64,000 nucleotides of DNA, from positions 50,509,087 to 50,573,086 of the forward strand of contig OX344762.1 in NCBI GenBank assembly GCA_947034895.1, written 5' to 3'. The position numbers and the translations under genes are program-made. This DNA is from Rhytidiadelphus loreus (Eukaryota; Streptophyta; Bryopsida; Hypnales; Hylocomiaceae). The notes below the pieces were generated by a model. That model saw nothing but the letters and a program-made list of their open reading frames with translations, searched no databases and was not told the origin of the DNA. Of the stretch, positions 1 to 64,000 are shown one piece after another; position 1 is the first letter of the stretch, and each line of letters starts with the position of its first letter.

Positions 1-519
1 AAGACCCTTAAATTGTGCATCAAAGGTATTTAATACCATTGAAAGTAGTACTAGTCTTATGATTCCATAACTTTGATGGAGGTTAAATAAAGAATTGTTT
101 TTCAAACAATTTTGATGAATGTGAATTTGGTTGTTTGGCATTTTGGACACCTTAGTTTAAATTTGCATTGTCATCCCATATTAATGTTATATCTACAATG
201 TGAGTGTTGCTTGAGCATTTTTGTTAGTCTTTTAATTTCTGAATGTATGTTTTAGACTTATGTTGAAGTGATATATTGGCAATGATTAAGTGATTTGGTC
301 ACATCATTTTTCTTAGAGATTGTTTGTATTCAACATTAGCTACTTGTAAAGATTATCATTGATATCGAATATCATGTATTTCTGTAGTGGATAGTAATTT
401 AGATTGTATTATTTTCTTACTTATATTTCAATTGAATTTGCAGGCAATGAGTGCTACAACCTAATGCCAAAGTTCTTGTAACTTATTCATGAAGCTCCAA
501 AACTTCTATTGGTTGAACA
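1..519 (+). other. 5' flank of the kinase-NLR gene
   Basis: AT-rich sequence without a coding region. A pyrimidine-containing stretch ending in CAG at 441-443 could be the acceptor of a 5'UTR intron, which would leave about 76 bases of leader before the ATG at 520. No convincing TATA box was identified. Confidence 0.35.
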
Positions 520-3500
520 ATGGACAAGCCTTTGAAACTATTAAAGGCAATTTCTTTGAAAATATCAAAAGTTTTTTGTTTTTGTTGTCAGAAACCAAGC
601 GCATCCCACATGCAGCATCCTTCAATTGAACAGAACGGTGGCCAAAATGTGAGGATTCCTTCTTTAAAAAATCCTGCTATTGAAAGAAATGATGGTAGTG
701 ATGTTAGGATTATTCATGCAGACATACCCTCCGATGTCTTTTGTTATGGTGACCATTTGGTTTCACTACCTACTCCAATGAATGATGATTTCATGCATTG
801 GTATGAAGAGTATTGTAAGAAGGTTGACCAAATATTGGCAAGAGATGATTTGCTTATATTGAATGCAAAGCAATGTCGACATTTGGTCATAAACCTTCAA
901 CTTGTAGTGGATTGGATATTGAAGGAGATATACTCTTTTGGTTGTGTTGAGGAGTTCAAATTCATCTTGAAGGACATGCAACGTCTTGTGTTCAAAGCGT
1001 TTTCACTAGTTGAAGAATGTGGAGGTGAAGATTTATTCATTTCAGCTATTTTTCAATTGGAAAATGAAGAATCATTTCGAGAGTTCTTATTGGAGTTGGA
1101 GAGTTGCTTCAAAGCCATGCATGTGAAGATTCAACCCAATGAAAAGATTAAATCATTTGATTTTGGGATTGCCTCTTGTGAGGATGTTCAATTCGATCGA
1201 GATAATTTCAAAAGGATATTGAGAAATCAAAAGATTTCCTCAGTGTTGGATGTATCCTCTAAACTTACAAAGTATTTGTTGGAGACGTTGGAGACCCTTG
1301 ATCATGTTAAAGGAGGTGAATTGGATACTTTGAAGTTTGTCGATTGTGGTATGTTTGAGAAAGGCAAACAACTAGGTGAGGTTGGAGGTAATGGTTCTGT
1401 TTACGAGTCAACATGGTTGGGCCTCACTTGTGCTACCAAAGTCTTAAATGACTGTGAAGGACCATGTGATGTAAAGACCATGGAGAATTTTCGTAAAGAA
1501 TCCAGCATTCTTGCAGGCTTAAATCATCCCAACCTTGTTAGGTTCATTGGTATGGGTAAAGGTAGTGATGGATGGCCTTTTTTGATGATGGAAAAGATGG
1601 ATACAAGTGTGAAGAACTTAATTGTTGAACACATTTCAGAAGGACTTTATTCGCTTTCCTATGATGTTTTGCTTGATGTTATTCAACAAATAGCAAGTGG
1701 TATGTATTATTTGCATGATATGCATGTGGCACATCGTGATTTGAAACCTGACAATATTCTATGGACTCCATTGAAAGAACATGAGCAATCCATCCCATCT
1801 TTAAGTTCCTTTGGATACATAAAATTGACTGATTTTGGTATCTCTAAAATTGAAGTTGGGAGTGAGACTTTTGAGCCGGACAATATGGGCACCTCTATAT
1901 ACAGGGCTCCAGAGGTCTTAAAAATCCATGCAGAGGGCAATGCAAATTATTTTCAAGCTGATGTGTATTCATTTGGCATTACATGTGCGGAGCTTTTATG
2001 TGGTAGGTTGTCATTCGAACAAGAACAACCATACTATTTTTCAAGAGCTTTATATGAGAAGGTAAAAGCTGGAATGCGCCCTGATTTGCCAAGCTTTTGT
2101 GGAGAATTGAGCACTTTGATAAGGGAATGTTGTGCTTTCAATCCTTTTGAAAGGCCAACCTTTTCTGAGATATGGAAGAGACTGAGAACCATGAAAATCA
2201 ATTATTTGGTTGGACAAGGACTTGCATCACCCATTTGCTCTTTAAGCAAGGTATGATGCAAACTGTATTGAATGAATCATGCAAAATTATTAATTATATG
2301 AAGAAGTAGGATCACATAGAAAGTTTTCAAAATGCATGCCACAATCTAATGAGAAAATTATTAAATAATATATCATGTAGTAGTACTTTATTCTTAAACC
2401 TTAGAAGTGAACTTTTATAGTTATATTAAACAAATACTTTTAGTTATGAAATATTATGAAGAACATTCAAAAGAAGAATATGATTTTTCTTTGTGAAGAA
2501 GTTTTTGCAAGTGATAATTAACATATTTGAATATAACACCCTTTCATTATAACATCAATGATTTTTAAAGAATCTTTTGTGCCTCCTTTTTGTCCCTTTT
2601 GATAAGCATTTTCAATTTGATTTGATCAATTTTTACATCATTTGAAATTTGAAAGAATTCTCCTTTGATGTTTGAAAAGAGTTCAAAGATGGTTTTGCGT
2701 TTGTATATGAGAAATTTGATGAGATTCAAGTTCTTTGAGATTTCATTGAATTATAATTCCTAGTTTCTAGAATCCTTAATTTAAGATATTGTCATTCTAT
2801 ATGACCTTATTGTGACCTTGTCTTTCATTGTAAAGTTAGATCCAAATTAAACGTAAGTCAAAGCTTTTTTTTAGGCTTAATTTGGTTTCATTGTTTAAAA
2901 ATGAAAGACATGAAAAAAAAATTCCATTTAATTGTACTTTGGGTACTTTTTCAATATTGATAGATTGTTTAAATTAAATAATGCACTTGTGGTTTGCTTC
3001 TACTCCAACTCCATTTGCATTGTTGTAATCATTTTTTTATAACTTAGCACTTTGTTTTTTAATAATTGTTGTTCTAATATGAGATTGAATTAATTGTTAC
3101 AATTGTAGGTTCATGAAACAAAGCCAAATAGAGAGCATACAAAATTATTTGGTGTTGATGAAAAAGTCAAAGAGGTGCAGAATTATCTTCAAAATGTAAA
3201 TTCATTGGGCATCATTGGTATGGGTGGAGTAGGGAAAAGCACCCTTGTTGAGGCTTTACTTCACTCTGAAGAAGGAAATGCAAAGTTCAACAAAAGATGT
3301 TTCCATTATATTGGAAGGCTTCAAAGTGATGAAAAATGCTTACAAATATTACAAGATATATTGACAAAATTGGGTGTTGACAAAGAATTGGAAAATTTAG
3401 CCCATGGACAAAAAGAGTTAAAAGAGGTCTTGACGAAGAATAATACACTCCTTATTTTGGATGATGTATGGGATTCAAGCCATTTCAACAAAATCATATC

Positions 3501-6500
3501 ACAAGACATCTTTTCTTCATGCCTCAATTCAACATTGGTTGTGTGTTCACGCAATTTGGATGCAATAAAGGATCATGTTGAAAAAATATATGATTTACAT
3601 CCACTAATGGATCGAGATTTGACTTTGAAATTATTCACTTCTCATTGCTTTGGTGATGGAAAGGTCGATATGCCCAATATATTCTTGGAAGTGGGTTCAA
3701 AAATTGTTGAAGCTTGTATGGGTTTGCCTTTGAGTTTGAAGGTCCTTGGTGCATTCTTGCATGGTAAGGAGAGGTTGAGAAGTTGGGAGAGAGTATTGCA
3801 GCGATTGAGAAGGGGTAGATCACCACAAACTGGTAGTGATTGGGATATCTTTAAAGTATTGAAGATTAGTTTTGATGGATTGGAGGAGATGGAAAAAAGC
3901 ATGTTTTTAGACATTTGTTGTTTCTTCCTCAAAGATGTGTATGGTCGAAGGTTTCATGTTCACTCTGATTGTATCAACTTACTCACTTATGGTGAAAGTT
4001 CTTTGATGAAAGCATTTAAGACATTGCAACATCGTTCACTAGTAGAAGTAAGTGATGGGATCTTCCAAATGCATGATCACCTTCGTGACATGGGTCGAGA
4101 GATTGTAGAGTTGAAATTTGATGCTCAATCTTCTAGCCTTGACAAAGACAAGAAGTATGCTGGAACTCGTCTTCAATATCCAAGTGCAAATACATTTGAG
4201 CAAATGAAAAGAGAGGTTAGTTTGTGGTTGAATTGACTTTTTAGAAACTTACATCCATTTGGATGAAGGTTGATTCACTTGGTTTTATTTATGATTTGAT
4301 TGCTTGATCATATTGATTATATCTATATAGTGTAAATATGCAATTTTGAAGTGGTTTAAAGTTTGAGTAGTAAATTAAAATTGTGAGACTTACGACGTGG
4401 GATATTATATGTGTGAGTAGGATTTTGACTTCAAAAATCTTGAAGGGCTTTTGTATCAAGTATCAAAGAAAGATGTTACCTTGAACAAGTATTTGAATGA
4501 AAAGAATTATCCAAAGCTTCGAATTTTTTTAGTTCAAACAGGTAAGTAAATGACAAATCAATATTCATTTGTGTATTATAATGAGATTGATTTTGCAAGT
4601 CTTGATTTATTATCAAACCAAAGAAAACTTCTATGTTGGGCACTTTGTTCACTTGATAAAATAGGCAAGGTGATTAAAAATAATAACCAATAGTTTGAAA
4701 TAGAAATTGATATTATATTTTTGTATTCATTTGCTTAAATAACATTTGAACTTACCAACATATGACGTTTTGTGGGAGACTTTATAGTGTGCTATTTCAT
4801 ATCTACTTTTCTAACATTAAATAAGTGTTAAATAAAACAAAAATAATAGTTTTAATATGTAATCCTTTGAAGATCACTATTGATTAACTTATTACTTGGA
4901 TGCACAAATTGACCAAAGATTTGACAAGCTTTTGAATTGAGAGTATGATCTCCTATAACCTTTCAACCTTAACACTTTATATTCTATTTGTACATGTAGG
5001 AGAAGCAGAAATCTCTTACAACTTCAAGAGTTTGACTCACTTGACAATATTGAAGTTGTATGGATCTCATTTGAAGAAACTACCAAAGGGAGTGGAAAAT
5101 ATGAAGTCATTAAAATCATTAAACCTCCAATGTTCTAAGGTACAATCGCTTCCAAGAAGAATGCTCAATTCATCTTTGACATTACTTAATTTGAGAGGAT
5201 GTTCTAACCTATCGACATTGCCGGATGCATTGAAGAACTTGTCTTCTTTGACATCACTTGATTTGAGTTGGTGTTCCAAGCTATCAACATTGCCGGATGC
5301 ATTGGGGAACTTGTCTTCTTTGACATCACTTGATTTGAGAGGATGTTCCAACCTATCGACATTGCCATATGCATTGGGGAACTTGTCTTCTGTGACATCA
5401 CTTGATTTGAGAGAATGTTCCAACCTATCGACATTGCCGGATGTATTGGGGAACTTGTCTTCTCTGACCTCACTCAATTTGAGTGAATGTTCCAAGCTAT
5501 TGACATTGCCGGATGCATTGGGAAACTTGTCTTCTCTGACCTCACTCAATTTGAGTGAATGTTCCAAGCTATCGACATTACCGGATGCATTAGGGAACTT
5601 GTCTTTTCTGACCTCACTCAATTTGAGTGAATGTTCCAAGCTATCAACATTGCCGGATGCATTGGGGAACTTGTCTTCTTTGAAATCACTTGATTTGAGA
5701 GGATGTTCTAGCCTATTGACATTGCCGGATGCATTGGGGAACTTGTCTTCTTTGACATCACTTGATTTGAGAGGATTTTCCTACCTATCAACATTGCCAA
5801 ATGCATTGGGGAACTTGTCTTCTTTGACATCACTCAATTTGAGAGGATGTTCTAACCTATCGACATTGCCGGATGCATTGGGGAACTTGTCTTCTTTGAC
5901 ATCAATCAATTTGAGAGGATGTTCCAAGCTATTGACATTGCCGGATGCATTGGGGAACTTGTCTTCTTTGACATCAATCAATTTGAGAGGATGTTCCAAA
6001 CTCGGTTCCAAGCTATCAACATTGCCGAATGCATTGGGGAACTTGTCTTCTTTGACATCACTTGATTTGAGTTGGTGTTCCAAGCTATCAACATTGCCGG
6101 ATGCGTTGGGGAACTTGTCTTCTTTGACATCACTTGAGTTGAGTGAATGTTCCAAGCTATCAACATTGCCGGATGCATTGGGGAACTTGTCTTCTTTGAA
6201 ATCACTTGATTTGAGAGGATGTTCCAAGCTATCAACATTGCCGGATGCGTTGGGGAACTTGTCTTCTTTGACATCACTTGAGTTGAGTGAATGTTCCAAG
6301 CTATCAACATTGCCGGATGCATTGGGGAACTTGTCTTCTTTGAAATCACTTGATTTGAGAGGATGTTCCAAGCTATTGACATTGCCGAATGCATTCGGAA
6401 ATTTGTCTTCTTTGAAATCACTTGATTTGAGTTGGTGTTCCAACCTATCGACATTGCCAAATGCATTAGGGAACTTGTCTTCTTTGACATCACTCAATTT

Positions 6501-6570
6501 GAGAGGATGTTCCAACCTATCAACATTGCCGGATGCATGGGGAAAATTGTCTTTTTTTGACATCATTTGA
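520..6570 (+). CDS. Kinase-NB-ARC-LRR immune receptor with MLKL-like N-terminal bundle
   Basis: Four exons fit in phase: 520-2250, 3109-4215, 4421-4541 and 5000-6570, giving 1509 residues. The N-terminus holds a cysteine cluster (CFCC), possibly a lipidation site. Residues about 90-200 form a helical region with a DD(L/I)LILNxxQC pattern resembling the HeLo/DUF1221 bundle of plant MLKL proteins. The kinase follows at about 283-560: Gly-rich loop near 286, Lys307, HRD 405-407, DFG 438-440, then an APE motif, so it looks catalytically competent. NB-ARC has P-loop GMGGVGKST (614-622), LLILDDVWD, GLPLSLK and MHD (898-900). Nineteen 24-residue LRRs end the protein. Kinase-NB-LRR proteins are known from mosses as intracellular immune sensors. 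A frameshift in a T-run near 6550 makes the stop at 6568; LRR coding continues beyond it. The N-terminal homology is inferred from pattern only. Confidence 0.9.
5190..6560 (+). repeat. 72-bp tandem repeat array encoding 19 LRRs
   Basis: The repeat unit is 72 bp (24 residues), with consensus LxLRxCSxLSTLPDALGNLS followed by SLTS. The 19 copies are almost identical at DNA level, with small variants alternating between RGC, SEC and SWC. One unit near 6000 carries a 12-bp insertion that repeats the SKL segment. Such uniformity suggests recent unequal crossing-over or gene conversion. Long open frames on the opposite strand here are by-products of the periodicity. Confidence 0.95.
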
Positions 6571-6829
6571 GTTGAGAAGATGGTCCAAGCTATTAACATT
6601 GATGAATGCATTGAGGAACTTGTCTCCTTTGACATTGCCAGATGTATTGGGGAAGTTATCTTCTTTGACATCACTTCATTTGAGTGGATGTTCCAACCTA
6701 TTGACATTGCCAAATGCATTGGGGAACTTGTCTTCTTTGACATCACTTGATTTGAGAGAATTTTTCCACCTATTGACATTGCCGGATGCATTGGAAAAAT
6801 TGATGGAAATGATATTAATATTGGTGTAA
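6571..6829 (+). pseudogene. Out-of-frame LRR remnant of the kinase-NLR gene
   Basis: Beyond the stop of the main frame, another frame (open from 6533) continues with about three more LRRs of the same family and ends at a stop near 6829. The switch lies at TTGTCTTTTTTTGACATC, where sibling repeats read TTGTCTTCTTTGACATC, so one extra base in a T-run explains it. The receptor was probably longer before this change. An assembly or homopolymer error is the alternative. Confidence 0.75.
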
Positions 6830-9800
6830 AGAAATAGAACTAAAAACGAATATGTAGAAATTTACAAAAGGGTAGTAGTGACCTTTAGAGGAGCAGCAAA
6901 GTAGCCATGTGGAGATGCCCACCAGGAGGTTCTCCTACACATGAAGTCTTTATGCTTCATTGTTCACTTGTAGAATTCGGTTGTGAGTGTTTTGATCTCT
7001 ACCCTTGAGACCAACATGCACAACTAGATTTTATCAAACTACTTACCTAACTTCCCTACTGGCAATGGCTTATCAAATCAAACAAAATTAATACCTAAAA
7101 TCCATTTTTGGCTATGACAACCAAAGAGTACTCGAAGTCAATGGGATTAGTCAAATGGAAAAGTTAAATAGCCTAAATTGTAGGGTTGATTTTACCCTTT
7201 CCAAAATGATAAAGAAGTTGAAATTTGACCTAAGTATCGAAAAGATAATTGCGGATGAAGTTTGATACAAATCCACCTTTTAAAACTTCATCTATTGATT
7301 TCTAGAGTTCGAACTATTGAAATTCGCTTTTGATTTTTGGGTTATTTTTTATTTTTAATCTTCTATCTAAATTCTGATTTTGACCTGATTTGATCAATTC
7401 AAGTTGCTTTTCATCCAAACTTACTCTACTTTTGTTGAAAACTTCAATCTTCTTTAAGTCTTTTAACTTTTACTCAATTTTTAAAGATAAAATTAGTTTT
7501 GAGGTTTTGAGAATATTTTCTTCAAGATTCTACTCTTAATTTATCCCTAGTTAATTTCTTTTACCTATTTGGTAAATCCTTGACCTCCTTTTATTAATTG
7601 AGTAAATTAAAATTTTACTTTTACTCTTGAGGGTTAATTGGTTTAATCTTTTGACGTTTTTTCTAACTTTTTTTTCAAAGGTAAAAACTTCTTACTTTTG
7701 TCCTTCTCGGTAAATGTTATTTATAATGAATTCTTGACCGTTAACCAATTGTAAAAATTCTCCACAATTCTTTTTTACCTTGAATTTCAAAGTTACTTCT
7801 ACTTTTATCTTGGATTCTAATATTCTTGAAAGATTTTTAAAAGATTCTTTTTACTGACTGTCTACTTTTTAATTCATTTTTACTACTACTTTTAATCCTA
7901 GGAGTAAATTTAGTAAGTCCCTTGAATTATGGTGGTAAAAATATACCCAACTTCCTAGATGATTTTATAATAACCTAAACCTCCTACTTGACTTTTTAAT
8001 TTCCTATAAGTAGTTCTATTCCTATTTTTGAATTCAAATGTTAATCCCTAACTAATAACTCTAGTAAAAATGCAAGAAATTGGGTTAAATCATTAGTTAC
8101 TGACCTCAATGTTGACGCCGTCGTCGTCGTGTAATGTTACCAAATTGTCCACGACAATCTCCAACTCCATCTTCAATGTTGGTGAGGTTTGTAATGGTTT
8201 GGAGAAATTCCAACTTTCTTCTTCCTAATGGGCTTCTTTTCTTTTCTTCCTAATTTTTTGTAATTGTTTTCTTTCTTTTGTAGATAATTTTTGGGAATCA
8301 AATCCTATCAAATCTAACACTAAATATTTGGCTAAGTGTTTTGGAATCAAACAAGGGCTTAACACAAAGCTTGTTTGACTTCTTTTAATAAATAACTAAT
8401 CTAGAATCTTTCTGAGGTCAACTATTCCCTTGTTTTGTTTTTTCTATTTGTCCTATAAGAAAAATCCAACCTTGTTTGATGGCAAATATTCTTTAATGGA
8501 ATTTACACATGCAACTAAACATTCTTTCTTCTCTTTCTTCTCCTACTTCATCACTTGCTTCTCCACTTGGTCGTTGTTTTGTGAGTTTATTGCCTTGGAG
8601 TTGCAATTTTTTTTCCCAATGTGAAGCTATGACTTGTCGAGTATGCACCCGATTGGAGGGACTTAATTGAGAGAAAAATATGCCAACTTGTAGTATGACT
8701 TCAACAACAAGTTATTTGTAAGGCTTAACACACCCTTGTGGCCCCCAAATGCAATTTTATGCTTGGATGCTTTGAGAATTCACTCCTTGGACATGCCCTA
8801 GATTCTCCACTCACTTCTCAACACAATCAACTTTGATTTGACTTTTAATTTTGAAATTTCAGACCTCACTTATACTCCCTGTGTTCTTAGTCATGCTTTG
8901 TAACTTGGTTTCTTTGAAATCTGAAATTTCAGACCCTTCTTTGTGCTCACAGTCACACTCTGGTTCCTTTCTAAATCTGGAATTTCAAACCATTCTTCAC
9001 CTTCTCCGTGCTCTCAATCACTCTAGGTTCTCAGACTCTAGTTCCTTTCTAAATCTGAAATTTCAAACCTCCCTCTCTCAATAATTAGAAAAAAAAGTTT
9101 TCAATGTTTAAAGCAACTTTCAGTAGGTGGAGGAAAAGTTCTAAGTATGCAAAATTAAGTTATGAGTGTGTGGAATAAGCTCTCAATTTTGAAACTCGAG
9201 TTTCCAATATTTGGAAATAAATTCTAAAAAATTATGGAAATGGAGACCCTAAGGGTATCCTCCCCTTGGGATTCTGGTTTTATGTAACCACATGATGTAT
9301 GTGGGTTTAGGTTGGTTTAGCAACCTGGTACCTAGATCAAGCAACCTGCCCTCTGGCTCGACCTACTAGCTACCTAACCAATAGGGCCCAACCAGGACGA
9401 CCTAATTGACTAATCCAACAGGGACAACTTGACTAACTAGCCCAACCGGGACGATTTGATTGCTTAGCCCAACAAATTGTTGCTTGTTGGCTACTGGCTT
9501 GCAATTGGATTTTTTTCCAACTTTTTTGGCCTTTGCTTGCCACAATGGTTTTTAAACCAACTTTGGGTCTCCCTTGTGGACCCTTTCAATGCAAAATAAA
9601 CCAAGAAAATTGTTAGCAAGGGCGAAGCTTCGCTTTCCGGGGAATTAAGGCCCCAATTTAAGGTAAGATAAAAAAAATAACTGAGACTATGGAATTTGAT
9701 CCAAGGGCGAAGTTTAGCCGTCCGGGGGGTTTAGGCCCAAATTTTGGTCAATGTCCACTAATGGATTAGCAATAAAATGTGAGGTTTGGTTCCCACCCAA

Positions 9801-10248
9801 ATCACTCTAAAATGTCATAAACAACTCTAAAACCATGAATGTCGTACGCGTAATCTAGGCGTAGGTATCCTTAATACAACAAATGCATTAACATGACACA
9901 AGTTATAGTCCCAAGAGATCCCAAATGTTGTCTCAATCTTAGGTTTTCGGAGCTTAGATTTACCCAGAACTTAACACTCCGGAGTATGATCCGTTTAACA
10001 CACAAACTAGTTTTCGGAACTACTTCTTTCCAAATTCTAATCCGGATCCAATTTAATCCGGATTTCCAATCCAACTATCTGACACTCTGGTTTTTGGTAC
10101 TTTTGTTTTACCCTCAAAGGGTCCTCACTTGCTCTTTCTGAGGGGTAGGGAACTTCACCACTCAAGTTTCACACACACAAACTCTACTCTAAAACAACAA
10201 CACACACTCGAATAAAATTACTTAGTTGAATAAGGAAAATGGTACCCT

Positions 10249-10800
10249 CACAACTTTCTAGATTGTTCACCCGGAAAGTAGGTCACACAGAGATATACAA
10301 AACCCTCCGTACTACAACAACCAATAGTTGTCTTCCGGAATTCATTTTCAACCGCTTCTGAGGTTGGCAGACCTTCCGGTGGTTGGAAATATTCCCCTTG
10401 GTGGTTGTTGACCTCTGCACGGAACCGTTCTTCGAATTCTGGACTAGCTTCCGGACCACTCTCGGGTCCCCACCGGATCACCGTTTCAGCGATTTAAAGG
10501 CACCACGCACAACTCTTCACTTGCAATTTAAACTCATCTGTAGAACAACCATGCATAGTTGACTTCTGAAACTAAAGGACTCACTTTCTAGCTTTCGACC
10601 ACTCCTGAGGTTGGCAGACCTTCTGGTGGTTGGAAATATTCCCCCTGGCGGCTGTTGACCTCTGCATGGAACCGTTCTTTGAATTCTAGACTAGCTTCCG
10701 GACCACTCCCGGGTCCCCACCAGATCACCTTTCTAGCAATTTAAAGGCACCATGCATAGCTCCTCACTTGCAATCTAGACTCATTCGTAGAATACCCTTA
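10249..10800 (-). repeat. Direct duplication of a Pro/Glu-rich coding-like segment
   Basis: Two diverged copies, about 10,249-10,530 and 10,570-10,790, share long stretches such as GAGGTTGGCAGACCTTC and TAGCTTCCGGACCACTC. The first copy is open on the minus strand with repeated PE/SPE motifs; the second is broken. Most likely it is a decayed retroelement gag or leader segment. Confidence 0.5.
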
Positions 10801-11149
10801 GCCATATTTGAATGCCAACAAATCCGGACTCCTCTCTTGTATTCTCACATACGCACCCGTACATGAGTAACTATAACGCGATACGCAAGAAAATGATTCC
10901 CAGGGTGCTCTCTTGGATGCTCCGATTGAATGATTAGAAAAAGAATGGAAGGCCACAAGCCGGTCGCCCATTAAAAACCAACAAAAAGCGAATGAACGGT
11001 CAAACGCAAAATCCGGCTAACGGTCCTACTGATTATTCCGGGAAAACTGGAAAGCCGTTAACACCCTAAAAATCCGGAACATCGGGCCCAACATCCAAGA
11101 TACCCAAGTCGGAAACAAAAAGCCAAACTAACAGCCCCAACTAGTTACA

Positions 11150-11470
11150 AGTCCTTCCGGGCCTTCTGTTCGAGGCAAAGTATACGCTTGCCCACATTTC
11201 CGTGGTCCAGGCTTTAGGGCGGCCTCTAACAGTCAACTGGTATTGATTGGGAACTTTGTAGATGAATTCCTCAACCATGACCTTGTTCCGGATAATCCAT
11301 AGCCTTTCAAATAGCCTCTTCAAGAATCCGAGACAGCCCATCTCCGTTAAGTCATTCTCCAGCTACTGGAGGACCTCCGGATCCAAAGGAATATTCGGAC
11401 TTGTCATTCGGGCCGTCACTCCCAGTTTCCGCCATGACTACCAACCCACTACCACAATTTCTGGTGCAAT
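11150..11470 (-). pseudogene. Fragment of a retroelement-like protein gene
   Basis: A minus-strand reading frame contains a protein-like stretch (GFLKRLFERLWIIRNK, then VEEFIYKVPNQYQL and RPKAWTTEMWASVY) preceded in the same frame by further coding-like sequence interrupted by a TAG at 11,363-11,365. The composition resembles N-terminal parts of moss retroelement open frames, but no diagnostic domain is visible, so no function is claimed. Confidence 0.35.
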
Positions 11471-12415
11471 CAGCACCGGCCTCCCTTTCTCTCCCTAACA
11501 CGGTCCTAATTCATCACACTTTCACTCACTAAGCACGACGCAACAAAAACGCGGAAGAAAGAGGAAGAATGAGGGTGGCAGTAGGGTTTAAGTATTGTTG
11601 GAGTTTCCAAGTTCGCCAATCCGATCTCGTTCCCATAAGTTCCCTAGCTGGAACTAGACTGTAGGTCCCACCAATCCGGAACTTTCCGATTTCCGGCTGC
11701 TAGTTCCGGATTGATCTTTAACCCTAATTACAATTTTAGACTTTTAGTTTTCCTACAAAGGTGCTATCCTCTAACTCTTATTTTTGGCTCCTAATTCCCT
11801 ATTCCTATGCAAAAATTGAAATTTTTTATCCTACTTTACTCCTATTACCTATTTTTTATATCTTTCGAATGTTGCATACCTCCACAACAAATTCCAACGT
11901 CTAGACTTGAGGGGGAATTTGCAACAACCTAAGGTGTGAAATTCCTTGCCAAAAAAGCTTGATTGGAAGTTGTTAGTAGAGTACAAAGACTCAAATACCA
12001 CAATCAATTAGTTAAAGCAATTTCCAAAGGATTCTAGCTAACTGCATTGTTAGAATTTGGCTAGAATGTCCTTGGGGTTAGTATAAAAGACAGGACTCGA
12101 ATAAACGCCACTTAACACAAAGTTGGTAAGAAAATTGCTTCAAATTATCCAAAGAAGACAAGCTTAGGACAAAAAGACCCCCATATCCTTTGTGATGAGC
12201 ACAAATCACAAAAGAATGCTTGGAACACAATGAAATCTCAAATCACAATGAAAAACAAAGAGTTTTGGCAAATACCAAACTTCCTTGACAACATAGCCGT
12301 GTATGGCGCCAAAAACAAAATGAAAAGAGGTTCGAAATGAAAACAAAGGGTTTTTTGGTCTCGAACAACTAAAGAAACAAATGACAAAAGGGGTGCAAAG
12401 GGAGTTGGTGGAAGG

Positions 12416-12426
12416 CCTTTTATATG
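12416..12426 (-). promoter_or_regulatory. LTR-like TATA box
   Basis: On the minus strand this reads CATATAAAAGG and is followed downstream by a pyrimidine-rich leader. The layout resembles the U3-R junction of a plant LTR. No matching second LTR was identified in the window. Confidence 0.3.
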
Positions 12427-12929
12427 TTTCCAAGACCCCTCACTTACCCCCATTTATTCTAAACTATCTAATTAGCTAAAAAATAAAAAAAACTACATAT
12501 TACTACGTCAATTTCTACCCTACTGCTGGTCGTGCTCATTACTTTTGGAGAAAAGATCCAAACGAGAAATAAACTACACCATTGGCTCCAGAAGACCCAA
12601 ATTAGCCTATAGAATCCCCTATCCCTCTACTTCCCAGACAATTTCGTCACAAAAGATAGCGTTTTCCAACCTAGTGAAATGGTGAAAAATCTAACTTTTG
12701 GAGTTAATGATTTTTGATAATTTTGATTGGCCAGAGTTGTTTAGAAGGTTCAAGAATGTAAGAAAAGAGTCCAAGATGTCTTAATTTGGCCTTTGTATGT
12801 TCTTTGATTTACTGGGCATTTTGTGGAATGTTTTGAAATTCCGTTAAAACTTATTTGTGGCTTTGTGCCACCGGTTTGGATAGTTATCAATGTCAGAATG
12901 TCACGAATCTTGATTAGGCGCTTATTTAT

Positions 12930-13055
12930 GCTAAAACACACTATCCTAATTTTTAGTGGGATTTTACCAGCACTAGAGGAATTTATATGATTTTTTCCCA
13001 CCCTAGTAATAATGGTTGACTTCCCATGGAGTCATGTTGTATAATTTGGAAAATT
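12930..13055 (-). repeat. Dispersed repeat, inverted relative to 36.95-37.07 kb
   Basis: Blocks around CACACTATCCTAATTTTTAG and GACTTCCCATGGAGTCAT recur in reverse orientation near 36,970-37,060, in the same relative order and spacing class. This points to two insertions of one repeat family, probably an LTR retroelement. Confidence 0.55.
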
Positions 13056-13189
13056 ACCAAACTTTTTGGGTGGCTTCTATGAGGTCCCAAAATCCTTTGT
13101 GCAAAGTTTCAAACCCAACTTGCACTCTATAATTGAGAATTAAATTTATCTCTCTCAATTTTAATTCCTCCGGGGACAATGTAATTTGA

Positions 13190-13385
13190 TAAACTCAAAT
13201 TTAACCTATGAACTTTGAATGGCTTTTAAAAACTCAATACATCTTAGAGTGATTTGAAAATTTTACCTCACAAACTAAAAGAAAGATTACAGATTTAACA
13301 ACAAATTTTATCAAATGCAAAAGTTAAAGCACTTCAAATAAGACTTCTAAACTATGTGAGGACACTTTTGGTTCCATCGAGTGCG
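13190..13385 (+). repeat. Diverged copy of the 0.6-kb dispersed repeat
   Basis: It shares ordered blocks with 39.9-40.09 kb and 44.0-44.2 kb, for example GAACTTTGA(A/T)TGGCT, TGCAAAAGTTA and TGTGAGGACACTTT. It is clearly older than the other two copies and lies just left of the CACTA insertion. Confidence 0.55.
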
Positions 13386-13657
13386 TAGGGAATTCAAGCA
13401 AACTGATTCCACCAACATTCTCTAGTCATGTCCTTCTTGTCATGGTCAGTTGCCGTGAATCATCTTTGTCCTTAATAAGGTGATTTGCTATTGGAATGTT
13501 AACCGGTTGATATTTTGACAAACTCTTAATTGGATTCCAATTTGTCCTATTAGCCTTAAATTTGGACACTTGAAAGTATTTTAAGCATTTCCATGCTTTC
13601 TACAATACCACACTGTTCTGATAGCACTACAAGGGAAGCTGTGTAATAATCAACAAG

Positions 13658-13760
13658 ACATTGACAAAATTTTGTTAACTCTTCTGTCAATTCGGAGGGG
13701 GTGATTCGGATAGTCAGTTGACAGGGTTTTGTTGATTCAGTTGTCAATCCGGACAGGGAT
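13658..13760 (+). repeat. Left subterminal repeats of the CACTA element
   Basis: Several direct and inverted copies of TTGACA/TGTCAATTCGG-like motifs lie within 140 bp of the end. In En/Spm elements such motifs are the binding sites of TnpA. Confidence 0.65.
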
Positions 13761-14352
13761 ACACATCACGATTCTGCCTTCATTCCTCCTTGCCACGCTG
13801 TCTTTTTTTTTTCCATGTCAGCACATGCTTTGACTTTAAAAAAATACTTATAAACACTTCAATGAATTTCGGAGAAGCTTCTTTCACTTTGAATTAGGTA
13901 ATGTTCTAAAAAGGTCTTATGACATTGTAAGTGCATGTGGCATTTTGAAGAAGTGACACGTATAGACAAACCGGTAATTCTGGAATCCTTTCCCATATTT
14001 AGTTGCCTTTTTTTGCCACAAATAAAAATGTCCATTTATTCAAGCTGTTTTCATTGTGACCTACAAACAAGAGTATTTGTGGTCCATCGACATACAATAT
14101 GATCATAAATACCTAAAAAACAATGTTATGCTATATACTTCTGTAAATGCTAACAGTTGTCATTGTACTGTTATGCTATATGCTTCCGTAAATTGCTACT
14201 TAAACATGATAGTAATCTGCACTTGTTTCCCTCTTTTCAGATAGTATTGACATAAATCTCTACAATTTCTGTTTGTACAGAAACAAAACTTGTGCCAACA
14301 TGCCCTCAACAGAAGACTCTTGAATAGAAAGTCCTACAATAATGTAATGCAC

Positions 14353-17300
14353 TCAATTGTTTCTAGCTTTCTTCCTGGGGCGACCTGGTTTGCGAGGCAC
14401 AGTTCTCTCTTGAAATTCCATTCCATCTCCATCATCCTGCTAACATGCACATAATCAGTTTGAAACCACAACACTTCGATGACAGCTATAGACACATGTA
14501 TAGTGAAAGACGTATAATAAATGCTAACAATTGAGACTATGGCAACACATTGAAATCATGGAATTCCTATTACCCAATAGTGGTTGTAACACCTTCAAAT
14601 TGTCAAGACTCACTTGTTGTGGTGCATCTTCACCTTCTTCATTCACTTCTTCTATAGTGATCTTTTCACTATCTCTCGTGTCTGTGGATAGCAATCCGTG
14701 TCTTTGTAGCCCTTCGAGGGCCTCTAAGCGCTCAATCATCTTCAGCACTAGTGGATGCTGGGAAATTTCTTTTGCTGACAAGTTCATCACATCTCCTCTA
14801 CTTCGTCCCTCACAACTTTCTCCACCACAGTGTACGTCACCATTTTCTTCAACACTGACATCATTTCCTTGTCCACCATCGTCCCCTCCCGCTGCTGCAT
14901 TATTGTTTTCTTTCCCAATGGATTCACTCAGGCGTTGAAGTTGCATACCGAATTGGAATTGCTCTAGACTCCCCTGCATGACACTGAGATTCTTCAAATT
15001 TCTTTGTGAACGACCCCCATACCCTTTGTTGTGAGACATCTCCCTTTGGATTTCCTCAGGTTCTGGGGACCTCCTCAAACGTCTCCTCAATCTTTCCCGG
15101 ACACCAACCTCACCTGAAGGTCCAGTTCTGCCAAAGTTTACCCTAGCAGCATTAGCCCTACTACAGTTTTCAGACTTCATAATGGATGCTGGACTTCGAA
15201 GTTGTCGTTCTAGAGATCGCCAAGTTTGATCAGATATTTCCTCCGGTTTCTCTTCATTACTTTGTATTTTTTTCCAGATTTCAGCACGTCGCAATGTGAC
15301 ACCCCGAGCTACCACCTGCTTCACAAACTCGAAGTTGATTGTTGAACTATATTCCCATGTATGCTGTATCCAGTCTGCAATCTCAGCCACTACACCATGT
15401 GGTTGTTTGTTGATGTTCCCTATAGCTGGGTCAAGTATTCGAGAAAGTAACATAATCTCCTTCCTCCACTCACCCACTCCTGGACCATATGGCTTATGTG
15501 TATGTTCATTGACCATGAGGTAATTACGAGGCAATCCTTGCTTGTGACGCCTGTCGCCTTCCCTATTTTGTGCTGCTTGTGCTTGTCTGCGTTCTTTTCT
15601 TTTTGCCGATTCATCAGCAACTTCCCAGTCTACTACGGCCATCACATTCTCTTCATCTGCATTATCATGCATTACATTTTCTTCTTCTCCATCTGAACTG
15701 CCTGACATGGTGTCTTTTTCATCGTTGTTGTAGACGGCATATCGTTGTGGAGAAGAATGCGGTTCCCATTCTTCATTTGGACATTCCTTCTGTCCATACT
15801 CGTCATCTTCTTCATCTGCTTGTAGCTAAAAAAAACATTTAACCAAGAAATGAGTACTATTGAATAATACTTTCTATTTGTGAAATTTTAATCATTACCA
15901 GTAATAAGAAGACATTGCTCAAAACAACATAATTCAAATCTGACACACACTATACTCCTGATAAAAATAATTACCCCATTTGTAGGTCTTGAAGCAAAAT
16001 AAGGAGAAACAAGGCACTAACTTCATTTCCATTTCCCATGGTCGCTGTTGTTAGTAATGTCCGAAGACTTTCAGGAATGGCAATTGTTCGTCCTTTCCAT
16101 GACAAAGACAAGCCATCCGTATTTTGTAGGACTGGTTCCTGGGGGCAGGATTGCACTGCACTTCGCTTCAGGACTTCACGATGACTACTTGCAGAATGTG
16201 CTGAATTTATAGACTCCCTCCTAACGCCTTTGTCTTCAATTACCATGCGCGGGTATGCGGGAATGGCCGTTGGCATCGTAGTCATATGTGAATCGTTGCG
16301 GCTTGGTTCTAATCGCTTGACAAGTGAAGTTGCAGGACTCCTCCTTGTTGAATTCTGAACAATTACTTCTGCATTGGTCAACATTGCAAATATTAGAGAG
16401 CCATAACGTCTTACTACACCAAGGTAATGACTAAAGAACTAAAACATACAACACTGACAAATAGCGCCAAGCCACCAACAAACATCACTCAAATTGTCAT
16501 GCATATATATGAAGTTCACTATACATAAATGAACACATATAATTGTAAGTGTGTAGAGGAGTTCATGAGATTTCTGCTTACCTCTTTTTTCACTTACAGA
16601 AGTGCCTCTCTTACATTTTATACTTAGAGCAGTACATTATTCAACATACACATATGTTATGAATAGAGAATAATGACCTAACAACTTCAAGTAATCAACA
16701 TACAATGACGTCAATTCCATTTACTGAATTATATGTTTTTAAAGACAACACACTACGTAATGCAATACAATTTTCAATATAGCATGCACTTCGACTATTC
16801 AGTAATGGATTTGGTGTATTCATTTATTATGCCATGTACCTACATACTGATTGCTTCCTAGAATTTACCTGAATTCCAGATTGTCAAGCAACAAAGTACA
16901 AAAACAAAACTACTAATCACAACTCCAAGACAATGAACAGACTTCAATGAAACCTCCCCACTCGTTCATGAGTTCTATGTTTTTTTTCCCTACTATATAC
17001 ATCAACATGCAATTGATGATATACTCCATGTAGAACCAATAAAAGATCACTAAACTACCAAATCCTTTTCTACATACGTTGGGAGAAAAGACCGACCAAC
17101 GTCATAAAATTGTCTTCTACGTTTATAATTTTCTATTATTCAATTATAAGTTCACTTTAAACATGCTTTGTATGACTGCAAAGCTTATTTTAGTTGTTGT
17201 CATACCGTTCAAACAGGCAATGACAGACAATCATGAAAACCTCTTCCTGCACTTTTCATGTTCATATGAAGACTTCTTCTGTAACTGAGAACTTCAATTT

Positions 17301-17848
17301 CCGCAAGCCACTGTAAACATTTCTTAAATGTTTTCACTCTATTACATGGTCATTATTCATTATAAAAGCAAAAGGTCATGTTCACCAATGCTTCATCAAG
17401 TAAACAGTACGTTCACGTAAATCTCCCTTAGCCCCTTCATCATGCATCTACAAAAAGGAACCGACTGTGACTCACCTGCCTTCCTCTTGCATGTTGTCTC
17501 TTCAGTTTCAGCAGTGTTTGCCGACAGTGATGGCTTCTGCACCTTCTCTCCTTGGAATTCACTAGAACTGCGAACGACTTCAGAATGTTCCTTACCTCGT
17601 CCTGAAAATGAAGAACAAGCTGGCGGAATTGATCGTGCACTTTGAGAATTGGAGATCCCTTTCTCCGGTCCTTGACTTCTGAACTGAGATGTACCAACAC
17701 CGACATTGTGTACTGATTTTGATGTGGGGCTCTCTTTCCATTGTACAAAGCTTTCTGACGACTTCCTACCAAAAGTAGGATTTCGCATTTCCTGTTTGCA
17801 TGTGGAGCCTATGAGTTCTCTACTTGCATATGACATATATGACGACAT
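14353..17848 (-). CDS. CACTA accessory (TnpA-like) protein with C-terminal AT-hook
   Basis: Four exons join in phase on the minus strand: 17848-17476, 16368-16022, 15825-14593 and 14436-14353, giving 678 residues from the ATG at 17,848. Earlier exons may exist, because that ATG lies shortly after a possible acceptor. Exon 3 is highly acidic at its start, then basic; residues about 380-530 (with NAARVNFGRTG and an arginine-rich REMSHNKG region) resemble the Transposase_24/Ptta family of plant CACTA second proteins. The last exon ends in RKPGRPRKKARNN, a textbook AT-hook, suggesting binding to AT-rich DNA at the element ends. It lies opposite to the transposase in the same element. Family assignment is moderate; exon structure is strong. 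Confidence 0.75.
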
Positions 17849-20800
17849 CCTCCTGAATATTTATCTACGCAGGAAACCAGGAAAACGGAACAAACTACTG
17901 AAAATGAATGCAAACATCAATATTGGACATTTTCTTTGCAAGATGACACTCATCGTTCATAAGAACTCACTGTCTTTTTCATCCTTGCAGTTCTCACTAT
18001 CTCCTTTTTGAACCTTCGCTGCCAATTTCGTCCTTTGCGATGTTTACACATTAGAAAATAAAGCAATAAATGTAATAGTCCTGCACCAGTCTACTTCATA
18101 AACAAAACGTGTGGACAACACATCATTCAATTAGACCACTCTGTTTTATGAAGGTAACAACACTCCAAAAAGAATTTATATTCTTTAAGTCCAATGAAAT
18201 TTAAGATTCCGGTCAAAAGCCTAAACAAAGGGTCCCCAATACATATACAAACCCTCTCTTCTTTCCCTGATATATTCTCACTAATGTCAAGCTCTGTAAA
18301 AAATGCACTCATGTAAGAAACGGTATATGACGAATGGGATGTCGCATGCAAGTCATTGCGTGAAACCTCTGTTTCCCATACTATGTACCCCTGCATTTTC
18401 AGTACATTCATATCTTCCAATGACTTCAGAAACAGAAAACCCCAATCGGCCAATGTGGAGACAAACTTCTACATATTGCATGTGACGGACTATGCTTTTT
18501 TGAGTCCCGAAAAAACTTACCTAACAATACTTGCGTTTAGGTTCGAAGGTGTGTCGTCCAACAAACCTCTGAACTGATAAGGTTCCAAGCACACTGACAC
18601 CGTCACCTCAATCGCTGTATTCTCACTTGCTAGTACTTGAAGAAGGTGTCCTGTTCTCCCCGCCAGAAACGCCTTCAATGAATCGCGTGCTCTTTGTATC
18701 GTACCTACAAAGCACACACAATATAGAGGTCACTGAAGGTTTACCTAGATAAGAGAAGGTGGAGAACCTGAAGACGGCTTCATACCAACAGATTTTTAAG
18801 AAGGCACGATCTCCGAGAACGGAGAACTTCAAGGCGGCGTCCTACCAGCACACTTCTGAGAAGGCACGATCTCCAAGAATGTAGCACTACATGGAAGTAT
18901 TTCTAGCTTCTTCATCCCGTACTCACCTAAATTAAACCTTCACTAGTAACTTCATCGACTTCTTTTAGAGAACTATCCGTAGCTTCTGTCGCGTTGTGGA
19001 ATGCTAGGTTACTATATTCGTCACACTTCTGCATTCGGCGCGGCGAGCTTCGAGCATTCATCAACAAGGTCATGGCGATAGGGACGTCCATTTCAATAGC
19101 ATAATACAACAAAACACCTGTCCTCACCTACCTTCAATGCAGCGCCTAATCCGACAAATTTCATTCCATTCAGGTAAAATTCCTTTTCCCAATTTAGCGA
19201 CTCCAACAGTGATGACTACAAACTGAAAATAGCGACACTTTTAAAAATACCTCTACATGCTTAGGTACTGCTTTTGTCAGCATTGCTTCAATCTGCACCC
19301 TGGTTTCCATACGCTTCAGCTTATACTCCTAATCCTACATTATGTGATGCAGTGTGAGGTTTAGAGTACAAAGTGATGAAAGCAATAGTTGTCCTCAGTA
19401 CCTGTGGTTGTGCTTGCCATTTCAAAACTTTAAACCATCGCCAAATTTTTGTATGTAGCTCCATTCACTGTTTCTTCACCTAGAACTGTGCATGCTCCCC
19501 TCCTTTTTTCCACCTACTCAATTCAAAGGAATACGTGCCACACATGAGCATTTTTTGTAAGTATCAAGTGAAACCCTAAAACTTGCTTCTACACTGCATC
19601 GTTTCAGTCGTTTTCCTTCCTTGATTTGAGAGGCTAATACTTGGCATTCATTTAATCCTTTCCAACTTATTAATTCTGGCAGCTGGTATACGTTGTCTTT
19701 CAAAATTAATAGCGTCGGAGATTTTGTTTTCATGATTACTTTCGGTCCAATCCATTGTGATATTTACTTACACATTGCACTTCTGAGTAATTAAAATCAT
19801 TAGACCTACCGTTATGACGTACATGTTAGCATTTACTTTTAACAAACACGTACAGCTATGCCAGATTATGGCTGATCTGAATTGAAACAATAGGGATTGC
19901 TTCGATGGGATGCTACATGCTCCTACTGTCGATATACGCTATTCCTCTAACTACTCGATGCAAGGTTCTGTAAAGCAATTCAAGTGCGACAGTAAGCAAT
20001 GACTTGTGCTCTCTTTATGCTACAGAGATGCATTGTTTAGGGTATGAGGGTCGCAGCTCGTAAATTAGTTGATGTAATGCATTGTTTCTCTTAGAGTGGT
20101 TCCTGTAATGCATACTTTTGAAATCCTCTTCAGTAACCCTAAAAGTACTGGCCTACAGAAGCTTTCTAATTCTGTAGCAGGGTTTAAAGTACCTCGAAAC
20201 TGAGTACCTGGAAGGCTGGAACATGTAACCTTCTCCAAATTCTCGGACTCTTGCCTGTATGGAAATGGAGTTCAAATTGCAACCACACATGCCGTCAAAG
20301 GCATAATGCAAACCTTCCGACTGAAGCTTATTCCCTGTAATATGCGACTGAATCTGCTTCAACACAAAGGATGCAATCACGAGGCATGAGGCTGGAAAGG
20401 CGATAATGCAGTGCAAATACACTGCCTTCTCCCAAGGATTTCTACGAGTTTCTGCATTTCTCATGATCGAAAGGTACCTACAGTACTTACACACATTTGT
20501 ATGTTATTTTCTCTTGAATGGTATGTATTGTTCACACATTATTGGTGAAAGTATGACCCATTTCAAGACTTTGTTGTGAATTGCCGGCAAGATTGAATTT
20601 CTTTGCTAGCAAGTCCTGATGATGTGTTGTGAGCGAGAATTCCAGTTTTAGACGTCCTAGGGTTCCTCTTCAACTTCATCTATCTTTCATTGTTCCAGAA
20701 CTTCATCTGTTGTCTGTGAAATTAATGCTGAAGTCCACATTGTTTTCTAAAATTAATCACCATTGTTATGCCCTCATATAGCATGCATCACCCAATGATC

Positions 20801-21100
20801 ATGTGAGTTGCAGGATAAGTGTGCCGTCTAACTTTGCCGACGTACGTACGACTGAAAGAATCATATGAGAACTTGACAAATTCGTCTAAGCTTTTAAAAT
20901 TGTATGAGAAAAAATTGCATGACGTTGTGTTTGCGTAGGTTCTGCAAGACTGAAACGCTTCAAGTAATTCGAAGTCTGTGTTGTTGTTCGAAACTGGAAG
21001 AGGATGCATATCTGACATCACCTGCTTCCTAAATTCCCGGCAGTTTCAATGCAACGGGGTGATCATAGGCAAGTGCAAATGCAGATTGCCGTTGCAGTAT
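17849..21100 (-). other. Possible upstream exons inside the CACTA element
   Basis: Several minus-strand open stretches have splice-like borders. The best is 18,521-18,704, with TTTGTAG before it and TTAG/GTAAGT after it, encoding a plausible 61-residue segment. Others lie near 18.93-19.13, 19.52-19.73, 20.15-20.49 and 20.79-21.02 kb. I recognise no domain and could not join them in one frame; they may be 5'UTR exons of the TnpA-like transcript, a captured host gene, or chance. Confidence 0.3.
18761..18873. repeat. Short tandem duplication
   Basis: Two copies of a unit of about 58 bp, sharing GGAGAAC and AAGAAGGCACGATCTCC (second copy GAGAAGGCACGATCTCC), lie side by side. No function is evident. 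Confidence 0.6.
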
Positions 21101-22263
21101 CACTCCGCTAATTCTAGGACACTGAACATTTCATTCACAAGAACGTCCTTCAATTGATGTCGTTCCACCAACTCCCGGGCCAGAAACTCTAAAATGTATA
21201 AGAGCGTTATTTCGTTGAGATGGTTCCTCTATTTCTGTATGCAGGAACTGTAAATTATTACAGAAGCGTAATTCCTTCCGACATGGCAATGTTTCTCTCA
21301 CGGGATTTTGGGTTCATGGCGAAATCGTAAACTGTACATTGGTAAAAAAACAATATTATGTTGATTGAAACAGTGTTGAATTTAAGGATATGAAGATGAG
21401 ATTCCATGCTGTTGTTGTTGGATACATTACTCTTGTCTCAATTACTTAAGAAAGCTTCAGATGTTCAAAGCTTCTGATCCTAAGTTCACACTACGGTGTG
21501 CTAATGTCGGACTGAAACACACATTGGGAAATAGTTGTTGATGTAGTACATTCAGTTTTGAGTTTCTATCATCGCAAAGTACACGCAGTTTGACGATAGT
21601 TTCAGTACAATCCATTAGATTAATTGACATTGTTTAATCTAGGGACAAAGCGAGGGTAAGTGACACAACATTACTTATTGTAGATTTTTAATGCTTGAAT
21701 TTGTTTAAAGTTACTGAAGTTTGAGAGTTCCGTTGTTTTGCAGAGGAAGGCAAGCGACGGATCAGTCTTGACAAGAAGTCAGTGGAGGTGGGGCATGCAA
21801 GAACAAAGCTATAATCAGTATAGAAGATTGATGCAGTACGACAATTTTGATTATGCCAATTTTGGGGTACTTATGTGTTTTGGTGGAAGATCTGTTAATT
21901 CATGGCTTTAGTTCTTTTACTGAAATGTCTCAGATCATATTCAGAAAACTAACTTTCATTGCTTGACCCTTTAACGCCCAGGTCGATGACGGGTTACGAA
22001 AAAGTGGCATACTGACGCAATTTCATTAGAGCAAGCCCCAACAAGCTGCGGAGACACGTTAACTGGCCGTGTGAGGCCAAATTTAGAGTAGAAATTGCTT
22101 TGAGTTTTAAAATCCAATAGTGATGATTTCTAAAATTGCTAAGTTCTAACACATTTCAACTTTAAACATTTGAAAGAATTTAACTTCAAATGCATTGAAG
22201 TGTTTCTTCCCACTGTGTCCAACAAAATGGAGGAAGAAGGTAGCAAATTCACTTCGCCTACCT

Positions 22264-22456
22264 TGGGAAGAGAATCTCTATATATACACATGGGGTGGTA
22301 GGAGGAGGAACAACTCATATGGGATAAGTCACTTAGAATGAGAAGGAACTTCACCATGAATGAATAGTGAAGTTCCTTCTCATTCTAAGTGACTAATCCC
22401 ACATGGGTTGTTCCTCCTCTTACCATCCCATATGTATATAGAGAGATTCTCTTCCA
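22264..22456. repeat. Long hairpin (foldback) inside the CACTA element
   Basis: Arms of about 90 bp (22,264-22,353 and 22,367-22,456) are near-perfect reverse complements, starting GGAAGAGAATCTCT and closing at GAAGTTCCTTCTCATTC with a loop of about 13 bases. The transcript would form a long, nearly uninterrupted stem, a good substrate for Dicer-like enzymes. It could be a nested MITE or a small-RNA source. Confidence 0.85.
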
Positions 22457-25200
22457 TAATGAGACACTCAAATCCAATTGTGATTATCTTTGATGCCAAG
22501 CTTCTAAAGCTTTCGGGTTTACCATGGATTAAATGTTAAGGTGTATGTGCATGACGTTGTGTTTGTGCAAATTCAGCTACAGTTGAAGTGAATTCAAACT
22601 TTCTATGCTTTCAGTTTAAACCAAGCTACAGCTTCTGTCAAACTCCCCTCGTTCATTCAATTGCTGACACTTTTAAGGTGCGTTTCTTGTGATGATAATT
22701 CTTTGCACTCCCTTGCAGCATTTTGAATTTTTGAGGTCTGTAGTACAACTTCGTTACAACCAAACACCTCAGTTTATGGTCACCCAAATTGTATGTGGTT
22801 ATCAAATGGAGTTCTATGACATTGACACAGTAAATAGTGTTGCTTGTAAAAATTTGGGTTCCAGGGGTCTGGAAAGTGGTCCACGTGCATTTTCACATTT
22901 GACAAACTTCCTAGTATCACATTTGCTTGGTATTGCTTGTGACATTCACAGTGATATTGAGAGTACAAATGAATTCAGAACTATGAAAGTTCATTCTCTT
23001 TGGTTTAATGAGGGAACAGAGGTACTGATATTAGACAAGGTTATATTAAAGAGCTTGGTGTAATTGCATGTATTCTCATGTTTCATGTTTCTTTTAGACA
23101 CCCCAAGGACAACCCTCCTGAACAGGAAGATGGATACTGGCGAGCATACATTACACGTACTATGCAGGTCCAATCATCAATTTTCCGCCACTTTATCTGC
23201 TCTAATTTATAGAATATAAATTACTAAATCTCTCAACAGAGTTTCGAGTAAAATAAATTTGAGGGATTGTTATATAGTGTCATGTACACAAGTCTCCCCA
23301 TTGTTCATAAGAGTAGTCGTAGTGATCAAATGCAGATCACATTGAAACCATAATGACACCTCCCATGAACCATGCAAAAAAATTTGTTTATGGTGCTCTC
23401 TAATAGTTCTTTAAAGAATCCAATTTTACTGAAAACCATGTTTGGGGACTGTAGAATTTTCGTCCACAATTTGGACGCCACATGTTTGTACGAACTGCAT
23501 GTTAGAAAAGGATTAAGCAAATTACTCCTAACGACAAGTGTTGATGCTTATTCTGTAGGTGGTAGTGGATTTGCAAGGCAAAGACGACAAGGCACTTACT
23601 GAACTTCAGGCATGACTTCCAATTGCTTTATTCTTTTGGTTTAGAGAATTTGTTGTCTTATGAGTTTGTAGTATTTTATAGAGTGAACACATATGTAAAA
23701 CTTTTTACCTCCAACTATTCATATGGCCAAAAGAGGGTTGCTTCCATATATATAGGAGTTGAAACTAATCATTCAGAACTTTCTGAACTCAAGAATTCAT
23801 ACCCTATATTGTTGAACAATAATAATATGTTTTTGAACTGTGATCAACTATCATCTTCCAAGTAAACTTTTGTATTTGAGCTTGGGCATTTCGGAATTGA
23901 TCGTGCAAATTTTCAGGTATATATTGATTTAAATGTATTGCTCTTAGAACTGCTTTGGAATTGTTATTTGTAGGCAGTGCATGTTGATGTAGAGTATATA
24001 TCATATGGTCTACATGGACGAACAACCCATAGTTAGCACAGAGCCACAGAATATTGCCGGTTCAATATTTACTGATAACATCAAACAATGTCCACTAGTG
24101 GAATTGATTATCGTCCATTCACATGGCATTACTAACATTCAAAGCTTTGAAATTTGAAATGCATAATATTGGTATCAATGCTGCAAACACTTCTTCTCTC
24201 TACCAGCCTGTGTATTGGTTCTCATAACTAGCTATATTGGTTCTTGTAACTAATTTTTTGCTAGTATGAGCTATATTACTTAGAAGTGAAATATTAACAA
24301 TTGTAATAGCCTTGATTGAACAAGGTGAAGAACATCGGGTAGGAGTGTTATTCCAATCTCCACCGACATTTTATCTCATCTCGATGATTATTTGCAATTT
24401 TTAAAGACGTAAGGCCTGTATCTATTCCCTTGAAATGCTCTGCTATTATTGGTTTTCAAAAATTATTCCAAACTGTGCTTTAATTAGGACCTTCTTACAC
24501 CAACCAAGTGTCATCAAATAGGCTAGTTGTTGGCTTGTTGCCTTGTGAACTGTTAGCTACTTGGATTTTAATTAACTTAATATGTACTTGTAAGGTAACT
24601 TATAGGAAATTAGAGTTTTGAATTAGCTATTTTCTCTTTTTTTGTTGGTATTGGCGACATTAGGAGTTCAAACAATTGATACCTGCAAAATGTATGTTCT
24701 TGTTCGAATTTAGGGAGTTAATTAATTGAAATGAATGGGAATCCACTGGCAGTTTGTTATTGGGAATGACCATTCCAATGTTCTGATACATGCAAATTTG
24801 GGAATGCAGGCATTCCAAAATATCTATGATACAACATCAGTTTGTGTTTGCACTTATTGGAAGAAGAAGACTTCTACCTTCCATACTATTGACCATTGAC
24901 ATGGAACAACAAATGTCATAAAAAACCACAACATAATTTAGTAATTCTGCAGTACTGGATCACATAAGAAACAGAAATAAACCTTGGATCACACAACGTC
25001 AAGGTGAATCATTCTGCACTACCTTCTCTTGAATATGACATTCACGGTCTTTCTTTCTTCACAAAGAGACAGAATATAATACATAACGCATTTAGGAAGG
25101 ACTTTTATTAGATTCTCCTGATTTTATGGCTTTATGTGTGAAAATAAGTCCCATTCAATAAGGCATTAAACCTTCCGCTCTTGCAGGACAATATTAAAAA
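22457..25200. other. Non-coding interior of the CACTA element
   Basis: AT-rich sequence between the hairpin and the transposase gene. An open stretch at 22,689-23,063 (+) could be a 5' exon, but it shows no transposase signature. Nothing else is supported. Confidence 0.4.
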
Positions 25201-28200
25201 ATGTATGCTCTGCTGAATTTTTTGGATACAAGCGAAAAACATCATGACCCTTCATTGACAGTGGATTTAGAATTGCAGATTTTGAAAATGATGAGGGAAA
25301 CCCGGCTAGGAAATGCATATCACATCAAAAGAGCACTTGCTGCTCGTCAGGGCATTCCAAGATATCCATGTGGGTGTGAAAAATGCCATGATTTCAGATC
25401 TCAAACCATTGAAGTAGTGGAGACTCATCACAGGAAATATGGTCGTGATCAAAGGCTAAATGAACCTCTCTTGGTAAGTTCGAAGTCAAATTCCAATGAC
25501 GACAATATAATCTCTTTTTTTTTTTCAAAATATATTTTACTTTTTATTTTCATTTTAGCCATCAGTGATCATAGGATGTATATAGAGTGGACAAGATAAC
25601 ATTGTTCGTCCAAAGTGAAGACATACATTTGACATTACAGTCTTAGAATCCTAGAATATGCAAGCTTCACTGTACATGTAGAATGAAGGAATTATCTTAG
25701 AAAACATTACAGTGTGGAATACTCTAACAATGTCTACCTTCTTTCAGCGGAATCCAATCAGACATGCAGAAGCACCACCTCATATTCTTGAAGAGGATGC
25801 AATTAGACATGCAGAAGCACCTCCATCTGTTCCTCCAGAAGATGTAGAAGTTGACGAGGAGGAGTACATTGATGCCAACGACTTCCAAACATTTGAGGCA
25901 GCCTCACCAAATAGAGAATTGAACTTGGACGATATGGCTGAAATTTTTTTGGGGCGTGCTGATCAAATCCACCAACAGTTCACAGCAGAAGAGGATGGAG
26001 TTTTGGATTTTGATGATCTGTCATCAGAGGAAGATGAACCCGACATGACTGACTTCGTAGACAACTTACTCCATCAGGCAACAGAGCCACTGTTCTATGG
26101 ATCAACCACGAGTAGATTACAATTCAGTATAATCCTCATGTCCCTTTGCACCTTATATTCCGTCAACCATAACTGTTTAGACGAAATCCTGACATTCTTA
26201 AAGCATGATGTGTTGCCCAACCCCAACAATTGCCCAAAAAGCTCCTACGAAATGAAGACACTCTTGATGAAGCTTGGACTCACCCATGAAAGCATCCATT
26301 GCTGCGATTGTGGAAGAACATTGTATTGGAAAGAGAATGCGGAACTTGATAAGTGCCCAAAGTGCAATAAGTCGAGGTATGTGGAAGGATCTCAATCTGT
26401 CCCCATTCGAGTTCTCCGGTATTTTTCCTTGATAAAGAAGTTGCGTAGAATGTTTAGATGCCCTGAGTTGTTGAAACATCTGAAATGGCATTCTACGAAC
26501 CACTCCAGGGATGGGAAGATGAGATCTCCTGTGGACAACGAGCAATGGCGATTCATCAACGAAAATTTTCCAACTTTCAACAAGGATGCAAGGAACATCA
26601 GGATGGGGCTCTCATTAGACGGAGTGAATCCACATAGTCTTCAATCCTCAAAGCACTCTGTTTGGCCCGTCTTGATGGTTTTCTATAATTTACCTCCTTA
26701 TCTGGTGACTAAACGTTTCTTCATTTCCCTTACTATGATCATTCCTGGCCCGAACTCACCTACTGAAGAAACAATTGACATATATTTGCAGCCACTCGTG
26801 CATGAGTTGAAGAAGCTTTGGGTTGGAGTATCAGCGGTTGATATGGCTGAACCACCAGGGGATAGTTGTTTTTTTACAATGCGCGGCATTTTGATGTGGA
26901 CCATCAATGACTTTCCAGCATATACATTGATTTCAGGACAAGTAGGAAAAGGATATGCTGGTTGTCCGATTTGCGGGGAAGGTACTTCTGCTGAGCATTC
27001 CATGGAAATAAATAAAACAGTATTTCTAGGGAATCGCAGGTGGTTACGGCACAACCACAGGTGGCGGTCCGCAAGAGCAGCCTTCAATGGCCTTTCGAAC
27101 CATGAACCAGCACCCCCTCGTCAAAGTGGAAAAACAATTGTCCAGCGTGGAGCGTGGAGAGAATCTTTCCTGCAGTGTGGCGGTCGTCAGAATTCACAAC
27201 ATGACCCAGTGAAGAGAACGAGTGTCAAGAGGATAAGCATTTTCTTTCAGCTACCATATTGGGAGGTAAGTTTTCAATTATACTAGGTCACTATTGAAAG
27301 TGGTGCATGCCTATGTAAATGCGCATAAAGATTTAAAAGATGCAATGTAGATTTGATTCGACAAAAACAGTATTTAAATGTCCATGAGTTTGAAGAGTCA
27401 ATGTAGATTTGATAAGACATAGACCATGATGCCTGTCAACATCAACAACACTCTAAACATCTATTTAGGTATAGTAGACTAAAAAATGGTGTTGAATTAC
27501 GTATGCTATGAAGAGTTAAAAGCCATGCAAGTTGCTAAAGTAGTTGTGTATAATCATTATTTATCAACGGCATTTATAGAAATAATATTTAGGAGTGGCT
27601 TCATTGGTGTTTGCTGGCATAACTTTCGTGTCATTTTTTTAGAGTTGTTTTCATTTTGGTAATGGGTGTCAATAATGCATTTAAGGAAGTTGAAAGTGAT
27701 GCTTGCAGAAATTGCCAGTGAGGCACCTACTAGACCCAATGCATTGCGAAAAAAATGTTTGTGAAAATTTATTGCGCACTCTGTTTGGAGAGAATGATGG
27801 GTTAAAATCACGAGAAGATTTGCGCGCCCGCAACATACACCATCACTTGCATCTGCGACCAAATGTGGATGGACGAACTTACTTCATGCCAGATGCACCA
27901 TATGTTTTAAAGAAAGAAGAGAAGGACGAGTTTCTGGCAACACTAAGGGATTTAAAGTTTCCAAGCAACTATGTCAGTTCGTTGAAGCGTCGAATTGTTG
28001 AGGGGAAACTGTCGGGGTTAAAGACACATGATTTCCACATCCTTATGCAACAAGTTTTGCCAGTTTGTTTGAGGAATATTGGTTGCCCTAATGTAACTGG
28101 AGCCATAATGCGAATAAGTAGATTATTTCGGAAATTATGTGTGAAGGTGGTCAATCCAGAACAAAAGTGGCAAATGCTAGAAGAGGTGGCTGAAACCATA

Positions 28201-29749
28201 TGTGCATTAGAGAAAGAACTACCTCCGTCCATTTTTGTCATCATGATGCATTTGCCTATTCATTTGGTGGAGGAATTGTTCATGTGTGGTCCAGTGCACA
28301 CGCGATGGATGTATCCATTTGAGAGGTATATGAAAGGGTTGAAAAGTTTTGTAAAAAACAAAGCAAAACCAGAAGGGAGCATGGCATATGGGTATCTTAG
28401 AGAAGAGTCCATAGGTTTTTTAAATGAATATCTAGCAGAATATACTCCGACCACTAAGCGGGCATGGGATGATAAAGAAGACCCGGCAATGTACGATGAA
28501 ATACTTGAAGGTGGAAAGCGTGACCGCGCAATGTCAAGGGACTTCCAGAAACTGATTCATAGCTTTGTTTTGGATAACACTGAGCACATGGAGCCTTACC
28601 GAAGGTGTGTTTTAGTTTTATCTCATTTGAATTTGGGAAAGTCTATTAATGAAGCTACAGTTCACTGTATTTATTTGCTGAATAGAGTGCTCTATTATTG
28701 ACGAGTATGAAGTCACAAATAATTGTTAATTAAAGTGACTAAAATAGGAGTACATTTGAACAGTACTAGTACTTGAGCTTCCATTTTTTTAATTTGTCAG
28801 TTCGGTTATATTTCAAGGGTTGGGTTGTTGCAATATACTAACAAATAAAAATGTAGAATTTTGTAGGTCATATGCAGAGGCCTTGGAAGAACGAAACATT
28901 GGAAGAGAAATGTACAGATGGCAACAACGTCGAGGTGGACGACGAACAAGATTTGTATATCCTAGGGAGTTGCAGAGTCTACCAGAGTTTTCCATGTGGG
29001 TGTTGGAAGAGGTGCGTCGTCAGCAGCAAATGGGTATCATCGTGGATGCAGATGTGATAGACACTGCTAGGGGACCTCTAGAAGTAGCTGCTTCATACAA
29101 GTCAATGTATGCTTTTGGAAACCATTTTAGAGTTCAAAGTTCAGAGCGCTCTTTAAAAACATTTGACAGTGGAGTTGCTGCTACATTCCGACAAGTGTGT
29201 AGGAATGGAATTCGTGATACTCGTCAAATAGACGCAGACGTGGAGTATGTTGGACACATTGAAGAAATTTTGGAGCTCAACTACAGACGCCACTGCATAG
29301 TAGTGCTGGTATGTGATTTCGTGAAGGCAAATTACGTGGGAGAAAATGCAACAATTGTAAAGGATAGATGGGGCTTCACTTTGGCAAACTATGAAAAAAG
29401 GGCAGGTGTCATCAATCGGGACAGTTTTGCATTCCCCAGGCATTGTGAGCAAGTATTTTATTCTGATGCAAGAGAGGCACCAGGATGGAAAGTGGTTTTG
29501 AGGAAGGAAGTCAGGGGTAGAAGAGTGTTGCCAAATAGTGACGAAGAAGACATGGAGGGTGGACTCTTCAACATGGGTGATGATGAAGATTTCGAGGGTT
29601 TACGACTTGAGAGAGATGTTGGAGAGGGATTGGTGCATGTTGTAGCTACAGGTCATGATGTTGTCATGCCGGATGTTCCAGTACGTGGAAGTGGACGAAC
29701 TAGAAGTCGTCGGTTACACACAAACGAAAACAATGGGAATGGTCGTTGA
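25201..29749 (+). CDS. CACTA tnp2-type transposase
   Basis: Exons 25201-25473, 25748-27265, 27709-28604 and 28867-29749 join in phase to 1189 residues. The N-terminus has a CxCxxC knuckle (CGCEKC, near 57-62). Exon 2 has a second zinc-type motif (CCDCG...CPKCNK) and the Transposase_21 core: LSLDGVNPHS with Asp382, a YNLPP motif and an IPGPNSPTEE(T)IDIYLQPL region. Exon 3 starts with LLDPMHCEKNVCENLL and carries the DUF4218 segment (MHLPIHLVEEL...GPVHTRWMYPFE, from about 777). Exon 4 has the DUF4216-like region near 1000-1080. It cuts and pastes the element in which it lies. The stop is a TGA at 29,747-29,749, and the same frame stays open for another 115 codons, so the protein is probably truncated at its C-terminus. 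Exons upstream of 25,201 are possible. Confidence 0.9.
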
Positions 29750-30097
29750 TCTGGCTGTGGTGGTCGTGGTGTTCAACGTGGGGTAGGTGCCGTTAGAGTT
29801 GCTATACGACAGAGATCACCAGTGCAAGGCGAAGACATTAGAATGGCTCAAGAAGAAGACCTGGCGGAAGAAGAATTTTTGTATAGACAGAACCTTGGAG
29901 GAGATATTCGGTCTTGCAGAAGAAGAGAAGGTGACGAAGTCGAAGAGGAGAGAGCAAACCGTCGACGAACTGAAGGTGCAGTTTTCGTAGCAAGTGAAGA
30001 AGAGTTCACTAATGTGGATGGGAGCAGGTCTACGAGTTCATCGAGTTTATCAAGTTCATCAAGTTCATCGGAGGCTGAAGATGACGACATTGCATAA
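29750..30097 (+). pseudogene. In-frame C-terminal extension of tnp2 beyond a TGA
   Basis: Directly after the TGA the same frame runs 115 more codons to a TAA at 30,095-30,097. It is Gly/Arg-rich, then strongly acidic, and ends with a serine run and EAEDDD. It reads as the natural tail of the transposase cut off by a single nonsense change (CGA to TGA would explain it). If related copies stop at the same place, this would be untranslated sequence instead. Confidence 0.6.
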
Positions 30098-33000
30098 GTT
30101 GAAGTCTAATCCTGTGTACCGTCAATCTTTGATGTGGAGAGTTCTACAGGAGAAAGTGGGAAGTTATTAGCTGCACTACGGTAAGATCGAGTAAACTGTC
30201 ACTATCATTTTAGGAAACTAATGCAATTTCTTGTTATATTGATTTGTAGGAGAAGACTTTGAAAATCAGGAATGCAAATCAACATAATGTCATAACGTGA
30301 TGATCAATATTTTTCAGTTTTTTCAGGAAGTACTGTGTGTCAAAGGTCCTTAGAGGTTTACGAATGAGCTCATGTCAGTTTTTCTTTCTTCAAAAGTTTT
30401 TAGTGTAGTCGTAAGTCATGTATGTTCGATTGTTTGTGTCCACTTAAAGTCGATGGTGTTGACAGTTGTCAACGAAGTCATCATGTCCTCTAGTCTATGG
30501 AAGCATGTAGCTAAGTTGAAATAACATAGTGCAGTTACTATCAGTCAGTTTTAGTGTGAATATTGTATCTCAGGTTGCTCGAATCCAAAGTGAGTGGGTC
30601 ATCTGCGTTCGATATTTCAGGTTTTGTATGAATTTGATGAAATCATTCGTGATTTATTGATTTGCAGTAGGAAGTTTAAGTTCTAAATAGGCTGCGATTG
30701 TGTTGTATACTAGAGAGTAGTCAAGGCTAAATTGATGACAAAGCTTGTCTAGTACTTCGGTAGGCAAGTGATGGTTGTTGTCTTCAGAACTTGGAGCATC
30801 ACTGCAAAGCTATTTGAAGTATATTCATGTTAATTTTATTGATTTGTAATTATATTGGTAGTAGTGGAAGTCATTGCTTAGGCTTACTTGGCCTATGTGT
30901 TAATATAATTGGTGAAAAAGGGATTACTGATTACAGTTGTGCCATACTAATAAAAAATCTTTCCACAGTGCAGTAGTTCACAGTTATATTAGAAATTGCC
31001 ATGAATTTTGTCGGATTTTGCAACATTGATGATTTGATGATGGTAAGGTATTTTACGGAGGAGGCCTGTCGACAGCATCCATACTATAAAGCAGGATTTT
31101 GTACCCTCGTATCATTGGTTTGTAAGGCCTGAGTTCCATGCTATAGGCTTTTCAGCTTAAAAATAGCAACTACAGAAATTAAAGGATAGTCAAGTGAACT
31201 TGAATGATTTCTTCTATAGAATGAAAGATATTATTTTTTCTTATCATATGAAGAGTATGACAGTGTGTAATGCAGAGAACAATTGTCTTGGGAGTGAAGT
31301 TGGAGTGCAATGCGACTTTGCAGTTATATTCAGAAGTTGTAGAGTCGCTTCTGAATGTACCTTGATTGTGTGCATCGTTTACAGAGAACGTGGCATGTTG
31401 AATGTCGACCAGGTACACTTGTCTAGAACCTTCTTGTACATTAATCACACAGTAGTGGTGTACTAGTTATTTGTAGATCCTGGTTGTGGTCCTTATGCTG
31501 TGTTCAGTGAGCACATGCTGAGTGATGCACCGTAGATTTTGACGGTGTTTTGTGTCATTTTTTGGGCCATATGGGTTTTTGAAAGTTCTAGGTTGGACTA
31601 ATTCTCTTGAAATAAAGGATTTTCACTATTGGAACTGTATTAGCATAATGAGGTTTTTGCAAGTTACATTTTAAAATTAATCAAGTGTGTGACCTTATAT
31701 TGTTGTAAGCTGTGATGGTGAATAGAAAATAATGATGAGTGGGATACCATTTGGATGGTTGTCTGCATATATGTTATCTTTCAATTACAGTAGCTGGTCT
31801 CTGAGTAATGGAAGCCTCCTACTTTGGAGAAATTTTTTTGCAAGTATAAAACTTAAAGAAGAGGCAACCTTTTCTTGGTTTAGGGAAGGACTATGGATCG
31901 ACTGTGACTTTGTGAGTACCAGTGTAAATCTTGAGCTTTGTGGGGTATGCATTGCAAGATTTTTCTTTCGTGACACTTCTTTCTGGAGGTGCAAAGGATG
32001 TATGACAGTATGAGGAGCATTTATAGCAGAGTAGTATCAAAGTGAGGTTTTGAGATAAGTGGAAATTGACAACGTCACTATAGAGTGTGAGTGCAGAATT
32101 TGAGGGAAATTATCATTATATCGCAGCATATCCTTTCTTTTCCTGTGTCCCTACTTTATTTTTTAGGTTGGTTGTTCATGGGCATGCTCGGACAGGGAAG
32201 CTTGCTTGTTATGAGTTTGTATGTCCACGAGGGCAACTGCATTATCGAATTCTTGTGCAATCATGCGATGTGTTCAGTTTGCTTTGACAAGTGAATGTGT
32301 GCATATCGCTGTTTAATGTGGAACATCTTTTAGATGGGCAATATTCGACAGTGAGAGGAACATGTACATGTGGTCTAATATGAAGTTGAATTGCATGCAG
32401 AAAGCATTAGCAATGTTAAAGTGGGAGGACTGACACTTGCATCTATATCGAAGGTTTAGGTGATAGAAATTCTTTAGAAGATAGATTTTGGGGACAAATG
32501 GCATTTGCACTTCACGTGGCATGTCTTTGAACACATGTGAGTAGGTATAAGAAGTGCAAAAAAAGATTATGAGCTGCAGAATTGGATGAAGCTGCAGTAG
32601 AACGGCTAACTAGTGTGAGCCAGGTATGGACATCTTTGTTGAAGAAAAATTGGTATATATTTTTGTCGTCATTTGGAATAGTGGTAGACAATTTTAATTG
32701 ATGACTAAGATTTGTTGGCTCATGATGTAATTTAATTCAGGATTTCGGGCATAAACCAGAAGAAGTAATGAGGAAGTTCAGTTTGTTTTGGCTGAAGCAT
32801 GACATCTTTGTCATGGTAAGTACCAAAGTGTCTGAACTCTTATACCTTGCTATTGTATTGCTTCCCCATTTTCTGTAGGTGTTTGTTGGATGTCATGTAC
32901 ATGAGAAAGAACGCATCAGACCTCGTAGTGCAATAAATGATGGCAAAGAAATTTGAATCCAGTAGAAGATATAACTTTTTTCGAATCATACATGGTGTAC

Positions 33001-34160
33001 ATCTGGTCTTAGACTCTTAGTGTTAGTTGTTCTTTCGTGTGATAGATTTTCATGTGGTAGTTCTCATATTTAGCTACAAAAGCACTGTTGTAGAGAGATT
33101 GGAGAAAACAGATTTAAATATTAAAGAACAAAGCAGTAGTTAGTTTTCAGAAGATTTTGACAGATGCTATCATTCGCAAGTTTTTGGTACACAAGAAGAA
33201 CTAATGATTCTTTTTGCAATTTATCAACGACTTGGACTAAAGCGATTGTATTTAAGAGATTGTATATGTTGGGTAGGTGACTTTCAATTACTGCTATTCA
33301 GTAAAGGAGGAGGTGATTATGACAGAAACTATATGAGAAAAGCAATGAGAAAACCTTCAGAGATTATACGAATTTAGCGTAGAGCGTATCGAACGTTCAA
33401 TATCGATCTACAGATAATTGTGTGAATTTGAGGATGGAGTTCAGGAGGACTCTACAAACATGCAATAGTGACTATAAGTAAGAAAAGGCGCAAACTGATG
33501 AAGGGAAGGAAAAAGGAAGTTTCATGTTGCATAAGCAATTGCTTCTAGAATTTGAATTTGCTAGTGCAGGTGGATTTCAACCATTCTCTTCTAACATATA
33601 CATCTGATGGAGTTTGTTGTGCCACTATTTTTTTATTTCAAATGACTGAGTTGGAGCCGGCTACAAATCTACAGAAACTAAGTCTCTCTAGCTAGAGAAA
33701 TTAATTCTTAGTGTCGAGAGCATATGAGGACATCAATTCTGTTCACCAAATAAAAAAGGACTATTGGAAGACCGTAGACTTGATGCGCATTTGTTTGGAA
33801 TGTGATAATATGGACGAAGCTCTATAAAAGGGTTTTCTATGTGCAAGGATTAGGGACATCTGTATATTCGCTACAGAGTTCCAACCTCAAACTCTAAAAT
33901 TTGCATGTGTACCTGACAATTCATGCATGTGAATGCAATGTGATTTGTGCCTTAATTTTGTGGAATGCTATGGACAAGTTGTCTGTAAACATCGAAATTC
34001 AAGAAAATGCCAAAATGCACCATCATTTTGTGGAAAGACAAAAAATGAATATACAAGTGTCCAGTGCATGAGTGACATAGAAGCGGGACAATAAATGTTG
34101 GATGAGAAGTATTTCTGCAATTTCAAAGTCATCCACGTGTACAGACCTCCAAAAGTCATT
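30098..34160. other. 3' non-coding part of the CACTA element
   Basis: About 4 kb of AT-rich sequence without a convincing gene on either strand. Only short open frames without recognisable motifs are present. Confidence 0.5.
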
Positions 34161-34290
34161 GACTGAGAATTGACAAAAAGTTAACAGAATGTCCAAAAAA
34201 AATCTGAATCAACAGTAGAGGCACTGTGTGGAAGCCAGTTTGTCAATTCGGGTAAAAATTTGTCAATTCTTTGTCGTAAAGGACGGCATT
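34160..34290 (+). repeat. Right subterminal repeats of the CACTA element
   Basis: Motifs GAATTGACAAAAAGTTAACAG, TTTGTCAATTCGGG and TTTGTCAATTC mirror those at the left end, as expected for accessory-protein binding sites. Confidence 0.65.
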
Positions 34291-34389
34291 CTCTTGTAGT
34301 GTAGGGACTTTTACCAACTTCAATGCAAATACTCCTTTTATGTTTTTTTTGTAATAATTACTATAAAAATAAGCAAAAAGCAAAAAATA

Positions 34390-35231
34390 TTTAAATCCTG
34401 AGACCCAAGTGTCATTTATGGGGCTCACAGCTTCTTCTCTCAACTTCTTGAGGTGTTCTAATTCTGCAACTTTTTGTCTTAACTTCTCTACTCTTTCAAA
34501 CTCCGCATCTTCTTCTCTCAATTTTCTTACATATTCTTGTAGGTTGGCTTCTATTCCTACTTTGTAAGACAGACTAGAAAAAGGATCTAGGGCAACATCC
34601 TCGATTTGTTCTAAAACTTGGGGACTAATTTTAATGGGCTCTCTGACATGCTTCTCAATTTTGTTAGGCAAATTGATTTCATCTATAACCAATAGACTTG
34701 GATGGTACTCACCGTAGCTTTTGTTGGTCCCGGCGGCACTTCTATTGCCCAAACTTTGCACCAGTCTCACTACTCACCAAAGAACTTGTGCTTTGTGCCA
34801 ACACACCTTCTGAACCACCAGTCCATGTGCAGATGAAGACTTGTTTCAATTGCTATTCGTATAGTTTTTCTGGCTCTGAACCAAGAAGAGGACAAAAATT
34901 GATGGTTAACCATTGTACAAGATATGTTCTAATAAACACAATATGTATTAAATAATGTACTATATATACTCTATATTGTACAAATTTTGACTAATTGCAT
35001 AAGATTATATTCAAAAGGATAGAATTGCGTACTGATTTCGGGATGGAAGTCCAAAATTGACGAGGTAATTTTTGCTAGGAGCCTCCCTTGCTCTTCTTCT
35101 AACTTCAAAGATTGTAGCATTTCTTGAAGATCTGAAGGTAATTTACCAAATCTAAAACTTTTGTACCAACTTGGATGCACTGTTGTGCCACAAGTAGCAT
35201 TTGCACACTTGTTAGCAACTCCAAACCACAC
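34390..35231 (-). pseudogene. Exons of an unidentified gene beside the CACTA insertion
   Basis: Two minus-strand open stretches look coding. One is about 34,985-35,231, with CANATCGTTVHPSWYKS and a Leu/Glu-rich segment. The other is about 34,390-34,770, with SLLVIDEINLPNKI followed by a charged, Leu/Glu-rich region that should form a coiled coil. Splice-like signals lie between them (AATCA/GTACGC), but the joining exon is unclear. The CACTA element sits immediately downstream and may have interrupted the gene. No family is recognised. Confidence 0.35.
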
Positions 35232-35860
35232 TCATGCGCACCATAGATGATACAAGTGGACACATGTGCACATTATAATGTCTTTGAAGGCCTTATTTGT
35301 TATTTTGAGACAAGTTCAAGTCTCATTTTAATATACTCTATAGTAAGAGTAAAATTATTGTTCATTAAATTGAGACTCAAAAAATAAATTGAGACTCAAA
35401 AATGTCAAAACATTATTTTATATATTTTGGTACTTCTAAAAAATTGAGCTACAACCAACAATTAACATTTTTATTTTTTTCATTCATTATAAACATAGAA
35501 ATTTAATAAGACGTTGATATCGCAAAGTAAAAGCGTTGAATTAAATTGAGACTACCTTGTCTAAAAATAACTCAAGGAAAATATTGATCTACATATTTGT
35601 AAAGAGATACGTTTTGCTTGAAATACATGACAACCATAAAAAAATTTGAAAGAAGATGTGAATGCCATATACATAAATGATAAGAAGCCCCCAAAAATAC
35701 TATTAATAGAGATGAAGAGTTTCACAATGCCAGGACATTATGGTATAGAGTACAAAACATATACATACAAATATCTTAAAACATTAATGCAAAATTCATA
35801 GTAATTATACAGAGTCCCAACAATTATAATTCACTAACATAGCTTTGAACTATTCCTTGC
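35232..35860. other. AT-rich intergenic sequence
   Basis: No gene, RNA or clear repeat is visible. AAATTGAGACTCAAAA recurs near 35,370-35,400. Confidence 0.4.
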
Positions 35861-35889
35861 CTTCAGCCGAGGAAGCACCGTTGTTTGAA

Positions 35890-36335
35890 TTACACACAAA
35901 GTCCGCCACTGATGATTTGATGATGTTGATCTACCGCTTTGGAATTGTAACTTTTGTAATAACTTGAGGTTGATCTTCGGCCCCCCTTTTCCCACGTGGC
36001 TTGAAAGTTGTCATTATACAGTCCGTGTTTGACCAATACGGTGGGATTACACGGTCCTCGCGCCACACATTCCTTGCTTTTGTGTCCCATCCAGTATACG
36101 AATCCATATCAATATGACGACCCGAAGCATGTGTCCAATATTGAATTTGGATCTAATGTAAATGCCCAGGGTCTAGATTCGGATTCGTAAGCGTCCTAGC
36201 CAACCAAAATGGTTTTGGGTCTTCATCAGCAGGTTGCACCACGACAAAAGAACCCGCAAATACATCACGTGCAATACGGAATGAGGGTCTAGGTCGGTGT
36301 GAGCCCTCAAGTTGGCACTTGGAACTCTGAACTTA
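35890..36335 (-). pseudogene. C-terminal fragment of a transposase-linked protein
   Basis: The minus strand reads, with one internal stop near 36,154, through a segment containing RPSFRIARDVFAGSFVVVQP, EDPKPFWLARTLTNPN, IQIQYW and MDSYTGWDTKARNVW. The pattern of a globular domain with several tryptophans resembles the C-terminal part that follows a GRRHDRL-type motif in DUF7869-type plant transposon proteins, and the 57-kb gene ends at exactly such a motif. This link is from pattern recall, not a search. The fragment is detached from any N-terminal part. Confidence 0.4.
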
Positions 36336-37857
36336 TTTTTCGCGATTTTTAGTTAATTTTTGAGAGAAAAATAGGAAAAAACATATAAAAATACAATTAT
36401 TGTGGGTTTTGGTAGAATTCCCTACCAAAGTGGTGTGTAATGGCCTTAAATACGTGAAACACGTAAGACGTTACATTTTCACTAATTTTAGGTCTTATTA
36501 GTATAAATAAGTAGTTAAGTCAGTAATTCCGAGTGATGTGAGAATTTGAGAGTTAACCAGTCCTAGTGTCTTGTTCATGTAATACAACAACTATAAGTAT
36601 ACATGTAACAAACTGGTTAAAAGTTAGAGTCTAGTCAGAGTCAGTCGAAATCCAACTCGAAAGAGTTAGATTTATTGTTTGCAGGTAATTTTGAGAAATA
36701 CAGTCATTCACAGACCAAGATGGAGGAAATGGTGATTGGAACATACAGAGAGGTGCTTTTCTAGGTCAAAGCATGCCAGGAGGTCAAATAGAAGCCCGAT
36801 CATCCAAGATTCCCCCGGTATCAAGAATAATTTCCCCCCGGGTGGAAATTATTAAAGAATTGCTAAAAATAGCATTCTTATTGGAGATTTGGTTTTGCCC
36901 TTAGTTGATGGACATCTTGTATAAGATTGCCCAAAAGTTTCGGGATTTTACAAAACTCCACGATGACTCCATGGGAAGTCAACCGCTTAAAACTGCATTC
37001 GTAAATTCCTAGAAATTACCAATGTTGCGGTAAAATCTCACTAAAAATTAGGATAGTGTTTTGTGTGCCAATAAAGAGCCCTGTCAAGTTTGAAGACATT
37101 CCGACATTCCCAAGTACCAGAATCAGGACCAACAACGAATTTTACAAGAATTTACAACTTGGCGGCGGGTTGACCGGCGAACCAGGAGCTAGCGGTGTCC
37201 GAATGGAGCGTTTCAAGTGTCAATTCTTACTCCCACGAATATTCTAAACCACCCACGACCGACAGTTTCATCAAAAGACGCAAACTCCAAAAGTTAACTT
37301 TTTAACTTTTGTTCTGAGTTACCGTGACTCAAATTTGCGCTTTAAAACGGCTGGAGAGGTAGGGGTAAGGGGTCCCTTTGGCTAATTGGGGTATTCTGAA
37401 CGCGATGGCACAGTTTGTTTTCAGTTTCGAGTTGTCCCTCAAAAGATAGAGAGGATCTACCCTTAGTTTGACTTTTAAAAGGTAATTTTGGATTAATCTG
37501 GGTTGATTTTGCAAATATCTCTTGTAAAATCGAAGATTGGATTTGCCCAAGATACTTGTCTTGCATAAGAAGCCATCTTTTGGACTAAAGAAAGCCAATT
37601 TAGAACTAACCCTAGATTAAAACACAAAATATCTTGGTTAATTAGGTAGGTTTTCAAAATATCTTTGGGAAAATCAAATATTTGATTTGGGAAAAGATTC
37701 TATGGCCATTTAGGGCCTAGAAGGAACTCGCTTGAGAACCTTCCTTCCCATTAAACAAAGATTATTTGAAAAACGCGTTTAGGTAGTTTAGCAAAATATC
37801 TAAATTGAAAGTAAAGATAATATTACGAACAATTTACTGGGGGGGGGCCGGGAGCGA

Positions 37858-37868
37858 GTATATAAGGC
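37858..37868 (+). promoter_or_regulatory. TATA box of an LTR-like promoter
   Basis: GTATATAAGGCC lies just after GGGGGGGGCCGGGAGCGA and before a pyrimidine-rich leader, consistent with an LTR core promoter. Confidence 0.4.
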
Positions 37869-38399
37869 CCTTCCTCGAGGTTGTTTGTGGTCCTCATTCT
37901 CTTGTTTCATTCTTGTTGTTGCTCTTGTCGTGCTACCGACACTTGTCGGAGCACTTTTTAAGCCAAGTTTTGGCTATTTTCTTCTATTTTCTTCTATTTT
38001 CTTCTATTCTCTTGTACTTTGAAGGTCCGGAGGGCCCCTTCAAAGCTTTCTTTTCTTTTCTTGTTTGAATTTGGAGGCTTTAAGCCCGAAAACTTTGCTT
38101 TTCAAGAGTTTAGGTGGAGGAAATCCCCTAACTCTAGTATTGTTTGTGTTAACTAACTTATTTCTTGAATTTGGAGGCTTCAAGCCCCAAAACTTTGATA
38201 TTTTGGGAGTTGTGGGAGTAGTTCCCAAACTCTAGTTGATTTTATTGTTCTTTTGGATACTAACCAACCATTTGTGTGAATTGAGAATAATTTGTGAACT
38301 TAAAACTTTAAAGTGGCAAGGCTAGACCTTGCCAAAAGGTTTTGAGCATCACCACGTGCCAAAACTCGTTGTATAACGGGTGTTTAGTTTGAATAATTG

Positions 38400-38438
38400 C
38401 TAATGTTCGGTTAAACACTGTCATGTGTACCTCTTTTA
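38400..38438 (+). repeat. Left copy of a 39-bp direct repeat
   Basis: It starts TAATGTTCGGTTAAACACTG and ends in CCTCTTTTA. The second copy lies at 53,909-53,947. Together they bracket the ParB-methyltransferase/SWIM element and abut the left inverted repeat. At 39 bp it is longer than any usual target duplication. Confidence 0.8.
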
Positions 38439-38510
38439 GGAGGAATGCTGGTATGTGAGCAGAGAGCGGGGAGCAGGGAGCGGGGAGCAGAAAAAAGTGA
38501 GCACAGAGCA

Positions 38511-40284
38511 GGGATTTTAGGGAAAAAAATCCCTCCTTAGTCCTGCTACTATGAAAAAGGGTACCTAAAACCGTGTAATCAATTTGTCTCAAAAAGTTTG
38601 AAATTGAATTTTTTAATCCAAATAGGACCTAAAGCCGTGGGATTTTAGAAGCTTAGACCTAATAGTTATATAGTGTAAGCATTATACTTATTAATTTTCA
38701 GACATTTAAAGCCTTCTACAAGAGTAGGGAGCAGATTTTGGAGAGCCAAAAATAGTGTATTATAGTTTAATTTATGAAATATGAGAGACCCTATTATCAT
38801 GTACTTGTCATTAGGATTTAATTTTTATACTAAAAGAACATGCATAACATTGGATTTAAAAAAATTAGGATAACTAAAAAAATGATGATTAATTGCTTTA
38901 GGAAAAGTAGAACATCTAATTCCTTGGTTTAGAGTCATTTAAATCTTACAATAGAAAAATGAAGTAGTTTCAAAGAGATTGAATGAAAAACTATAATAGT
39001 ACAATACCATCAAATAAATGATATATATAGTTTTGGCATGATATTGCAATTGTGAAGATTATAGGTAGTTGTGAAACATTTACAAACAAATCTTTTCTTT
39101 GAGAAAATGCATAGAAGAAGAAATTAACTGTAAACCACCCAAGGCCTAATCATGTAAAAAAAAACTTTTTTTTTTAGTGTGATAAGTCTAAATGTTAGCA
39201 AGGTATGAAAATCTCAATTGTACAATCTTATAGTGTGCATATTGATGATAATGTAAATCAAATTTGGGGTGATTTGACTGCACAAATTGGAAGATTATAA
39301 TATTTTAGTATTGGAAAAAAATGGTGAAGTTTTCCTAAAAACACATTCGGACGTCAAATTTAAACCTTGAACCTACTCAAATAAGGAAAAAAATGAACTA
39401 CATAGTGATTCAAAACTAGAATATAATCACATTGGTGAAAGAAAATATCACTCACTTGACTCATCTTATCTCCAATATTAGTTCAAAATGTCAAAAAAGA
39501 ATAAAAAAAGAACACAATATCACATCTTTGGCTGAACCTCTCTCTAGTAAAATGCTTCTCAGTTTTCCATAACTTCTTAGATTGTTATGAAATTCTTACC
39601 ACAAAAAGAAGACTAGTATGTGCAACTATTCCAACAAAAATGATTGAAAACGGACATTGTATAAAGAAGAAATAGGCGGCCAAAGTTCATTGTAACTAAA
39701 AAAATGACTGAATTTTAAACTTGAAATTGCTCCCAACCATTCAAAAGAACTTGGAGTGACATGAAAATTTTACCACAATAACTAGATCTGAAGGCAAACC
39801 AAACACAACAAATTTTATTGAAAACGGAGTTTGGAGGACAAAGATACAAGCCCTCAAAGTTGTAGCCTAAAAATATCGAGTGCTGAATTGAAACTGCACC
39901 TGTGAACTTTGATTGGCTCTTACAAACTGAATACAAGTTCAATCAATCTGAAAATTTAACCACAAAAACTAGACTAATATGCGCAACTTTTCCAACAAGT
40001 TTTACTGAATTTAAACATTGGATGCAAAAGTTATAGCACTTTAAATTAGATTGCTACATTGTGTGAGGACACTATAATTGGTCCTCGTGGGTGGTTTAGG
40101 GTTAAATACTCACAAAAAATAGAAGAAATAATACAATAAAATTTGTATGTCACTTAGATATATCATTCAAATTTGAGAGCATACAACTAATTGTGTGCAT
40201 AATAAATATATTAAAGCAAATGCTATAAAACTATCGAGCAATTTTGAGCCACAATAGTGAAATATATTGAAAAATGAAAACCAC
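38511..40284. other. AT-rich 3' flank of the ParB-methyltransferase gene
   Basis: No coding sequence was seen. The stretch 39,487-40,085 is the first copy of the 0.6-kb direct repeat described separately. Confidence 0.5.
39487..40085 (+). repeat. 0.6-kb direct repeat, copy 1 (3' flank)
   Basis: Almost identical over most of its length to 43,611-44,209, which lies in intron 4 of the neighbouring gene; the last 150 bp diverge more. An older third copy is at 13.19-13.39 kb. No coding capacity or terminal repeats were recognised. Confidence 0.9.
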
Positions 40285-43200
40285 TCAAAGATCATCACTA
40301 GAAGTTGAACCTTCAATTTCAAATTCCTCTCCTTCACTTGCCTCTATATCCAAGAACTTCTTTACCTTTGGATTGTATTGAAGTTTGCGTTGATTTGCTA
40401 TTGGTGATGGGGCGTCAATGTATGCTTGAGCAATCCTTTCTACATAAATTGGGAGATTGAAATTGAAAGGTGGACTTCGGTCATTTGCATCTTGCACTTG
40501 CTCTACTATAGCACTTCTACAAGACCAAAAAAAATTGGTCAAATACAATGTAGAAATCATTTAAGTATATACTCATAAAGTAAAAAATGGTGATAAACAA
40601 ATGAATCACAACTTACGCACAAGAAGTGAATCGATTCCTCTTTGGCTTCTTTGTCGGTGGCTGATCAGATGGTGGAGTAATGACTCTGCCCTTGCTTTTA
40701 GGAATAGAGGCTGTGATAGGGGCAAATGGAGCAATCATAGCCTTGAAAATGAGAGGATCATCTTCTAAAGCCAAGATGTGTCGTCCAGTCTCCAAACAAG
40801 CCTTGATGGATGAGCCTGTTAGAAAACAAAAGATATATGAATAAATCATGAAAATTGAGTTCTAAAGAATGATGAATAGAACTTAGATTTGTAGAAAAAA
40901 AAAATACATGTTGCAGCTTTGCAATCAAAGACAATATCTCCAGGCTTGCACAATTGTAGGATGAGATCTCGCATGAAGGGTAAGTTCTTCTCACGTGGAC
41001 CTCTCCATAGAACTTTCTCATTCATAGAGAGGTTTTCAATGTCCGTGAGATTGAATAGAGCATCGTTTTTCTCTAAAGGCTCACCATCATAAGAAGAGTC
41101 ACGATTTTCTTGGAATGAAAACCGTGAAGGAATCTCCCGTCGAATGAACAACTGAATCCAAAATCGAACAGACTGGAAACATTGAAAAGTTGAATATTAG
41201 AAAAAAAAATTGTATTTATAAAACCATAAATTCAATGCAAGCATATAGAATTAAATTCAACCATTCCTTCAAATCCTTACAAATGCTCAAAAACTATTTT
41301 GCAAATTCTTTGATTACCGTCAGTGATGGATCGCGTGCAGATGCAAGATGTAGCTCATTGATCCCCCACCAATCTTTGGCCAACTTCATGTCATATTGGT
41401 CGGCCAACTCATCAACTTCCTTTAGCAAACTGCGGTCATCGCAATGTATAAGTAGGAGGGCACCGTCATCATGCAAATACATATCAGCCATCTCAAAGAG
41501 AGTCTCAACGTAGTTCTCTGTGCGGGTGTTCCAGTCTGGAATCGAAGTTGAAATGCCTGGAACAGGAAGGTTCTCTGGAATGTCTGCAATGATCAAATCA
41601 AGCCCTGTATGCTTGTACTTCTTGCAAAAGTTGGATGTGACAGTACGGTTGCGAGAAGCGCTAATCTGTACATTTCATAATTATGAAGTTAGAATTAAAA
41701 CTTTCAAAACAATGGCATAGAAAGGAAAATGTTGGAATTAGGTTTAGAATAAGGTTTAGAATACAATACCTTAGCTATAGTATCGTGCAACCTTATCCAT
41801 CGAGGATCAGGGCCACTGGGATCTTGTAAACTATTCAAGAGAGTGATGAGAGAAGTGCACTCTACAAAGACATGAAGAGAGTGTTGAGGCTCTATCATAG
41901 AAGAACTAACTGAAGGAAACATGGACTGTTTCTTCTTGCGAATTTGGTTACCAATCCCATGATGAACATTGGATAAAGAGGAATCTGGAGCAAAGGTTGC
42001 AACGCCGTCATCATGACCTTGGTCTGACATGGGGGTAGTCTCATGACTATCTGAAGGCATGGCTACAAGCTCATTTGCTTGAGACTTCTCTCTTTCAGCT
42101 TCTTCTTTCTCTGCCTTCTCTTTTGCCACCCTCTCCATCTCTTCCTTCTCCGCCTTCTCTTTTGTCACCCTCTCCATCTCTTCTTTCTCCTTCTTTGTGA
42201 GTCGTTTTTTCTTCGGTGGCTTGTCTTGTGGTTGAGCTTCTTTGGGGTTTACTTCTTGTGCATCGTCAGGGTCAACAAGAGGAAGCTTTCCATCATCAAG
42301 AGTTGTCCTCTCAACAACCTCTGAATCGGGGGTGTAGTTCCGGTGACAATCAAGGTACCACCCTCCCGCTTCCAAATGTGTAGCTTTGAATTTCCTCAAT
42401 TGCTCAAATGTAAACATGCAAAGATCGGAGTCTTTTTGCAACCAAGAAAGGAAAAAGGGCGGTACAGCTTCAGCTGAAATTGCTTTTTTGGATAGTAAGA
42501 CTCGCATGAAGTACCTAAAGTAGAGGTGAAAAATGTTATATAATTAAAAAGTAGTTCATGAAACATAAAGAATAAAAACAAACAAAACATTTTCATCAAC
42601 TTTTGGAAGCAACGGTAACAAATAGGGACCAAAATATAATAAACAATAGAAACTAAATAATGAAAGACCAAAGCAATTACATAAGTGTAGTAGTTTGGAT
42701 GTATGGTATTGGTACCTGTATACAACGCGCCTCACTGCACTATCAGTTCCAGGGAACTCTTTGAATACAGATTTTTTGGTATAAAGCTTTTGATCTTTGT
42801 TTCCAAAGAATGGGATAAAAGCTTTGTCCCAAAGAAGAATGCGCCAACTCTCCACGTAATCAGAGGGTTTTTGAACACCTTGTATAGTCCAATCTACAAC
42901 AATGTTGTCGTCTTTGCAAATATTTGTAACCATCTTAACAACTGCCTCTTCCATCTGTTAAAATGAAATAGAGAATGTTTAAAACAAAATAAAATGAAAC
43001 CATGATAACTGTAAGAGACAAATTGATTGTTGGTCATAGTACAATACCTCAGCCCAAAATGATGCTTTGTTGATCCAAGAATCCCAAAAGAGATCCTTAT
43101 CTTTGGACCCAGGAAAACGATAAGATTGTCGAACAGTCAATGAAGATGCATTCCACCAACGTAACCACCGTGCCTTGTGCTTTGCTTCAACATTAGCAGT

Positions 43201-46200
43201 GGCAATTTTTTGAAGCTTCTCAATTGTCATTTCGGGAACTAGATTCTCGCTGAAATGACGGTCAATCTGAGCATACAAGAACATTTTTGTTAGATTGAAA
43301 GATAACAATCTCAAGATAAATTTAGAAATAGCAACTTTGACTAGGATAGGAATGAATTTATACCTCTTTCAAAAAATCGTTTCCATTCTTTGGATTTGCC
43401 ACCGTTAAGTATTTGTCAAAGTCTTTGGCATGAATGGCCTTGATGAACTTATCTGAGGCACTCTTCATTGCCTCCCAAATGCCTGTAGCAGTCCTTTCTT
43501 GGAGCGGTGTCTGCAATGTGTACTCTCGAGCTGCTTCATCGGCAGCCACTGCAATCTCCCGCTACAATTGAAAAAAAGAATGTCAAAGGAATTACAGATT
43601 TCATGTACAAAATGTCAAAAAACAATGAAAAAAGGATCACCATATCACATCTTTGGCTGAACCTCTCTCTAATAAAATGCTTCTCAGTTTTCCATAACTT
43701 CTTAGATTGTTATGAAATTCTTACCACAAAAAGAAGACTAGTATGTGCAACTATTCCAACAAAAATGATTGAAAACGGACATTGTATGAAGAAGAAATAG
43801 GCGGCCAAAGTTCATTGTAACTAAAAGAATGACTGAATTTTAAACTTGAAATTGCTCCCAACCATTCAAAAGAACTTGGAGTGACATGAAAATTTTACCA
43901 CAATAACTAGATCTGAAGGCAAACCAAACACAACAAATTTTATTGAAAACGGAGTTTGGAGGACAAAGATACAAGCCCTCAAAGTTGCAGCCTAAAAATG
44001 TCGAGTGCTGAATTGAAACTGCACCTGTGAACTTTGATTGGCTCTTACAAACTGAATACAAGTTCAATCAATCTGAAAATTTAACCACAAAAACTAGACT
44101 ATTATGCGCAGCTTTTCCAACTAGTTTTATTAAATTTGGACATTACATGCAAAAGTTACATGACTTTGAATTGGATTGCCAAACTATGTGAGGATACTTT
44201 CGGTCCCATTCGACAATAAAAGGTTTTGCAAGAAAAGCAAATTGAAAAGATGGTTGTACCTTATACAAGAAGGAGATGAAGACATTGACTGTCAAAGAAA
44301 ACCAACTTGGTCTCATCGCCTTCACTTTCTCACAGTATTGGTATTCGTCGGGTGAGATAAGGTCTTTGAAATCAGCAAGGGGTAGAACTCCAAAATTTCG
44401 AATTCGACGCAGTCGAGCTGGAATTGTGCTCTTCACATGATCATGTTCCGTAGACCTATACAATACATTTTTATGAGAATGAAATCAAAGTCAATGTCAA
44501 TGTCAATGTCAATGTCAATAAATTGATATTTAGATGCAATACGTATATATTAAAAGAAAACAACAAACTTACCAGTTGACATCGCTCATTGCATTTAGCA
44601 AGTTTGCCACTTGACCTCTTGGATCCAATATAATGCAATGGACTCGTTTGTGCCAGCCGAGTTCTCCATCATGACAGTTGGTGATGTGTCGCATCCATGC
44701 GGAGACACGATGATTCCCATCCCATACATAAAACATCTTACCTCTCAATTAGACAAGGTCAACATCTGCCATCAATTCCTTTTCAAATTCCTCATTGACA
44801 CGTTGCCAATGAGGACTCCACCTTGCAATTTCTTCCTCAGTCACATCCATAGTTTTCTCAAAATTGTTGTACAGTGAAACGTATAAAACCCGATCACCAT
44901 CTCGATAGCCGTTCATGAACTCGCTCTCCAATCTTTGAACATCCATTTCTCCAACTGGTCTAACCTCGTCCATTACAATCATTCGACAAAGAGGGATCTC
45001 AAGGCGTGACTTCGTAATAGGTTGGATGCGTAATGTGTTGATGAGTCCTGTAGTGTCCACCTTGAGTTGTTTGCGGTGGAGGTGCTCACTCTCCAAAACA
45101 CTCGTTACAGTAGGTGGAAATTTGTGCCTTGGCTCATCATCATCTTCAAGATCAATAGATGCAACCTTCAAAATAATAACACATGAAATTGAATTAGAAA
45201 AATTGAAGATAGGGTTGTGAAGGGAGAGAGTGATGTGCATGGAAGCTCTTTCTTTCAAAAACTGGACATACACAAAGTAATGGAAATTACATGAACTTCA
45301 AAAGTAGAAATTTCATTTACCTCAGTGATTGGTGGTGGAAAACTTTCTGTAAGCACAATTGGGGATATTCCATCTCTTCTTGTTTGTCTTGCAACAATCC
45401 TCTCAGCACTGTCCTCCTCATCATATATAATTTCAGTTTCGTTGTCTTCGTCCATCTGATTAGTTCAAATCATTCCAAAAAACATGACGTGAGTGCTGAA
45501 TTATTTGTAATGAAGACGAAACAAAATTTGGCTCACAACTATAACATACAATACAAATATTGTCATAATAGTAAAGACTAGGATTCCTCGTGAACAAGGA
45601 TTCACCATAGCCCTTTTTTTATTGAAGATCTAAACCATATCATATGACCAAAAACAAATTCATCAAGTATATTCATTGACAAGTAAACCCTAAAAGAGCT
45701 CAAAGTTCATTCTAACCCTAAACAAGAAAAGGTGTTAGGAAGTTATGAAATGACATCTATATTTAAAATTCAGCCTCAGTAGTCTAGTTTGTGAACACCC
45801 TCGTGAACGAGGACTACATTAGCTGCCGAAATTCTAAACCAAAATATTAGCATTGGTGCAAAGAAAGTGTATAAATCCTCCTTTAAAAGGACTTTGTTTA
45901 AAACGATACAACAATAACAGCATTTTCAATCAGATTCGAAACATCAGTAGGTTTTTCCTTAAAAAGGACTTTTTGAAATGGATATGTGTAATACAGCCTA
46001 CAAAATACAACATTTTTAAGTACACTAGGCGCAGCTTTTAGTATCCTCGTCAACGAGGACTCCCGAAAATGGTTGTATTCAATTCACCGCTCACAACATT
46101 TTTTACTACAGTAGGCGCAATTTTTAGTATCCTCGTCAACGAGGATACTCGAAAATGGTTGAATCCAACTCAAGAATCACTACATTTTCAACTATAATAG

Positions 46201-46458
46201 GCGCAGTTATTGGTATCCTCGTCAACGAGGACTCCCCGAAATGATTTAGAATAAGGCGCAGTTTTTGGCATCCTCGTCAACGAAGACTCTCGAAATCACA
46301 CTGCCACTTCTACTGTGATATTCAGCATTGTTCCTAAACTCCTAAACCAAAATTATGAAGGTAAAGACATGATTGTGAACCTCAATCTCTGGTTGAACAT
46401 CTTCTAGCGATTGGTGCGAAGCCATTGCCGAACACGCCGCAAACTCTCCTTCCTCCAT
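40285..46458 (-). pseudogene. ParB/sulfiredoxin-like domain fused to permuted N4/N6-type DNA methyltransferase domain (one in-frame stop)
   Basis: Twelve exons join in phase on the minus strand: 46458-46381, 45455-45321, 45165-44573, 44455-44260, 43561-43364, 43266-43048, 42954-42716, 42514-41770, 41665-41318, 41172-40908, 40815-40617 and 40516-40285 (1148 codons before the stop). Residues about 130-260 look like a ParB/Srx fold: IPLCRMIVMDEVRPVGEMD, later YVWDGNHRVSAW (219-224). A KKEKEE-rich segment follows in exon 8 (about 650-700). Exons 9-11 give a methyltransferase core in permuted order: motif IV LDLIIADIPEN (Asp829), LHDDGALLLIHC, then motif I PGDIVFDCKAATCSS (Asp1000) and ETGRHILALEDD. 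Canonical DPPY and GxG are not kept, so activity is doubtful. A TAA (44,749-44,751, codon 210) interrupts the ParB-like domain; no intron can remove it. An upstream exon at 47.17-47.63 kb probably belongs too. Confidence 0.75.
43611..44209 (+). repeat. 0.6-kb direct repeat, copy 2 (intron 4)
   Basis: It fills most of the 698-bp intron 4 of the ParB-methyltransferase gene and matches copy 1 at 39.5-40.1 kb, leaving only short native intron sequence at each side. Confidence 0.9.
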
Positions 46459-46512
46459 CTAGAACATGCGGCTACCACCAATCGTGAGCAAAAACAACAC
46501 CTCGTCGACGAG
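45585..46512. repeat. Array of CTCGTCAACGAG palindromes in the 5' introns
   Basis: Copies lie at 45,585-45,600 (imperfect), 45,799-45,812, 46,045-46,058, 46,131-46,144, 46,217-46,230, 46,272-46,285 (one mismatch) and 46,501-46,512 (CTCGTCGACGAG, perfect). The central ones share a context: a GGCGCAG(T/C)TTT-like lead, then TAT or CAT, the palindrome, and a CTC(C)CGAAA tail, at spacings of 86, 86 and 55 bp. All fall in intron 1 or just upstream of exon 1. Iterated palindromes usually mark binding sites of a dimeric protein. Confidence 0.85.
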
Positions 46513-47166
46513 CACTCACCCGACGCACCCAAACCCTAACCTCAACCGGTTCGCAAGACTAAGGAAGAAGAAGGAAAAAAAAGAAAAAAAAAAAAAGAGT
46601 ACAAAATCGGTAGATGCAGGTCAAGAGAATCTTTACAATAAGAATTCTGATTTTGAAGATTTAGGGTCAAAATTTTCAGATGACCTAGATTATAACCTTA
46701 CACTTAACCTCAATTTATTTCAGAATTTTTGGACTCACGGCTGATTTTATAAAAATCCTCAAAGTTGACAAAAAAGACGGAGGCCAAGATTTGCTCAAAA
46801 AATCTTCGGATTCTGAAGATTTCAGAGAAGATTCGAATATGCTGAATTCGTTTTGGGCCATAAAACATTCAATTAGTGTCCGTTTTGTACATGCTATATA
46901 CTGTTCGAATCGTCTTCTCAAACTGCATGATTAAGTTTAGGATGTCAAATTCAGATCTAACAAAAAACTATTCATATTCATTTAACGCACACTCTTCTAA
47001 TTCTATGGTCCATTCTTCTACAATTCTAAGCCCATACTAATATAGTTTTGCAGCCAATTAGAGAATGAGTACATAACCTTTGTATTTCCCAAAAAATACA
47101 TCTATATCTTATTTAAATTATTGACTGCAAATCATTAAATGGCATATGGTATACTTATGAACATAC

Positions 47167-47626
47167 CAAGTCTTCTCTATCCTGGTTAGGCTCTTCATTT
47201 GCATCTTCATTGTCATCCTCGCTTTCATCATCTTCTTTGCCATCTTGGTTGTCCTCGCTCTCATCGTCTTCTTTGCCATCTTGGTTGTCCTCGCTCTCAT
47301 CGTCTTCTTTGCCATCTTGGTTGCCCTCGTCTCTTTCAACCACAGACAATGGTTCTTCAATAATCTTAACGAGACATAATGAACGGTCACCAACAACGTC
47401 GTCCACTTCTTGGTCACCAAAATCAAGTGCCTTTGACGTTTCACCATAGCTATGTATACCTCTACTTACAATTTTTTCCCCTCTCATCTTAGCTCTTAAT
47501 CTTTCTTTGGGAGTTGTGTAATACAGTTTGCGTCTTCTTCTCTTCTTCTTTATCAGCCTACAAGTTGCAACCTGAGACTTAAGTACTTTGATTTCTTCAA
47601 GCATTTGATTTACTACACATACATCT
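47167..47626 (-). CDS. Probable upstream exon of the ParB-methyltransferase gene, acidic repeats
   Basis: The minus-strand open segment is bounded by an acceptor (CTATTTAG) and a donor (GACTTG/GTATG). It starts with a leucine-rich helix, then a KKKRRRRK cluster that fits a nuclear localisation signal, and ends in a very acidic tail with three tandem copies of NQDGKEDDESED (36-bp units). Its donor is phase 0 and the next exon, 46,458-46,381, is preceded by TTCTAG and is phase 0, so joining is natural. It could instead be a separate small gene. Confidence 0.5.
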
Positions 47627-47639
47627 CTAAATAGCAAGC

Positions 47640-48766
47640 ATTACAATAGCACCCTCTCTATCACCTCCAAACTATTTATCATTCTCCCTACTAACTTTAA
47701 AAACAGATCAAACAAGTATTGAGTCTACAAATACCTTGCTTAGCCATTTAAAACCTCAAATAAGTGACAACTTAGGTGCACTACCCTCACCCCTCACCCC
47801 TCACCCCTCACAAATCTTTAGTACTCTACAATCTCCCTTTGCAACAAGAATACATAACACATATCCAATGCCCAAGCTAATGCAACGCAAACTCAAACTT
47901 CTTACAGAACAATAGAAATAATACAATGCAGTTCTACAACTCTAATAAAGAAGACAAGCAAGAACCACTGACAAGAAGAGTTTAACATCTCTGGCAACGG
48001 TAAATGACAATTGTACTACTCAATACCTGATTCAAATTATGAAATCTAACAGATCTATTGTTGTAAATGCAATTTGTTGTATGAGTACTCTCCCTACCTT
48101 CTACTATAACGTAAACCTACAAGTTCAAGATTTGGCGCTTCTAGTACTAGTATACCTAAATATCAACATAAACAACAATTTTTCAAATAAATAAATGCCT
48201 ATACTTTCTACTGTTTCTTGTCCCTAATTCATACAAATGATGTCTGCTTCAACTATTGCTTGCTTTAAATGCTGGCTACTTCAAACAGAGATTGTGACAT
48301 GTACCAGATTTTATTAGGTTTCTTATTCCTAACTCATATTAATTATTAAATTCATTAGCAATAAATCTGCTTATTTTTGTACTTCATTAATTACTAATCT
48401 AGCTATCTTATTCACATTTCTCTTCATTTTAACAAATATGGTACTAATATATTTTATTGTCTATTATGTCATCATTATGTGTTTTTTGTTTGCTTGCCTT
48501 TCTTAATGAGGTTATTTGAAGACATTAATATTAATGATACTTCTTACACTCTTTGTCAGTATTCATCATTGTTATGCTTTTCAAACCATTTCCTAATCAT
48601 CATTCACTAAAGATGTAGTAAAAATACTTCATTCATTCTTCATCATACCTGCTCACTATATTTTTGTCTCGAACACAATATGCTTTTCCTTTTCAAAGCA
48701 ATTTTCTTCAGAGCAGTATGTACTAAAAGTAGAATGATGTTTTCATGAAACTTCAATTTCTGAGCG
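47640..48766. other. Divergent intergenic region
   Basis: About 1.1 kb of AT-rich sequence between the head-to-head ParB-methyltransferase and SWIM-transposase genes. A CCCTCACCCCTCACCCCTCA microsatellite lies near 47,790. It is expected to hold promoters for both genes, but none is clear enough to mark. Confidence 0.4.
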
Positions 48767-49239
48767 ATGGTAGACTTTGCAGGGATGGTTGTTGTGAGAG
48801 CGAATGGTGAAAGAGTTCCAATAACGTTTCTAGTGGGCGAAGATGGATTTGCTGTTGTATCCGCATTTCGGTTAAGTCTCAGGTTCCAATTAAACGAGGA
48901 CTCACTTCACATTGATAAAGAGGTATTTGATGAGCGTAGTGGAGATCTTACTCATACAATTGGTCAAGTCTCTACATCTGATGGTTCTGGTAGAATGTGG
49001 CATCTCAAGTCTGGTAAATTTAGGGTCTATGGATTACGAGAATCCATCATGGCACCTTCCTCGAGTGTTTTTACACCTCATCAGTCATCTACATCTTCTC
49101 TTCAAACACCTTTAGCCTGGCCTTTAGCATCGCAAATCAAAGTAGAGCCTGTTGTGAATGATGTCACCATTCTTAGTGACGACTCTGACGACAATTCTCC
49201 TGAGCAATTGCAAAGCGTAAAGACTTCTTGTTTGGAGTC

Positions 49240-49435
49240 AACTTTGCTGAGATCAAGTATTTTACAAGGCTCAAATACTTTGTTGAGCTCAAGTACTTTG
49301 CCGAGCTCAAGTACTTTCCCAAATTCGAGCACCTTGCCAAGCTCAAATACTTTACAAACCTCCGGTACATTGCCGAGCTTCGGTACATTGTCGAGCTTCA
49401 GTACTTTACCTAACTCAAGTACTTTACCAACCTCT
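49240..49435 (+). repeat. 18-bp coding minisatellite
   Basis: About ten degenerate copies of an 18-bp unit (for example TTGCCGAGCTCAAGTACT) encode SSTLP(S/N) hexapeptides in the transposase N-terminal region, probably an unstructured linker. Confidence 0.85.
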
Positions 49436-51284
49436 ACTGAACCGTTATCTGCCAGCCACTCTAGTGGTAGCAAATCCATTACATCTGTAATTGATTGTTT
49501 AAGAAATTTGCGTACATTGAAGGGTTGTAGAAATGTCTTGAAAAAAATTGATTATGACTCTATTACTATTCATAGAGTAAGCGTGTTACCTCCAATTTTT
49601 AATGGTGATGTCATTTTTGAGTTTCCACCACTCACTACCTCCACTGGTTCATCTCAAGCTAAACAAATGCTTGGGATGGATAAGCGGTATGATGGTCATG
49701 TCTGGTCAAAAACTATTACAACAAATATAACAAATCCCATGGGATTATCATTCCGCACATCTTCGTGCATAGGGCATCTTCAGTGCATTAATCCAGGCTG
49801 TGATTTTCTTAGTCGCATTCATCGAATCAAGCCTATCAATGAATTGGAATGGGAAGGATTCACACCGTCATTGTTGGAAGTGGGAAGTACACATCCTCGG
49901 GGCTCAACGCTTATTTGTAAAATGTGCAAGCAACCTCCGTCGTGTATTGCTACATGTTCTGCAAAAGTATATTACGTATTTGGAAAATACAACTTTACTC
50001 GTGCATTTGTACACCTTGGCATTCATGAACATCCTGTCAAAGATGGTGAGCTCAGAGATTTGAAGGAGAAAACTCGTATTCTTATTGGAGAACAGATGGA
50101 GAGAACACCAGTTGCAACAAACTCTTCAATTGTGTTAGAGGCTACAAAAGAGCTTGTGGGAGAACTATTGTTGCGTCCAGATGGCGTTCCGCTGAAGACC
50201 CTCAACATTCATGAACTGCTTCCAGTTCTTGACAAGTGCAAGTACTTCAGCTCTCCAAACATTCGAAATGAGGTAACTTCGTTCAAATACTTAAGGAGGT
50301 TTGGAGTTATGGATAGCATTACGAAATTGAGGGGGACAAGCACTTGGGCATTTGTTCAAGAGAATAAATTTCCAGGACAAGGGTCGGATATGGATAAAGT
50401 TTTTGTATTCAAAATGTCAGAAGTTGGACCTGGTAGTGGAGTGGACTTGGTCAAGCGAATGCAACCTGGCGGAGATCTTCAAGATGCTTGGTTGATGTTT
50501 GATCATGTCAAACGTGTTAAAGGTTGGACTACTATGGCATGTCATGTTTATGACTCCATGTATTGTCGCGTTATGACTATTGCTGTTTGTGATATGCAAT
50601 CGGAAGATTGCGCTACTTAAATTGTGTTTTGGAAAAACTTAAATTCAGTTCTTGCAAGACATGGTGTATCCCACCCTAAATTCAAGGGATTCATGGCTGA
50701 CACCGCTCAAGCCAATTGGAATGCTGTAAGGACAATTTATGGGTCAGGCGACACTAGTGTTCCAATGGAAAATCAAGAAAGGACTTGCCTCTTCCATTGG
50801 ACTCAATCAATGGAGAAACACACAAAAGCTGATATTCGATCCGACTTACAAGATCAACATCGTTTGCTATGCAAACAATACAAGAATGCTGTTTTCTCTG
50901 AAGAATTAGAAACTCGATATCTTGCCATTAAAGCTTGGTGGTTGTCATCTGGTGCCACAACTGAAGAAGGACTTCATCGATTAGAACTTTGGCTATCGTT
51001 TTGGCATTTCCGTTACCGCCAATGGGGAGGATTTCAGCAACTTGTAAGTATCTACTCTTCATCAATTGTACTTCAAACATCTATTTGTTTCAATAATAAA
51101 AGAATTCAAAATTTAATTTTATAATCATTACTAATCAATTTGACAATGTCAAATTGTAAATGGATGTATAGTATATATTCATTGTTGTTTTTATAATTGC
51201 TATAAATGATTCATCAGAGAGAGTATAGATGATTAGTATTCACAGTATTATTTATCAAGCATTTTGAATTAAATTAGAGACCAA

Positions 51285-51306
51285 GACCACTCGTCAACGA
51301 GTGGTC
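51285..51306. repeat. CTCGTCAACGAG palindrome in the SWIM-transposase intron
   Basis: The core is identical to the array at 45.6-46.5 kb, extended here by GACCA on the left and TGGTC on the right to a 22-bp palindrome. It lies in the only intron (51,044-51,626). Confidence 0.85.
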
Positions 51307-53090
51307 TGAGACTTCAGTTATTCTTTATTTTATTTGTGCAACCCCTAAACTAAATTGAAGCATATCTAGTCACTGCATTGGTAGCATTGCCATAACTTAA
51401 CTTCCTCCCCTAGTTCTTTTATAAAAAACCACATGAACTAGAGAGTAAGGTTATTTTCTTTATTATTGATGATGGAAAGTTTATGGTCTTTTCTTGTTTT
51501 ATTTTATAATTTCCTTCCTACCTAGATTATTAGTCATACTATGAGTATTAATAGCAATAATATTTTACTTACAACACATTTAAATTTTTTTATAACAAAG
51601 TTTGTATTTTTGCTTTTTCATTTCAGGATCTTAGTACATCTGAGCTTGCAGAAATGCCTTTCTGCAATCTAGCTGAAACTGTCCATAACAAGTGGCTTCA
51701 ACAATCTGGAAATCGTGGAAACGATTTGTACATTGCCACTGTTGACGACTATGTAAGAACCTTTATGCAAATGGTCAAGTATTATCAATACCTTAAAGGC
51801 AATGAGGCTGGAACAGGACCAGGAAAGGGAGAATTACTACTTCGAGTTGCTCAACGATCAGCTCAAAGATCAGGAAATCCAAAAGTGCTTACCGAAGCTA
51901 TGTCCAATATTCCAGAAGTGGAGGAGTTTCTTAATAGAGAGCCTCGTCTTGAAGGTGAGGAAGTGTTTGGATCGCAGAAACGCAAACCAGATATGCCATT
52001 GGGTTGTGAATATGATTCACACCGCCCAGACAAAGTGAATTTTTCTCATCCACATATGAGGTCAAAGAGAGCTTCTACAAGCACTCAAAACTTGAATCCT
52101 ATTGTTGAAGACATTTTTCCAAGTGTAGACAGAGAGATTGAAGATCCAATGGCAGTTGAGGACAATTCCAGGGAAGGTTTTACTCATAGAATTCCTCATG
52201 TCTCAGCAATTCAAGAGAGCAACTGTGACGAGTTTCAGTGGCACATTGCAAGGCTTCCCAAAACCTCAGCAAAGGCTTGTTTTGCCCTCCAAGCTATTTC
52301 AAAGAAGAAGTGTACAGCAAAGATTGTTCAAAACAACAAGGCCACAACAGCACCAACGTACACAGGTATGATGACCAATTACAAGAAAAATCGAAATGAA
52401 CAAATGCAATTTTTCTTTTGCAATGACGATATTGAACGTTGTGTGAAGGGGACCAATCGGAAGTGGGTATTGTCAAGACCTAATGTTCCTGCCATATGGC
52501 CTGTCAAAATGGGTACCAATTTGTCAAAGCAAGAAGTTTTGGCATTTGAAACAGTTGGCTTTCAACTTCCACAACGTGAAGTTATTTCACCTCGAAGACT
52601 GTTTGGTGGAGAAGCCGGGTTAGATTTGATCTCCTCATATCCTATTCCAGGTTTACCGGATGAGCATCCCCAAATTCGGTCAGGGAAAAGTATTCGTCGG
52701 AATCTAAAGGCACCAACAGTAAAACACGCAAACAATTGCGCATCTGCAATTACACTAAAAGCACGCATTCGTCGAGTAACAATGGTTCCTCACCCTGGAT
52801 TTGGTTGCATTGTTTGCCTTGATTCTGGATTAGAGCCAAAGATTGAGCAATATATGCTTACCATTTCATCATTTCCAGAGTGCTCGTATCCATATTTCAA
52901 AGAAATGACTATAAAGTCATTAGGCAAGCGAGGACAGTGGGCAAACTGTAAGCATCTCTATTTTATTTTCACTGTCATTTGTAACCTTCAATTAACAATA
53001 GATGCTTTCATTCATGCCCCAAGTTTAAGTTTCAATGAAGTCAAGAAGATCCTTCTCAGTGGGATATTGAATCATTTAGTTTTAGATTAG

Positions 53091-53900
53091 ATTTGTTATT
53101 GCAAAACAGTATCAACTTTTGTACCTTGTGTGCTCATCAATGAATATGTAGTGAGACTAAAAGGGCCACTACTTCCATTTCACTTTTGCTTGCACTTCTG
53201 GCATTCAGACTATTGAATGATTTCTCTTATCCTCATTTTACCTATTTTTTGCATTATAACTTATAATATTTTATCAAAAATATCATGTGTTTGTACCTTT
53301 TTTAAACCATTACAGTATATTAAATTTAATTTTTTTGTATTAAAAACAAGAACAGAAAAACTTTATTTTTTGGTTCAGGATTAGAATTCTCATTTCTTCT
53401 TTGCACAAAGTCTATATAGTCATCAATTCTAAAAATGTCCACGATAATAGGTCTATTTGAGATTAATTATATGGCATAAAAAATAAAAATAAACTCTAAA
53501 CTTTGACAGTCTTAAAACAATTTACTTTCACGGTCATAGGCATCGTAACAATAAAATTATAATTTTGAATGGTTTAAAGTGAAATGTTATTTGATTTTGA
53601 CCTTCTTTCATTCACTTCTAATATCCATTGTCCTTCATTATTGCATTCAGTTCCATCCATTTTTTCCATCTATTTTCATTCATTTTTCATCTACTTTCAT
53701 CCATTTTTTCCATCTATTTTCATCCATTTTCATCTACTCTCATCCTTTTTCATCCAACTTTATGTTTTTTCATCCTAAAACAATGCTCACCGCTCACAAC
53801 TTGCCGCTCCCCGCTCGTTGCTCCCCGCTCCCCGCTCACATACTAGCGACGTTGCCTCCTTTAGTGATTAAACTAGAACTTTGCTTTGAATTTTGGAAAT
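53091..53900. other. 3' flank of the transposase and right inverted repeat
   Basis: AT-rich sequence, then a pyrimidine-rich microsatellite of TTTTC/CATC units (53.64-53.77 kb), then the GC-rich inverted repeat units (53,780-53,863). No gene is present. Confidence 0.6.
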
Positions 53901-53908
53901 TAGTTTTT

Positions 53909-53947
53909 AATGTTCGGTTAAACACTGTCATGTGTACCTCCTTTAAG
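53909..53947 (+). repeat. Right copy of the 39-bp direct repeat
   Basis: Same orientation and nearly the same sequence as 38,400-38,438, ending in CCTCCTTTA. It lies 45 bp outside the right inverted repeat. Confidence 0.8.
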
Positions 53948-55260
53948 AATTAAGTTTTCAAAATACTAGTTTGGGTCCTTGGATACTGGTTATTCCTGGG
54001 GTTGCTCCCGCACGGTGGAGCTTTGACTTTGAAACCTGGAAACGGGTACTGGAAGCGTTAATTTGTCTGTTACTCCCTGGGGTTGCTCCCGCACGGCAGA
54101 GCTTTGACTTTATCAGGTTAAAATTTACCTTCGTGAAAAATACTAATTCTTGAATTGTCCCGCACGGCGAAGCTTTAACCTTTAAATTGCCATTTAAAAC
54201 TTAGAATTATCTCGGACAGCGAAGCTTTGGCTTAAAAACAAGAACCCGTGGGATAAAGATTCTTTTTGAAACATATTTAAAGTCCAAGTTACGTTGATTT
54301 ATTTCTCTTTTGCGTTGGACATGTGGTGAAGGTACTTTTGCTTCTAACTCGCCACTTGTTGCTTTAAATCCGATTTAATTACTAGTTTATCATTATTTGA
54401 ATTCCATAAAAATAGTTTCGCTTTGTTTCGCTTTCTCTCATTAGAATTAACAATCTTTTATTTTCTAAGTGTGATTTACTCAGGAAATTGCTGATATCTT
54501 TGTTGAAAGATTTAATTTTTATTCGAATTTCAGAGAAATTTCTGTTCCATAAGGTCCAGTGTTAGTCTCTTATTCAAAAATCCAGTAACCAGGGCCGTAG
54601 CAGCAATCACAAGGCCAGGTCGAATGAAGCAAGAGAACGGGATCGGGAACGTATCAGATCGGGAACCCCAGGGGAACGCCGGCAGCACTATCGAAGAAAA
54701 GGCAGGACGACCCGAAGGCATGAGGCTAGACGAGAAGGTGACTAATGGACGGGGAAGGCAGGACGACCCGAAGGCACGACCACCGACGAGAAGGCGGGAC
54801 GATCAGGAGGCAAGGCGACCGAAGGACTAGTCGCGACGCACCACGTGGAGCCAGCGATCGGCAACGTGGAGGCACGGTGGGACTGAAGGCCGACTGGGCA
54901 GCCAAGAGAGTGTCGGGGTAGGAGGAGTGTCATAAGCAGGGTCTGTCGACAGACAGGGCTGTTTGAACCAAGGCTCGTCCAGACCAAAAAACAACTTGCT
55001 TATTGAGCTCGGTTCTTCAAAACAAAAGGTAAGGCTAATTCAAAACTTTCAACTTTCATTATTGATAGTTGGACACACACTCAAATTTTGAGTGCCTTTG
55101 GAAAATTTCCCAAAGCTCTCATGCCCTTAATTATCCTTACAACACTAGATTGCCAAACTCCATTGCCAAAACTCAACTAACAACAACAACAAAATACCAA
55201 CAATTGGAAGAAGGAGAAGAATAAGAAGGAAGAAATTTGACACGTGAAGGAACTAGAAGA
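53948..55260 (+). mobile_element. LTR-retroelement-like leader (right part)
   Basis: Four related motifs (GTTGCTCCCGCACGGTGGAG and variants, each followed by AGCTTT) recur between 53,995 and 54,235. A GC-rich stretch at 54.60-54.95 kb has a repeated GGCAGGACGACCCGAAGGCA and is Arg/Gly/Glu-rich in several frames, like a retroelement gag start. No reverse transcriptase, integrase or second LTR is present. It may be the other half of the sequence at 36.4-38.4 kb. Confidence 0.35.
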
Positions 55261-56900
55261 CTAAACAACTATTAAGGTAAGAATCTAACTATTCATTCGA
55301 CTAATTGTTTTGGTATTGTTTAATTGGTTTATTCTTTCTACTATTCATCAATAGATTTGTTTTTGATTGTTTTTGATTATTTTATTAGAATACTATTCAT
55401 TCATTTGGTTTTAGTTATTAATTAGGATTCCAAAGCCAAATTAGTTGTTTGTTTGTAGTTTGGGGGATTTGTTTTATTAGGCCTAATAAGCCAAAACAAT
55501 AAAAACAAACAACTAATATCTTGGAATATTTAACAAAATAACTATTAAAAAATTGGCAATCGAATAAAACTACTATTCATTGAAAACTTGGGAAAAATGA
55601 ATTAAATTTATCATTTAATTTAATTTCCTAAAATCAAAGGATTAGTTTTAAATTGCCAAAACTAACAAACTTGGACTTTTTAGATAGGTTTTAGAAACAA
55701 TAATACTAAGATTTCTTCCAAATTCATGAAAGACAATGGAGAATTTTGAGGAGACGATTATGATGATGTTTTGCGATGATGGGACGATTGACATTCTCGA
55801 TACTGAGGTATGAATTTCAAAACTTGTCTTTTGTCTTTTCTTTTGCTTTCATTCTTTAAAAATTAGATTAGAAAACTTAAACTAACAAAATTAACAATTA
55901 AGAATTTAATAGCTAGTAGAATTTAAATTGTTAGAAAACCTTTGAAAATTTAACTAAAATCGTGAAGGTAATAATTAGATTAACTTTGAATTAATTTGTA
56001 AAACGAAATAGTAATCTCATCCAAAAGAATCTCAAAAGGAATCTAATTTAATTTAGGAACTTAGGGAATATTAGAATAATTAGGGGAAGTCAAAACCTAA
56101 TTTATCTACTTATTCTCTTGAAAATTATTAAAGGAACGAATTCCATCCAACCAAGGGGAATTTTCATCCATTTAAAAGTTTTCACCTAAAAGTCCTAAAT
56201 TCTTACTTTTTATCTTAACAATAAGTTAATTAATCACTTTACTCATAAAAACCATAAAACCCTAAAAAATCACTAAATTTAGAATAATAACTTAAAATTA
56301 GGATTAATTAAAGAACAATTAGGAATATTTTCAACACATGACTAGGGAATCTTTTGAAACCATAATCTTTTAGGGAATCTTTTGAAGATTCCAAATCCAC
56401 CTTTTACTTTTAAAATTACTTTAATTTGAAAGGTTAAAAGTGTGGATGAAGATTTGACCTAATTTTGGATGAAAATTCCTAAAATAGGTCAAAATTAGGT
56501 TTTCTCTACAAATTCCATTAGTTAAATTAATTAACTTTCCAAACCCTAAAATTTAGATTTATTTCACATTATTTTGCTATTTTTAGTTGACGGATGAAGT
56601 TTTTAGGATAGAGTTAGGGTCGAATTTCATCCACACATAACTTTCATTAGGAATATCAGAATCCAACTTGCTTTACCATTTTGGAAAGGGAAAATTGTAT
56701 TCTTTGATTTAGTTTAGGTAGAATTTTAGTTTAGCTAGAAGTTTAAATCACAAATAACTAACCCTCAACAACCTTTATTTCTTAACTATTAGAGTGTTTT
56801 GAAGTACTTAAATTAGGTAAAAATCAACATAACAAAGTGTCCATTGCTTGGAAGGCCAAAGAACACTACATTTACATTTCACCCTTACAAATTGCTAACT
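55261..56900. other. AT-rich sequence, possible small exon at 55,736-55,807
   Basis: No gene is established. A 24-codon open segment starting at an ATG (55,736) ends exactly at GAG/GTATGA and could be a first exon, but no partner exon follows before 56.9 kb. Confidence 0.3.
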
Positions 56901-56955
56901 TATGCCGCTAGAACCTGTGTGCAACTTTCTGACTTAAGGGTGGAGTTAGAAACAC

Positions 56956-59397
56956 TCACAGTCGGTCATGCCTACGTCCAACAAAGGGTGGATCCTCCGC
57001 AAACTCTTCTTGCATTGTACCATCCACCCGTTGTGTGTCTTCTGGTTCCTCCATGACCCTTGAAGCTGGCCAAAATCCATCTTTTAAGGTGTCATGCACT
57101 AGAAGAAGTTCATTAAGAGCAATTCTCACGCCCTTCCAATAATCTTTTATAGGGTCATTTTTCCGCCCAAAAGACCCACAGTCCTCATTGTTGGCCATTC
57201 TACTCCAGTGTGCAATGAAACCATCTAAACCCTTTTTGACCTCACCTAGTGATTTCATCTCTTGGGGAGCCAAAGGTCTAGGACTCCCGCTTGGCACTTT
57301 TGGACGCCCATCTTCAGTCTCCGACCATAAGCGAATTCCTCTGCTGTGTTGTGGCAACCAATCCTTGTCTGTACACAAGTTCTTGTACTCCATCAAGGGC
57401 CATCTACTTGAATCCATGTAGAACTTGAATTGCTGTGATGTAGAATGACCTTCTAAGAAGTCCCCACCTGTACCCAATAACCTTGCACAAATCACTTGAA
57501 ATCAGGAACTTCCTCGATAAAATGAGGAATGACAGGGTGGGTTTCACAATCCATGAAGGATTTCATGAGTTTAGGAAGTGTCGGGTAGTCTTTGCTCTTT
57601 AACATTGTGCTCCATCTACCAAAAAGAGCATCAATATCTTCATGAGTGTGTCCGACAATGAGGAAGTTAATGTATATTTCGCGGAAAATGCCTTTGAAAA
57701 CTAGGAGAGGGCAAAAAGCAAAAACCCAACGATTCTTGTTGTCCCCTGACGCATTGTCAAGCTGGAGAATCAATATTGGTGGCAAAGGCTTACAAGGGAT
57801 TGGTTCTGCAGGAAGAGGAAGGAGAGAATCCAAACAGATGTCAGAGCCCTCCAACATCGCTTGAGTTAAAGTGGATTAGCTCGTTTCTTTAGAAAATAAT
57901 GTTCACGATGAATTCTTTGGTTCTCCCTCTAGATCACACAACAACCTTGCAATGGATCCAACAATATGATTTGAGTCTGTTGGAAAAATGTCTAAGCCGT
58001 AGTGAGCATATCGAACATCGCCATAACCGTGAGCAATCATGCTTGTTATAGCCACATGCATTTTCATAAAAGAATTAGTTGCTTTCGTCTTGTGAGAGAA
58101 GTGAGGTGAAGCGGTCTTGGAATGATCCATTTTGTCATGGATGATGCATAGCATCTTTTCTGGAAATTCCTCAGATATTTGCCTAAAGCTGTAATAGAGT
58201 TCCCTATGGGTCTTTTGCCCACTAAGATGGGTAGTTAAAATTCTTGCCCACTTATCTTGTGCAATAGACAACGGAGTACAAGCACTCTTCAATTGCCTAT
58301 ACGTATCACACAGACCACATCTTGCAAAAGTGTCTCCACGAGCCTTTGCAGCATATTCAGAGAAAAAAGCATGGCGGATGTTGCTTAAGCCACTAGATGA
58401 AATTGGAGGCAAATTAAATGCAACATTAGCCTTGTTGATTTTTGGAAGTTGCTCACTCCAACGAAATGCTAACAGCAAAACCATAGCAGGGACTTTCTCC
58501 CCTGATTCCAATGTTTTCGATTTGTGTGGCATTTTGTCGGCTTCATCTACAATCAAAGTCCGAAGTGTAGTGGTAGCTTGTAGAGTCTGGCTACGAGGCT
58601 TCTTCAATCCCAAGTTCCCATGTGTCTCTGCTTCCTTGCCCTCTTTTGCCATGCGCTTGAACCTATAGAAGGTAGCTTTTGAAATCCCATGGATGGTCCA
58701 CCATGCAGTGAGACACACATCAATGTTTCTAAGAGTTATCCATTCCTTTCCAGCTAGGTCTTTATGCGTCTGCCTATGTGCTTCAAGAAGGCAAAGCTTG
58801 CGGACATACACTCCGACCACCTTTCATATGCAGTTGATACCGTATGGACTCAATTTCGTGACGTGGGAAATGTTGTGTGCAGTTCTTGTGGCAACATCAT
58901 GGTTTTGTGGACACTTCAATAATTGACTATGCAGTGAGAAGGGATTCTTTTTTAGAAGGCAGGACTTCGTCCCTTCTCTTACGAGAGGTTTCATAAGAAT
59001 GTACCCCTACTCGAACACGGCGGTTGAAAGCATTCATAGCCGTATTGTATTTATGTGTTTGGTCATGGTCATATAGGCTGATACCGTTCAGAAATACGTG
59101 TGTGATGTGCCAGGCCTTCATTGACCACATCCACCCTAAGGGGACTTCTGCCTCGTTCAATGACTCCGCAATTTGCACAGCGACACGATCATCACCCAAA
59201 GGCTTCCCATCATTTTCGATGACAAGATCCACGTCAACACTTTGGCAAACTCCTTTTGCAACGTCATCCCCTGCTTCGTTTCTAAGTGTGACACACTTTG
59301 TAATCCAGGATTGCCGAGGCAATCCCTCGCAGCCAACGACACTAGCAGGTAATATGGGCACTGGAACCGCAAACTCGTCAGGTCCATGAATATCCAT
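56956..59397 (-). pseudogene. Decayed DUF7869-type transposase-like gene
   Basis: Four minus-strand open blocks form one protein in order: 59397-58930, 58820-57903, 57857-57492 and 57495-56956. The second has a helix-turn-helix-like start (GISKATFYRFKRMAKEG), a zinc-type CGLCDTY and an acidic motif IIHDKMDHSK. The third has LQLDNASGDNKNRW and INFLIVGHTHEDIDALFGRW. The three Asp-bearing motifs fit an RNase H-like (DDE-type) fold, and the set is what I know from DUF7869 proteins, common in plant and animal repeats. Breaks: TGA at 58,824-58,826, TGA at 57,903-57,905, TAA at 57,876-57,878, and frame changes near 58.93 and 57.49 kb. The last block ends HDRL at a GTGAGT donor; the next exon is missing here. 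Confidence 0.65.
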
Positions 59398-60741
59398 TCT
59401 GAAAGGAAGCAGTGGACAAAGAAAAGATTAAATATTGAAAGCACATAAAAGATATTCTAGAACACCGTCCAAAGTCAAAGAAGTGTTTACTAATTCTAAT
59501 CAAACTATTCATAACTAGTTTCTGAAGTGATTAATGAGTAACTATTATCATCGACTCGATGATAATTACTAGAACTATTAAACTTTTTTTGAATAAAATA
59601 GAATATGGATTACCTCAAATTTTTAACATTTTCCCTATTTGATTCATTCCCCTTCAGCAAGGATTGTAAATTTTCCAAATCACAAAAGCAAATATTATGA
59701 AGAGGAGGACATGAATGACAACATTGACTAAGAACTTGAACTAAAGTAGTCCTCTGACATATTGTCGAGTCGAGGATAATAAAAGTTGCGACATATAAAG
59801 TCTTTGTTCACGAACTCCACTAAGAATGACAATAAATCGCCTACAGAAGGTGTAATCGTCGACAAAAAAAATAATCCTATAAATTAAATTATCAAACTAA
59901 TTAATATACAATTGATTACAAGATTTCCAATTTCAAAACATATGTATTCAAACCAAATACACCAAATCTCCACATAATTACGTAGATTTATCATTGATTC
60001 GACAATATCTCTCAAGCAGTACATCACCGGTAAATAAATATTATTGATCGGAGACAAAGCCCAAGAAGTCCGACAAGACGGGTAGACATTTACTCGATGA
60101 ATGATATGGTCATTATGTGGGAAAAGGTTATCGTCGACTCGAAGATACTACAAGTACCCAAATACACAAGCTTTATCGTCAAGTCGACGATAACTCTAAA
60201 ACATTCATTTCCAGAGTAATGCTATCGTCGATTCGACAATATCCTATCCAATATACACTAGAAGTATACAATACATTTTCGGATTTTACGTCGAGAAATA
60301 CGGGAACTCAAAATCCCAGAAAGAAGAAGCGCAAACACATAGATATCTTTCAATGAAACCGAAAGTCCATGAAATTATATGTTACTACATATTGCCATCT
60401 GAACATTAGAAATATGAACATAACATCCTTGTTAGATCGTTGGCCTCTGTGAAGTCAATGAAACTACACAAAGCACGAACAGAGATTGTTGTGTACTACA
60501 AAACAGGGCAAATCAAAACCGAACTTACCAGCTATAATGGAAAAAAACAAAGGGAATACCGAAGCTCTCCACGACGTGCACAAAACAAGAACAATACAAC
60601 AAAATATTCTTGGAAGACAAGTGAGAGTAGTGGGATCCAGAAGTCGACGAACTACAATAAAATGGAGATAGAAATCCCAACTGCAAGGGATCGGTGCGAG
60701 TTCGAAGGCATGGAAAGAAGGTACCCAACGGACTAGGAATC
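59398..60741. other. 5' region of the DUF7869 gene
   Basis: Non-coding sequence holding the palindrome array described separately. Several short open frames around 60.1-60.7 kb have no recognisable content. Confidence 0.5.
59545..60242. repeat. Array of TTATCGTCGAnTCGACGATAA-type palindromes
   Basis: Six copies: 59,545-59,565 (perfect, 10+1+10), 59,760-59,779, 59,988-60,008, 60,128-60,148, 60,173-60,193 (one mismatch) and 60,222-60,242, plus a half-site near 59,860. All lie upstream of the DUF7869 gene. The sequence differs from the 46-kb palindrome but the arrangement is the same. Confidence 0.85.
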
Positions 60742-60744
60742 TCT

Positions 60745-60970
60745 CACTAGAAGAAACTCATGTTTTTTGTGACGAGTCCTGATTTTTTTTGACGCATTTT
60801 TTTTGATGTCTAAGTTGACATTTAGCTGTTTTTATGTTGTTCATGACATCCAAATGATCTAATGAACATCATTAAAAACATAAAAACAACTAAATGTCAA
60901 CTTAGACATCAAAAAAAATGCGTCACAAAAAATTAGGGCTCGTCACAAAAAACATGGGTTTTTTATAGTG
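60745..60970. mobile_element. CACTA-type MITE, 226 bp
   Basis: The ends read CACTAGAAGAAACTCATG and, reversed, CACTATAAAAAACCCATG. Flanks are TCT on both sides (60,742-60,744 and 60,971-60,973), a 3-bp target duplication. The whole element is a foldback with arms sharing TTTTTTGTGACGAG and ATGTCTAAGTTGACATTTAG. No coding capacity. It needs a CACTA transposase from elsewhere; its ends differ beyond CACTA from the 20.7-kb element. Confidence 0.9.
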
Positions 60971-61344
60971 TCTGCCACAGGAAGCGCGGGAATGAATAGG
61001 CGCAAACATTTGTGTATTCAAAGTCTACCGAAAGCAACGGCATATTAACGGCTCAGTCATGCACTTTCACTGACAGTAATAATGAAATCCTTCCCATTTT
61101 TGGAAGTGCTTTTATAGAGCCTAAGATAGAAAAAGATTCTGTTTGTCGATAGGCTCCTTTTCCGTGATTCCGTTGACGATGGGCGGAGGTGCTTTCTGTG
61201 AAAGCATCTAAACTTTAAATGCCTTCCGTTAATGATTATTTCCCTGCGATTTAATAGGTGGCGGTTTCCCCTTTGACGTGTACTGGATGAAGGCTTCATG
61301 GTTTTCGACGACTAGGTCTATAGTTCAAGGTTGTATGCTACACA

Positions 61345-61470
61345 GTTTGGGGTTTTAGGGTTTAGGATTTGGGATTTCAGGGTTCAGGATTCAGGATTTG
61401 GGATATTAGGATTTAGGGTTTGGAATATTAGGGTTTAGGGTTCGGAATTTTAGGGTTTCGGTTTGGAGTG
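61345..61470 (+). repeat. Degenerate telomere-like repeats
   Basis: Imperfect TTTAGGG/TTAGGGT units and variants (GGATTTGGGAT, GGGTTTAGGGTT) run for about 120 bp. This is the plant telomere repeat in an interstitial, decayed form. Confidence 0.75.
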
Positions 61471-64000
61471 CGGATTTATGCAGGGCAACATTTTTATTGG
61501 GGCGAAGATGTCTTGGTTTCTTTACGGCTTCTTTGATGTAGGGTACTTGGCCCCTAAACTTCCAAAGGTTTATTTTCCATTACATAACTCTTAGAAATAC
61601 CAATTAGCTTTGGAAGGACCATAGAACCTATGTCACCAATCTAGTTTGTTGGGCATATGTAACTATAGGATCATATACAACACTAGTTTAAGAATGTATT
61701 GGAAGAAATTCAAGAACTTTGACCGCATTTTGTACCATGAGTATACGACTACAATAAAAAATTCCTAATTAGAACTATGTGCAAGGGTCATACTAAACCT
61801 TCATAGTTAATATTCATACGATTGCACTTGAAAAGTTAAAGTTTTACCTAACCTAACTTACTTTAACAATGTTTCAAGCAGAAATATGAAAGTTGCATTA
61901 AAAAATAGATCCTATTCTTTCACTTCGTGAAAAAGATGCATACATAGTCAAGAAATTGTAGTATTTATATAATTGAATTTGGTCATGCATTGAATTGTAC
62001 ATTTCCTATAGATGTACATTCTTAAATTTATTTTTTCTTCTCCTTTTTCATGTGACTTCGAAGACATTTGGGGCCTTCATGTTGATGAGTTCCATAATAT
62101 CAAGATTGACATGAAAAAAATTGAAATTCGTAAAAACAATTTAGTTATTGCTCGAACGTTGACCATACTTGTACTAAATAATTCATGAATTGTTTCAAGT
62201 GTGCTACCATAAAGTGACTATAACTATGACTAGGAAAAAAATAAATGTGAACTCTAAATTCTTTAAATATAAACAATTTATAATTACAACATCCTCTTTG
62301 ATTTTCATTGTCTTAATTGTCTTCTAAGTCAATAAGGTAATTTGTTCATGGGTGATGTCCTCAAAAGAATGACATTAGAGATCTTCATTTTATAATATAA
62401 AACATGATTGAAGTACTCAATAAATAACTAAAGACAGGGACGATGATAGTGGAAAGAACTAAGTAGGCTAATTCTTTCCATACATTTGATTTGCACTACT
62501 ATAATTGCACTTCATATTTGTAATGTCATTAGATGAGATTTTGGGGTTCTAGAGGGGCCGTTTCAGGGCCTTTCCAGACGTTGTTTCCCAGGCAGTGAAA
62601 GAATGCCGCTGGCAGAATTATTTTAAAAAATAAAAAAAATAAAAAAAAAATCTTCAAATGAATTTTTCATTTATTTAAAAAAAATTAAAAAAATTAAAAA
62701 AAATATTCTTCAAATGAATTTTTATTTTTTTATATTTTTATATTTTATTTTTTTTATTTTTTATTTTTTTTAATGACATTGCAATCTATATGCTACGTTA
62801 GACAGCTGCCGCGTTGCGTTGGGAACGTCATTTCAGCGATTTCATTACTTGGGAAGAGCTGTGGAAGAGCTGAATCCCATCTAATGACAAAGCATGGCTT
62901 TCATGAAGTGGATTCTTTAAAGTGCTATAATGTGGAGCTTGCTTTTTTTCTTGTGTGCTCGGATACCTATGACTTAGTAGTGGCATTCATAATCACAAAT
63001 GCGACTAAATACGGCATTGAGTGTATTCCACTATACACTCATTTATTATGGGGTCATGGGGCTTATAGGTTATTATTGATTTATGTACTTACTATTATCA
63101 ATCTCATGAATTATGATACCATTATTCACATAGTCCATCATTCATGAAGAGGGCATATAATGTGTAGGGATTTTTTTAAATTGTCATGATTGACATTGCA
63201 TTTATATGATGAACCACTTCAATGTGGTAACAACATCCTTAATTTTTTCGTTTAGTTTTTTTTTTAAATCATATTAAATCATTCATTTTTATAATTCTTT
63301 AGTGTATGAATGAAAAGATTACTAACTAAGTCCTGTACTACATTCAAATACATTGAATGCTAATCTTTATTTTTTATTTGCTTTATTAGTAATGCAAAAA
63401 ATTACCACAGATGTTGTATTTTATTTGTCATGGATGTTTTATATACTATATGAAACCTGCGTTTTAGTTGGCGGGTTGTAATTTTTTTATATGGATTTTA
63501 GAGAACATCGAAAAAAAGAACTTCTGTTCTTTCATCAATAATCATGTCCAACATAACATCTATATGTTTAGTAAAGCCTTGCATGGGTTCAAGGTAGATA
63601 TGAAATGAATTTGAACTCAAGTATTAAAAGTATTTTAAACTTGTTTGTTCATTTCAACCATTTATAAACATATGAAATCCATGACTTCATATGAATTGGG
63701 TTCATCAAAATACAACTAATAAGGTGTTTCATTTGTGATTGAAATTTTGAATACCGAAATTGGACTAGAGTATTAATGTTATGTAACATGAATTTCAAGT
63801 ATTATAAATTCTATCTACTATTTTTTTTTCCCAATATTATTCATAAGAATTTCATGATTTCAAGTGAATTATGGTCATTAACAAAAAAACAAATAATGCT
63901 CTTCATTACATTTTTTTCTTGAGAATGATGGAGCATTTATACTTTGAGGTTGTTTATTAAAGTTCAACAAGGGGCATTAAGTTTCGTAATCCCTTGAACA
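61471..64000. other. AT-rich region without genes
   Basis: No gene was supported on either strand. It contains the possible MITE at 62,524-62,889 with a long A/T-run core near 62.62-62.77 kb. The remainder is unremarkable AT-rich sequence. Confidence 0.5.
62524..62889. mobile_element. Possible MITE with TGTCATTAGATG ends
   Basis: The left end reads TGTCATTAGATGAGATT and the right end, reversed, TGTCATTAGATGGGATT: 17 bp with one mismatch. The centre is a run of A/T homopolymers with repeated CTTCAAATGAATTTTT. Target duplication is unclear, so the superfamily is not assigned. Confidence 0.55.

Follow-up and report, generated by a model that had tools for sequence, protein, structure and literature searches.

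A spliced accessory gene with a permuted methyltransferase fold and a ParB-like motif region in a two-gene Mutator-type transposon of a plant-type genome

A spliced gene on the minus strand of the window, by which we mean the whole stretch of 64,000 nucleotides that was analysed, belongs to a Mutator-type DNA transposon with two genes, of which it is the second. This accessory gene is one half of the element, and a transposase gene, placed head-to-head with it, is the other half. The element measures about 15 kilobases, and the plant-type genome around it contains at least 27 copies. Judging from profile alignments, the C-terminal domain of the accessory protein has a permuted N4/N6-type methyltransferase fold. 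We tentatively propose a role of the protein in the recognition of its own element.

The element, its copies and its transposase

The transposon occupies positions 38440–53854 (15,415 bp, no strand assigned), as determined by alignment with genomic copies. Four copies for which both flanks had been fetched align with the window from 38436–38440 to 53854–53855, and the ends agree within 4 bp across these copies, which gives sharp boundaries. Target site duplications of 10 bp flank the element on the left (38430–38439) and on the right (53855–53864), with 9 of 10 bases equal. A 10-bp duplication was found in all five copies including the window, perfect in three and with one mismatch in two; this length lies within the 8–11 bp typical of Mutator-like elements (MULEs). 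Imperfect terminal inverted repeats (TIRs), as are also expected of a MULE, lie at 38440–38528 on the plus strand and at 53765–53854 on the minus strand. The local alignment of the left end with the reverse complement of the right end covers about 83 bp, starts 7 bp inside the end and scores 75, compared with a maximum of 32 in 200 shuffles. A 48-bp sequence, 90% identical between its two occurrences, is located at or just outside both ends (38394–38441 and 53901–53948), which suggests that the element landed beside or within an older repeat.

A diagnostic 20-mer from exon 3 of the accessory gene occurs 28 times in the 407-Mb genome, the window included, and a control does not occur. Copy counts are based on this 20-mer and on the transposase search described below. 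We fetched 20 of the 27 other copies and left out seven. Over the shared parts, the fetched copies are about 93–99% identical to the window, and this identity extends well beyond the accessory gene. An earlier sequence-only reading had placed the gene in a eukaryotic mobile element, and the element ends, the 10-bp duplications and the 28 copies of the 20-mer bear this out. The element also contains a direct repeat on the plus strand, with one copy 3' of the accessory gene (39481–40073) and the other in its intron 4 (43605–44198). Three of the 20 copies (L016, L017 and L019) are devoid of the stretch between these repeats, including exons 5–12, perhaps as a result of recombination between them.

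The transposase gene lies on the plus strand. Its first exon (48767–51043) encodes a GCM-like domain and an RNase H-like core and, in the window copy, has an in-frame stop at 50618–50620. By our own reading, a GT-AG intron (51044–51626) is followed by a second exon (51627–53090). The C-terminal Cys/His motif of this exon presumably resembles SWIM; it has no match in Pfam. For a structure model of residues 230–759, the best match was the IS256-family transposase of ISCth4, together with a GCM-like domain, and the Foldseek TM-scores were low (0.20 and 0.28). The predicted protein also differs from ISCth4 and from eukaryotic Mutator transposases in that none of the Pfam transposase models match it. 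Transposase_mut matches one of 44 aligned proteins, weakly (E 0.034), and a sequence search of the PDB with the transposase returned chance-level rows only. In the model, the protein is a transposase of the IS256/mudrA type with an RNase H fold, as expected of a MULE. Modelling agrees with the ends of the element, which we classify as a Mutator-type DNA transposon.

The rest of the window has a plant-type gene content, with NB-ARC, LRR and kinase genes and a CACTA-type transposase, and the genome is probably that of a land plant. An NLR-type cluster at 520–6794 comprises a protein kinase, an NB-ARC protein with a Roq1-like winged helix, and a long LRR array built on a 72-bp tandem repeat. At 25712–29749, Transposase_21 (E 1.5e-66) is followed by frames with DUF4218 and DUF4216, and we take this element to be of the CACTA type. 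Minus-strand frames at 56956–58820, one of them with DUF7869 (E 1.1e-32), perhaps represent another transposase-like gene. Two inverted repeat arms of 102 bp, 91% complementary and 22 bp apart, form a foldback or hairpin element at 60745–60970. Repeats of 7 bp of the TTTAGGA type at 61346–61466 are reminiscent of degenerate interstitial plant telomere repeats.

The accessory gene and the two halves of its product

The accessory gene extends over positions 40285–47604 of the minus strand and consists of 12 exons with 3,807 nt, or 1,269 codons including the final stop. In our independent minus-strand assembly, all 11 introns begin with GT and end with AG, and all exon phases fit, as the sequence-only reading of twelve in-phase exons had claimed. 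The ATG used here (47604) is 22 bp downstream of the start chosen in that reading (47626). Each splice site is kept in most of the 21 rows of an alignment of the window with the 20 fetched copies; the exon-9 donor coincides with a gap in the alignment and could be checked in the window only. Two alternatives, a series of open frames that line up by chance and an ordinary host gene in single copy, are refuted by the 12 in-phase GT-AG exons, their repetition across the genome (28 copies of the 20-mer) and a homologous gene in another element, and we regard both as virtually impossible.

Exon 1 (47167–47604) encodes an acidic and basic low-complexity region. Its length differs by 36 nt among copies, and it has no match in the second family of elements, of which one locus was opened. 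Since intron 1 is long (1,711 bp) and the first codon of exon 2 is ATG, exon 1 is the least certain exon, and translation could start in exon 2 instead. Exons 2 (45321–45455), 4 (44260–44455) and 12 (40285–40516, the C-terminus) come from the spliced assembly and the 21-row alignment. Exons 5 (43364–43561), 6 (43048–43266), 7 (42716–42954) and 8 (41770–42514, including a charged linker) are supported by the same two sources and also by the second-family locus. The assembly, the reading of the aligned copies and hhalign support exon 9 (41318–41665, with the methyltransferase motif IV region), for which Pfam was used as well, exon 10 (40908–41172, WRGPREK and the start of motif I) and exon 11 (40617–40815, the end of motif I and the GRHILALEDD region). 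Two protein database searches with the spliced protein gave nothing at E 0.001, and none of the algal ParB-methyltransferase proteins discussed below came up in them. The database apparently contains mostly unspliced frames, so a 12-exon protein could escape such a search.

The N-terminal half was assessed in exon 3 (44573–45165), which carries the putative ParB-like domain. IPLCRM, RPVGEMD and WDGNHR were all found as previously described, and in the window copy an in-frame stop directly precedes WDGNHR. Between exon 3 and the corresponding exon of the second family, 36% of residues are identical, and IPLCR, RP, YVS and DGNHR are conserved. The ParB family PHROG 1033 matched the window copy around GNHR at E 0.09–0.2 and four of five other copies at E 0.041–0.046; the fifth copy had no ParB match, and neither had the second family. 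The sequence-only reading, which took the region for a ParB-like domain, had proposed profile searches and a comparison of the predicted fold. It turned out that Pfam ParB_N does not match this region in the window, in the other copies or in the second family. The hhalign score against phage ParB domains stays within the shuffled null, both with one family and with two. Searches of phage and plasmid sequences by tblastn, and of the PDB with five copies of exon 3, returned chance-level rows only. A single-sequence structure model of exon 3 reached a pLDDT of 31, which is too low for use, so it yields no fold to compare. The ParB identity thus comes down to motifs; these are suggestive, and we keep the name ParB-like as a lead.

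In the C-terminal half, Pfam N6_N4_Mtase aligned with residues 971–1145 at E 1.9e-4 (21.9 bits, below the gathering score of 26.7). PHROG methyltransferases matched at E 1.9e-5, and an NCBIfam methyltransferase model matched at E 0.058, below its cut-off. When the two plant families were compared by hhalign with six phage ParB-methyltransferase relatives, a probability of 93% and E 2.6e-7 were obtained over 196 columns. The score was 53.5, and the maximum among 60 column shuffles was 27.0. In this alignment DLIIADIPENLPV lies opposite MVFIDSPYNVKIQ, and motif I is matched to motif I. The window sequence alone gave 89% and E 2e-6 over the C-terminal 63 columns. A PDB sequence search with this half produced chance-level rows only, and the permuted fold is documented by profile, not by a structure model. 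Of the earlier suggestion that a mobile element had adopted a ParB-methyltransferase module, the mobile element and the permuted N4/N6-type methyltransferase fold hold, and the ParB part stays putative. Motif IV precedes motif I, as had been noted; this is the usual order in beta-class methyltransferases, so the order is not odd in itself.

Motif IV departs from the canonical form. Canonical motif IV is DPPY, and its aromatic residue holds the flipped base. In the accessory protein this motif is DIPE in 12 of the 13 readable rows and DILE in the remaining one, and in the second family (one locus) it is DVPE. The catalytic pattern [DNS]PP[YFW] is thus absent from both families examined. In 10 of 11 readable rows, motif I is DCKAATG or a slight variant of it; the window copy has a cysteine in place of the glycine, and the second family has DCTAATG, with the glycine kept. 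The domain is a methyltransferase by fold, and DIPE or DVPE in place of DPPY makes ordinary catalysis doubtful. The sequence-only reading had missed both this altered motif and the adjoining transposase.

Selection on the gene and a second family of elements

Of the 20 other copies, one keeps an unbroken frame across all 12 exons down to the final stop. Exactly one internal stop was found in 8 of the 21 rows, the window among them, and the remaining 12 rows show several stops, a shifted frame or a deletion. In exons 1 and 8, length differences come in multiples of three wherever the whole exon was matched; frame-breaking changes affect exon 7 in one copy and exon 9 in another. The analysis of variants excludes seven rows because of deletions, large indels or diverged ends. 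The majority sequence of the exons in the other 14 forms one open frame to the final stop. Variants private to one of these rows comprise 170 nonsynonymous changes, 56 synonymous changes and 17 stops. Their synonymous fraction (0.23) is close to the random expectation (0.26), and they look neutral. C-to-T and G-to-A changes make up 172 of the 243 private changes, an excess that would be expected of methylated DNA. Variants common to at least two rows comprise 30 nonsynonymous changes, 23 synonymous changes and no stops; their synonymous fraction of 0.43, compared with 0.29 expected, was reached in 6 of 200 simulations. This modest signal, based on 53 shared variants, suggests that source copies are under purifying selection and that their daughter copies decay neutrally. 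The evidence that the frame was held open in copies that transposed is weak but consistent.

A search with the transposase, in which 71 of 1,722 candidates were scored, yielded 27 loci that belong to this family, counting the window, and a further 44 whose transposase core is 69–73% identical to that of the window, as counted from the scored rows. The 44 loci may represent one or several families; where their N-terminal transposase parts matched, these were 44–51% identical. We opened one of the 44 loci. Its transposase is 72% identical over the core (residues 210–616) and 46% identical in the N-terminal part. Within the 10 kb upstream of this transposase we found the same accessory gene in divergent orientation, with exon matches at E 6e-47, 2.5e-34, 2e-14, 9e-11 and 9e-7. 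No nucleotide similarity between this locus and the window was detected by blastn at E 1e-5. The accessory gene is about 35–43% identical between the families in most of the matched parts, and the methyltransferase parts, joined by hand, share 100 of 232 residues. Compared with the transposase core, the accessory protein has diverged more quickly; given the 46% identity of the transposase N-terminal part, this holds against the core alone and not clearly against that part.

Palindromes, the proposed role and known systems

The palindrome CTCGTnnACGAG occurs in the element at six exact sites and two sites with one mismatch. In the other 48.6 kb of the window there are no exact sites and two with one mismatch, and, when mismatches of up to one base are allowed, 60 simulations of the element gave 0.15 sites on average and never more than 2. 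Every site in the element is intronic, either in accessory intron 1 or in the intron of the transposase gene; those in intron 1 would be upstream of the accessory gene were translation to begin in exon 2. Going along intron 1, there is a one-mismatch site at 45587, an exact one at 45800–45811, a group at 46046–46284 in or beside an 86-bp tandem repeat (exact at 46046, 46132 and 46218, one mismatch at 46273), and another exact one at 46501–46512. The exact site in the transposase intron is at 51290–51301. The spacer varies (GA, CA or CG) and the arms are constant. Among the fetched 10-kb copy pieces, 19 of 20 contain 3–8 exact sites, and one contains none. The second-family stretch has no exact copy of CTCGTnnACGAG; it contains CTCGGnnCCGAG four times, three of them evenly spaced in a repeat. 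Three of the six CTCGTnnACGAG sites also lie within one tandem repeat. The LRR repeats elsewhere in the window hold a palindrome family of equal size (six), and low-complexity sequence in the second-family stretch holds a further one of seven, so repeats inflate such counts.

By analogy with known systems, we propose that the accessory product may be a self-recognition factor against silencing, which would bind CTCGTnnACGAG without ordinary N4/N6 methylation. The N-terminal domain, ParB-like by motif, would bind the intronic palindromes of both genes, and the C-terminal domain, a methyltransferase by fold with a non-canonical motif IV, would contact DNA or S-adenosylmethionine. Such binding could keep the element expressed or unsilenced, as VANC does for VANDAL transposons. 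This reading, to which we give somewhat less than an even chance, is favoured by the enrichment of the palindrome in the element, by CTCGGnnCCGAG in the second family, by selection on shared variants and by the retention of the gene in a diverged element. It is also favoured by the stronger divergence of the accessory gene relative to the transposase core, which recalls VANC: this protein binds a short motif, co-evolves with it via tandem repeats and has a much more conserved transposase partner, as described in PMC5735166. An unproven ParB fold, binding that is itself a proposal, the inflation of palindrome counts by repeats, one opened locus of 44 and a set of 53 shared variants weaken it. 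A wider version, which we consider unlikely, is that in two lineages a retired methyltransferase has been combined with a parS-type binding domain, each with its own co-evolving palindrome (CTCGTnnACGAG and CTCGGnnCCGAG) repeated in non-coding parts of the element. This would be a eukaryotic counterpart of ParB-parS, acting in self-recognition against silencing.

The main rival is an active N4/N6 DNA methyltransferase that marks its own element, either to escape silencing by cytosine methylation or to time transposition. The permuted fold and the glycine kept in motif I of most rows and of the second family speak for it, as does the fact that a ParB-methyltransferase fusion gave the lowest E-value among the phage records listed. 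In PMC12477816, proteins of this kind are likewise suggested to bind the transposon that encodes them and to modify it epigenetically. However, motif IV is DIPE, DILE or DVPE and not DPPY, and the aromatic residue that would hold the base is gone; we find this explanation rather improbable, although it ranks next after self-recognition. It is still less probable that the product is a transposition cofactor, namely an end-binding or synapsis protein comparable to MURB of MuDR, and not an anti-silencing factor. ParB-type proteins pair DNA sites, and the divergent two-gene layout is kept in the second-family element that was opened, but the palindromes lie in mid-element introns and not at the TIRs. 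MULEs capture genes, and the accessory gene could have been taken from the host or from a bacterium and be no more than a functionless passenger of the Pack-MULE type. Acquired reading frames are mentioned for MULEs in PMC6446971, and of the 21 rows, 20 have a disrupted frame when read as 12 exons. Against this, the shared variants contain no stops and an excess of synonymous changes, and a second element, strongly diverged, still has the gene, which makes a passenger highly improbable.

The accessory gene and its element can be set beside several known systems. For the methyltransferase half, the best match among the phage records listed came from a gut phage contig, MT839917, where an unannotated frame of 444 aa at 2197–3531 carries Pfam ParB_N followed by N6_N4_Mtase. 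This fusion had the lowest E-value (2e-5) among the 60 listed of 261 phage records, and its neighbours are, as we take it, recombinase-like and terminase-like frames. The methyltransferase halves of the fusion and the element align at E 1e-10 in a single BLASTP comparison, and the ParB halves have no detectable alignment. Unlike the accessory gene, the fusion is unspliced and has the canonical-looking motifs DSPY and DAFLGSGTT.

In eukaryotes, ParB-methyltransferase accessory genes have already been reported in algal transposons, according to PMC12477816. There, Sola1-1_Ec32 of Ectocarpus encodes an accessory protein that is likewise ParB-like with an N4/N6 methyltransferase, with 1,104 aa as compared with 1,122 aa here counted from exon 2. 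As in the window and the second-family locus, that gene lies inside a large DNA transposon on the strand opposite the transposase. By description, Sola1-1_Ec32 is a 21.5-kb element of the Sola1 family in a brown alga, whereas the present one is a 15.4-kb Mutator-type element in a plant-type genome. The literature matches listed (titles and abstract starts, with subscription papers mostly outside) included no ParB-methyltransferase gene in a land plant or in a Mutator-type element. As far as these matches show, the kind of gene is already known, and what is new is its place in a Mutator-type element of a plant-type genome, the motif IV change shared by both families and the family-specific palindromes. 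Bacterial-type N4/N6 methyltransferases in plant nuclei are contested. The altered signature in both families examined is a warning against taking a methyltransferase domain in a transposon as proof of a new DNA mark. Here the module belongs to one particular element, young and repeated, for which a defined partner transposase and a candidate binding site can be named; the role of such modules thereby becomes open to direct testing.

VANC of the Arabidopsis VANDAL elements is likewise the second gene of a Mutator-type transposon. It has DUF1985/DUF287 domains, unlike the gene described here, and is an anti-silencing factor, a role that we propose here by analogy. To our knowledge, VANC has no methyltransferase or ParB-like domain. 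According to PMC5735166, VANC recognises a short motif that has accumulated through tandem repeats and with which it evolves, and the transposase partner (VANA) is much more conserved than VANC. If the palindrome is indeed the target of the accessory protein, self-recognition would have been solved twice, by unrelated means, once with VANC in VANDAL and once with the gene described here.
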